A DNA stretch of 42,812 nucleotides, taken from positions 1-42,812 of the IMG/VR virus record IMGVR_UViG_3300007512_000075. One strand, given 5' to 3'. The notes beneath the pieces are model-generated. The model was not told the origin of the DNA, did no database searches, and saw only the letters and a program-made list of their open reading frames with translations. Source of the stretch: a virus. Below are positions 1 to 42,812 of the stretch, in pieces; position 1 is the stretch's first letter; each line of letters starts with the position of its first letter. The position numbers and the translations under genes were made by a program.

Positions 1-74
1 CCCCCACACAACAAACAGGACGTACGCCTAGCCGCTGAAAGTACAAGACCAGAAGGTAAAGAAAACGCTGGCGA

Positions 75-147
75 GTTGTGAGCCGGTAGGCGAGCAGCGA
101 GTGGGTGCCGAAGCGGAGCGTCGCGTTGCGAGCCGTTAGGTGAGCAG
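75..147 (+). repeat. Pair of 23-base direct repeats
   Basis: Positions 75-97 and 125-147 carry the same 23-base sequence with three differences (20 of 23 identical), offset by exactly 50 bases. The shared core reads GAGCCG/T-TAGG-C/T-GAGCAG. Direct repeats of this kind in a phage control region can be protein-binding iterons or packaging signals; the sequence alone does not say which. The second copy lies in the loop of the inverted repeat at 106-169. Confidence 0.7.
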
Positions 148-169
148 AACGCCATGCTCCGTTTCGGCA
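106..169 (+). other. Long inverted repeat (stem-loop)
   Basis: The 14-base arm at 106-119 (TGCCGAAGCGGAGC) pairs with 156-169 (GCTCCGTTTCGGCA). Thirteen pairs are Watson-Crick and one would be G-U in RNA. The loop is about 36 bases and contains the second 23-base direct repeat. No T-tract follows, so it does not look like an intrinsic terminator. It could be a structured leader RNA or a recognition element in DNA. Confidence 0.6.
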
Positions 170-214
170 GGGGTTTGGGTGGGGGACGGGGGTGGCTGAG
201 GGTTGGGTTGGGGG
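170..214 (+). other. G-quadruplex-like tract
   Basis: Seven runs of three or more G (170-173, 177-179, 181-185, 188-192, 200-202, 205-207 and 210-214) are separated mostly by loops of one to three bases, with one loop of seven. This satisfies the usual G-quadruplex pattern with runs to spare. It sits directly after the inverted repeat in the non-coding left region. A role in replication, packaging or transcription is inference only. Confidence 0.6.
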
Positions 215-520
215 TAGTGTGCGCAAACCCTGTGGTTGGGTTTGTGTACACGGGGGGATGTACCCGCAGGGGCAGACATATATATGTGTCTGGCTTGTTT
301 TGGGGTTGGTGGACACCGGTTTGGGTAGGGGCAGCCCTTGGGTCCCTCCGCTGCGTTGAGGCCAGTCTGCCTTGCAGTCGGTTTGTCTTGTTCGCTGCTG
401 CCCCTGCGCCTCTTGGCTTTTGTGCAGGGGGCGGTGGCCCTTCTGACGGGTGATTCTGACCTAGTTAGGGTTCAGGCGTTCCGTTTTATGTGGCCTGCGG
501 GGGCGCGTTACAGGTGTGTG

Positions 521-548
521 TTGTGGAGTGTAGCAGGTGTGTTATAGT
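521..548 (+). promoter_or_regulatory. Candidate sigma70-type promoter for the late module
   Basis: TTGTGG at 521-526 and TATAGT at 543-548 are separated by 16 bases, a reasonable -35/-10 arrangement. The -10 box ends 38 bases before the first late gene at 587. All genes from 587 to 35264 run in this direction, so this is a logical place for a late promoter. It was found by eye and only the -10 box is a good match. Confidence 0.4.
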
Positions 549-586
549 GTTGTTGTTCTTATCGGGTTACAGTTGGGTGACTTTTT

Positions 587-973
587 ATGTCGGCAATGTC
601 TGATTATCTTGAGGCGAAGGTTTTGGATTACGTTTTGCGTGATACAGCGGATTGGGCACCGGCTACGGTGTATCTTGCGTTGCATACGGCGGATCCGACT
701 GATGCGGGTACGGGGGCTGAGGTGTCTGGTGGGTCTTATGCTCGTCAGGCGATCACGTTTAATGCTGCTCATGCGACGAATGGTACGATTACGAATTCGT
801 CTGCGGAGGAGTTTACTTCGATGCCTGCGGCAACTGTTTCCCATATCGCTATTTGGGATGACGCCGCGACGGGTAACATGTTGTTCTACGGGGCGGTTAC
901 TGCGTCTAAGACTGTTGCTTCTGGTGACACCATTTCGATGGCGGCTGATGCTCTAACGATTACGTTGGCTTAA
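587..973 (+). CDS. Gp80-like phage tail-fibre-associated protein
   Basis: The 128-residue product matches by recognition a widespread phage structural family (mycobacteriophage Gp80-like). It opens with MSDYLE-type sequence, then has a VYLALHTADPTDAGTGAEV segment and a GGSYARQAITF segment, and ends with a TVASGDTISMAADALTITLA-type beta strand pair. Members are all-beta and usually sit among tail-fibre genes, as here. The start at 587 has a GGTGA six bases upstream; an ATG at 596 would give the more typical family N-terminus and is a fair alternative. It is the first gene of the late module, and the next gene follows after one base. The exact position in the virion is unknown. Confidence 0.75.
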   Translation: MSAMSDYLEAKVLDYVLRDTADWAPATVYLALHTADPTDAGTGAEVSGGSYARQAITFNAAHATNGTITNSSAEEFTSMPAATVSHIAIWDDAATGNMLFYGAVTASKTVASGDTISMAADALTITLA

Positions 974-974
974 T

Positions 975-1631
975 ATGGCTACGTCATATCCGGGTTCGCT
1001 GGATACTTCGACGCAGCAGCCTTCACCGTCGGCTACCGACGAATTGGATGATGCCGGTTTTTTGCATGACGAGGTTCATACGAACCATTCGGGTGCTTTG
1101 ATCGCGGTTGAAACCAAGTTGGGGTCTACGGATTCTAACGCGGTTGCTGATTCTGTTTTGATGGGGACGGGTACGTCTGCGTCTTCGTGGACGACTGCGC
1201 CGACTGTTGCTGGTTCTATTACTTCGGCGGGTTTGACTGTTTCTGGCGAGATCGCTGTTGCCGATAATGTGTTGTCGCGTCCTGAGGTTAAGGATTACGC
1301 CGAGACGGTTAATGCGATTGGTTCGACGGGTGGCGGTACGCAAGATATCGATTTGACGTTGGGTAATGTTGTTACGGCGACGTTGGATGCGAATACGGCG
1401 TTTACGTTTTCTAATCCGTCGGCTACTGGTAAGTCGTGTTCGTTTATGTTGACTCTCACTCAGGATGCGACTGGTTCTCGTACGGCGACTTGGCCTGCTT
1501 CGGTGAAGTGGGCTGGTGGTACGGCTCCGACGTTGACTACGACTGCTTCGCGGGCCGATGTGTTGACGTTTACGACGGTTGATGCTGGAACTATTTGGTA
1601 TGGGTTTGTAGCGGGTCAGGATTTCTCCTAA
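975..1631 (+). CDS. Probable tail-fibre protein, beta-rich
   Basis: The 218-residue product is Ser/Thr/Ala-rich with little Lys or Cys. The N-terminal part (about residues 20-50) has an ELDDAGFLHDEVHTNHSGALIAVE segment, a pattern common in phage fibre proteins that may form a short coiled coil. The C-terminal 80 residues (TGKSCSFMLTLTQDATG, then SVKWAGGTAPTLTT and a final WYGFVAGQDFS) form a beta domain often seen at the ends of phage fibre and head-decoration proteins. The gene begins one base after the preceding stop and its TAA overlaps the next ATG, so the fibre genes are translationally coupled. The product class is a family-level inference; receptor specificity is unknown. Confidence 0.6.
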   Translation: MATSYPGSLDTSTQQPSPSATDELDDAGFLHDEVHTNHSGALIAVETKLGSTDSNAVADSVLMGTGTSASSWTTAPTVAGSITSAGLTVSGEIAVADNVLSRPEVKDYAETVNAIGSTGGGTQDIDLTLGNVVTATLDANTAFTFSNPSATGKSCSFMLTLTQDATGSRTATWPASVKWAGGTAPTLTTTASRADVLTFTTVDAGTIWYGFVAGQDFS

Positions 1632-2530
1632 TGCCGTTGGGTGCGGCGCGGTGCGGGATCTTAGGTGCTGCTGGTGGCGGCGAGGATCTTCCGTTGACGG
1701 CGTTCGGTGGGATCATCACCCAATACACCGATGGCGGTACTACTTACAGGGTTCATACGTTTCGTGGGTCTGGGTCGTTTGAGGTGTCGTCTGGGTCTGC
1801 TGATGTGGATTATCTGATTGTTGCGGGCGGCGGTTCGTCTGGTGGTTTGTATTATGGTGCGCCCGGAGGCGGCGGTGCGGGCGGTATGATCACAGGGACA
1901 GGTGTCACCGTATCCGCTGCTTCTAGCCCGTATACGGTTTCTATTGGTGCAGGATATAGAAATGGTTCACTGGCATACGAAACGGGTAACGGTAATCCCA
2001 GTTCCGCATTTGGATTTAGTGCTTCAGGTGGCGGTGGTGGTTCTGTGTCTAACAATAATGCCAGTACAGGGGGTTCTGGTGGCGGAGCATCTAGTGGTTA
2101 CACGGTAGATCCCACGGGGGGTGCTGGTACTAGCGGCCAGGGCAGCGATGGCGGTGATGGTTATGGTGGAACAACGGGCAGTTATACAACAGTTGGAGGC
2201 GGAGGCGGAGGCGGAGGCAAGGGCGGAGTTGGAGCAGATGCGGCCAGCGCCACTGGCGGCAACGGTGGCACCGGTGGATCAGGCTACGGCATAAGTGCTA
2301 CTAGCCGCGTGTATGCAGGAGGTGGTGGTGGTGCTGCATACGTTACTGGAGGGGCGCATGGCGCGGGAGGTTCCGGTGGCGGCGGAAAGGCTGGATATTT
2401 CGCGTCACGCGGTCAAGATGGAGTACCAAACACAGGTGGAGGCGGCGGCGGATCATCGTATACGACCGCGCCGTCAACTTTCTGTAACGGCGCGGCCGGT
2501 ATCGTAATTATTAGATATGTGGTGGCATAA
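1631..2530 (+). CDS. Glycine-rich tail-fibre protein
   Basis: The 299-residue product contains the typical phage glycine-rich fibre domain: a YRVHTFRGSGSFEV strand, then VDYLIVAGGGSSGG, then about 180 residues of Gly-rich sequence, ending in AAGIVIIRYVVA. Such domains pack as polyglycine-II-like bundles in distal fibre adhesins and often vary between relatives. The start chosen is the ATG at 1631, which shares its A with the preceding TAA; an in-frame ATG at 1595 would run 36 bases into the previous gene. The coding sequence contains an in-frame hexanucleotide repeat at 2195-2218. Host-recognition adhesin is the likely role. Confidence 0.7.
   Translation: MPLGAARCGILGAAGGGEDLPLTAFGGIITQYTDGGTTYRVHTFRGSGSFEVSSGSADVDYLIVAGGGSSGGLYYGAPGGGGAGGMITGTGVTVSAASSPYTVSIGAGYRNGSLAYETGNGNPSSAFGFSASGGGGGSVSNNNASTGGSGGGASSGYTVDPTGGAGTSGQGSDGGDGYGGTTGSYTTVGGGGGGGGKGGVGADAASATGGNGGTGGSGYGISATSRVYAGGGGGAAYVTGGAHGAGGSGGGGKAGYFASRGQDGVPNTGGGGGGSSYTTAPSTFCNGAAGIVIIRYVVA
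2195..2218 (+). repeat. GGAGGC hexanucleotide repeat inside the glycine-rich fibre gene
   Basis: Four head-to-tail GGAGGC units encode a Gly run. Because the unit is six bases, gain or loss by slippage would change protein length without shifting the frame. The surrounding sequence is also GGN-rich but less regular. Confidence 0.7.
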
Positions 2531-3099
2531 TGACTGTTGACTATCTCAGCGAAGGCGTACTTACTGAAGGCGAAGCGTGGGTGTTTATCGCTTCAACAGA
2601 ATTATCGACCGCGGCGGCAACCGTGACATTTGCGTCAGGCACAGGAAAACAAAACTGGAGCCAATACCTTGACCTGTATCTCATAGCGGCACCTCGACGT
2701 GATTCATCGTCGGCTGGCGTAGGGAATTATCGGCTAAATAATGATGCGGGTAGCACCAGTTACGTCCGGCAAGAATTTTACACAAATGGCGCCACTGCAT
2801 ATGCGTATGGCACTACCGGGTATTCGTATAACCGGTTTGGGTCGATGCCGGGCGGGGCAAGCAATTATTTCGGAGGGTCTGTTACACAATTCTTTGACAT
2901 CAACTCCGGGAAATACAAATCCTCGATCACTCAATATTCCAATGAGTATTCGACCGGCGGATCTGGGGGAATAGTCGCTGGGACATGGTTGTCGCAAGCA
3001 GCGGTCACAGAGATTGATCTTACTTTGAATTCGGGAACAAATTTTGCGGTAGGTTCCCGATTCGATCTTTACGGGATACTTCCTAAGATGGTGTCCTGA
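2530..3099 (+). CDS. Distal fibre/receptor-binding-type protein, copy 1 of 3
   Basis: The 189-residue beta-rich product shares its layout with the next two genes: a strand pair near the N-terminus, a YLDLYLIAAPRRDS segment, RLNNDAGSTSY, an FGG-containing middle, then AAVTEIDLTLNSGTNFAVGS and a terminal DLYGI motif. This layout is common in small phage structural proteins near fibre genes. The ATG overlaps the preceding TAA by one base. Codons here are more mixed than in the neighbouring 5' genes. Receptor binding is inferred from context. Confidence 0.55.
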   Translation: MTVDYLSEGVLTEGEAWVFIASTELSTAAATVTFASGTGKQNWSQYLDLYLIAAPRRDSSSAGVGNYRLNNDAGSTSYVRQEFYTNGATAYAYGTTGYSYNRFGSMPGGASNYFGGSVTQFFDINSGKYKSSITQYSNEYSTGGSGGIVAGTWLSQAAVTEIDLTLNSGTNFAVGSRFDLYGILPKMVS

Positions 3100-3623
3100 T
3101 GGCAACGGTCGAAGCGATTGACACTGTATATCTGGAAGCAGATGCAGCGTCGGTAACTTTTTCGTCGGTTCCTTCGACCTACCATAATTTAGAAATCCGA
3201 TGTTCGATGCGTAGCCGCTACAACACAACCAATTCGTACGACACGTTGTATATTCAACTAAACAATATTTCGACCGGCTATTACACATACCATCAGCATT
3301 ACGCCTCTCAGTCGTCTGTCGCTGGCGGGGGTGCTGCTGGTGCCAATGGCTCATACTTGCCATTCGCGTCAACAGAAAGCACGGAAGGCGAAATGTACGG
3401 TTGCGCCGTAGTTGACATGGTTGACTACACAAGCACTTCCAAATTTAAAACAGTTCAGTCGTTGACACAGACCGCCGAATTGGGGGTACCTGCGTCATAT
3501 GTGGTATCTAATTCGGGGCTGTTTTATAGCACCGCCGCTGTGACAACGATCAAGTTGGTTCCATATTCGGGAAACAACCTTGTGCGAGGCACTGTGATTT
3601 CGCTTTACGGGTGGAGGAATTAA
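3099..3623 (+). CDS. Distal fibre/receptor-binding-type protein, copy 2 of 3
   Basis: The 174-residue product has the same plan as its neighbours: VPSTYHNLEIRCSMRSRYN near the start, YIQLNNISTGYYTYHQHY, a hydrophobic beta middle, and TAAVTTIKLVPYSGNNLVRG followed by SLYGW at the end. Sequence identity to the flanking copies looks low except for the PSTY-H/D-x-L start and the LYG end, so any duplication is old or the genes were recruited separately. Its start overlaps the previous stop (TGATG). The Shine-Dalgarno sequence for the next gene, GGAGG at 3613-3617, lies inside its last codons. Confidence 0.55.
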   Translation: MATVEAIDTVYLEADAASVTFSSVPSTYHNLEIRCSMRSRYNTTNSYDTLYIQLNNISTGYYTYHQHYASQSSVAGGGAAGANGSYLPFASTESTEGEMYGCAVVDMVDYTSTSKFKTVQSLTQTAELGVPASYVVSNSGLFYSTAAVTTIKLVPYSGNNLVRGTVISLYGWRN

Positions 3624-4147
3624 TGGCACTCGTCAATGTTATTGCGTCTACGACGTTTCCGTCGGATGGGACATCATGGACAGCATCGTCTATTCCTAGC
3701 ACATACGATCATTTGCTTCTCAAAGGGTCGATTCGGCTTGGAATCAATAGTGCACAAAACCCAATGCGAGTAAGGTTTAACTCTGATTCAGGAGCAAACT
3801 ACGCATACAGAATCATGTACCAGAGTGGATCAAGCATAGCGGGATACTACAACGGCGGGACTGCTACCTCGATTCCGCTTGCGTACATGACTGGGAACGG
3901 GGCGACGGCTAATTGTTTTGGAACATTCGTAATGTGGATGCCGAATTCGGGATCGTCGCACTATAAGGCTTTGGTGTCGGAAGGGCATCCAGAGAATTGG
4001 GCCTCCGCGATTTACTATCCGCAAACAGTCAGCGGACTTTATGAGTCAACGTCTGCGATTAACGCTATCCAAGTGTACGACCACAACGGGTACGATATTT
4101 TGCAGAATTCGTCCCTAACATTATACGGCATCAATAACGCCGGATAG
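3623..4147 (+). CDS. Distal fibre/receptor-binding-type protein, copy 3 of 3
   Basis: The 174-residue product starts at the ATG at 3623, which overlaps the preceding TAA and has GGAGG at 3613-3617; an in-frame ATG 12 bases upstream is less likely. It carries SIPSTYDHLLLKGSIRLG, RVRFNSDSGANYAYRIMY, and at the end SAINAIQVYDHNGYDI followed by LTLYGI. The STYDHL and LYGI signatures link it to the two genes before it. Products of this class commonly lie next to a tail assembly chaperone gene, as here. The function is inferred to be in the distal tail or fibre. Confidence 0.55.
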   Translation: MALVNVIASTTFPSDGTSWTASSIPSTYDHLLLKGSIRLGINSAQNPMRVRFNSDSGANYAYRIMYQSGSSIAGYYNGGTATSIPLAYMTGNGATANCFGTFVMWMPNSGSSHYKALVSEGHPENWASAIYYPQTVSGLYESTSAINAIQVYDHNGYDILQNSSLTLYGINNAG

Positions 4148-4158
4148 GAGAACCTATT

Positions 4159-4518
4159 ATGCCAAGACAAAAGGTGGTCGATAATGTCTATATCGACCTG
4201 ACCCCTGAGGAAGAAGCCGAACTGGACGCGATGGGTGAGGCCGCTGACCGCGACTTTACTATGCTTCGCAGCGACCGCAACGCACGGCTATCTGCAACCG
4301 ACTGGACGCAAATACCAGACAACTCATTGACAGATGACGAACGCATCGAATACAGAACGTACCGGCAGGCGTTACGCGACTACCCGGCACAATCGGATCG
4401 CGTATCGACCCTTCCTGCGTGGCCTGATGCACCCGGCGAGGCTGAGGCACGCGCTGAGGCTGAAGCCGCTATAGCCGCTATGGAGGCTGCTTATGCAGCG
4501 GAGAACGGTCTAGGTTAA
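4159..4518 (+). CDS. Tail-assembly-chaperone-like protein
   Basis: The 119-residue acidic, helical product has the signature of the phage tail assembly chaperone family (Phage_tail_APC type): RNARLSATDWTQIPDNSLTD at about residues 39-58, then YRTYRQALRDYPAQ and LPAWPDAPG. The C-terminus is an Ala/Glu helix. Members are found just downstream of fibre genes in many phages. A Shine-Dalgarno GGAG at 4147-4150 lies eight bases before the ATG. It probably assists folding or assembly of the fibre proteins encoded just upstream rather than being a virion component. Confidence 0.65.
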   Translation: MPRQKVVDNVYIDLTPEEEAELDAMGEAADRDFTMLRSDRNARLSATDWTQIPDNSLTDDERIEYRTYRQALRDYPAQSDRVSTLPAWPDAPGEAEARAEAEAAIAAMEAAYAAENGLG

Positions 4519-5345
4519 TGCTTTACCGTGGCGTAGGAATAGATTACCGCGCTGCGGATACAACGTATCGTGGCGTACAAACCCACGCTATAACTGCGTC
4601 GATTACATCGTCAGCGTCGGTAACGGCTGACGTAATCGAAAAGGCTGCGATTCAGGCTTCCGGATCTAGCGTTACAACGATATCTGCTGATATCTCAATG
4701 ACGGCGCTGGTTTCAGCGTCACCATCGTCATCAGCGTCTTTGTCGGGATCAGTAATAGAGAATGCTTCCATAGATGCAAGCCTATCAGCAACCGCATCAA
4801 CTGTCAGCGCGGTCATAGAAGAAGCATCCGTGGCGGCTGCCCCGACAGGGGCGGCTTCGCTGTCTGCTGCGATAGTCAAAGAACGCCCGATAGAAGCAGG
4901 CGTGTCGTCGGCTGCTTCGCTGTCAGCAGAAATAGTTGAGGTCGCATATGTGGCGGCTTCGCCATCTGGGGCGGCTTCGCTCACGGCGGAACTTAAGAAG
5001 TCCACGCCGATAACTGCGAATCTGTCTGCTACCGGATCGGTTGTTGTCGCAATTATCGAAGAGGCGTTTGTTGTTGCGGCTCCGTTGGGGGCTGCTTCGC
5101 TTACGGCGGGAATAGTCAAAGAGCGGCCGATCATGGCGGGATTGTCGGCGGCAGCGTCGTGGACAGTTCCGCTTATTTTGCATGAAGCCGTTATCGAAGC
5201 GTCAGTAACTTCGCAGGCGACCGCCAGTTCAGGAATTATTTGGTACAAGCCAAACCCGAATGTGACTATTACAACTACGTTACAAGATGATGTTACACTT
5301 GCAGTCGAACTACTAGACAACGTGACACTCACGGTGGGGGTCTAA
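4518..5345 (+). CDS. Repeat-built structural protein (eleven 20-residue repeats)
   Basis: The 275-residue product has a short N-terminal part (residues 1-24), then eleven consecutive units of 20 residues with one single-residue insertion (residues 25-245), and a 30-residue Thr/Val-rich tail. The unit pattern is I/V-x-A-x-x-S-x-A-A-S-L-S-A-x-I-V-E-x-A-x. Units 3-6 resemble units 7-10 in order, so an 80-residue block was probably duplicated. The regular alternation suggests a beta-solenoid or a fibrous stalk. No enzymatic motif is visible. It overlaps the previous gene by one base and the next by one base. I do not recognise the family; a tail or fibre shaft is inferred from position and repeats. 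Confidence 0.6.
   Translation: MLYRGVGIDYRAADTTYRGVQTHAITASITSSASVTADVIEKAAIQASGSSVTTISADISMTALVSASPSSSASLSGSVIENASIDASLSATASTVSAVIEEASVAAAPTGAASLSAAIVKERPIEAGVSSAASLSAEIVEVAYVAASPSGAASLTAELKKSTPITANLSATGSVVVAIIEEAFVVAAPLGAASLTAGIVKERPIMAGLSAAASWTVPLILHEAVIEASVTSQATASSGIIWYKPNPNVTITTTLQDDVTLAVELLDNVTLTVGV
4590..5252 (+). repeat. Tandem 60-base coding repeats
   Basis: Eleven 60-base units encode the 20-residue repeats of the protein at 4518-5345. The clearest DNA-level matches are four units apart, for example the segments ending in GCGGCTTCGCT or GCTGCTTCGCT and the later AATAGTCAAAGA. This indicates a 240-base higher-order duplication. Confidence 0.7.
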
Positions 5346-5620
5346 TGGCTACATACGACAAAGACGACAGGGTACGAGTGACCGCTACGTTTACTTCCGG
5401 TGGCACAAATACTGATACTTCTGTTGTTGCGACACATCGCAAACCGGATACAACCGACACAACGCTAACTACTACAAATAGCGCAACCGGCATTTACTAT
5501 GCGAATGTTGACTTGGATCAGATTGGTACGCACACCGTCAGATTTACGGGAACGTCGCCGGTTAAGGCTATGGAAGTTGTTGAATTAAAGGTCGGCAAGT
5601 CTATATTTGATCATTCGTGA
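5345..5620 (+). CDS. Small beta-sandwich-like structural protein
   Basis: The 91-residue product begins MATYDKDDRVRVTATFTS, continues with a THRKPDTTDTTLT strand and has a GIYYANVDLDQIGTHTVRFTG segment before VELKVGKS. This pattern is common in small phage structural proteins next to fibre or packaging genes and resembles an immunoglobulin-like or invasin-like beta sandwich. It overlaps the repeat protein gene by one base and the terminase gene by four (GTGA). Exact virion location is unknown. Confidence 0.55.
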   Translation: MATYDKDDRVRVTATFTSGGTNTDTSVVATHRKPDTTDTTLTTTNSATGIYYANVDLDQIGTHTVRFTGTSPVKAMEVVELKVGKSIFDHS

Positions 5621-7335
5621 AGAAACTCTCCTACGTTCTGCCGGATCCGAACCCGGCTAAAGACAGAGGCGAAGCGAACCGTGCCATCTTCTTAGCCGGT
5701 TTGGAAGAACACGGTAAAATAAGTAAAGCGTGCGCCATCGCCGGTGTCACTAGATCGGCTTACGATAAGTGGCGGCAACGCATCCCCGGTTTTTCGGAGA
5801 AGGCTGACGCTATACGCCACAAAGCACTCCTTGAAGGCGGGTTAGAGAAGTGGGATGGCACATTTGCGTCGTTTAGGGGCGAATATTTCGGCCATATGTC
5901 GCCCGGATTCCACATCGAAGCCATAGATGCCTACGAGAACACTCCGCCGGGCAACATTACCCTCATTTTGTGGCCCCCGGAGCACGGTAAGACTACTTTG
6001 GCGGAGGATTACTTCTGCAACAAGTTGGCGGTCAACCCAGAGTTTCGTATCACTGTCGGTTCCGAGGGTACTGACATGGCGCGCAAGATTTTGGGGCGTG
6101 TTCGTGCCCGCATGGAGCCTCACGGCCCGTTTCCTAAGTATGTAGCCAAGTTTGGGCCGTTCGTTCCGCAAAACCAGTCGGGTCGTAAGACTGCGCAGCC
6201 GTGGGGTGCCGACTATTTCAACATCTTTAAGAAGCAGACACATGATGAACGCGATTATTCGATGGTTGGGTTGGGTTGGCGGTCCAAGATTGCTGGTACC
6301 CGCACCGATCATCTACACGTTGACGATATCCAATCTAGGGTTTCTCTCAATTTGACCGAACAAATGTTCGAGGTGTTCCGTCAGGATTGGTTGACGCGCC
6401 CCGGCGAGAAGGGCCGTACCACCATTAATGGTACCCGTGTCGGGTCGGATGATTTCTATGAGCGGGTGATGACAGAAATAGATCCCGACATTTTGCAGGT
6501 AATCAAATTCCCGGCGATCATCACAAATGATGATGGGGAACCGGAACCGTTGTGGCCGGAAATGTTCACGTTGGAGTCGCTGGATCGTATCAAACGCAAG
6601 GTTGGGGAGGAGGCTTGGTCGCGTAACTATATGCAGGAACCGGGGTCTTCTCAATCTGCTACATTTACAGATGATTCTATCCAAAAATGTCTTAACCCTC
6701 TGAGGTCGGTGACTCATGACCCACCGGAAAACTGTAGTGTTTATATCGGCGTTGATCCTGCTCTTGGTTCAAACAACTGTGTGGTGGCTGCTACGCCGCA
6801 TGAAGGTAAACTTAAAATTCTTTTCATTCGGGAAGATACTGGGTTAACCCGCAACGAACAGATCCTCGGTGTAGTAGAGGACGCTATACAACGCTGTCTC
6901 AAAAATGGGACAACTGTTTCAGATGTGATCATTGAAGCAATGGTCTTTCAGAAGGGCTTGTCTAGAGATGAGCGCCTTATCGAAATGACCGAACGATACG
7001 GGTTCCGTGTTAGAGAGCATCTAACCGGTGTCAACAAGTACGATGAATCCATCGGTGTTCCGTCGATGGCGTTGTCGTTTATGCGGGAAGAAATCGAAAT
7101 CCCTTACGCCGATGATGGACCTACCCGTCATCAGGCCGACCAGTTGATCCGCCAGTTGAAGGCGTGGCGGCCATTGAAGCGGGGTACGAGGCTGCGTCAA
7201 GATCAGGTCATGGCGTTGTGGTTTATTTGGATACTTTGGCGGCAACGTAAACAGACTTTTGATGTAGACTCTTCACAATTCAGGTTTAATGGGCTACCGT
7301 GGAAGTCATCTATGGCTTCGACTAGGGCGTTTTAA
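5617..7335 (+). CDS. terL: Terminase large subunit with fused N-terminal helix-turn-helix
   Basis: The 572-residue packaging motor cuts and translocates phage DNA into the prohead. Residues 22-75 form a helix-turn-helix of small-terminase type (ISKACAIAGVTRSAYDKW, then PGFSEK). The ATPase follows, with Walker A WPPEHGKTT at 119-127, Walker B HLHVDD at 232-237 and an NGTR motif at 271-274. The nuclease half has GVD at 378-380 (Asp380), an acidic IIEAM at 438-442 and a C-terminal RQDQVMALW with Asp529, fitting an RNase-H-like triad. The start is GTG in a GTGA overlap with the gene before. No separate small terminase was found, so the N-terminal domain may serve that purpose. Confidence 0.92.
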   Translation: MKKLSYVLPDPNPAKDRGEANRAIFLAGLEEHGKISKACAIAGVTRSAYDKWRQRIPGFSEKADAIRHKALLEGGLEKWDGTFASFRGEYFGHMSPGFHIEAIDAYENTPPGNITLILWPPEHGKTTLAEDYFCNKLAVNPEFRITVGSEGTDMARKILGRVRARMEPHGPFPKYVAKFGPFVPQNQSGRKTAQPWGADYFNIFKKQTHDERDYSMVGLGWRSKIAGTRTDHLHVDDIQSRVSLNLTEQMFEVFRQDWLTRPGEKGRTTINGTRVGSDDFYERVMTEIDPDILQVIKFPAIITNDDGEPEPLWPEMFTLESLDRIKRKVGEEAWSRNYMQEPGSSQSATFTDDSIQKCLNPLRSVTHDPPENCSVYIGVDPALGSNNCVVAATPHEGKLKILFIREDTGLTRNEQILGVVEDAIQRCLKNGTTVSDVIIEAMVFQKGLSRDERLIEMTERYGFRVREHLTGVNKYDESIGVPSMALSFMREEIEIPYADDGPTRHQADQLIRQLKAWRPLKRGTRLRQDQVMALWFIWILWRQRKQTFDVDSSQFRFNGLPWKSSMASTRAF

Positions 7336-9146
7336 TGTATACTTTCGATGAGATAGTCGGCATTGTCCGGTTGAGGCAGACTAATCAGTCGCCGCTTTTG
7401 GAGCGGATGCTTCAGGTGCAGGAACGGTACAACGGCGACTATGTTATTCCGTTGCCGTCGATGGATAACGAACCTGTTTTGCCTCCGTTGACTCCGGCTC
7501 TTATAGCCGAGAATGTAGATGCGGTTGCGCAGCGTGCAGCATCGGTAGTGCCGTTCATTGGTTGTCCCGCTGTTGACGAGTCGAAAGAGCGTGGCATCAG
7601 GTCACGCGAGTATGCTGATATTCGCCGCAGATCCTTGGCTGCTACTTGGTATCAGTCTAAATACAAGGTCAAGATTCGTAGGGCGTACAGGCATCTGGCC
7701 GGGTATGCAACTACTTGCCTTATCGTGACACCCGATTTTGAGAAGGGGATGCCACGCATAGATGTCCGCGATCCGCTCGGCGTGTACCCGGAACCATCAT
7801 CGTATGACGACTATGACCCTCCGGCGAACTGTGCATTCGTGTACGGCAAGGCTGGCGGCTGGTTGCGTAGACATTATCCGGCTGCCCGTCAAGAGAACGG
7901 CGGCCCGATTCCTTCTGAAGAGAAGTCAAATCAGGAACTGTGGGATGTTGTCGAATGGGTCGATGAGGAACATATCGTTATCGGTATCATGGGGCCGCGG
8001 TATACGCATTTTGATCAGAAGGCGTACCCGTTGCATTCCACGCAGATAGAGTTGTCGCGTACAAGAAACAAGGCGGGTATGCCGTGCGTGATTACTCCCG
8101 GTCGGATCACATTGGATCGGATCGCGTCGTCTATTTCTAATGTTGTCGGCATTGTTGATCTTATGTCGAAGATGATGGCGTTGGATATTATGGCGCAAGA
8201 GAAGGCAATTTTCCCAGATAGGTATATAATCGGTCGCTCGGGTCAGGTGCCGATGATTGTCGGCGGCGAATGGAAAGACGGACGCGAAGGCGAAGTCAAC
8301 ATTCTGTTGGACGCTGAACAGATCGGTGAACTCCGCTCGGCACCTGACCCGTCCACGAACATAGCCATAGACAGGTTGGAGCGTAATGCAAGGATCTCTA
8401 CCGGAACCGTACCTCAAATTGGTGGTGAAACATACGGGGCTTTGCGTACCGGACGCGGCATCGACGCTCTCATGGGGGCAGCGTTGGATCCTCGTATCCA
8501 AGAGATGCAAGAAATTATGGAGGCGCATCTTCCCCACTTGAACGAGTCGCTGTTCGCGACGTATAAGGGATACTTTGGTTCTAAAAAGTTTTCTATGTTC
8601 ACTGGTTACGCTGGCGATTTCGGTCAGGTTAACTTCACGCCGAATGACCATTTTGAAACTTTCGACAATGTGGTATCGCATTCGATACCGGGTGCCGACA
8701 TTCAGGCTACGACAATTCAGTTGGGTCAGTTGCTCGGCATGAAGGGCATTAGTCTTAGAACATTCAGGACTAAGCATCCGTTTATTGAGGACGCGGAGGC
8801 AGAAGGGCGACGGGTCGATGAGGAGCAGTTGGAGGAAGCGGTTATGGCTGCGATCCAGCAGCAGGCTTTGTCGGGTCAGTTGCCTGTGGTGTATGTCTCT
8901 AAGATTGAGAAGCATCGCAAGAAGGGGTTGGATATTTTTGCTGCGATTGAGAAGGCTGACGCGGAGATAAGGGAGGAGCAGGCTGCTGTGGCTCCACCTC
9001 CGGGTGAGGGTCAGGTTATTGCTCCTGAGCAGGCTGCTGGTTTGGCGGCTGGTCCTGAGGGGATGGCTCCGCAGGCTGCTCCGCCTTCGGGAGAGTTTTC
9101 TCCTGAGGCTGCTCAGCAGTTGGTTAGTGCGTTGAGGGCTGGCTGA
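7335..9146 (+). CDS. Portal protein
   Basis: The 603-residue product lies directly after the terminase with a one-base overlap, the usual place for the portal. It would form the dodecameric ring at the packaging vertex. Visible features are an N-terminal helical LLERMLQVQERYNGDY segment, a DPLGVYPEPSSYDDYD segment of the kind seen in actinophage and podovirus portals (about residues 147-162), a long helix near residues 270-295 (IVDLMSKMMALDIMAQEKA), and an Ala/Pro/Gln-rich tail from about residue 545. Length fits the family. The call rests on position, size and overall character, since portals lack short diagnostic motifs. Confidence 0.8.
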   Translation: MYTFDEIVGIVRLRQTNQSPLLERMLQVQERYNGDYVIPLPSMDNEPVLPPLTPALIAENVDAVAQRAASVVPFIGCPAVDESKERGIRSREYADIRRRSLAATWYQSKYKVKIRRAYRHLAGYATTCLIVTPDFEKGMPRIDVRDPLGVYPEPSSYDDYDPPANCAFVYGKAGGWLRRHYPAARQENGGPIPSEEKSNQELWDVVEWVDEEHIVIGIMGPRYTHFDQKAYPLHSTQIELSRTRNKAGMPCVITPGRITLDRIASSISNVVGIVDLMSKMMALDIMAQEKAIFPDRYIIGRSGQVPMIVGGEWKDGREGEVNILLDAEQIGELRSAPDPSTNIAIDRLERNARISTGTVPQIGGETYGALRTGRGIDALMGAALDPRIQEMQEIMEAHLPHLNESLFATYKGYFGSKKFSMFTGYAGDFGQVNFTPNDHFETFDNVVSHSIPGADIQATTIQLGQLLGMKGISLRTFRTKHPFIEDAEAEGRRVDEEQLEEAVMAAIQQQALSGQLPVVYVSKIEKHRKKGLDIFAAIEKADAEIREEQAAVAPPPGEGQVIAPEQAAGLAAGPEGMAPQAAPPSGEFSPEAAQQLVSALRAG

Positions 9147-9511
9147 TGCCTCGCAAGAAGAGGAGTCAACCAGCGCAGGCTCCGGGTTTGGAGGCCGGTG
9201 CTGCTTATGGTGAGGCTGGTCAGAATTTGGCTGCGCAGGATCCGTCGCAGGGTGGTATCCCGTTGCCTGCCGGGGGCGGCCCTGTTGTGGCTGCCCCTCC
9301 GCCGCCTCAGCAGCGCCCGTTGCCGGTTGATGCTGCACGCGGATTTAATCCGCAGATCACTCCGCTGCTGGCACCGGGAAACAATAAGCCGTTGCCTACT
9401 GCCCCTGTCGGGTTGACAGAGAAGCAGGAGTCGGCTCTTATTCTTAGGGACTGGGCTGAAGCAACTGGAGATCCAACTATCGCTGATGCGGCGATGCAAC
9501 TAGGCCAATGA
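9146..9511 (+). CDS. Proline-rich protein of unknown function
   Basis: The 121-residue product is rich in Pro, Gln, Ala and Gly over residues 1-90 and probably disordered, with a basic start (MPRKKRSQ). The last 30 residues form one likely helix (EKQESALILRDWAEATGDP). It begins at the portal stop (TGATG) and overlaps the next gene by four bases. I do not recognise the family. Its place between the portal and the giant virion gene suggests a virion or assembly role. Confidence 0.6.
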   Translation: MPRKKRSQPAQAPGLEAGAAYGEAGQNLAAQDPSQGGIPLPAGGGPVVAAPPPPQQRPLPVDAARGFNPQITPLLAPGNNKPLPTAPVGLTEKQESALILRDWAEATGDPTIADAAMQLGQ

Positions 9512-12500
9512 CTGTTACCCCTGTTAAGCGGGAGCATGCCCGCGTAGGGACAATTAAAGCGTCGTCGTTTAATGACGAATACTACGGTCGCCGTATGCAG
9601 TTGCTTCGCGACGCTGGCGCTAACCGTTTGTTTGATGCTGCACCGGAAACATTGATGAATGTGGTGATGAGCAATCTGTCTGATGGGGACATGCTCAACC
9701 GGGTTATAGGCGCAGTTGATCAGGCAGAATTTAATCGAATCAAGCAGCAGTTTGAGGCGCTACCTACACAAAGGCAGTCGGCTGAGTTCGGTCAGTTGCC
9801 TGACAAGATGCAGCGCATGTTGCGTGGTGTCGGATACGAGCCGCCTAACGAGAAGGATCCAGATGGATTGTTGAAGCGGATCTTTAATTGGGATATTCCG
9901 CTGCTACCTGAGGAGCATTTCGGTACCGCTGTTAAGGTGGCGATGGCTCCCGTTCGCGGCATGGGATTCTTTCTCGGCAAGGGTGCTAGCACTCTGTGGG
10001 AAACCGCCGTGATGAAGCCGTCACGGTTCGCTACCCGTGCCGGTCGGTCGATTGCTTACATGGCTGAAAATAAGGCGAACGAATTTGCTGACCCTGCAGG
10101 CATACGGGAAGCGTGGCGTGAAAGCGAATTTGAGGAAGGGTCGTGGTACAAGTCAACGACCGATAAGGCAATTGATTTGGTTGGTGGCGCGCAAACAGAC
10201 ATGATCAAGTTGTTTGTTCGTGACGGCCTCCAAGGAGTTTACGACCATCTAGAAAAGATTGGTGCCGAACAGGGTTGGTCTGCGAAGCGGGTAGATGACG
10301 AGTACCTAGATTGGTATGACCGGCTTGCGGATCCAGACAATGTGGAAGCGTTGGAGGTGTTGGAAAGCGGGAGGCTTTCTTTGCCTGACGCGTCGGTGCG
10401 TGCATGGAATGCGACGCTGCCGTTTGATGTAACGCCGGGCACTAAGCCAGCAACTGTTATTGGTGTTGGCGGTTCGTTGGTTACCGAAATTTTGTTGGAT
10501 CCGACTACCTATATTGGCGGGTTTATTACAAAGATTGCGAAGCCGCTGCGTGCAGGGTTGCGAGCGGGGCAGTCGATAGATGCTGTGTATTTGTGGCGGC
10601 GTATCGCTTTGGCTGAACGGCACGCCGAGCCGGGCGTGCTGATGATTGCTGACGAGGCAACCGGTGAACTTGTTCCTGCTGTTGGCAGAGTTGGGGAAGC
10701 GGCACCAGTTGAGGCTAAGGCGTGGCTGGCGAATGGCGGCGATCAAGTTGTTGGCATGACCAATATGCGCATCCGGGCGCGGGCGCGGGCGATCAACAGG
10801 TTTGTTGATCGAACTACTGCCGCGTTTAAAGAGGTCGATGCGGTTGACGCATTCAAGAAGCAGTTGCTTCAGGAGTCTCCCGGTATGACTGCTAACGAGT
10901 TGGCGGTACGGGTGTCGGAAGAGTTTGGTTCTGTCACACAGTTGGAGTTACTTCTCCGTGATGTTCCTGCACTAAATGTGACAATGGATGAGATGCTTGC
11001 GTGGCATAGAGCGCGCCGTGACGGGCATTGGTACGCGCTCAAGGCAGGCGAGGGCGGCGATACTGTTGTTCATCGGATTCCTGAAAGTGGTGACCTTGTA
11101 AAAGATTTGCCGCGGACGAATGTTACGAATCCTGTGCCGACGCTGGCGCATGAGCAGGGCTACTGGGATTTCCTTCAGGAGAATGCAGGCAAGAGTGCGT
11201 TGTCTAGCAGGCTCGGCGGTGTCGGTCCTGAAGCGATTCTGATTCCTAAGATAGGCAAGTTTGCTTCACAGTGGATGCGCAGCAAGAAGTATATGCGTAG
11301 CGTTCTCGATTTCGACAAGTTCCCTGTCGAGGTTCGGGCTGATATGGCTCGGATGACGGCACAGTATTTGGCGAAGCAAACCGATTATGTGCGCTCCAAG
11401 TTGTGGGATGATCTTCAAAGCGGCGCGTTAAAGTTGAGCAACGACATTGACCGTGATGCGTTGAATCGGATCATGGATGAGCCGCTGATAGACATGGCTG
11501 ACGATTTCGGCTTGACCCCTGACGATGTGTTGAAGATTGAAGAGTCACGCAACCTGTATCAAAACAATGCCGCCCAAGTCATTTTGGAAGACAGCGAACT
11601 ATCGGACCTGCTTCACTGGTATCAGGCAAACGGTTACGAGGTTCGTGGCGGCGAACTTGTCTTGAAGGACAAGGATTGGTTTCAGCCTTTCTCGGGTGCC
11701 CGCAAAGCCGCTTCGTCATATTACAAAGAAAAAATTCCTTCTCCCGGTGGGTACAACGCTGAGTTGTCGTGGGCGGAACATGTAGGGATCATTGGCAAGT
11801 CGGCGGCTCGTGCCGCGGCTTATTATCCTGCACGGTTCGCTGAGAAATTAACAACATATGTTCCAACGTCGTCTATTCTAGATGTTACTGATGCCGATAC
11901 TGCGATCAAAGAGTTTACGGCACTCATTGATATGGGTGTCATGTCGGGGATGTCGCGCAGTCAGATAGATGGGTATCTGCGGTCGTTTGTGTTGGGTAAC
12001 GAGTCGGAGCGGTGGCTTGTCCAAAACGAATTCTTTCTTGATTTCATGGGGCGTAGCGGTGCGTTGGTTCATGGTGGACGCGATGTTCAGGAGTTTGTGG
12101 AACGGTTTATTCGGTACGGGCATCAAAGGTACGCCAATATTGCGGATGCGCCTGTCGGGTTGCATGGGTTAAATATTCGTCGTGCTGTTGTGCCCGGCGT
12201 GCAGCACAGTGCGCAGTTGGCGACAGCGAACGTGATTCCAAACTATAAGCAGTTGGCTTCTGTTTCCCGATATATGGGGTTTTACCGTATGGCGGGATGG
12301 GGGCTGCATCTTCCTGCGATAGATAAGTTTATTGCCCGGACTTGGCGACCAGCCGTATTGTTGCGATTGGGTTACGTTGCCCGTAATGGTGGCGAAGAGA
12401 TGATGTCGTGGTGGCTGCGTGAAGGCCCGAAGCATTGGGTTAACCAGAAGGTGGCTCGCACAGCGATAGGCAAACATACCGTGTGGGATACATACGGTCG

Positions 12501-15500
12501 CAAACTGCGTACAACGCTTGCACCGGAAGAGCAGTTGCCGCTTGTGTGGCGACCTTTCTCGCGGCTGTGGCGGTCGTTCAACGAGGTTGCAGGTGTTGGC
12601 GATTACGCTATTACCCGCAAGGCGTTGGTTGAGTCAGTGCAAAACAATCCGAAATGGAAATACGTTTCAGATGACCAACGCACAGCGATCTTTGAGGCGA
12701 CCCGCACACGAGTCAAGTCGGATGTTGAATCGACAATGATTGGCGGCTTGTCGCGGCGAATGTTTGAACTTGCCGAAGCCGAGGCTCTGCGCCTTAGTTC
12801 GCTGATCCATAACACCAGTCAGGCGTTGGGTATCCAAACGAAGCAAAGCATCGCGGCCTTTGTTGGTAGGAGAATTGATTCCCGCCATGAAGATCGTGTG
12901 CATGCGATGGCGATTGCGTTGACGGACCCTACGGTTCTTGATGCGCAGATGCGTAACATTCTTGGGACGTTCGACAACTATTTGAATCCGGGCGCAGACG
13001 TAGATTCTGTTCTTCGTGCGGGAGGGTTTAATTCTCCGCAGGTCGGGTTGCAGTTGCCGATGAACTACGGTCGTTCGGAAACTAAATGGATTGCGAATGC
13101 TTCTGGTAGTGAACTGTATCCGATAGATAAAAGTATTGCGGTTACACAACGTCTGTCATACATGGCGGACGATCCAGCCCATGTTGCGTATTTGAAGGAA
13201 CTGTCGCATTATGCGTCACCACAGCAGGAACGCGTATTCTCTGATCTTGCACAGTCTCTCGGCATTATTGTCGGGGAAGGGTTCTCGTCGTCGGCTGAGA
13301 TGCACCGTTGGTTCAGAGCCAATCATGCTGATGCGTTGACACAGTTGGAGGATGCGTTTGACGCGGGAAGCATTCTGCGACTCACTGAGGTAGAGGATGT
13401 AGACAATGTAGTCAAACAGATTACAGCAATTGACGAATTTGTTGAGGCGATGCCGAACGAGATTCGTGATCAGATCCGCAAGTTCTTGGAGCCTGTCATT
13501 GGAACAGGTCAAAGCCCTAACCACATTGCGTTTCTGTTAAGCGACATTGACCCTAAGCGGATAACAACCAATTACACGACAGCGCAGGCGCGAGGCAAAC
13601 AGGCGTTTGTTAACTACCTTATGACTCCCGAGGGTCAAGATATGCTGCGGTCTACACACAGATCGCACATTGGCTTCGACGCTATTGGCGGACCTATTAG
13701 CGAACCGCTACCTCCGGGCGCAACCCGGCTATTTGTTCCTATGGTCCCACGCGAATACGCAGGCGCGTTGGTGAATGTGTTGTCAGGTGGGAGGGGCGAT
13801 CGGCAGGAATGGTTCAACACGTTCGTTGAGTCTCTCACCACCAAGTTTCTCCGCATCGGCCTGACTGAAGGGGATGCACGCAAGGCAGCGTTGCTGCTGC
13901 AACCCGGAATGCGGCCAGAGACTTTGCACAGCACGCCGAATATTTACAATGCTCTTGCTGGCGAATGGGCCGGGAACAGCCATTTGCCTATCTTGACTGT
14001 TAGTTCTAATGATGCGGCGGCTTCCGCGATAGCGGAGGCGTTAGAAGAGTTGTTGGCTCCGATGGTTAACATCCCGCGTGTCAGGCGCGGTGGACGAATC
14101 GGCAGCCTTGATATTAATAGCGAAGAGTTGTTTAACACGCCGGGTGCGGCTTCTAGTGGCCGCACTGGAGGCGGACCTGACATTCCGATAATGCGCGGCG
14201 ATGTGACAACAACGGTGCGGCATCGAGACATTCCGTTCCCTGAAGATGCCGACTACATGAATAGTTATTACGGATGGGGCAAAGAAGGGCCGATGGCTGC
14301 ACGCGACTTTGGGCCACGCGGCTTGAAGAATGAACCCATTGTGGGTATTGCTGCAACGAAACTGTTTCCGAAGGTAGATGGCGTTAAGCCTATTCAGATG
14401 ATTGACGGGAAGCCGGTTACTCACCGGGTGAAGGTGTTGCGGCACCGTAAAGATGGGCGATCCGCTGTGTTGCGTGCGTCTGATGAGCGGTCTGCGTCAT
14501 GGTACAAGTCAGACGAGTGGGATGTTATAGATACGCAGGTTGTTACACACAACGATTTGCGTAACGCTGCTGAAGAGTTGGCGTTGATCAACGCAGTTGA
14601 GATTGAAGACTTGTTGACGACTGGTGTTCGCACTTTGCCGGGGCAACGCACCGAGGTATTTCATCCGTGGATCCGAGAGATTCTAAATTCGCGCAAAACG
14701 GATGGCGGGATTAGTCAGAATCGTGTCAATAAGCATGCGAATGCGGCATCGTGGTGGGAGAAAGCCCCGGAGCGGATCCTCGCGTTGGTTCCTGTAACTG
14801 AAGAGGGCGGATCGCGGTTGGAGAAGATAGATAAAGCGTGGGGTACTGTTCTTCGCAACTGGTTCGATGGTGTAGTTAACCCGATGATTGGTGCGATGGT
14901 TCGTGAACCGCTGTTCCAGCATTATTTCTTGACTGCGTTGGATCAGACTGCTGTTGTGCGGCGTTCATATTTCCATAAGGACGGTGCTTATCAGGCATTG
15001 AGGAAGGCGCTCCCGAATCATTGGATGCGTGACGAGTATGGACAAATTGGTATTAGACAAATGAAGGGATTCATCGAGTTGGATTGGCAGCATGCACGGA
15101 TGGCACCGGAGTCTGCTGTTGCTGGTGTCGGGTTCGCTATTGAAAGCCGTAACGCTGACGGGTTTGCTGCGGCTGCGAAGAAGATGCTTAAGGAAGATGC
15201 GTCACGGATCAATCCGCAAACGGAATCGTTGTTTAAAGATTTGATACGGGCCGCGGAGCGTAAAGATAAGAAAGGTATCCAAGAGTTCTTTGATTGGGCG
15301 CTTCGATCCAAGGCACAGTTCGAGACACACAGAAGCGTGGCGTTGCGCCGCGCGATGACGTTGACGAGTGCCTATATCGACGATCACCGTATCCGGTCGC
15401 AGTTTCAGGCAATGGTCGGAACGATTCTTCCATTCTGGTTTGCCGAGGATCAGTTCCTTCGCAGAATGGGAAGAAGCATTAGTCACAATCCGTTGATGCT

Positions 15501-17094
15501 GCGCAATCTGCATCTCACAATGAACGCTGGTATGCACGGCGGGTTGATTCAGGAGGATCAGTTCGGGGAGAAGCGGTTAGTGATCCCCGGCAGCGAGGTT
15601 GCTACAACATACATGTTGGAGATTGCCGACGAGTTCCCGATTGTCAATTCGGTATTTGGCGGCCCAATGGGGTTTGTTGCACGGGCCGCTCTCCAGCGTG
15701 GTATCTCTACCAATATTCATGTGGTGCCGGGTTACGACTTGGATCAGGTCGGGCACGCTGGCTTTGGTCCGTTGTTGGCTGTGCCAATTAATCTTGCTTC
15801 GCATCGGGATCCGTCGATTCGGCAACACTTTGAACGCAACCTTGTTGGTGGCAGGTACAGCGGGTCTAGCAAGTTGATTGAAAACAGTGGCGACGTTTCC
15901 GAGTTGTTGATGGAAACGGTGTGGTCGTCTGTTGTTCCTGCGGTAATCGCGCGTCCGTTGTCGATCATGGGGTTTGATGGCGGGGCGGGCAGGTCGAAGG
16001 CAGCGAAAGATGTTCTGTCGTTTATGGCAATGAACGACATGTTGCCGGATGAACGCGAGATTGCTTCAGCGGAAAACCCGTTGCTGTTTAAGGAAGAGTT
16101 CTTGGATCGTGTCGATGAGATGGCGAAGCAATACCAGTTGTTGCAGGCATTGACTTGGTTTGTTGGTCCAGCGACAGGTCAACTTTCTGATCTGATGTTG
16201 AATGAGAATTGGGAATGGAACGACGAGTTTCATGCACTCACCGATCAGGGCATTCCGTGGGAGGATGCTTACAGCATCTGGATAAAGAATGTTACGGCTC
16301 GTGAAGGCGAGTTCGATCCCGTGCAGTTCTCTCCGTTCCGCACTTCTACTAGCAAAAAGATTCCTCTCGCGGTTCTTGAATCGACGCAGGATGCGAACAA
16401 GTGGATGGTTTCTAACGAAGAATTTGTTCGCGGTTTCAAGATGACTTCGGCTTTCTTTATGCCCCGCAAGTTTGATTCTGAGGATACAGAGTATGTGGCT
16501 GAGGCGAAGCAGCGGCAGATCAACATGGGGTTGCGTAGTTACGATACGCCTGCCGAGTTCCTAGAGGAACTGTATTACAATGCTGCATTTCCGACTTACC
16601 ACAAGATCCGCACTAGTTACATGACTCAGAAGTATGCGATGCGGGCATTTGGGCAGGATACGAAACAAATTGATTTGCAATGGAAGTCGTTCTTTGATTC
16701 GTTTCAGGAGCGGCATCCCGTGTTTGCTCACCGTATTACAACGGGTACGTCGGATGATCGACGCGATGAAACTATTGACGAGTTCCGGCTTCTCGTTAAC
16801 GATCAGTCGCTGGTCCCGGAGGGGGAGCATCGCGACGATTTGCTTACGATTGCGGCAACGATTGTCGAATTTTCTGATGCTTTGAATGCGTTGTCTGGCC
16901 GTCAAACTGCTTCGGCTACTGATAAGCGCAATGCGTTGAAGTACCGTTATTGGCGGCTGATGGCTGAGGCCGTTGAGGGCAAGCCTTGGTTGAATGAAAT
17001 ATACTATAGTGTGTTTCTACCGTTGGTTTCTGATAGTTGGTTGGCTAAATACGAGGCTGGCCTAATTGATGTTACTTCCGGTCTAGCAGCGTAG
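9508..17094 (+). CDS. Giant virion protein, probable internal/ejection protein
   Basis: This single frame of 2528 codons fills nearly 18 percent of the window. No complete enzymatic signature was found. Visible features are an N-terminal globular part; a hydrophobic Gly-rich stretch near residues 314-350 (VIGVGGSLVTEILLDPTTYI); long charged helical regions; a Gly-rich segment near residues 1520-1560; and near residues 1960-2160 a conserved-looking region with QAMVGTILPFWFAEDQFLR. Such giant proteins near the portal in phages without a tape-measure gene usually line the capsid core and are ejected with the DNA. Polymerase motifs of N4-type virion RNA polymerase were looked for and not found. 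The next gene has its own Shine-Dalgarno eight bases downstream. Confidence 0.6.
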   Translation: MTVTPVKREHARVGTIKASSFNDEYYGRRMQLLRDAGANRLFDAAPETLMNVVMSNLSDGDMLNRVIGAVDQAEFNRIKQQFEALPTQRQSAEFGQLPDKMQRMLRGVGYEPPNEKDPDGLLKRIFNWDIPLLPEEHFGTAVKVAMAPVRGMGFFLGKGASTLWETAVMKPSRFATRAGRSIAYMAENKANEFADPAGIREAWRESEFEEGSWYKSTTDKAIDLVGGAQTDMIKLFVRDGLQGVYDHLEKIGAEQGWSAKRVDDEYLDWYDRLADPDNVEALEVLESGRLSLPDASVRAWNATLPFDVTPGTKPATVIGVGGSLVTEILLDPTTYIGGFITKIAKPLRAGLRAGQSIDAVYLWRRIALAERHAEPGVLMIADEATGELVPAVGRVGEAAPVEAKAWLANGGDQVVGMTNMRIRARARAINRFVDRTTAAFKEVDAVDAFKKQLLQESPGMTANELAVRVSEEFGSVTQLELLLRDVPALNVTMDEMLAWHRARRDGHWYALKAGEGGDTVVHRIPESGDLVKDLPRTNVTNPVPTLAHEQGYWDFLQENAGKSALSSRLGGVGPEAILIPKIGKFASQWMRSKKYMRSVLDFDKFPVEVRADMARMTAQYLAKQTDYVRSKLWDDLQSGALKLSNDIDRDALNRIMDEPLIDMADDFGLTPDDVLKIEESRNLYQNNAAQVILEDSELSDLLHWYQANGYEVRGGELVLKDKDWFQPFSGARKAASSYYKEKIPSPGGYNAELSWAEHVGIIGKSAARAAAYYPARFAEKLTTYVPTSSILDVTDADTAIKEFTALIDMGVMSGMSRSQIDGYLRSFVLGNESERWLVQNEFFLDFMGRSGALVHGGRDVQEFVERFIRYGHQRYANIADAPVGLHGLNIRRAVVPGVQHSAQLATANVIPNYKQLASVSRYMGFYRMAGWGLHLPAIDKFIARTWRPAVLLRLGYVARNGGEEMMSWWLREGPKHWVNQKVARTAIGKHTVWDTYGRKLRTTLAPEEQLPLVWRPFSRLWRSFNEVAGVGDYAITRKALVESVQNNPKWKYVSDDQRTAIFEATRTRVKSDVESTMIGGLSRRMFELAEAEALRLSSLIHNTSQALGIQTKQSIAAFVGRRIDSRHEDRVHAMAIALTDPTVLDAQMRNILGTFDNYLNPGADVDSVLRAGGFNSPQVGLQLPMNYGRSETKWIANASGSELYPIDKSIAVTQRLSYMADDPAHVAYLKELSHYASPQQERVFSDLAQSLGIIVGEGFSSSAEMHRWFRANHADALTQLEDAFDAGSILRLTEVEDVDNVVKQITAIDEFVEAMPNEIRDQIRKFLEPVIGTGQSPNHIAFLLSDIDPKRITTNYTTAQARGKQAFVNYLMTPEGQDMLRSTHRSHIGFDAIGGPISEPLPPGATRLFVPMVPREYAGALVNVLSGGRGDRQEWFNTFVESLTTKFLRIGLTEGDARKAALLLQPGMRPETLHSTPNIYNALAGEWAGNSHLPILTVSSNDAAASAIAEALEELLAPMVNIPRVRRGGRIGSLDINSEELFNTPGAASSGRTGGGPDIPIMRGDVTTTVRHRDIPFPEDADYMNSYYGWGKEGPMAARDFGPRGLKNEPIVGIAATKLFPKVDGVKPIQMIDGKPVTHRVKVLRHRKDGRSAVLRASDERSASWYKSDEWDVIDTQVVTHNDLRNAAEELALINAVEIEDLLTTGVRTLPGQRTEVFHPWIREILNSRKTDGGISQNRVNKHANAASWWEKAPERILALVPVTEEGGSRLEKIDKAWGTVLRNWFDGVVNPMIGAMVREPLFQHYFLTALDQTAVVRRSYFHKDGAYQALRKALPNHWMRDEYGQIGIRQMKGFIELDWQHARMAPESAVAGVGFAIESRNADGFAAAAKKMLKEDASRINPQTESLFKDLIRAAERKDKKGIQEFFDWALRSKAQFETHRSVALRRAMTLTSAYIDDHRIRSQFQAMVGTILPFWFAEDQFLRRMGRSISHNPLMLRNLHLTMNAGMHGGLIQEDQFGEKRLVIPGSEVATTYMLEIADEFPIVNSVFGGPMGFVARAALQRGISTNIHVVPGYDLDQVGHAGFGPLLAVPINLASHRDPSIRQHFERNLVGGRYSGSSKLIENSGDVSELLMETVWSSVVPAVIARPLSIMGFDGGAGRSKAAKDVLSFMAMNDMLPDEREIASAENPLLFKEEFLDRVDEMAKQYQLLQALTWFVGPATGQLSDLMLNENWEWNDEFHALTDQGIPWEDAYSIWIKNVTAREGEFDPVQFSPFRTSTSKKIPLAVLESTQDANKWMVSNEEFVRGFKMTSAFFMPRKFDSEDTEYVAEAKQRQINMGLRSYDTPAEFLEELYYNAAFPTYHKIRTSYMTQKYAMRAFGQDTKQIDLQWKSFFDSFQERHPVFAHRITTGTSDDRRDETIDEFRLLVNDQSLVPEGEHRDDLLTIAATIVEFSDALNALSGRQTASATDKRNALKYRYWRLMAEAVEGKPWLNEIYYSVFLPLVSDSWLAKYEAGLIDVTSGLAA

Positions 17095-17101
17095 GTGGAT
17101 C

Positions 17102-19492
17102 ATGGACATATTTGAACTATTGCAGGCAGACATAGAGAGATGGCTGGCTGCCAACGGCTACGATGTCGATTTGGAGTCGTTGCCTGAGGACGAGATTGCC
17201 GAATTTTGGGCGAATCTTCCTGATGCGCAGTATGAAGATTTGGCTGGTTACATTGAGGCGGCGACTCTTGTGCGCCGGTATGAGGCCGGTGAGATTACTC
17301 AGGCTGATGAGTCTTTGGTTCCTTCTGAACCGTTTGAGCAGTTGAAAGATATTGCGGGTGAGGGCATCATGTATTTGCCTGCTCTTCGCACGGGCCGGTT
17401 GGTTTCATGGGTTGCTGCTAGGGCGGCGACACGTGTTCCGCAGGGGACACGGGTTGCGACATGGCTGTGGCGCATGGTCAATAGGGCAAAGCCTGCGGCT
17501 GCTGCTCCCGCAGCGGCTGCGATCCGTAAGAGTGGCTTTGGGCGTGTTGATGATATTGCTCAACTTGGAACTCGGGCTGGTGCAGTATTGGCGCGGACAA
17601 CGGCAGGGGCTGGTCAGGCTGCTGGCGCGGTTGCGAAGTCGCCGTTGGTTTCTCCTTTGATTGCGACGGCTGCTACTGGGGCGGTTGGTATCACAGCGGC
17701 AATGAAGGGTGCCGAGAAGATAACTGGCGGGATTGATAGCATCTATGAGAATATTCAGCAGGGCAAGGATGGGTCTGCGCCTGCGGAAGATAGCGAACCG
17801 GATGTGTCGAAGATCGCTAGATACGATGAGACTACTGATACGTTCTCGTCCCTAACTGGTGATAATGCTTCATTGTTGAAGCAGGTTTATTATCAGGGTT
17901 TAAGCGAAACAGAAGCGTTTGACAAGATGACCAACTATGTTGCCGGGACAGGTGCTCTGCTGACTGCTACCGGGGCTTCTATTGGGCAGGCATTGCAGAA
18001 TCAGCCTGACGTATTTGGTGGCGCATCTGAGGTCGTAGATTTGAGTACCACCGATGGTCGAGAAATATTGGCTAACTATTTGCAGGCGAAATGGTGGCTT
18101 ATCCCTGATATCGCGGATCGTGTCGGTGAGATTAGCAGCAGCGGAGCGGCTGCTTCTGCCACAGCGATTCTTCGGGGCCAAGGCGAATTTCTTCAAGACG
18201 TTATTAACCAATATGTGGGCGAGTTGGCGCAGCAGTCAGCGGTCATGTTGATTACGCCCGAGGAGCCGGGCCGGGCTGGTGACATGATCGGCATCATAAC
18301 GAGTTATGACGGGTCGCCGTTTGGTGAGATTCAATCGTTGAACGATTTGACTTCCGGCGGAAAGGTTGGTTGGATGAATGCTGCACCGCTGCTAGATGCT
18401 GCTTCGCCTGAACAGATCACGTTGTGGCAGCAGCAGTTGTATGCGTGGGGATTTCTATCTAAGCCGCCGGAGGTGTGGGGGCAGTTGACGGTAGATGCCA
18501 CTGGGGATATTCCTACACAGTCAGCGTTTCATAATTGGCAGATCAATGTCTTCAACGAGGGCGTGGCAATGGTACGCGAGGCTGCAAAGAAGGGTAACAA
18601 CAAGTCTCTTAGCGAACTAATTTCTCCTGATGGTACGCCTCGTGCTGATCGGGTGTTGGATCGTGTCATCGCGACTCGGATGGCTGGCGATGAGACTCGT
18701 GCTACGCGCGCTGGCGATTTGCGGCAGGGCGTGTTGGATGAGACTCGGGATCGTATAACAAATTATTTGTCATCTACTGGCCGTACGTTGCCGATGGGTG
18801 CACGCCTCCAGTTGGAGGGCGGCATCAATCAGGTGATTGACGGGTTGTCGCCGCAGCGTCAAGAGGAAGCGTTCGGTCAGGGCGGTTCACCATATGAACG
18901 TGCCCTTGCTGAAAACATTTTGCGTGAGTTTTATGGGACCGACAATTGGGGTTCGGAACTTACGTTCGGGAATAAGAACCGGGATGAAGACTTCTTCAAC
19001 TATGCGTCGCGTGTCGGCGCTGTATCGACACGCGAACGTACCTTGTTGAATGCTGGTGCGATACGTCGTGACCGGTACAGGTCGCATTGGAAGGAGCGGT
19101 ACGACGAGTTGAAAGGCGTGGAGAAGGATGTTGCTGTGGCTACGTTGCTGAAATTTATTAGCGAAAGTATGGGGCAGGGTGCCGATTTTTCTACAGTGAC
19201 GGCTTCTAACATTGCTAACGGGTTGACTTCGTATGCGCATACGATTGGTCACCGTCGAGCGCTGGATGCTCCTACGTCGTATCAGCAAATGGTCCAGCAG
19301 GGCAACACTGCTTTGGATCGTTCAAGGTCTGCACAGTTTGGGCGTGACGAGGGGTTGTTGTCCGATGTCGCTACGGGGAGTGTCGATGCGATGAGTTTGC
19401 AGGGCGGCGTAGCCGGTTACAGGTACCGGGATTTGGTTGATGCGTTGAATCGTGTCAGTCAGGCCGGTCATTTGAGGTCAGAAAATGTCTGA
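17102..19492 (+). CDS. Large internal virion protein with hydrophobic core
   Basis: The 796-residue product starts at an ATG preceded by AGGTGG (17093-17098). The first 90 residues are acidic and helical. Residues 90-205 are Ala/Gly/Val-rich with hydrophobic stretches that could insert in a membrane (SPLVSPLIATAATGAVGITA). Around residues 437-475 is a segment resembling a degenerate peptidoglycan-binding repeat (LWQQQLYAWGFL followed by FHNWQ). The rest is helical and charged. The gene follows the giant virion protein and overlaps the transglycosylase gene by eight bases. A role in DNA ejection across the envelope is inferred; no homologue is recognised. Confidence 0.55.
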   Translation: MDIFELLQADIERWLAANGYDVDLESLPEDEIAEFWANLPDAQYEDLAGYIEAATLVRRYEAGEITQADESLVPSEPFEQLKDIAGEGIMYLPALRTGRLVSWVAARAATRVPQGTRVATWLWRMVNRAKPAAAAPAAAAIRKSGFGRVDDIAQLGTRAGAVLARTTAGAGQAAGAVAKSPLVSPLIATAATGAVGITAAMKGAEKITGGIDSIYENIQQGKDGSAPAEDSEPDVSKIARYDETTDTFSSLTGDNASLLKQVYYQGLSETEAFDKMTNYVAGTGALLTATGASIGQALQNQPDVFGGASEVVDLSTTDGREILANYLQAKWWLIPDIADRVGEISSSGAAASATAILRGQGEFLQDVINQYVGELAQQSAVMLITPEEPGRAGDMIGIITSYDGSPFGEIQSLNDLTSGGKVGWMNAAPLLDAASPEQITLWQQQLYAWGFLSKPPEVWGQLTVDATGDIPTQSAFHNWQINVFNEGVAMVREAAKKGNNKSLSELISPDGTPRADRVLDRVIATRMAGDETRATRAGDLRQGVLDETRDRITNYLSSTGRTLPMGARLQLEGGINQVIDGLSPQRQEEAFGQGGSPYERALAENILREFYGTDNWGSELTFGNKNRDEDFFNYASRVGAVSTRERTLLNAGAIRRDRYRSHWKERYDELKGVEKDVAVATLLKFISESMGQGADFSTVTASNIANGLTSYAHTIGHRRALDAPTSYQQMVQQGNTALDRSRSAQFGRDEGLLSDVATGSVDAMSLQGGVAGYRYRDLVDALNRVSQAGHLRSENV

Positions 19493-20552
19493 GCATTGGG
19501 ATGCCTACAATAAGGCGTTGCCGAGGTTGCATCCGAGTGAAATAAAACGGATTGCTGATGCCCAGTTTGGACCTGAGAATGCGCGGATTTTAGCGGCAGT
19601 TGCTATTCCTGAATCTTACGGAGGGAAGCCGGGCGCTATTGGGGACAGCGGGGGAAGCGTCGGGTTGTGGCAGATTAACCGGATCCATTTCCGAGATTTG
19701 ATTGATTACGGAATTATTACTGTTCCATCGGAGGTGCGAGCCTCGCTTGATGGGGCTTCCGAAGAGGACAGTAAGGCGTTGTGGGCAAAGTATGCTCATC
19801 CACAGTTGGCTGATCCTGTCGTTAACGCTAAGGCTGCGTGGATGGTTGGTTGGGGGCAGGAGCCTAGCCGTGGGGCTGACCGCAACAAGTCGAATCTTGA
19901 AGGGTCGTTTAATTTTGAGCCGTGGACCATGTACAGAAACGGGGAATGGGAGACTGGCACCGGCTATCTAGATGACCCAGAATTTGCCGAGATGACACCC
20001 ATAGAGGTTATTGATTCTCTTCTCGCAGGCGATGGGATTGGCGCTCTTCCTGTAGATGATGGTCTGGGAGAAGGGTCGCGTCTTAACCCACGAGATTCGA
20101 CAACGTGGGGTTGGGATGCCGATTTCGGTGAGCGTATGCAATGGGCGGCAGATCAAGGTGACATAGATTTTCAGGCAGTTGCTGGCCGGATGGCCCCCGG
20201 TGAGATTGCTGCGTTGCGGCAACGGTTGGGGCCGGATGATCCGCGTATCGCTAGTGTGTTGTCGCAGGCTCAGTTCCCTGAGGGGCGGGCTGCGATTGTT
20301 GGTTATAGGACAGCGGAGGATGCGCGTAGGGCACCTGTGATTCTACGCAAGTTTGGTTTGACTGCGCATCCGGAGTTTCCGTTTCTTATTTCACCGATAG
20401 GTGCTGAGTTGTTTGATGCCGGGAAAGATGTTTTGTCGCAGTTGGGTGATTGGGCGATTGGTTCCTTGTTCAACCGCAGGGGCAGTTCGTTGTCTGATGA
20501 GCAGCGTTTGCAGTATGAGCGTTCGCTTGATGGAAGAACAAGTTACGAATAA
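19485..20552 (+). CDS. Virion-associated lytic transglycosylase-like protein
   Basis: The 355-residue product carries an N-terminal lysozyme-like/SLT fold. The catalytic-glutamate motif AVAIPESYGG has Glu43, GDSGGSVGLWQIN follows at about residues 53-65, and the domain ends near FEPWTMYRNGEW (about 146). Such domains cleave the glycan backbone of peptidoglycan, and in a virion they open a hole for DNA entry. The C-terminal 190 residues are unassigned and include APGEIAALRQRLG and a hydrophobic FPFLISPIGAELFDAG. It sits between two large virion proteins and overlaps both neighbours, so it is probably part of the ejection apparatus and not the lysis enzyme, which is encoded at 33292. Confidence 0.75.
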   Translation: MSEHWDAYNKALPRLHPSEIKRIADAQFGPENARILAAVAIPESYGGKPGAIGDSGGSVGLWQINRIHFRDLIDYGIITVPSEVRASLDGASEEDSKALWAKYAHPQLADPVVNAKAAWMVGWGQEPSRGADRNKSNLEGSFNFEPWTMYRNGEWETGTGYLDDPEFAEMTPIEVIDSLLAGDGIGALPVDDGLGEGSRLNPRDSTTWGWDADFGERMQWAADQGDIDFQAVAGRMAPGEIAALRQRLGPDDPRIASVLSQAQFPEGRAAIVGYRTAEDARRAPVILRKFGLTAHPEFPFLISPIGAELFDAGKDVLSQLGDWAIGSLFNRRGSSLSDEQRLQYERSLDGRTSYE

Positions 20553-23500
20553 TGGTTGAACCGTATACGCAGTTGCGGGAGCAGGGGCGACCCGAGGAAG
20601 ACCCTAACGAGGTTGACTACAACCCTGAGGCACGCTCAGGTTCGATCCGGACGCGTATAGATACAACCATGGATACACAACTGTTGGCTAACGATGCGTT
20701 TCGCGGCCGTGCAGAAGAGTTGTCTGAGTTGATGGCCGAAGGGCTGCGGCAAGGGAAGACTGCTGCTAGGCAAAGCGGCTTGTATCCGTATGATGAAGAC
20801 ACCCGGCAGTCCAATATTCCTCGTGAAGATATTATCAGTCAGGCTAATAACTGGTTGATTCAGCAGGCCGGGTTTGATTATCAGACTTTGGAGTCTGTGA
20901 TGCAGTCGGCGGGTTTGCAGGATGGTGTCGATTGGGCGTGGAAGCGGTTGGATGGCCCAAATGTTCAGTTTGATTTGGGGACGCTGCTGTCGGGGGCTAA
21001 TCCATTTAACTGGGTTGGTGATGTGGTTACTGGCGATTTCGAGTTTGGTCGGATGCCGGATCGGTTGAAAGAGTTTGATAAGAATCCGTATGCAAGTTTG
21101 TCGTTTGGTGATGTGACTGGTATTCGCAATTGGGGTGATGCTGTTTACGCGGCGTTGGATGTTGCTGACATGGCTGCGTTGGGTTTGGGCGGTGAGGTTG
21201 TGCGCCCTGTTTGGAATGCGTTGAAGTCCCGTGGGGGGTCGCGTACCGAGTTTGCTAGTCGGGCGGAACGCCAAATTGAGGATGCTTGGGAAGAGATGTT
21301 CGGGAGCGGTTCAGCAGATGCCGCACTTCGTAGAAGTATAATAAATGAGAGAGGTACGACACTAACCGGTTTGGAACTGGCAATGCAGGATGTCATGTTT
21401 GATTTCATACACGGAACGGGTTTTTTTAGGCAAGGTGCAGGCGAATATTCTAATATGACATTCAAGTCACTTGTTGATGACCTCAACTCCTTCGGGTGGC
21501 TTCAAAAGATGCATCCGGGAGAACTTGACAAAGTATTAAATGAGTTGCGTAGACGCGGGTTGAATCCAGACGAGTATCTTCATAAACCCTATAAGCAGTT
21601 TGACTCGCGAGGGGTTAAATCTGAATTCGTTGGCGCATCAGGTTATGGCTGGGATACAACAGCAATGACAATAAAGGCCAAGGAATTGGATCTGCTTGAT
21701 GTTATTGAGGGTCGTCGTGTTCAGGGAGAGTTTTTCCATCTTCGTACACCCGATAGCAGGATCGAGTGGGATTTTAATGAAGCACAAGCCCAACGCGCGT
21801 ATGACGCTGGTATCGATGATCGGTCGCTTGACGAACATCGACGGGCAGTATGGGGGGGAGAGCCGCCACCCCGTCCTGAGGGTCCACCCGGTACACCTGA
21901 ACTCACATTTCGGGAGAGCGCCCTTCAAGGAAGGGTGAGGAGTTCGCAGCCGCACCGTTGGGAAGATATACAGTTATGGGTTGCTGCCCATTCATCAATG
22001 AATCATGTGGGCATGGGACGTTTGAGTGGATATTCGGAAAATGATATTAAGAACTGGTATTTGGGGTTGGAAGCGGAGCGTCATGGGATCGGCTTACCAT
22101 ATAACTTTGATGAAACGAGAGGGAGAATTCCCGGTGCCGTGGAAAGGCGCCGTGCCATTCTTGCAGGCTTGCCGGATGAGGTTGTTGAGGCAGCAGAGCG
22201 GGCGTATTTGGCAGATGTGGCAAAGTGGGATGAGGTGCTATCGCGTGATTTGCATGGCCCGCCCGATATACCGATTAGGGATCGCAATGAACTCTTAAAC
22301 CGAGATCTATCTACGGTCCCAGAGGAGATGTTGCCCGAAGGATACACTCAGACAGCATATGGACCGGCTAGATGGCTGCCTGATGAAAACGAATTTGAGG
22401 ATCTACTTGATACTTATGCTCTAGAGGACTTGGATGAAGAGATTCTTGATTTTATTGGCGTAACCCACATTAATGGAGTGCCTCGCCCTATGGGCAGTCT
22501 ACCCGGTACGCCTACTGGTGAGTTGACACCTGAATCAATGGTGCAGGCGATACGCGAACATTACACAGCGAAGTGGGAATCCATGACTCCAAAGTCCCGA
22601 GCGTCATGGATGCAGATGGGGATGATGGATAGCCCAGATGATTTGGACGGCTATCTAGACGGTATGGTAGATAACATTGTTGGGGATGGTACTCCTCTTG
22701 ATCCTGCTATCGGGTGGGGGAATCTTCCAGAAGGCATAGAACGGCGGGCACATGAAATCGCTGCGGAGGGTCCACCCGGTACGCCTAGAGAAAGAATAAC
22801 AGATGCTTTAATGGACGAAGGTCCGGGGCCGGGACCGATGGACCCGTTCGATTATCACTATAATCTTGCCGAGGCTAGTGGCTGGACTCCACCCGGCGAC
22901 CAAACTCTTGACGAGTGGCTGGAATCACTTGACTGGTTGCGTCAACCACCATACGACAAAGGCCCCGGTCGGTTTAACCCGGATATGTACCCAGCGTTTA
23001 GAGAGATTAGAGAGTGGGCGGAAAAGGAAATAGACAGGTTGGACCGTCCACCCGGTACACCTAGAGGCCCGATTGATCCCGCAACCGGTAAGCCGACGGC
23101 AGCATACGAAGGACCGCAGATTCCGCCCGAAGACCGCCCCTATAAGATTGATCGTTATTACGAAAAGTCTGATGATGAGATCATGCAGGAGATGTTTGAT
23201 GCTGGCGCGATAGGTGTAGATGGGGATGGCAGGTTTATTTATGACGTAGCGGAAATGGAGTATCTTTTTGGTCCAGCGGATCAAGGGTTGGAGGGTCCAC
23301 CCGGTACACCTACTGGGTTCCCAGACCATATCACTGATCTTGATTCGTTGAAGAACTGGTCTGATGCTGAAATGGTTGCTAGGCCAGTAGTGGCTAGGCC
23401 GGAGGAAGCCGAATGGCGTGCGTTGCATCTGGGGGACTGGCCGTCAGCCGAGAAGGTGTCTATCCAAGAGTTAGCAGCCATTCAAAGGTGGAGTGGTTCA

Positions 23501-24250
23501 TATCAGGGATTGTCGTATAACGAGCGTCCCATATGGTTTGCGCGTGATACGCCGGAGGAGTGGGCGCAACGCCAGAAGAATGCGGGCAGCGGCGGAATGA
23601 GAGATCACGATTTGGATATTGCTACTGGGCCGATGGGAGATACTGGCGAAGCGGCACTTTATAGGGAAATGGAGGCAGCCGATGCAGCACGCGGGTTGTT
23701 CCCAGATGAACCCCATGTCGTTGAGCATCTTCGTCGCTATGGGTATAGCGATGAGGATATTGCTAGGTTGTTGGATGGCCCGCAGGGTCCACCCGGTACA
23801 CCTGAAGGGATGCGTCCACTACCTGAGAATTTAGGAGAGCCGATCCCGTCATCGGTAGGCGATCAAGGTTCCCATTATGATCCCGGTCCTGACCGGATGT
23901 TGGACCCCTACGACGATATCGACGTTATTGAAGCATTGGAAGCAACTGGAAAGTCGTACGGAAACTGGGATGAACTGACGCATAGGGACGCCTTGGGGAT
24001 GCTGGGTGACGACTACCCATTCTGGCATGGAGACGTTATGCGTAGTCGGATGAAAGCATTGCATGAGGGGTTCGATCCTCCAGAGGGTGGTATTAGGCCA
24101 CCGGAGTCACCACAGCAGGGTCCACCCGGCCCAGAACAGGGGCGATCTTCTCATCATCCTGATAGGTTTACGCCGGATGAGATAGATGAGATTGTTCGCA
24201 ACAACGGACTAACCGACGCTGAAATTGAGAGATTTTGGGGGAATAACTGA
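20552..24250 (+). CDS. Large acidic virion protein with dispersed GPPGTP linkers
   Basis: The 1232-residue product is highly acidic. Residues 1-330 are helical with a Gly/Ala hydrophobic patch (about 175-225) and resemble the other internal virion proteins. From residue 444 the chain is divided by the hexapeptide GPPGTP or close variants at about residues 444, 649, 740, 832, 915, 1079 and 1190. The intervals of 83-205 residues are Asp/Glu/Trp/Tyr-rich helical segments, each different. The linkers are nearly identical in DNA. The ATG overlaps the transglycosylase stop. I do not recognise the family; a virion component made of several accreted modules is inferred. Confidence 0.55.
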   Translation: MVEPYTQLREQGRPEEDPNEVDYNPEARSGSIRTRIDTTMDTQLLANDAFRGRAEELSELMAEGLRQGKTAARQSGLYPYDEDTRQSNIPREDIISQANNWLIQQAGFDYQTLESVMQSAGLQDGVDWAWKRLDGPNVQFDLGTLLSGANPFNWVGDVVTGDFEFGRMPDRLKEFDKNPYASLSFGDVTGIRNWGDAVYAALDVADMAALGLGGEVVRPVWNALKSRGGSRTEFASRAERQIEDAWEEMFGSGSADAALRRSIINERGTTLTGLELAMQDVMFDFIHGTGFFRQGAGEYSNMTFKSLVDDLNSFGWLQKMHPGELDKVLNELRRRGLNPDEYLHKPYKQFDSRGVKSEFVGASGYGWDTTAMTIKAKELDLLDVIEGRRVQGEFFHLRTPDSRIEWDFNEAQAQRAYDAGIDDRSLDEHRRAVWGGEPPPRPEGPPGTPELTFRESALQGRVRSSQPHRWEDIQLWVAAHSSMNHVGMGRLSGYSENDIKNWYLGLEAERHGIGLPYNFDETRGRIPGAVERRRAILAGLPDEVVEAAERAYLADVAKWDEVLSRDLHGPPDIPIRDRNELLNRDLSTVPEEMLPEGYTQTAYGPARWLPDENEFEDLLDTYALEDLDEEILDFIGVTHINGVPRPMGSLPGTPTGELTPESMVQAIREHYTAKWESMTPKSRASWMQMGMMDSPDDLDGYLDGMVDNIVGDGTPLDPAIGWGNLPEGIERRAHEIAAEGPPGTPRERITDALMDEGPGPGPMDPFDYHYNLAEASGWTPPGDQTLDEWLESLDWLRQPPYDKGPGRFNPDMYPAFREIREWAEKEIDRLDRPPGTPRGPIDPATGKPTAAYEGPQIPPEDRPYKIDRYYEKSDDEIMQEMFDAGAIGVDGDGRFIYDVAEMEYLFGPADQGLEGPPGTPTGFPDHITDLDSLKNWSDAEMVARPVVARPEEAEWRALHLGDWPSAEKVSIQELAAIQRWSGSYQGLSYNERPIWFARDTPEEWAQRQKNAGSGGMRDHDLDIATGPMGDTGEAALYREMEAADAARGLFPDEPHVVEHLRRYGYSDEDIARLLDGPQGPPGTPEGMRPLPENLGEPIPSSVGDQGSHYDPGPDRMLDPYDDIDVIEALEATGKSYGNWDELTHRDALGMLGDDYPFWHGDVMRSRMKALHEGFDPPEGGIRPPESPQQGPPGPEQGRSSHHPDRFTPDEIDEIVRNNGLTDAEIERFWGNN
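21881..24130 (+). repeat. Seven dispersed copies of an 18-base coding repeat
   Basis: The consensus is GGTCCACCCGGTACACCT. Copies lie at 21881-21898 (exact), 22496-22513 (three differences), 22769-22786 (one), 23045-23062 (one), 23294-23311 (exact), 23786-23803 (exact) and 24119-24130 (truncated, 12 bases with one difference). Spacings are 615, 273, 276, 249, 492 and 333 bases, all multiples of three, so every copy is read as Gly-Pro-Pro-Gly-Thr-Pro or a near variant. Four of six codons are invariant in the full copies despite free synonymous choices. Confidence 0.85.
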
Positions 24251-24312
24251 TGGCTTTCCAGTGGCCTGACTATCGTACTCGGACGCGGGGTATGCCGGGT
24301 GGACAACAATGA
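24250..24312 (+). CDS. Possible 20-residue coupled micro-ORF
   Basis: An ATG overlaps the preceding stop in a TGATG arrangement and opens a frame of 20 codons. The product would begin MAFQWPDYRTRTRG and end in GGQQ. It fills most of the 93-base gap before the next gene and would be translated by coupling. It could equally be a vestige or chance. No similarity is recognised. Confidence 0.3.
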   Translation: MAFQWPDYRTRTRGMPGGQQ

Positions 24313-24343
24313 TGCTATTCTATATTTCTAATAGGAGGGGCCG

Positions 24344-25489
24344 ATGACTGACACAAGGGGAGCCGGGTTTTTCGGCCCACCCGATGATGGCTTCCGACCA
24401 CAGGTTGTTAACCAGCAAGCGCCGGACAACAGACGTATCCCCGGCAGCATCTTTGGATGGTCATGGTTCGGCAACTGGGCTGAGAACACTCTCACGCCTA
24501 ACCATCCGATTCGTCAGTTCTTGGATGGTTGGGTTGCACAATTTGAGGCAGCAGCGAACGCCGAGTTGACAGGCGGCGGGCTTGTACCTGTCGAGTCAGT
24601 AGATAGTCTAATTGAACGATTCCAGCAGGATTTGTGGCAGCAGGACTGGTGGCAAAACTTTGATGCTTCGTGGCAGGCTGTTCAGCGGCTGCGTTACGGA
24701 ACGGATGTTCCTGCTGGCGAGTACGAGTCGTTGGTTGAGTCAACGATTCAACGTATTGGCGAGGTTGCTTCCGGATTGGGATTCATTGATCCCAATACTG
24801 GTAGTTTAACACTTGATCTTGCTTCGTCTGATATTAGAGAATTTGCTGAAAGTGTTATTCTTGATGCCAGCGATGTGTTTAATGATTTGCCGTCGCTTAA
24901 TTCGGATGAAGCCAACCGGCTAATTGAACAGCATCTTCTTGATCAGCGTGGTGTTGGTACTGTTGAGGGTGATCTGAAGGTTGGGTCAGGGTCGCTTCAG
25001 GATATGTATAACCAGTTGAAGAATTTGGCTGACGCGAATTATGTGTCGATGGATTCTGAAGAGTTGTGGGATCTTGCGGTGAGTGTTAAGCGTGAGGATG
25101 CGTCGTTGGAATGGGCGCGGGATCGGATTCTTGGCAAGGTTGGCGACCAGTATTCGTTTCTGGAGGGGTCGTCTATTTTGGGGCGGATTACTGGCCGGAG
25201 TGCTGGCGCTTCCGGGGAGTATTCTTCTTTGCGGAATCATTTGAGTCCGTTGCGTAATACGCTTGCTGAGGTGTGGGAGTTGGGTAATAGCGAAGTCGAT
25301 TTGCAGAATATCTTTGGTTCTGATTTGGGTTCGTTGGTTGTAGGCGAGGGTGATGATGAGCGGTTTATGAATTCGCGGGAGATGCGTAAGTGGGCGCGTA
25401 CTCAGCCGCAGTTTCAGGAAACGCAGGCTTATTCTAATGGGATGAGCAGCATTGCTTCGTCAATGTTGCAAATGTTTGGGGCGCGGTAA
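24344..25489 (+). CDS. Virion protein of unknown function
   Basis: The 381-residue product is mostly helical and acidic with a Pro-rich start. It has WSWFGNWAENTLTPNHPIRQF near residues 39-59 and ends in a Met/Ser/Gln-rich helix (SSIASSMLQMFGAR). A strong Shine-Dalgarno, AGGAGGGG, lies just before the ATG, so this gene restarts translation after a short gap instead of relying on coupling. It overlaps the following gene by one base and shares its helical, Trp/Gln-rich style. The family is not recognised; a structural role is inferred from the operon. Confidence 0.5.
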   Translation: MTDTRGAGFFGPPDDGFRPQVVNQQAPDNRRIPGSIFGWSWFGNWAENTLTPNHPIRQFLDGWVAQFEAAANAELTGGGLVPVESVDSLIERFQQDLWQQDWWQNFDASWQAVQRLRYGTDVPAGEYESLVESTIQRIGEVASGLGFIDPNTGSLTLDLASSDIREFAESVILDASDVFNDLPSLNSDEANRLIEQHLLDQRGVGTVEGDLKVGSGSLQDMYNQLKNLADANYVSMDSEELWDLAVSVKREDASLEWARDRILGKVGDQYSFLEGSSILGRITGRSAGASGEYSSLRNHLSPLRNTLAEVWELGNSEVDLQNIFGSDLGSLVVGEGDDERFMNSREMRKWARTQPQFQETQAYSNGMSSIASSMLQMFGAR

Positions 25490-26802
25490 TGGCTGAGTGG
25501 ACTTGGCGGCAGCAACGCAATATAGATTTGGGTCGCAGCCCCTATTTTAACGATGTCATGTTTGATGCGGGGATGCTGACGGAGGCTGAGGCGCAGGAAC
25601 GTGGTGTGGCAGAGGAGGCTCGCCAGTCGCGTATCACTCCTGAAAACATTTATGGTATTGATTTGTCTACGCCTCTGAACACGGGAGCGTCTGCTCCGGA
25701 TCAAGGCAACGTTGGCATGGGGTTTCAGGATTGGATGGAATCGCAGGGACTATGGGAAGGGTACCTGCGTGGCGATCATCCGATGGCGTGGGATCAATTT
25801 AAACTGCGGCCTACGTCTTACGGCAATGCGAGTTTGTATGCGGATGGCGGTAGTGGTGGGGCTACTGGCGATCTGTCAGGTGGGGCTGACGCTGCTACTG
25901 CTGCACGGAATCAGGAAATAGCGAACACGTTTAAAGACGCGTTCATTGGTGGCCTGCAAGAAGTCGGGTTGGATACAGAAACAATAGATGCTTTGTGGAC
26001 TTGGGCTGAGGGCCGGTTTACTGGCGATGCGTCGTTTACTGCTGCGCAGGCAATGATCGAAGTTTATGATCAGCAGGCGTTTAAGGATCGTTTCCCCGGT
26101 ATAGATCAGATGCGTCAGTCGGGTGACGTGCTGCGTGACATTCCTACACCGGCCGAGTATTTGGCGCGGGAGAAATGGTTGGCTCGCGAGTTGTCTCGTT
26201 ACGGCATGGACACTCTTGGTGCCGATGTAAACAATTTGGTTACGCAGTCGTATCTTCACAGTATTGGTGATGGCGAGTTGTTGGAGCGGCTGCAGGAAGC
26301 GTCGCGTCTTATTACGGATGCCCCGCCTGAGGTGCGTGCCACGTTTGGCGACTGGTATGGGCCGCATGCTGATACTGCTTTGATGGCAGCATTTCTTGAC
26401 CCTAGCGACGAGGTGTTCGGCGGCAAATGGAAGGATTGGGCGACGGTTAAAAGTAATATTGATGTTGCTGAGATTGGTGGCTGGTCGCGTATGAGGTTGG
26501 GGTTGGATGCGCCTATTACGCAGGAGCGGGCTGGTGCGATTGCTAAGTTGGGGTTGGAGCAGTCCACGATTTGGCAGAATTTTGATACGGTTCGGGCGCA
26601 GGAGGAGTTGTTTATCGAAAAGATTGGTGAGGGTTCCGATTTGACTGCCACTGGCGAGGGAGTTAGTGCTGAGTTTGGTTTGGATCTGGATGCGGCTGAC
26701 ATATTGGAGCGTAGGCGTGGTACCCGTGCGGCAGAGTTCGCTGGCGGCGGTGGTGCTATGATTACTCAATCTTCTACAGGATTTGGAGCGGCTAATGCCT
26801 AA
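25489..26802 (+). CDS. Probable minor virion protein
   Basis: The 437-residue product has an N-terminal arm (MAEWTWRQQRNIDLGRSPYF), a Gly-rich hinge (about residues 122-132), and a helical domain with AFKDRFPGIDQMRQSGD and PTPAEYLAREKWLARELSRYG (about residues 195-240), a pattern I associate with minor structural proteins of actinophages and marine phages. The C-terminus has ERRRGTRAAEFAGGGGAMIT and a short Gly/Phe tail. It follows the protein at 24344 with a one-base overlap and is followed by a small basic protein. Exact virion role is unknown. Confidence 0.5.
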   Translation: MAEWTWRQQRNIDLGRSPYFNDVMFDAGMLTEAEAQERGVAEEARQSRITPENIYGIDLSTPLNTGASAPDQGNVGMGFQDWMESQGLWEGYLRGDHPMAWDQFKLRPTSYGNASLYADGGSGGATGDLSGGADAATAARNQEIANTFKDAFIGGLQEVGLDTETIDALWTWAEGRFTGDASFTAAQAMIEVYDQQAFKDRFPGIDQMRQSGDVLRDIPTPAEYLAREKWLARELSRYGMDTLGADVNNLVTQSYLHSIGDGELLERLQEASRLITDAPPEVRATFGDWYGPHADTALMAAFLDPSDEVFGGKWKDWATVKSNIDVAEIGGWSRMRLGLDAPITQERAGAIAKLGLEQSTIWQNFDTVRAQEELFIEKIGEGSDLTATGEGVSAEFGLDLDAADILERRRGTRAAEFAGGGGAMITQSSTGFGAANA

Positions 26803-26899
26803 GGTTGGTAAGAAGAAGTTTGCTTATACGAAGAAGGGTAAGGCTGCTGCGAAGAAGCACGCTAAGAAAACAGGGAAGAAGGTGAAGAGTGTTTACTAA
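26795..26899 (+). CDS. 34-residue lysine-rich small protein
   Basis: The frame starts at the ATG at 26795, overlapping the previous gene by eight bases, and ends with TAA at 26897-26899. The product begins MPKVGKKKFAYTKKGKAAAK and ends KKVKSVY, with 13 lysines in 34 residues. Short lysine-rich proteins with this KKKFPYT-type start recur in many phages beside lysis or capsid genes, which supports it being real. It overlaps the holin gene by 11 bases. A nucleic-acid or membrane-surface partner is plausible but unproven. Confidence 0.65.
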   Translation: MPKVGKKKFAYTKKGKAAAKKHAKKTGKKVKSVY

Positions 26900-27080
26900 G
26901 GATGTTCTTGAACGGGTGGCCGCTACCTTTATTCAGGCGTTCCTCGGTATCTTTGTAGTTGGTGGGGATATCGGTAATGCTAAGGCGGCTGCGTTGGCTG
27001 GTGCTACGGCTGCGTTGAGTCTTGTCAAGGGTGTTGTCGCCTCTAGGTTTGGTGACGGATCGGCTTCGGCTGCGTCGTGA
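26889..27080 (+). CDS. Holin
   Basis: The 63-residue protein starts at GTG with AAGG upstream. It contains a first hydrophobic helix (VAATFIQAFLGIFVVGG) and a second hydrophobic Ala/Gly helix (AKAAALAGATAALSLVKGVVA), with charged ends. The pattern DVLERVAATFIQAF matches small actinophage holins. Holins form pores in the cytoplasmic membrane that let the endolysin reach the peptidoglycan; the likely endolysin lies 6 kb downstream at 33292. It overlaps the following membrane protein gene by four bases (GTGA). Confidence 0.8.
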   Translation: MFTKDVLERVAATFIQAFLGIFVVGGDIGNAKAAALAGATAALSLVKGVVASRFGDGSASAAS

Positions 27081-27304
27081 TCGACTGGGTTGGCTTCGCT
27101 GGGCTTATCGGAGCCGCCCTTATCAGTGGAGTGTTTGCTGTTCTCGCTACTAGGTATCGACGCGAGAATACGTCGCAGCATGCAGCGAATCAGGTTCGGC
27201 TCAACGGGATAGCGGACGATATCACTGAGATTGGTAAAGATATTCGTTCGGTGCGCGAATGGCAGCATCGCCATTTAGAGTGGCACGCCGAGCAGAAAGT
27301 ATGA
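27077..27304 (+). CDS. Small membrane protein, possible second holin or lysis accessory
   Basis: The 75-residue product starts at GTG in a GTGA overlap with the holin gene. One transmembrane helix is clear (WVGFAGLIGAALISGVFAVLA, residues 4-24), followed by a positive TRYRRE and a charged, probably coiled-coil tail. This architecture is frequent in the gene next to an actinophage holin. It could be a second holin, a regulator of lysis timing or a spanin-like accessory. No lipobox was seen. Confidence 0.6.
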   Translation: MIDWVGFAGLIGAALISGVFAVLATRYRRENTSQHAANQVRLNGIADDITEIGKDIRSVREWQHRHLEWHAEQKV

Positions 27305-27492
27305 TATAGTAATAAACACATAGGCCGCCGTGTGCTCTTACGGGCCGGTGAGTGCTTATCCGTTGAGATCGCCCACGCTCTCAATGAGTAGATAGTGGAG
27401 ACTGAACCGGATCGTGACGACCGGGGAAGTTCCTTTAAGTCACCCACCGCACATTCCCTCCGTTTGTGCGCGATTTAGGCAGGAGAGACATC
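27305..27492 (+). other. 188-base untranslated leader before the capsid genes
   Basis: This is one of the few sizeable gaps in the late module. A TATAGT at 27305-27310 could be a -10 box, but no good -35 precedes it. A strong Shine-Dalgarno AGGAG at 27481-27485 serves the next gene. The interval is rich in short GGCC/CCGG inverted segments but I could not build a convincing long stem. It may be the leader of an extra capsid promoter or an RNA-processing region. Confidence 0.35.
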
Positions 27493-27966
27493 ATGGCAGA
27501 GGCACAGGAAACCGGTATCAAGGAACTGCGTGATGCAGCCGACCGTGGTCGGAAGGCATCGCAGGAACTTGAGGAGATGAAACGCGAGATGGCGTTTCTG
27601 AAGGCCGGTGTGGATACCGATACGAAAGCCGGACAACTTTTGTTTAAGGCTTACGACGGGGATCTAGATCCAGATCTTCTTCGGGTTGAGGCAGAGGAGT
27701 TAGGCATCTTGAAGGGTGCTGATCCTGAGCCTGTACCGGAGCCGGAGGTCACGGAGGCTGAAGCGCAGGTTGCGCGGCAGCGCCGGGATTTGGTATCCGA
27801 TCAGGTTCCACCTGATACTCAGACAGAATCCCCTTACGATGCAGGGCACAGACAGTTTAAGGAAATGCTTGACGCGGGTCGTCCCAAGGAGGACGCAGCG
27901 GCAGCGTTTGTTTCTACTGTGATTGAGGCTGCTTCATCGGGAGATGAAAGGGTTCTTTCTAGGTAG
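27493..27966 (+). CDS. Scaffolding-like protein
   Basis: The product of 157 residues starts at the ATG at 27493, seven bases after AGGAG; an in-frame GTG 27 bases upstream lacks such a site. It is charged and helical, with a probable coiled coil over residues 8-40 (KASQELEEMKREMAFLKAG), then a GQLLFKAYDGDLDPDLLRVEAE segment, a Pro/Glu linker and a terminal helix. A coiled-coil acidic protein just upstream of the major capsid gene is the classic profile of a scaffolding protein that templates prohead assembly. No protease was found. Confidence 0.6.
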   Translation: MAEAQETGIKELRDAADRGRKASQELEEMKREMAFLKAGVDTDTKAGQLLFKAYDGDLDPDLLRVEAEELGILKGADPEPVPEPEVTEAEAQVARQRRDLVSDQVPPDTQTESPYDAGHRQFKEMLDAGRPKEDAAAAFVSTVIEAASSGDERVLSR

Positions 27967-28320
27967 ATGCCTACCTATGTTTACCGCTGTTCGGACTGCG
28001 ACCTTCTTTATGAGAGATGGCAGCAGATGTCGGATGATGCGGACGAGATTTGCGAAGAGTGCGAAGGGTCTGTTAAACGGGTTCTTCAGTCTCCGCAGAT
28101 AACGGCTTCATCTATGCCGACCCGAAAGAATGCTGTTCCCCCTAAGAGGCATGAGCCTCAGTGGGAGAAGGGCAGGGCTGGTGAACGCAGGGTTGATGGT
28201 TCGTTTGCACCGTATCTACGGCCAGCGGATCAAACGCCAATGGGTGTCAAAGAGTTTGCTGATAATCGCTCCAAATATGAGGGTCATTTGCGGAAGGTTC
28301 GGTCGGGTAACACCGGCTAG
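27967..28320 (+). CDS. FmdB-type zinc-ribbon protein
   Basis: The 117-residue product starts directly after the preceding stop. Residues 1-45 form a zinc ribbon of the FmdB regulatory type: MPTYVYRCSDC, then EICEECEGSVKRVLQSP, with Cys8, Cys11, Cys29 and Cys32 as ligands. The remaining 70 residues are basic and probably disordered, with EKGRAGERRVDG. FmdB-like domains are common in bacteria and actinophages but their phage role is not established. Lying between the scaffold-like and major capsid genes, it may act in capsid expression or assembly; that is inference. Confidence 0.7.
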   Translation: MPTYVYRCSDCDLLYERWQQMSDDADEICEECEGSVKRVLQSPQITASSMPTRKNAVPPKRHEPQWEKGRAGERRVDGSFAPYLRPADQTPMGVKEFADNRSKYEGHLRKVRSGNTG

Positions 28321-28352
28321 TCCATATACCTTCTACTCTTTGGAGAGATAAC

Positions 28353-29534
28353 ATGACAGTCAACCCTTATTCGGGGAAGGTCACTTCGTATGACCTTGCC
28401 GTTGGGGTCAAGATTGACATGGACGAACTCATTTACATGATTTCGCCTGTCGATTCTCCCCTCATTAACGGTGTCGCTTCAGATGGTCGCCAGATTCTGG
28501 CATCGTCTGGTACGACGGAGACTACGTTTAAGTGGATGGATGAGGAACTGTTGCTTCCTCGTGCAGCCGCTAGCGCAGCCAACGCGTCAACCGGCACCAG
28601 TGTTACTACAGTTACTGTGTCTACGACAGACATTTACAAGTTTCAGGTCGGTGACTTGCTTACCGTCATGGACGAGGGCACGGCGCAGCACGCCGCTGTC
28701 CTTCATGTAGATAGTCTTGTGCTCGCCACGGGTGTTATGACCGTTTCCGGTTGGGCGAACCACGCAGATCAGACCGCTATCGCAGTAGGTGACGTTGTTA
28801 CCTGTCTCGGTACCGCTTTGGCTGAGGGTTCCGATCCCGGTACGGCACGTTCGGCAGACCGCACGCTCCGCTCTAACTACACGCAGATCTTCGGTCCTAC
28901 GCCGATCTTCATGTCGCGTACTGAGCAGCAGATAGCCAAGTACGGTGTGAGCGACGAGTTCGCCAAGCAGGTTTACGGCCGCTCGGTTGAGAACGTCATC
29001 ACCCGTGAGCAGGCTTACCTGTACGGCCAGCCCGTGAACGACACAACCAATAAGAAGCGCTCCACTGGTGGGCTGTCTTACTGGTTGACCAGCAATGTCG
29101 ATTCGTCTTCAACCACGTTGACGACGACCACCATTGATACCCAGTTGCAGGCTTGCTACAACGCTGGCGGCATTCCCAATCTTTTGATTGCGAACCCGGC
29201 ATCGTTGGCAACGCTGAACGACACAACCAACACCTCCACTGTGCGGCACACATTCGATGATCCGCGTCGTGGCAGGCAGTCGGTCATGTCGATTTCCAGC
29301 GAATTCGGTGAAGTCTCGGTTGCTCGCAACCGTTGGGTCAACGCCGAAACTGCGTTCCTTGTCACCAAGGAAGATATCCAGCGTCGCGTGATTCAGCCTC
29401 TCGTGGTTGAGGCTCTCGCGAAGCCTGGTGATTCCGACAAGGTGCAGATCGTCTGCGAAGAGGGTCTGCAGGTCAAGGGCCAGCAGCACATGGCTTACTT
29501 CAGTGGGCTGACCGGTTACACCGGCAGCGCCTGA
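28353..29534 (+). CDS. Major capsid protein, SU10/DUF5309 type
   Basis: The 393-residue product matches the SU10-type (DUF5309) HK97-fold major capsid family: DLAVGVKIDMDELIYMISP near residues 14-32, SPLINGV, TFKWMDEELL, a DPGTARSADRTLRSNYTQIF segment around residues 163-180, and EQAYLYGQPVNDTT near 220. An inserted beta domain (about residues 75-160) fits the family. GGAGAG at 28342-28347 precedes the ATG. The codon choice is visibly shifted towards C-ending codons compared with neighbours, as expected for the most abundant virion protein. A strong hairpin follows the gene. Confidence 0.88.
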   Translation: MTVNPYSGKVTSYDLAVGVKIDMDELIYMISPVDSPLINGVASDGRQILASSGTTETTFKWMDEELLLPRAAASAANASTGTSVTTVTVSTTDIYKFQVGDLLTVMDEGTAQHAAVLHVDSLVLATGVMTVSGWANHADQTAIAVGDVVTCLGTALAEGSDPGTARSADRTLRSNYTQIFGPTPIFMSRTEQQIAKYGVSDEFAKQVYGRSVENVITREQAYLYGQPVNDTTNKKRSTGGLSYWLTSNVDSSSTTLTTTTIDTQLQACYNAGGIPNLLIANPASLATLNDTTNTSTVRHTFDDPRRGRQSVMSISSEFGEVSVARNRWVNAETAFLVTKEDIQRRVIQPLVVEALAKPGDSDKVQIVCEEGLQVKGQQHMAYFSGLTGYTGSA

Positions 29535-29543
29535 TAGTCGATT

Positions 29544-29580
29544 GGTAGCGGGGGGCGGGATTGTCTCGCCCCCCGTAACC
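29544..29580 (+). terminator. Strong GC hairpin after the major capsid gene
   Basis: Bases 29549-29560 pair with 29564-29575 to give a 12-pair stem (CGGGGGGCGGGA against TCTCGCCCCCCG, one G-U) with a TTG loop. Outer GGT/ACC pairs extend it to 29544-29580. No T-run follows, so it may be a partial terminator or an mRNA-stabilising structure that protects the capsid message while allowing read-through. Confidence 0.65.
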
Positions 29581-29595
29581 AGTTAGGATCTTTAT

Positions 29596-30558
29596 ATGCC
29601 TACTGTCGGTGATGCTGTTGTTCGTGCGAAGAGGTTGTTGAATAGCAATACTCGCACTGAGTTGGATGCGTTGGATGCGACGCTTTCCGCAGCGACTGAT
29701 ACGACTATTAATCTGAAGTACCAGACTGACGGGATCAGGGCTGGGTCGTATATTTCTGTTGGTGATGGCACTAATCCGCCTGAAACAATGTATGTGCATT
29801 CTCGTAATGGGGAATACGCAACTGTTCAGAGGGGTGTCGATGGTTCGACTGCTCCGTCAACATTGGGGGTTAGTAGTAACGAGTCGTGGCAGGCTGGTAC
29901 CACTATTGAGGTTGAGCCACGGTTCACAGAGTTTCAGATCTTGGAAGCAGTGAGAGATTCGATTCGTTCGTTGCCTCCGAACTTGTTTGCGGTGACTACA
30001 ATTAGCCCTGCGGTGACCTCAACGACCGACAAGGCAGTCAACCATGACTTCTCAGGGACTGGCTTCCTTCATTTGTTGCAGGCTTTGCGGACCCCTAGGT
30101 CGCAGCATGACCGTTGGGTTAAAGCCAATGTGAAGGTGTATAAGAACAGTAATACAACAGATTTTGCTGATGGTTATGCCATTGTGGTGCAGGAAGATTT
30201 GGAGAAAGCAGTTACTCTTCAGTTAACTTATGCACATCCATTTGTAACAACCACCCTAGATCTGGGTACCGATCTCGTAACCACTGTTGGTATGACGGCG
30301 ACAATGCAAGATATTCCAGCACTAGGAGCAGCATCATCTCTAATGCTTGGGGAGGAATCGACTCGTCTGGATCTTCATGCGGCGGGAGATTCTCGTGTTG
30401 ATGCTGCAATAAATGCGGGTGATCGTGCACGTTATTCGTTGGTTCTTCAAGCCCAGTTTGATCGCCGGATTTCTCAGGAGGCTCGTCGTTTGATGGCTGA
30501 GTATGGCGTGCGGATGGATGCCGCAACCTCCTCTGTGTTTCCAACGACACTACGTTAG
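29596..30558 (+). CDS. Putative neck/head-tail connector protein
   Basis: The 320-residue product directly follows the capsid gene. The N-terminal 25 residues are helical (GDAVVRAKRLLNSNTRTELD). A beta region follows (INLKYQTDGIRAGSYISVGDG, MYVHSRNGEYATVQRGVDGS), then a helical segment (QILEAVRDSIRSLPPN), more beta structure and a C-terminal helix (ARRLMAEYG). Position and mixed fold suit an adaptor joining portal and tail. I have no short diagnostic motif for it, so the role is inferred mainly from context. Confidence 0.5.
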   Translation: MPTVGDAVVRAKRLLNSNTRTELDALDATLSAATDTTINLKYQTDGIRAGSYISVGDGTNPPETMYVHSRNGEYATVQRGVDGSTAPSTLGVSSNESWQAGTTIEVEPRFTEFQILEAVRDSIRSLPPNLFAVTTISPAVTSTTDKAVNHDFSGTGFLHLLQALRTPRSQHDRWVKANVKVYKNSNTTDFADGYAIVVQEDLEKAVTLQLTYAHPFVTTTLDLGTDLVTTVGMTATMQDIPALGAASSLMLGEESTRLDLHAAGDSRVDAAINAGDRARYSLVLQAQFDRRISQEARRLMAEYGVRMDAATSSVFPTTLR

Positions 30559-30561
30559 ACA

Positions 30562-32385
30562 ATGGGCCTCCACCAAACGGTTCGCGATGCCCTGCCTGTA
30601 AGACTTGGGGATCGTAGATACAATATAGATGTTACACGTTTGGCGCGTGCGACTGTTGATCCGATTCGGCAGGGGTTTGATACTCAGGGCACGCCGGGTG
30701 AGCAGTCGCTTAATCAGGCTGGGGTGTGGAAGCGTAGCCGTGATGATTGGGAGTTGGGTGCCGGGCAGCGTGAGGCTGATACACCTGAGTCGGGGTTACG
30801 CAGGTTCTTTGAGTCTACCGGTATAAATCCGTGGACTAAAAATGAGTTGAAGTTGTTGCCGACTACGGCTCAGGAACATACAACTACAGGCTCTAACTTG
30901 TATATGGAGACTGCTACTACAAGTTCTACCTCGTATATTTATGTTTGCGACGGCTCCGATGTCTACTATTCCACCGACAACGGCGAAACTTGGAGTTCGA
31001 TTACTGCCCCTGCTACGACTACGATTCTTGGGATAGCCAGCGACGGCACCAACGTGTACATTGCGAGTACGTCTGAGGTACAGAAGATCACGGGCACTAC
31101 ACCCGGCGCAGGTACCGGCAACGTGTGGACAATGACCGGCATGACTGCTGGCGACGGGATATGGGTTGCTAACGGGTATCTGATTGCTTCTGATGGGCCT
31201 CGGTTGACGGTGCTGCCATCTACTGCTGATCAGGCAACGTCCAACGATATTGTTTCAGCCACGTTTAGTCAGGTTGATACATGGTCGTCGGTGATTGGTA
31301 CGCCATCAGGCATCTATGCGGCGGGCACACAGGGTAATAAGTCACGGATCTACTACATCGGTATCAATGATTCGACTACTGATTTGTTGGCCCCTGTTAT
31401 TGCTGCTGAACTACCTGCCGGTGAGACAGTCAATGTGTTGGCTGAATACGGTGGCTTGATAACGATTGGGACAAATAAAGGGTTCCGGTTGGCGCAGATA
31501 ACAGGCGGCGGGTTCCTTACTTACGGTCCTCGGGTAGATATTTCTGGTGGCACGGAGGTGTTGGAGCCTCAGGGTGAGTTCATTTGGTTCGGTTGGAGTA
31601 ATTATGATTCGTCGTTTGATGCTACAACACGTTCGGGTCTTGGTCGTATCGGGTTGACGGAACTTACCGATGTCATGGTTCCCGCATACGCTTCGGATCT
31701 GATGGCAGAAGGGGAAACAGGTACCGTTCAAGGCGTTGTGACTACATCGTCTGGTATTCGTTTGTTTTCTGTGAGTGGTAGCGGTGTATGGCAGGAACAA
31801 ACCACCTATCTGAGCACCGGTACCATCGACGAAGGTAGATTCAGGTGGGGTACCACCGAATTGAAGTCTGTTGTGTCTGTCGATTTGAGACACTCGGCTC
31901 TGCTGGCTAGCGAATCGGTTGCGGTTACGCTTACAAGCGACGATGGCGACACCGCTACGGTTACTTCAGACACGGACGGAAATTACACGCCGGGCATCCA
32001 ATCTATTTCTTCTGTCAGCGGCGAATACGTCACGCCTAAGGTCACGCTGGCAGGTCCGGGTACGTCAACCCCCACTTTGCATCGGTGGACGACGAGAGCG
32101 ATCCCTATGCCGTTCGTAGCGGAAGTCATTCAGTTGCCTGTTCTGCTAACAACGCAGACACGATACGAGAACCGTGATGTGTACCAAGACACATACGATG
32201 ACTATGCGTACATACGTTCGTTACTTGAAAGTCGCGCACTTGTAACATTTGAAATGGGTAGCGAATCCAAAACTGTATACATTGCAGGCGTGTCATACGA
32301 ACAGGGCGCTATCTCTAAGTGGTCTGACAGCGACAACTGGTTTGAAGGAGTGCTGACTGTTTCCGTTGTTACGGTGCAGTCGTGA
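30562..32385 (+). CDS. Putative tail nozzle / tail tube protein with beta-propeller features
   Basis: The 607-residue product begins with helical GLHQTVRDALPVRLGDRRYN and then GVWKRSRDDWELGAGQRE and STGINPWTKNELKLL, a start I associate with actinophage tail proteins. The middle has propeller-like repeats, including an Asp-box motif STDNGETW at residues 137-144. The C-terminus is beta-rich with a TRYENRDVYQDTYDDYAYIRSLLE segment. Podovirus nozzle proteins contain beta-propellers and lie next to the connector, which fits. A minor tail protein of another tail type cannot be excluded. The gene overlaps the next by four bases (GTGA). Confidence 0.5.
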   Translation: MGLHQTVRDALPVRLGDRRYNIDVTRLARATVDPIRQGFDTQGTPGEQSLNQAGVWKRSRDDWELGAGQREADTPESGLRRFFESTGINPWTKNELKLLPTTAQEHTTTGSNLYMETATTSSTSYIYVCDGSDVYYSTDNGETWSSITAPATTTILGIASDGTNVYIASTSEVQKITGTTPGAGTGNVWTMTGMTAGDGIWVANGYLIASDGPRLTVLPSTADQATSNDIVSATFSQVDTWSSVIGTPSGIYAAGTQGNKSRIYYIGINDSTTDLLAPVIAAELPAGETVNVLAEYGGLITIGTNKGFRLAQITGGGFLTYGPRVDISGGTEVLEPQGEFIWFGWSNYDSSFDATTRSGLGRIGLTELTDVMVPAYASDLMAEGETGTVQGVVTTSSGIRLFSVSGSGVWQEQTTYLSTGTIDEGRFRWGTTELKSVVSVDLRHSALLASESVAVTLTSDDGDTATVTSDTDGNYTPGIQSISSVSGEYVTPKVTLAGPGTSTPTLHRWTTRAIPMPFVAEVIQLPVLLTTQTRYENRDVYQDTYDDYAYIRSLLESRALVTFEMGSESKTVYIAGVSYEQGAISKWSDSDNWFEGVLTVSVVTVQS

Positions 32386-33320
32386 GATTCTTTCCATCTT
32401 ACAGCCGTGGTGGGCAACGCAACAACATTCAACGCATAGGTTCAGGTGGCGGGCTGGAAGTTAAAGGCTCCGGCGACCCATACATACGGATGATGGCTCT
32501 AACCACCGGTGCAGTTATTCGTTTCCATACAGGGCAGGCCGACGAATACGTCAACGGTTACATTGATATAACCTACGGGACTTTAAGTGGTTCCGATTGG
32601 GGATCAGTAGGGATCCGCCCACCTAATTTCACAAGCGACCCGGTTCGTCCCTATGTGAAGATGACAACGTATGACGACACGAGTTCGTTTGCTGCCGTTG
32701 GGCTGTGGGACAGCGGTGCTGGGGCGCAGGAAACTGCGACGTATTGGAAAGAAGAATCTAGCAACACGGATTATATAATCCATTACGCGAACACCAATTA
32801 TTGGTACGAACCCACTGGTGTAACGCAGCAAATGTCGCTTAGTTCGGCAGGCAACCTCAGTATTACAGGCTCTCTGTCTAAAGGCTCCGGGTCGTTTGAT
32901 ATTGAACACCCAACATTGGAGGGCCACCGGTTACGGCATTCGTTTATAGAAGGACCGCAGGCTGATCTCATCTACCGTGGCACCGTAACCCTTGACGCTA
33001 CCGGGTCAACCATCATTGACCTCGATGACGCTGCCGGTATGACTGACGGTACATGGGAAGCGTTGTGTCGTGACCCGTGGAGTATCGTGTCAACACCCGG
33101 CGGTGTAGTTGATTGGTCGCTTAACAGTAAGCACTTAACGATTAATGGTGACGCTGGGGCGGTGTGTTCGTGGATAGTCATGGCTGAACGAACCGACCCT
33201 CACATTTACCAGTCACCTATGACCGATGAAACCGGCAGCATTGTGGTAGAGTATATTCCCGAGGAAGTTCCTATCGAACATCTGAGGGTACATGATTCCA
33301 ACAACGAGCAAATGGGTTGA
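32382..33320 (+). CDS. Tail fibre protein
   Basis: The 312-residue product starts at GTG. The N-terminal 135 residues are beta-rich with GGLEVKGSGDPYIRMMALTTG and resemble a fibre shaft. From about residue 158 comes a domain typical of phage fibre ends: SGSFDIEHPTLEGHRLRHSF, IEGPQADLIYRGTVTLDATG, then WSIVSTPGGVVDWSL and a final strand pair. Such domains often precede the receptor-binding tip or a chaperone. It overlaps the endolysin gene by 29 bases. No autocleaving chaperone motif was seen. Confidence 0.7.
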   Translation: MRFFPSYSRGGQRNNIQRIGSGGGLEVKGSGDPYIRMMALTTGAVIRFHTGQADEYVNGYIDITYGTLSGSDWGSVGIRPPNFTSDPVRPYVKMTTYDDTSSFAAVGLWDSGAGAQETATYWKEESSNTDYIIHYANTNYWYEPTGVTQQMSLSSAGNLSITGSLSKGSGSFDIEHPTLEGHRLRHSFIEGPQADLIYRGTVTLDATGSTIIDLDDAAGMTDGTWEALCRDPWSIVSTPGGVVDWSLNSKHLTINGDAGAVCSWIVMAERTDPHIYQSPMTDETGSIVVEYIPEEVPIEHLRVHDSNNEQMG

Positions 33321-34014
33321 CCTAAAACTCCTTCATCCACAGTTCGTGACACGGCTCGAAGCGTTCTTTGCTGACGGCCGCATCGCAGGCAAGGTGAAGG
33401 TAGTGAGTGCATGCAGATCGTATGCACATCAGAAGAAACTGTATGACAAGTACAAAGCAGGGAAAGGCAACCTTGCAGCCAACCCCGACTGGCTTAGACC
33501 CGACGGTTATTTCCGTGGGTCGTTTCATCAGGAGCAACCCGACGGGTACTGCTACGCGGTTGACCTACGCATCGTTGACAGGTCAATAAACGAACGCTCC
33601 GTCACTGACATTGCTGCACGCTACGGTATACAGCCAACAGTAAAGGGCGAATGGTGGCATTTCCAACCACGCAACGCAGACGGATGGTTCGATGCCATCG
33701 CCGCACCCGCATTGGAACACAAAGAGGAAACAACCGTTGACTGGGATCTCATCCTCATGCTGGTGGCCGACATTGGTTACCGAATCAACCTGTGCCCACT
33801 CCGAAGAGGAGCAAGAAACGGAGATGTTGAGATCGTCCAGCGAAAACTCAATGCGTTGGACTTTAACTCTGGTAGACCCGACGGGGTATTTGGACGGAAG
33901 ACACAGCGAGCCGTGAAAGGGTTCCAACGTGCAACACTGTTGACTGTCGATGGAATCGTAGGACACAACACATGGAAAACAATGCTTTCACCGGAGGTAC
34001 CCAATGGACTCTAG
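33292..34014 (+). CDS. Endolysin: M15 (VanY-like) peptidase plus peptidoglycan-binding domain
   Basis: The 240-residue lysis enzyme combines an N-terminal zinc D,D- or L,D-carboxypeptidase/endopeptidase domain of the M15 family with a C-terminal peptidoglycan-binding domain. Visible features are VKVVSACRSYAHQKKLYDKY (residues 35-54), zinc ligands His79 (SFH), Asp91 (AVD) and His123 (WWHF), and the PG-binding repeat at about residues 178-230 (VEIVQRKLNALDF, DGVFGRKTQRAVKGFQ, VDGIVGHNTW). GAGGG at 33284-33288 precedes the ATG. It would cut peptide cross-links of host peptidoglycan once the holin opens the membrane. Confidence 0.88.
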   Translation: MIPTTSKWVDLKLLHPQFVTRLEAFFADGRIAGKVKVVSACRSYAHQKKLYDKYKAGKGNLAANPDWLRPDGYFRGSFHQEQPDGYCYAVDLRIVDRSINERSVTDIAARYGIQPTVKGEWWHFQPRNADGWFDAIAAPALEHKEETTVDWDLILMLVADIGYRINLCPLRRGARNGDVEIVQRKLNALDFNSGRPDGVFGRKTQRAVKGFQRATLLTVDGIVGHNTWKTMLSPEVPNGL

Positions 34015-34222
34015 TCTTCTAGAATTTGCACGCACCCGTGATCACGGTGGTTGGGCGTGGCACGACACGCTCCCTGATGAACTGTTCAATGAGATATGGG
34101 ACGCGATGCATCTCAACACTGGTGTAGGTGAGATGACTGTGTTGGCGTGGCTACGCACTCAGGGTTACGAAGATGTCACAGAGGGCAAGATAAAGGGGAT
34201 TCGTAGTGCCGAAAGACGTTAA
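34004..34222 (+). CDS. Small protein, possible helix-turn-helix
   Basis: The 72-residue product starts at an ATG with GGAGG at 33993-33997. It has HGGWAWHDTLPDELFNEIWD, then GVGEMTVLAWLRTQGYEDVTEGK, and a basic end (IKGIRSAERR). The second half looks like a helix-turn-helix (AWLRTQGY recognition-like), but this is only a visual impression. It overlaps the endolysin gene by 11 bases and the metallophosphoesterase gene by 17. Unknown function. Confidence 0.45.
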   Translation: MDSSLLEFARTRDHGGWAWHDTLPDELFNEIWDAMHLNTGVGEMTVLAWLRTQGYEDVTEGKIKGIRSAERR

Positions 34223-35264
34223 GACTCTTAACGAGTTCGCTGAAGAAGGAGCCGTAATCCAAGAGGTTACGGCTCTATCACGTCAACTAGGTAAGACCCG
34301 CACCGAACGTGATGTTCTTAAGGCACAGGTTAAAGAACTGGAATCTCATTTAGATGAGGCCGAAACCAGAGGCCAACTATTTACACACCTAGCAGGCCAC
34401 ACATATAAACCACCTAAGTGGCTTACGAAGAAAGCGAAACGTGACGCTGCTGTTGTGTGTACCGTTCTTTCGGACACTCACTTTGATGAGGTGGTAGACC
34501 CCGACGAGATAGGTGGCCGTAATGAATACAACCGGAAGATCGCAGTTGAACGGTTGCAAATGTATTTCCAAAAGATTCTGCTACTCACCAATGAATATAT
34601 TACTGGGTTGGATTACCAAGGATGTGTACTGTTTCTAGGTGGCGACATTTTCAGCGGAGACATACACGAAGAATTAACTGAAACCAACGAAGACACAATG
34701 CTTGGGTCGGTTATCTTCTGGACTGAACAAATTACGGCAGGTATCAATCTGCTATCAGAATACTTCGACTATGTGCATGTGCCATGTGTGGTAGGTAACC
34801 ACGGCAGGCGGTCACATAAGCCGCGACACAAGTTGCGTGTCAGAGATAACTTCGACTGGTTCCTGTATAAGACTTTGGAGCAGCGGTTCATCGGCAACGA
34901 TAAAGTAACCTTCGATGTTGCACCGGGTGCCGACCTGCTTGTCGATGTGCAGGACACAACATACCTATTGACGCACGGTGATCAGGCGCGAGGAGGAGGC
35001 GGCATCGGTGGCATCTGGCCTCCGTTGATGCGAATGGTGGCACGCAAACGCAACAACACAGACTTTGATTACATGGTGCTGGGGCATTTCCACCAGTTAA
35101 TCATGGCTCCGTCGTCAGGGTTCCTACTCAACGGTTCGTTGAAGGGCTACGACGAGTACGCTGCTATCAACAACTTTGCGTTTGAGGTTCCGCAGCAGGC
35201 GTTGTGGATCAACGTGCCGGGTAAAGGTATTTTGTGGCAGACATCGCTGCTAGTCGATAGTTAA
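34206..35264 (+). CDS. Calcineurin-like metallophosphoesterase
   Basis: The 352-residue product starts at GTG. Residues 15-55 are a likely coiled coil. The catalytic domain has all five metallophosphoesterase motifs: VLSDTHF (Asp90, His92), GGD (Asp147), GNHG (Asn198, His199), THGD (His257) and GHFH (residues 293-296). The fold binds two metal ions and cleaves phosphoester bonds; phage relatives are often annotated as DNA-repair or Mre11-like phosphoesterases, and the true substrate here is unknown. It is the last gene of the rightward module, an odd place for a nucleic-acid enzyme. A terminator-like hairpin follows within 20 bases. Confidence 0.8.
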   Translation: MPKDVKTLNEFAEEGAVIQEVTALSRQLGKTRTERDVLKAQVKELESHLDEAETRGQLFTHLAGHTYKPPKWLTKKAKRDAAVVCTVLSDTHFDEVVDPDEIGGRNEYNRKIAVERLQMYFQKILLLTNEYITGLDYQGCVLFLGGDIFSGDIHEELTETNEDTMLGSVIFWTEQITAGINLLSEYFDYVHVPCVVGNHGRRSHKPRHKLRVRDNFDWFLYKTLEQRFIGNDKVTFDVAPGADLLVDVQDTTYLLTHGDQARGGGGIGGIWPPLMRMVARKRNNTDFDYMVLGHFHQLIMAPSSGFLLNGSLKGYDEYAAINNFAFEVPQQALWINVPGKGILWQTSLLVDS

Positions 35265-35279
35265 TCGTTCGTTGTGTTG

Positions 35280-35323
35280 ACTGGATGCAACAGTTAGAGG
35301 TGCAAAGAAACTCCAGTTTTTTT
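35280..35323 (+). terminator. Candidate intrinsic terminator of the late module
   Basis: ACTGGA at 35280-35285 pairs with TCCAGT at 35312-35317, followed by a run of seven T (35317-35323). A smaller TGCA/TGCA pair can form inside the loop. It sits 15 bases after the last rightward gene and in front of the oppositely oriented genes. The stem is short and the loop long, so strength is uncertain. Confidence 0.45.
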
Positions 35324-35353
35324 GCAGGTCGATAAGTAATGCACTAACGATCA

Positions 35354-35494
35354 TTACTCTGTAACCAATCCATCAGCCCCACACAACGGGCACTGATTGT
35401 CATACCAATCCTCCTTCAATAGTTTCTTACCTACATACCCATCACAGTTCCAACACTTTACATAATTCTTAGCGCGCCCCGTTGGTTCACTCAT
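35354..35494 (-). CDS. 46-residue zinc-ribbon protein
   Basis: Reading leftward from an ATG at 35494, the frame runs to TAA at 35354-35356. The product has CWNC (Cys14, Cys17) and CPLC (Cys35, Cys38) separated by 17 residues, a compact zinc ribbon, with a basic start (GRAKNYVKC) and ending GADGLVTE. It overlaps the preceding gene by eight bases in the usual style of this module. It is the last gene of the leftward module. Function unknown; RNA, DNA or protein binding are all possible. Confidence 0.65.
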   Translation of the reverse strand: MSEPTGRAKNYVKCWNCDGYVGKKLLKEDWYDNQCPLCGADGLVTE

Positions 35495-35693
35495 TATCCA
35501 ACTCAGACAAATCATATTTAACTAGACGATCAAACTTGGCTTCAGTCCACAACTTCTCAGCAATCCCATGTTCCGAAGCATCCAACAAAAACGCAAGCAA
35601 CACAAACGCAGGCCCTTGCAACTCAAGTCTCCACATCCGTGTATCGTTATCAAGAAATAGGTTCGCTTCTAAATTTTCTGGATAGTCTGTCAT
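35487..35693 (-). CDS. Small acidic protein of unknown function
   Basis: The 68-residue product begins MTDYPENLEANLFLDND and contains WRLELQGPAFVLLAFLLDASEHGIAEKLW, a hydrophobic helix flanked by charge, and an acidic end (DLSELDNE). It overlaps the HNH gene upstream by four bases (ATGA) and the zinc-ribbon gene downstream by eight. The family is not recognised. Confidence 0.6.
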   Translation of the reverse strand: MTDYPENLEANLFLDNDTRMWRLELQGPAFVLLAFLLDASEHGIAEKLWTEAKFDRLVKYDLSELDNE

Positions 35694-36061
35694 ATCAGCC
35701 CCCGCTCCTGCGCTATCAGCGTTAATCGTTCTGCCTCTTCATCCCAATCCATCTTACTTGTTATACGACGCTTAACAATTAGTGCCTGATAGTTGTCCTC
35801 TCCTATCTGATCAATCGTGAACTGTCCAAACTCGACAGGGTTATCAGTAAAATACATGTGGCATGATGCACACAAACAGAATGCGTTATCTAAATCTGTG
35901 CGCGTGTGCCCATACTTGCGTGAAATAATGTGTGCACATTGCAACGAATCAGTATGACCACACTTCATGCACTTCCCGTAATCACGAGTGATCAACGCAT
36001 GTAATCTAGTGGCCTTGCCTTTGCTGCCTTTACCGTAAATATTAGCCACAAGTAACGTCAA
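35690..36061 (-). CDS. HNH endonuclease
   Basis: The 123-residue product has a zinc-bound HNH fold: CMKCG (Cys31, Cys34), LQCAHIISRKYG with His44, DLDNAFCLCASCH with Asn59, Cys64, Cys67 and His68. HNH enzymes make nicks or double-strand cuts; free-standing phage members can be homing enzymes or packaging and recombination helpers. This one lies in the early module away from the terminase, so a packaging role is less likely. The start at 36061 is TTG with GAGGTGA just before it; GTG at 36049 is an alternative with poorer Shine-Dalgarno spacing. Confidence 0.8.
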   Translation of the reverse strand: MTLLVANIYGKGSKGKATRLHALITRDYGKCMKCGHTDSLQCAHIISRKYGHTRTDLDNAFCLCASCHMYFTDNPVEFGQFTIDQIGEDNYQALIVKRRITSKMDWDEEAERLTLIAQERGLI

Positions 36062-36221
36062 TCACCTCTAGGTCGTACATCCCAAAGTCACTAATAGATA
36101 CGTTATCCCAATTAACTTCCGGTGAAAAGCCTGACACCAAATCCTCAGCGGTGTCTTCGTCTTCAGTATCAATAACCACATAAAACTCTGCTGTTGTTTC
36201 AAACGTAACGCCATACCTCAC
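36042..36221 (-). CDS. 59-residue acidic protein of unknown function
   Basis: The frame begins with GTG at 36221, preceded by AAGGA, and ends at TAA (36042-36044), overlapping the HNH gene by about 20 bases. The product starts MRYGVTFETTAEFYVVIDTE and has an acidic DEDTAED stretch, NWDNVSISDFG and a VIDVTCG end. The strand-loop-strand pattern suggests a small beta-alpha fold. It resembles no family I know. Coding is supported by the ribosome-binding site and by exact filling of the gap. Confidence 0.55.
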   Translation of the reverse strand: MRYGVTFETTAEFYVVIDTEDEDTAEDLVSGFSPEVNWDNVSISDFGMYDLEVIDVTCG

Positions 36222-36233
36222 AATGATTCCTTT

Positions 36234-36410
36234 CTAAATGTAATACACACTGCCCCTACAAATAGGGCAACACCTAGGTATCGTCGCCTGCTTCCACTCA
36301 TCATCACACGACAAACACCCACACTGATAGAGACTTAACTCTTGGGTAGAAACTTCGGAGGAGGATTCGGATTCTTCACAACCGGAACTCCCGGAGGTGG
36401 TATGTCCCAT
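36234..36410 (-). CDS. 58-residue zinc-ribbon protein
   Basis: A leftward frame starts at an ATG at 36410, inside the 3' end of the Gp3-like gene, with GGAGGAAGG immediately upstream, and ends at TAG (36234-36236). The first 28 residues are Ser/Glu-rich and probably disordered. Then comes a cysteine core, CGCLSC (Cys30, Cys32, Cys35) and CCPIC (Cys47, Cys48, Cys51), ending RGSVYYI. The core fits a zinc ribbon. The 77-base overlap with the preceding gene is larger than usual, so the true start may differ, but no other canonical start codon precedes the core. Confidence 0.55.
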   Translation of the reverse strand: MGHTTSGSSGCEESESSSEVSTQELSLYQCGCLSCDDEWKQATIPRCCPICRGSVYYI

Positions 36411-37144
36411 CCTTCCTCCATTATCTCAGCATCTACAACCGGACTCAACTCCGCTACCTTCGGAGCCTCCAACGATGTAGCCCGTGCCTGCCCACCCATA
36501 ATCTCCTGAGCAGAACACTCCGTCGTTAACCGAGGCACCACGAAATGCTTTGTCTGTCCACCAGATACTTTACTACGCTTCTCCAACAACAATCTACCTG
36601 CAACCAACCCGGTAGCCTGCATGTGCTCCAACACCTTAGCCATACCCGGAATCTCATTCGCTGCATTCCAACCCTTAGATTCCAACCGCCATATCCCACC
36701 AAACTTTATCTCAGGCAGAATAACTTGCAGCCTCGTATACGGCGCACAAGTCTGCTTGTCCTCAGCAGCACACAGACACGGCTCCTCGTCCATGTCAACA
36801 CCATCTGGGGTACGAGTAGGTGTAACTGCAACAACGCCGTCACAGCGGCGCTGACAACCACCACCAGACCACAACTCGTAATGCACATTGATACTATTCG
36901 GCGGCAAAAACACCCCGATATCAGTAGACTCAGTAATCACTTCCCATTGCTGCTGCTTAGAGCGAGGCGGCTTCCACTCAGAAACCACCCCGCCATAAAC
37001 AGCAGCAATCTGCTCTATTGCGCTCTTATCAGTAGACGTAAAACGAAACGTATCCAACGCACGCATCGCACGCTCAGTCTTAACACCCAAACGGATACGA
37101 CCCTGCTCAGGGATACGACCCAAATCAACCAGTGCTGTTACCAT
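36335..37144 (-). CDS. Gp3-like protein (recombination directionality factor family)
   Basis: The 269-residue product looks like the actinophage Gp3-like family, whose phiC31 member controls the direction of serine-integrase recombination. Signatures are GRIRLGVK, LDTFRFTS (residues 30-37), AAVYGGVVSEW, YELWSGGGCQRRCDG, a cysteine set (Cys97, Cys101, Cys123, Cys125, Cys133) that could bind zinc, and IWRLESKGWNAANEIPGM. The C-terminal 60 residues are Pro-rich. Start chosen: ATG at 37144 with AAGGGG upstream; GTG at 37165 would extend the overlap. No integrase is present in the window, so this copy may act in replication or another DNA transaction. Family assignment is by recognition. Confidence 0.65.
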   Translation of the reverse strand: MVTALVDLGRIPEQGRIRLGVKTERAMRALDTFRFTSTDKSAIEQIAAVYGGVVSEWKPPRSKQQQWEVITESTDIGVFLPPNSINVHYELWSGGGCQRRCDGVVAVTPTRTPDGVDMDEEPCLCAAEDKQTCAPYTRLQVILPEIKFGGIWRLESKGWNAANEIPGMAKVLEHMQATGLVAGRLLLEKRSKVSGGQTKHFVVPRLTTECSAQEIMGGQARATSLEAPKVAELSPVVDAEIMEEGWDIPPPGVPVVKNPNPPPKFLPKS

Positions 37145-37421
37145 CAGACCCCTTATACCTATCACGCATCTTATTCAACGCATTCTCAAACGCAGCCGAA
37201 GCCAACTCAGCAGACTTCACCGCATTCTCCAACACCTCAGTACCACGAGAATCAGGATCACGCTTAGTCCAATACGAAGCATGAGACTTCTTTTCTTTAA
37301 TGTACGGGACTAACGCCTCCGCAACAGCAAACACTTCCCAATACTCTAGACAAGCAACCGGTTCCCAATCATTCTCTCCTTCACCATGAACCCATTCCAT
37401 TGCAACATAACCACTACTCAT
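37125..37421 (-). CDS. Protein of unknown function, 98 residues
   Basis: The start is the ATG at 37421, seven bases after GGAG, just past the stop of the nuclease gene. The product has EWVHGEGENDWEPVACLEYW, AVAEALVPYIKEKKSHASYW, and a long C-terminal helix rich in Ala and Glu (ENAVKSAELASAAFENALNK). It lies between the Cas4-like nuclease and the Gp3-like protein, overlapping the latter by 20 bases, so it may work with them. No family recognised. Confidence 0.6.
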   Translation of the reverse strand: MSSGYVAMEWVHGEGENDWEPVACLEYWEVFAVAEALVPYIKEKKSHASYWTKRDPDSRGTEVLENAVKSAELASAAFENALNKMRDRYKGSDGNSTG

Positions 37422-37423
37422 TA

Positions 37424-38266
37424 CTACTCCATATCTGACATGCAACGGGTCTGAAAATCACAGTACCGGCATTGCCACGCCCTCCCATACGAAGCATCGT
37501 GCTCCCACCTACCCGTTGCTGGATCAGAAATCTCGGCAGGGAACGGGACATCAGGGTCAGAATGAGAGAACCTTCTACCAACAGCAACCGGATCCTTCGT
37601 CTCATGTACCTGATCTGTGATAGCAGCCAGCCTACCAGCCTCCTGCTCAGCCAACGGTACATATTCGTCGCGAGGGAAATGCCACTCAGTAGCAAACCTG
37701 CCGATGTCATCAATGCCCTTAGCCTCAGCCCTATTAGGAGCAATGTTCTCCATCGACAGATAACCAATCACCAACAAGTCAGCGTCCAATGCATTGGCAT
37801 ACAACGCACCCTGCAACACATGAGAATGCCTTGGACCCTGCCCATTCTCAACAGACATCTTGTACCCATACCCGTTGATCGTCTTCAACTCCAGCACAAT
37901 GACCTGCTGAGGATCAGTCTTAGTGCGCAACACCAGATCAACATGGCCGTAACCATGCTCACCCATCGTTACATCAACCTCTTCTTCAATCTCAACAGTG
38001 TCATCCTTGGCAAGCCACGACTTGACAGCAGGCTCCAACAACTCATGAACAACAGAACCCAACCCCATACGCCAATAGTCAGCAGTCGAAGGAGGATCAG
38101 TCTTCTCAACACCAAGCGTTTCATAAGCAACCTTGCGGGCACACATACCTGCCTGCGAACCACGCCACCTCATATCATCAGGCGTGTGTGGAGCCTCAGA
38201 CCCTTCAGCCCAATGTTCTGCTATGCGGTGAACAAACAGTCTTGTATCAGCCGTCGCTGTCAGCAT
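37424..38266 (-). CDS. Cas4-like / RecB-type PD-(D/E)XK exonuclease with iron-sulfur cysteines
   Basis: The 280-residue product has the layout of Cas4/AddB-type nucleases. One cysteine lies near the N-terminus (SQAGMCARKVAYE, Cys42) and three at the end (CRYCDFQTRC: Cys266, Cys269, Cys275), which would hold a 4Fe-4S cluster. The nuclease core has GSVVHELLE (His74), GHVDLVL (Asp110), LELKT (Glu126, Lys128) and a HVLQGALYANAL motif (Gln152). Such enzymes resect DNA ends to make single strands for recombination. The ATG at 38266 follows TGGAG by five bases; a TTG 18 bases upstream is less likely. It lies with SSB and DUF932 genes. Confidence 0.82.
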   Translation of the reverse strand: MLTATADTRLFVHRIAEHWAEGSEAPHTPDDMRWRGSQAGMCARKVAYETLGVEKTDPPSTADYWRMGLGSVVHELLEPAVKSWLAKDDTVEIEEEVDVTMGEHGYGHVDLVLRTKTDPQQVIVLELKTINGYGYKMSVENGQGPRHSHVLQGALYANALDADLLVIGYLSMENIAPNRAEAKGIDDIGRFATEWHFPRDEYVPLAEQEAGRLAAITDQVHETKDPVAVGRRFSHSDPDVPFPAEISDPATGRWEHDASYGRAWQCRYCDFQTRCMSDME

Positions 38267-38277
38267 TTGTCTCCATT

Positions 38278-38430
38278 TCAGCAATGTTTGAACTTGTTTA
38301 CCATGTAGTTAGCAACGATTCGTTCAACGATGTCAACAAATATGGTATCATCTGTCAACTCGTCGATTCGTTTATCAATCTCATAATGCAAATCCAATGT
38401 ATCAATCTGTGCACTAACTTCTATCTCCAT
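38278..38430 (-). CDS. 50-residue helical protein of unknown function
   Basis: A leftward frame from ATG at 38430, with AAAGG about ten bases upstream, runs to TGA at 38278-38280. The product reads as an acidic helical protein: MEIEVSAQIDTLDLHYEIDK, then DELTDDTIFVDIVERIVANY and KFKHC at the end. It fills the gap between two genes, overlaps the upstream gene by 17 bases and stops 11 bases before the nuclease ATG. No family recognised. Confidence 0.55.
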   Translation of the reverse strand: MEIEVSAQIDTLDLHYEIDKRIDELTDDTIFVDIVERIVANYMVNKFKHC

Positions 38431-38665
38431 CACGCATACCTTTTAGTATCACTCCATCATCCATTACATACACACTCACTGCCCCGTGTTGGGCCTGCAT
38501 TCGGTAACACCTTTCCCGAAATGCTTTAGTCGTACCGAAGAAATCTTTTCCTTCTGTCAAATACCAGTACTCTCCATTTAACCAGTCATGCCACGGATAC
38601 TTAGCCCTGTTGCTCGCACGAAAGATTAACCTAGTGGCCTCATCTTCATTCAACACTCTACCCAC
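38414..38665 (-). CDS. Protein of unknown function, 83 residues
   Basis: The product starts at GTG with GGGAGG eight bases upstream. It contains LNEDEATRLIFRASNRAKYP, HDWLNGEYWYLTEGKDFFG, and a strand-rich end (GAVSVYVMDDGVILKGM). It could be a small nucleic-acid-binding fold because of its basic and aromatic content, but nothing specific is visible. It is the first gene after the large hairpin at 38687-38723, so its expression may depend on read-through. Confidence 0.55.
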   Translation of the reverse strand: MGRVLNEDEATRLIFRASNRAKYPWHDWLNGEYWYLTEGKDFFGTTKAFRERCYRMQAQHGAVSVYVMDDGVILKGMRDGDRS

Positions 38666-38686
38666 AATGCATCCTCCCTAATATAT

Positions 38687-38723
38687 GGGAGGTAAGACTT
38701 GACCCCTCAAAGTCTTACCTCCC
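38687..38723 (-). terminator. Perfect 14-pair hairpin between early genes
   Basis: GGGAGGTAAGACTT at 38687-38700 pairs perfectly with AAGTCTTACCTCCC at 38710-38723 around a nine-base loop. On the leftward transcript it follows the DUF932 gene by about 26 bases and is followed by ATATATTAGGG, not by a T-run. The leftward 5' arm begins GGGAGG, which resembles a Shine-Dalgarno sequence. It may terminate or protect the upstream message, or bind a regulator. Confidence 0.6.
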
Positions 38724-38749
38724 AAACCTTTACTCAACTAACAAAACCT

Positions 38750-39736
38750 TTACGCAGTCAACAAAGCCAAAGCGCTATCAGCCAACGGAGCCTTCCCATT
38801 GATCGCCTTCGTCAACGAACGCTGCTTCGCAGTCTCACTATCCGTAAACTGTGCATTGATCTGATGCTGCTCCGCACCCTGAACCGCATTGTAAGCCAAC
38901 CACTTGTTACCAACACCGCTCGGTGCCCAATGCTCACACTCCTCGTTCCACTTCGTAGTCATAGCACCACGCTTCCGCTCAACCAGATTCAACGCACGCT
39001 GATGCCACTCCTTACCTTCCTTCTTCGGAGGCAACGGCACCAACTGCTTCACCAACTGACTGAAATGAAAGTCAGTGAACACCTGATCCTTCATGATCTG
39101 CGCCTGCGTAGCCACGATACGCGCCCGATCAACTGCAGCCTCAATGATGTGTGCACGCTGACTAAACGTAATGTCATGAAACTTGGTGTGCTTCACAGAA
39201 AACAAAGCCGAAGCACTAATCAACTGGTTCATGCACCACAACCTGCCAACCAAATCATGCACCTTCGTAGCCCACTGTCCATTAAACGAAGAAGTCCAAA
39301 TCAACTGAGGTTTAATGACATCACCGTCACCCAAGTCGATCTTCCTACCGATGTCCTGAGTCAACGCCACCCGTTCACCACCATCAAACACAGTGCAAGA
39401 CGTAGTGCTATTAGGAAACATACGTTCAGCCATCTTCCCTAAAAACTCGTACGACCCAGACTCAGGGAACGTACCCGAATGGATACCCAACACCTCATCA
39501 GTGTCATCCCGTACTACATACTTATGCAACGGCATACCAGCATTCACACCTGTACCTACCAACGGAGCAACCATGTCACCCGACGCTGACAAAAACTCTG
39601 CCTTCGGATACGACACAGTGAACAAAGCACCAGCCTGATCCATTACATCCAACGCATTAGATCCCGTGTGCTGATTAGTATCCCGAATCTGTGTCAACGC
39701 ATCCTCATTACGGGTACGTTGCCTAATCCAATCCAT
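38750..39736 (-). CDS. DUF932 phage/plasmid-like protein
   Basis: The 328-residue product matches the DUF932 (phage/plasmid-like) family: GALFTVSYPKAEFL, then YVVRDDTDEVLGIHSGTF near residues 73-90, a CTVFDGGERVALTQDI segment and a helical C-terminal half with VDRARIVATQAQ and a final Ala/Leu tail. Members are common in phages and plasmids next to RecB-like nucleases; their biochemical role is unsettled but a DNA-processing function is often supposed. AAGGAGA precedes the ATG, one of the best ribosome-binding sites in the module, and a hairpin follows the gene, so it may be strongly expressed. Confidence 0.75.
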   Translation of the reverse strand: MDWIRQRTRNEDALTQIRDTNQHTGSNALDVMDQAGALFTVSYPKAEFLSASGDMVAPLVGTGVNAGMPLHKYVVRDDTDEVLGIHSGTFPESGSYEFLGKMAERMFPNSTTSCTVFDGGERVALTQDIGRKIDLGDGDVIKPQLIWTSSFNGQWATKVHDLVGRLWCMNQLISASALFSVKHTKFHDITFSQRAHIIEAAVDRARIVATQAQIMKDQVFTDFHFSQLVKQLVPLPPKKEGKEWHQRALNLVERKRGAMTTKWNEECEHWAPSGVGNKWLAYNAVQGAEQHQINAQFTDSETAKQRSLTKAINGKAPLADSALALLTA

Positions 39737-40023
39737 TACTTTCTCCTTTTCATAGCGTCACGGGCATCTTTCACACCCGTAACATTTGCTTTTATTTGTA
39801 CATCATCCAACTCGATAGATTCTACCACCGTATCAACCGGCTGTTGGTCCACCACCCCATCACCCAACGCAATACGCAACGCTCTAATAAAACCCAACAC
39901 CCGAGCCTTATCTATTTCATTTTCAAACGGCTTATGTCTAACAGAACTAGCGAATTGATTTATCAACTTGTTGACTTTTCCTAACTTTGATACGGGACCG
40001 TTCCTTTCTATCCAACATTTCAA
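39736..40023 (-). CDS. Small basic protein of unknown function
   Basis: The longest frame is 95 codons from TTG at 40023, overlapping the WhiB-like gene by 77 bases. A TTG at 39966 would give a 76-residue protein beginning INQFASSVRHKPF and a shorter overlap, and I cannot decide between them. The body has NEIDKARVLGFIRALRIALGDGVV, an acidic VVESIELDDVQIKANVTG strand region, and a basic end (DARDAMKRRK). Its stop overlaps the DUF932 ATG (TAATG). No family recognised. Confidence 0.5.
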   Translation of the reverse strand: MKCWIERNGPVSKLGKVNKLINQFASSVRHKPFENEIDKARVLGFIRALRIALGDGVVDQQPVDTVVESIELDDVQIKANVTGVKDARDAMKRRK

Positions 40024-40282
40024 CCATGCAACCTACATATGTTTTCAACACATTAGGTCGATGCTTACCCCATTGAATACTGCGTGAAGTAGAACGCAAA
40101 CCTCCGCGAATAAACAACGGATTGTCATCGGTTCGATCATCGACTGACACAGCAGACCACAAACATTCCTGTTGTACCGAACACTGGTAACAATGCTCGG
40201 TCTTCAACAAGTCAATGTTCATTCCTTTACACGCAGCCTTCGACCACCACGACACCATATCCAACCCGTTAGGTGTATTCAT
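39947..40282 (-). CDS. WhiB-like iron-sulfur transcriptional regulator
   Basis: The 111-residue product has the WhiB signature: WWSKAACKG with Cys18, then CYQCSVQQEC (Cys31, Cys34, Cys40), giving Cys-x12-Cys-x2-Cys-x5-Cys, and a turn DNPLFIRGGLRSTSR (residues 53-67) corresponding to the G-I/V-W-G-G motif. The aromatic Trp of the motif is replaced (FIRGG). WhiB proteins carry a 4Fe-4S cluster and bind sigma factor region 4 to alter host promoter choice. The spacing before the second Cys is a little shorter than usual. The C-terminal 45 residues are basic and suit DNA binding. ATG at 40282 follows GGGA. Confidence 0.75.
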   Translation of the reverse strand: MNTPNGLDMVSWWSKAACKGMNIDLLKTEHCYQCSVQQECLWSAVSVDDRTDDNPLFIRGGLRSTSRSIQWGKHRPNVLKTYVGCMVEMLDRKERSRIKVRKSQQVDKSIR

Positions 40283-40460
40283 ACGGATCCCGCAGCATCA
40301 CAACCCACCACTCCAACGCACAAGTCATAGACGCAAACGCACACCCTTCATCAAACGAATCAAACGGACCAATAAACTCGAGCCCATCCATAGGTGTACC
40401 ATGCGCAACAATATAGGAATGCCTATACTTTAAAGATGTTATATTGCTGACCGCTTCCAC
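40269..40460 (-). CDS. Small protein of unknown function, 63 residues
   Basis: The frame begins with GTG at 40460 with AAGGAGAG upstream, a strong site. The product has SYIVAHGTPMDGLEFIGPFDSFDEGCAFASM and ends WWVVMLRDPYEYT. The GPFDSFDEA-type motif followed by a Trp and a short strand is frequent in small actinophage early proteins and resembles a compact alpha-beta fold. It overlaps the WhiB-like gene by 14 bases. Confidence 0.6.
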   Translation of the reverse strand: MEAVSNITSLKYRHSYIVAHGTPMDGLEFIGPFDSFDEGCAFASMTCALEWWVVMLRDPYEYT

Positions 40461-40684
40461 GAATCTCTCCTTATAGCAGAACGAGTCGGTTCATTAACCC
40501 GCTCCCGATAGTATTCCTCCCTAGTCATCGTGTCGTAACCACGCATACGAGGCATCGGTCTTAACTCATGATGCTGCTTCGCTTTACGATTCTTACTGTC
40601 ACGCTTTTTACGCAAGTATGCCTTGTAATCTTTCCGGCAAATAGAACAACGGCACCGCTCATTTATATACCGATACCGCCCATG
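40439..40684 (-). CDS. Small basic zinc-finger protein, start codon not resolved
   Basis: A leftward frame stops at TAA 40439-40441 and is open back into the 3' end of ssb. Its sequence is RYRYINERCRCSICRKDYKA followed by a Lys/Arg-rich stretch and MTREEYYRERV, with CRCSIC as a possible metal site; it looks like a real basic nucleic-acid-binding protein. No ATG, GTG or TTG occurs in frame before the cysteines. An ATG at 40683 is one base out of frame: one extra G in the GGG run just after it (plus-strand C run at 40679-40681) would join it to the frame as MGRYRYIN. The coordinate given is the open frame from about that point. It may be an assembly error, a frameshifted gene or use of a rare start. 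Confidence 0.5.
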   Translation of the reverse strand, partial: HGRYRYINERCRCSICRKDYKAYLRKKRDSKNRKAKQHHELRPMPRMRGYDTMTREEYYRERVNEPTRSAIRRDSWKRSAI

Positions 40685-40686
40685 CT

Positions 40687-41094
40687 TTAAAACTGTTCCT
40701 CCGGTGCCTGATACACAGGAGCAGCCGCCGCCGCACCCTCACGAGGATTCTTATTCTGAGTAGTGGTAGCCCACCTCAATGTCGGACCAATCTCATTCAC
40801 ATTGATCTCCGTGAACTGCCTCGTCTTACCAGACTCATCCTCAACTCGACGTATCTTAACAACACCAGCAACCATGACACGATCACCGCTGCTGCAAGAC
40901 TCAGCCACATTCTCACCCATCTTCCCCCAAATACTGAGGTCAAAGAACTCGGTGGATTCCTGCTCCACCCCCTTCTTGTTCGTCCACTTCTTGTTGATCG
41001 CAAGGCCGGTGTTACACACATTCGTACCTGATTCAAAGTACCTCAACTCCGGGTCACGGGTCAGGTTACCCCAACCAATCCAAGTGTTACTCAT
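40687..41094 (-). CDS. ssb: Single-stranded DNA-binding protein
   Basis: The 135-residue product is a typical OB-fold SSB: MSNTWIGWGNLTRDPELRYF at the start, VCNTGLAINKKW, STEFFDLSIWGKMGENVAES, GDRVMVAGVVKIRRVED and GKTRQFTEINVNEIG. An Ala-rich linker leads to a short acidic tip (APEEQF) comparable with the protein-docking tail of bacterial SSBs. It coats single-stranded DNA during replication and recombination and recruits partners. AAGGAAG precedes the ATG, and the gene overlaps its upstream neighbour by eight bases. Confidence 0.9.
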   Translation of the reverse strand: MSNTWIGWGNLTRDPELRYFESGTNVCNTGLAINKKWTNKKGVEQESTEFFDLSIWGKMGENVAESCSSGDRVMVAGVVKIRRVEDESGKTRQFTEINVNEIGPTLRWATTTQNKNPREGAAAAAPVYQAPEEQF

Positions 41095-41293
41095 AACTAT
41101 CTTCCTTTCTTGATTTGATTTGATTATCTACCAGCGAATCCAACAACCCCTGCTGATACTCGTCGTACCTCGCTTGCGCAAGAGTCTCAACAATACTGTT
41201 CAACGACTCACGAAAATCTGCACCCTCATCCACCAACTGGTGAACAGTAAGAGACTGCACCTCATCAGCCGCATCATCTATCGAATACGTCAC
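41087..41293 (-). CDS. 68-residue acidic helical protein
   Basis: Start chosen: GTG at 41293, five bases after GGAAGGAG and in a GTGA overlap with the zinc-finger gene upstream; a TTG at 41323 would add ten residues without a good site. The product is helical and acidic: MTYSIDDAADEVQSLTVHQL, then FRESLNSIVETLAQARYDEY and a charged end (IKSRKEDSYE). It precedes ssb with an eight-base overlap. No family recognised. Confidence 0.55.
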   Translation of the reverse strand: MTYSIDDAADEVQSLTVHQLVDEGADFRESLNSIVETLAQARYDEYQQGLLDSLVDNQIKSRKEDSYE

Positions 41294-41454
41294 GACACTC
41301 CTTCCGGAACCATCACATTCCAATACCGTTCAACATCACACTCGCCGCAAATAGTACCGAATGGCTTGTCCTTACACTTAGGCCACAACGGAAACTCAAA
41401 CCCCGCACCAGACCCACCACACACAGTGCAATACGGATTCATATTACGCGCCAT
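41290..41454 (-). CDS. 54-residue zinc-finger protein
   Basis: A leftward frame from ATG at 41454 has GGAGGG seven bases upstream and stops at TGA 41290-41292. The product begins MARNMNPYCTVCGGSGAGFE and contains CTVC (Cys9, Cys12), Cys27 and CGEC (Cys36, Cys39), then YWNVMVPEGVS. The double CxxC with an aromatic-rich middle suggests a zinc ribbon. It overlaps the gene upstream by 16 bases and the one downstream by four. Confidence 0.6.
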   Translation of the reverse strand: MARNMNPYCTVCGGSGAGFEFPLWPKCKDKPFGTICGECDVERYWNVMVPEGVS

Positions 41455-41720
41455 ACTGTAGCCCTCCTACCATTACCTTGCATCACCAACTCAATAGGCT
41501 CAATTCGACCTGCCTTATGCAACTCTACCCGGCGAGGACGCTGAGTAGAACCATCCATACCCAACCCAGCCTGCATTTCCTTATCAGTAGCAGGCCCATA
41601 GTAGTACAACCAAGTGAATATCTTGTCACGCAACGATGTAGCCTGCTTGATCATAGAATCAGCAGCCTCCCAACTTGTTACACTCCCAGATACAAACGGC
41701 AACTGATTAGAATGGTTCAC
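41439..41720 (-). CDS. Winged-helix-like DNA-binding protein
   Basis: The 93-residue product starts at GTG with AAGGAGG nine bases upstream. After a short arm it has SLRDKIFTWLYYYGPATDKEMQ, LGMDGSTQRPRRVELHKAGRIE and VMQGNGRRATVWRVI. The order helix, TDKEM helix, STQRPRRVEL recognition helix and a beta wing with RATVW fits winged-helix proteins that recur in phages. It is a candidate early regulator or replication-associated factor. It overlaps its neighbours by 14 and 16 bases. Confidence 0.65.
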   Translation of the reverse strand: MNHSNQLPFVSGSVTSWEAADSMIKQATSLRDKIFTWLYYYGPATDKEMQAGLGMDGSTQRPRRVELHKAGRIEPIELVMQGNGRRATVWRVI

Positions 41721-41952
41721 TGTTCATAGCCTCCTTGCTTGCCTCAACCCAACGCTCTAGATAATTGTAACTTAAGGTCAACCTGCCACCCGCTTGATTA
41801 AACGCAGCATCCAAACTCGTGCCACTATGACGCGCCTCATTCACAGTCGTCAACGCATCAGACACAAGATCCTCAACGATGCGAGCCATAGTAGGCCACG
41901 ACATTGCATCAACAGGCAGCCGGTACACATCAGAAAGATCAGGACTCGTCAT
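41707..41952 (-). CDS. 81-residue helical protein of unknown function
   Basis: Three ATG codons stand in a row; the third (41952) has GAGG six bases upstream and is preferred. The product has DVYRLPVDAMSWPTMARIVE, DALTTVNEARHSGTSLDAAFN and LERWVEASKEAMNSEPF, all helical and mildly acidic. It overlaps the gene upstream by 14 bases. No family recognised. Confidence 0.55.
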   Translation of the reverse strand: MTSPDLSDVYRLPVDAMSWPTMARIVEDLVSDALTTVNEARHSGTSLDAAFNQAGGRLTLSYNYLERWVEASKEAMNSEPF

Positions 41953-42211
41953 CATCATCCTCGTTCTCGTTCGCTTCCATCAAGACATTGATCTGTTGAA
42001 CCAACCGGATAGCCGCAACATGATTCAACCGCACCTCAACGCCATCAATATTGAACGCAAAACCATTAGAGTATGTGTTAAACGCATGCACATAGTTACC
42101 GTTTTCGTCATCCAAATGAATAGTCGCAAAAGATATATCATCGAAACGCCACTTCTTAAGAAGAGATACGTCCTCTTCAGTAGTGTCAACACTAATTTCA
42201 ATCTTACTCAT
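41939..42211 (-). CDS. 90-residue acidic protein of unknown function
   Basis: The ATG at 42211 follows GAAGG by about eight bases. The product is beta-rich in the middle (ISFATIHLDDENGNYVHAFN, GFAFNIDGVEVRLNHVAAIR), then helical, with a strongly acidic tail (ANENEDDDDES). The acidic tail could mimic DNA or bind a basic partner, but that is speculation. It overlaps the next gene by 14 bases. Confidence 0.55.
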   Translation of the reverse strand: MSKIEISVDTTEEDVSLLKKWRFDDISFATIHLDDENGNYVHAFNTYSNGFAFNIDGVEVRLNHVAAIRLVQQINVLMEANENEDDDDES

Positions 42212-42224
42212 CACTTACCTTCTC

Positions 42225-42323
42225 TCATATAGTTGTTAGGTACCGGTTGAGACACACACCTTCATCTCTCACATCAGGGACCGGTAACTCCTGCACCCTG
42301 CCAAGCGAACTCAAATAGTACAT
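42225..42323 (-). CDS. Possible 32-residue small protein
   Basis: A leftward frame from ATG at 42323 overlaps the preceding gene by 13 bases and stops at TGA 42225-42227, filling a gap that otherwise lacks a gene. The product begins MYYLSSLGRVQELPVPDVRD and ends CLNRYLTTI. The overlap pattern is like that of accepted neighbours, but the ribosome-binding site is weak. Confidence 0.4.
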   Translation of the reverse strand: MYYLSSLGRVQELPVPDVRDEGVCLNRYLTTI

Positions 42324-42568
42324 GTATGCTTCAACACGCCATCACATTCAGGCATCTGCGCCGCAGTCAACGGCTCACTCAACACCCGCTGACACGAACA
42401 ACACCAATCACTGCGATTATAACGAGACAAACGTGCATCACACTTGACACACACACGCCCCGTCGGTCGCTTACAAACACAATGAGCAACAGCAGGAACA
42501 ACAGGAACCAACGCAGTAATCATCTCCTGTGAACGCGACCACGGACTAGGACTTGAATGCTTTTCCAT
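42311..42568 (-). CDS. 85-residue cysteine-rich zinc-binding protein
   Basis: The ATG at 42568 has AGAGG eight bases upstream. The product carries a hydrophobic start (MITALVPVVPAVAHC), then CVCKRPTGRVCVKCDARLSR and SDWCCSCQRVLSEP, and a last CDGVLKHTC. Seven closely placed cysteines between residues 30 and 59 fit two zinc sites. Binding of nucleic acid or of host RNA polymerase is possible; nothing decides it. It overlaps the first early gene by 23 bases. Confidence 0.6.
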   Translation of the reverse strand: MEKHSSPSPWSRSQEMITALVPVVPAVAHCVCKRPTGRVCVKCDARLSRYNRSDWCCSCQRVLSEPLTAAQMPECDGVLKHTCTI

Positions 42569-42698
42569 TACGAAACCTCTTAATCAATCTACTAAACCAA
42601 CCTAGCCTATCAACCTTCAACGCAGCAACCAACGCAGCCTGACGCTCAAACCTCTGCGCCCTCACTATCGCATCATACCTAGCCTGATACTCACTCAT
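42546..42698 (-). CDS. 50-residue basic protein, first gene of the leftward module
   Basis: The ATG at 42698 follows AAGGAG by seven bases; a longer frame starting further right has a low-quality N-terminus and no site. The product is helical and basic: MSEYQARYDAIVRAQRFERQ, an Ala/Leu segment, then WFSRLIKRFRNGKAFKS. The pattern of Arg/Lys and hydrophobic residues suggests an amphipathic helix that may bind nucleic acid or membranes. As the first early gene, it would be expressed soonest after infection. Confidence 0.6.
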   Translation of the reverse strand: MSEYQARYDAIVRAQRFERQAALVAALKVDRLGWFSRLIKRFRNGKAFKS

Positions 42699-42812
42699 TA
42701 CATACTCCTTACTAAAAGCCAACAGTTTAGAACCAGCGGAACATTGGGGTGGGGTTCCCCATCCCACGGATGGAATAAGCGGCGGGCAATGTTGATGCCA
42801 GCGCGTTTCTGG
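42699..42812. other. Non-coding right end with a 20-base near-palindrome
   Basis: The last 114 bases hold no gene. GGGGTGGGGTTCCCCATCCC at 42746-42765 is an inverted repeat around a TT centre with one mismatched pair. It lies about 50 bases upstream of the first leftward gene, where an operator or promoter element would be expected. No clear -35/-10 pair was found in the leftward direction. Confidence 0.45.

Follow-up and report, generated by a model that had tools for sequence, protein, structure and literature searches.

A variable gene of the virus record IMGVR_UViG_3300007512_000075 of IMG/VR (42,812 bases, analysed over its whole length and called here the window) is best explained as coding for a modular protein of the polyvalent type, whose cassettes are swapped when short-homology recombination takes place at an in-frame junction built into the gene. 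A probability of roughly 0.7 is given to this reading. The phage appears able to rearrange the protein block by block with the reading frame intact. At the level of sequence comparison, cassettes common to diverged phages were shown to occur in different order, with their borders at the linkers.

Linker copies in the window gene

The gene occupies positions 20552..24250 of the plus strand (1232 codons) between the portal and major capsid genes. It is flanked by an SLT-domain lysozyme gene and by conserved late genes, and the major capsid gene is located downstream of the latter. This position among late genes fits the virion protein of the original prediction, a designation drawn from gene order only, and the product is probably a tailed-phage protein that is packaged and delivered with the DNA into the host.

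Six full copies of the 18-mer GGTCCACCCGGTACACCT were found in this open reading frame. Three are exact and encode GPPGTP (linker 1, 21881..21898; linker 5, 23294..23311; linker 6, 23786..23803), two have one mismatch (linker 3, 22769..22786, GPPGTP; linker 4, 23045..23062, RPPGTP) and linker 2 (22496..22513, SLPGTP) has three. Linker 7 (24119..24136) is truncated to GGTCCACCCGGCCCAGAA, with five mismatches and the peptide GPPGPE. Seven copies of a GPPGTP-encoding repeat had been predicted, three of them exact; the three exact copies and the common frame were recovered, the seventh copy turned out to be truncated and the hexapeptide holds for four copies. The spacings (615, 273, 276, 249, 492 and 333 bases) agree with the predicted range of 249-615 and are all divisible by three, and every copy is in frame with the gene. 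Copies with up to three mismatches are expected by chance at 0.02 per window and six were never reached in shuffles, and no such copy was found in the rest of the window outside this open reading frame.

Relatives carrying the linker

A direct search with the modular protein (P0001) against IMG/VR and GenBank phages revealed no relative, and no PHROG was assigned; relatives were reached via the 18-mer and via neighbour genes. The search of the exact 18-mer in IMG/VR, which had been proposed as a check, gave six stretches, five of which (four contigs) share the gene neighbourhood, and a fifth related contig was recovered once the pattern was slightly relaxed. The sixth exact match (L001), the sole one in an unrelated context, was rejected as a relative. 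Five further contigs therefore carry the linker in an equivalent large gene: 3300030450_001467 (G001, 8 copies), 3300035204_000233 (G002, 2), 3300025665_000352 (G003, 5), 3300031757_000033 (G004, 2) and 3300030382_002141 (G005, 3), that is, 20 copies beyond the window, all in the same frame and encoding GPPGTP or GLPGTP with a variable first residue. The linker-bearing contigs are only six, all of them metagenome assemblies. Still looser patterns matched mostly unrelated places in IMG/VR; the matches examined were mostly single copies in short frames, many of them derived from one repeated unrelated sequence, and they were discarded. The extended linker was not found in bacterial or archaeal genomes and neither were relatives of the capsid protein, and the terminase is only distantly related (about 25% identity) to those of Streptomyces and other phages.

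Searches with the neighbouring late gene (25489) and capsid gene (28353) gave an independent set of relatives, and the equivalent variable gene was read in G001-G005, G014, G018, G023, L137, L139, L141, L142 and L144. The genes of G014, G023, G018, L137, L139, L141 and L142 have no linker or only degenerate matches, and because such homologous genes exist the linkers are not essential; variation is also seen among the linkerless relatives. Two alternative N-terminal families were distinguished, one in the window, G001, G003, G014 and G023 and the other in G002, G004, G018 and L137-L144, with linkers present in both. The N-terminal parts of the window (20552-21286) and of L209, L211, L216 and L144 fall into unrelated families, yet these phages share neighbours. 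Since two unrelated families occur among phages with the same neighbours, the front part of the gene has been exchanged as well.

Downstream of the late gene 25489-26802, the window segment 26775-27090 has 78-94% DNA identity to several relatives whose flanking gene reaches only 35-50% at the protein level. By eye, this segment holds a short lysine-rich open reading frame (start near 26795) and a small holin-like one, and an Rfam search of window positions 26700-27600 gave no match.

The domain search has revealed effector domains in the relatives. ART-PolyVal was detected in G003 (E 8e-8, 33.6 bits, Pfam cut-off 31.2) and, below the cut-off, in G001; cpYpsA was found in G005 and G023, and weak NADAR matches in relatives. 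The window protein gave only a sub-threshold Exog_C match, and no known effector domain was recognised in its own modules. An AlphaFold2 model of the ART domain with its neighbouring cassette failed (pLDDT 37).

Conservation of the linker at the DNA level

Over all phages the conserved unit is about 22 nt, GGAG-GGTCCACCCGGTAC(A/G)CCT, slightly longer than the predicted 18 bases that define the six full copies of the window. The block extends from position -4 to +17; beyond it, on both sides, information drops to background over a few nucleotides. Among the 26 linkers, the same amino acid was encoded by the same codon in 0.80 of comparisons, against 0.275 in a codon-usage simulation (s.d. 0.016, maximum 0.33), so that synonymous sites, third positions included, are kept beyond codon usage, as had been proposed. 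The codon CCC is present in 25 of the 26 linkers (its frequency is 0.11 in structural genes and 0.21 in the variable gene) and GGT is the fourth linker codon in all 26. Some of the codon changes observed alter the amino acid: GGT to AGT, CGT or AAA replaces G by S, R or K, and CCA to CTA replaces P by L.

These data bear on the possibility that selection acts on the peptide only, E-GPPGTP being a flexible proline-rich spacer between domains, with modules moving by illegitimate recombination of which only joins at domain borders survive. PPG motifs slow translation, and the spacer could also slow the ribosome between domains. The position of linkers at domain ends, for example directly after the ART domain ending in QISKLE, is in line with such a spacer, and one G005 linker keeps the peptide with divergent codons. 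The codon test (0.80 versus 0.275), however, disfavours selection on the peptide only, and constant CCC and GGT codons alongside changing residues (S, R, K, L) are the opposite of what peptide selection would leave, which makes this explanation unlikely. Relatives with an unchanged module order but divergent synonymous codons in the linkers, or with no linkers, had been named beforehand as evidence against module shuffling; linkerless homologues do exist, as does the codon-divergent G005 linker.

Conservation of DNA could also reflect a site for a dedicated protein, either a site-specific recombinase or an endonuclease. The core ACCCGGTAC is present in 25 of the 26 copies, the borders are sharp and the linker contains an imperfect inverted repeat, GGTnnACC-C-GGTnnACC. 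This repeat largely follows from the GGT and ACC codons of GPPGTP, though, and linkers are always on one strand, in one frame and in one gene, outside which neither the window nor G001 has further copies. No dedicated enzyme was recognised among the genes scanned, many window genes lacking an assignment, and a protein-binding site of this kind is considered quite unlikely.

Exact matches between linkers of different phages reach 24-27 nt. In several otherwise unalignable gene pairs the linkers are the sole exact matches of at least 20 nt; over whole genomes further long exact matches exist, in conserved genes. Perfect identity in most linker pairs extends over only about 15 nt.

Cassette borders at linkers

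The window protein is a string of modules unrelated to one another and recombined among phages. Its N-terminal domain (20552..21286) is shared at 27-32% identity with relatives with linkers (G001, G003) and without them (G014, G023), and is followed by a variable segment (21287..21880) up to linker 1. Module 1 (21899..22495) has two parts that match G002 in reversed order (window residues 453-548 with G002 796-888, and 575-645 with G002 480-548); between these transposed parts lies a degenerate linker-like site (22256..22273, GGCCCGCCCGATATACCG, GPPDIP, 13/18 matches), possibly a relic linker. Module 2 (22514..22768) precedes module 3 (22787..23044), which corresponds linker to linker to G001 residues 1355-1447 with 64% protein and 72% DNA identity; in blastp the match covers G001 1348-1453 and window 739-837. 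Module 4 (23063..23293) ends at linker 5, which is included in a 27-nt exact match to the G001 linker at residue 1299. Modules 5 (23312..23785) and 6 (23804..24118) are followed, after linker 7, by the C-terminal tail (24137..24250), whose last 23-28 residues match the G003 module after linker 1016 (68-83%).

The alignment with relatives proposed for locating breakpoints has been carried out by blastp among the variable genes, and homologous modules were found to begin and end at linkers and to differ in order, with matching segments that span linker to linker. G001 494-646 matches G003 642-790. G001 1041-1652 aligns with G003 390-938, and here two cassettes between the G001 linkers 1299 and 1448 replace a single cassette between the G003 linkers 645 and 783. 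The order is changed: the counterpart of the G003 cassette 645-782 (G001 497-638) precedes the ART cassette instead of following it directly. Homology between G002 and G018 reaches residue 261 and stops exactly at the G002 linker at 262, and some module swaps, such as the one at G002 residue 651 relative to G018, have no recognisable linker at one border. When linkers were masked in the linker-bearing genes, 17 of 65 homology ends lay within 6 residues of a linker, against a mean of 4.3 for random linker placement (maximum 15 in 20,000 trials) and 3.1 for decoy masks (maximum 10 in 300), counts that serve as guides since the ends are non-independent (two sides per alignment). The same clustering was obtained with unmasked or letter-randomised linkers. 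The comparison with relatives thus supports the idea of a built-in cassette junction for module shuffling.

Half or double linkers were observed in the L208 gene (residues 628-644, TGTPPRRLEGPPGTP) and in the L209 gene (residues 262-289, KPPGTPKWRLEGTPPELRYKVEGPPGTP), which would fit the insertion of new cassettes into older linkers. A large open reading frame of a related phage (L194, 1-4491) contains a dispersed in-frame 13-mer (PAETGP/PAETAP) with spacings of 405 and 846 nt, possibly a different linker.

Recent cassette transfer between two phages

Clear recent cassettes come from a single phage pair, G001 and G003. Protein identity between these phages is 39-42% in three late genes (at 17102, 24344 and 25489), with fourfold sites at 0.30-0.37; it is 57% at the end of the giant late gene (fourfold 0.32), 71% over capsid residues 1-149 (fourfold 0.42) and 39% in the N-terminal domain of the variable protein. 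Two cassettes, in contrast, are 91% and 79% identical in protein and 94% and 85% in DNA, with fourfold values of 0.97 and 0.86. Being far more alike than the orthologues, these cassettes have moved recently between diverged phages, whereas the rest of the gene has not. At the linkers, DNA identity over 60 nt on each side switches from 0.27 to 0.95 and from 0.97 to 0.23. A third copy of either shared cassette was not found in IMG/VR with cassette search patterns.

One complete ART cassette of G003 lies between the two copies of an exact direct repeat of 36 nt, of which the linker is part. The G003 (L210) gene, at 6642-10619, carries three linkers of a single variant (GGTCTACCCGGTACGCCT, with CTA), two of them within this repeat, as if they had been homogenised.

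Recent passive spread, in which the linker would have been copied by slippage or together with cassettes, without a role in later exchange, is regarded as very unlikely. In its favour are the high linker identity, the three identical CTA variants of G003 and a within-genome homogenisation that is only weak (P 0.04; 0.10 when one outlier is left out). Against it, the linkers do not track the cassette: those at the same cassette end in two phages are alike in 16.1 of 18 positions, compared with 16.4 of 18 for other G001-G003 linker pairs, a result that weighs against the exchange reading too. The linker also lies between modules in several phages that are near fourfold saturation in other genes. 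Joining of contigs from different phages at linkers during assembly, conceivable for metagenome contigs whose linkers share up to 24-36 nt, is highly improbable, because five to eight linkers lie within single intact open reading frames embedded between conserved genes, the same cassettes, bounded by linkers, were recovered from two separate metagenomes, and exact repeats of 15-27 nt are short with respect to normal read lengths.

Proposed exchange mechanism and candidate recombination genes

In the proposed mechanism, the variable part of the gene would be a string of cassettes joined by an in-frame junction of about 22 bp (E-GPPGTP), which would place identical DNA at each module border. Short-homology recombination, by strand annealing or template switching, could then take place between any two junctions of the same or of another phage, and would insert, delete or reorder whole cassettes with the frame kept. 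Linker DNA identity would guide the exchange, an annealing or recombination function of the phage or the host would perform it, and diversification of effector modules would be the benefit.

For Red-beta a minimum pairing length of 23-27 bp is reported, for RecA one of 31-34 bp (PMC3945230); these values favour an annealing protein over RecA. The longest exact linker matches (24-27 nt) reach the Red-beta minimum, and the identity of about 15 nt of most linker pairs is short for RecA. The minus strand of the window has a cluster (37424-41094) of a Cas4-like/PD-(D/E)XK exonuclease gene (37424-38284), a DUF932 protein gene (38750-39736) and an SSB gene (40687-41094), which resembles an exonuclease/annealing-protein/SSB set; a DNA-repair-type exonuclease is encoded at 34206-35264. 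Homologues of the Cas4-like exonuclease and of the DUF932 protein recur in relatives. In Foldseek, the model of the DUF932 protein (pLDDT 79) had only weak and scattered matches, among them several to RAD52 (E 0.1-0.7); its comparison with structures by VIA-align gave no Z of 5 or more. It is possible, but rather unlikely, that the 22-bp junction is a maintained exchange site at which a phage annealing system reshuffles the delivered effector modules continually, in a programmed manner and without a site-specific recombinase; the minus-strand genes at 37.4-41.1 kb for the Cas4-like exonuclease, the DUF932 protein and the SSB are candidates for such a system.

Little is known of how domains are rearranged in the large effector proteins of phages: diversity of domain order has been described, but a physical junction has rarely been seen. 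The linker described here is a natural sequence that, through its DNA identity, position and phase, allows exchange without loss of frame. Donor and recipient cassette pairs from natural phages could be tested in the laboratory, and the linker may serve as a marker for new effector modules in the stretches between linkers.

Comparison with known systems

Polyvalent proteins of phages and conjugative elements are likewise large and multidomain, with unlike effector domains, a late-gene context and variable domain order (PMC5512222). They are thought to be delivered along with the phage DNA, ART domains are their commonest protein-modifying domains and one Helicobacter prophage protein has up to 50 domain combinations (PMC5512222). 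Cassette recombination was suggested for them by analogy by Iyer et al. 2017, where the word "linker" is absent (PMC5512222). The window modules differ in having no recognised effector domain, while relatives carry ART-PolyVal and cpYpsA.

The module boundary sequences of lambdoid and other phages, as they are presented where cited in PMC3029335, are also short conserved DNA at mosaic borders and proposed sites of homologous recombination. They separate genes or gene blocks, whereas the window linkers are inside one open reading frame, are repeated up to eight times and keep the frame. Streptococcus thermophilus phage antireceptors (PMC5601072) share with the window protein the presence of Gly-Pro-rich stretches between domains of a variable phage protein, but their collagen-like repeats are runs of Gly-X-Y and the window has a single fixed, DNA-conserved hexapeptide between unrelated modules. 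Each linker site comprises only two Gly-X-Y triplets (GPP-GTP), and the long uninterrupted Gly-X-Y tract of collagen-like proteins is not present in the window protein.

Polymorphic toxins have a conserved boundary motif ahead of the exchangeable effector module. In Rhs and CDI systems (PMC3482391), cassettes recombine and effector modules are exchangeable as well; a single C-terminal toxin is exchanged there, whereas the window protein has many internal cassettes with a junction on both sides. Mosaic polyvalent proteins and boundary sequences are thus already known, and what is found here is an unusually clean junction.
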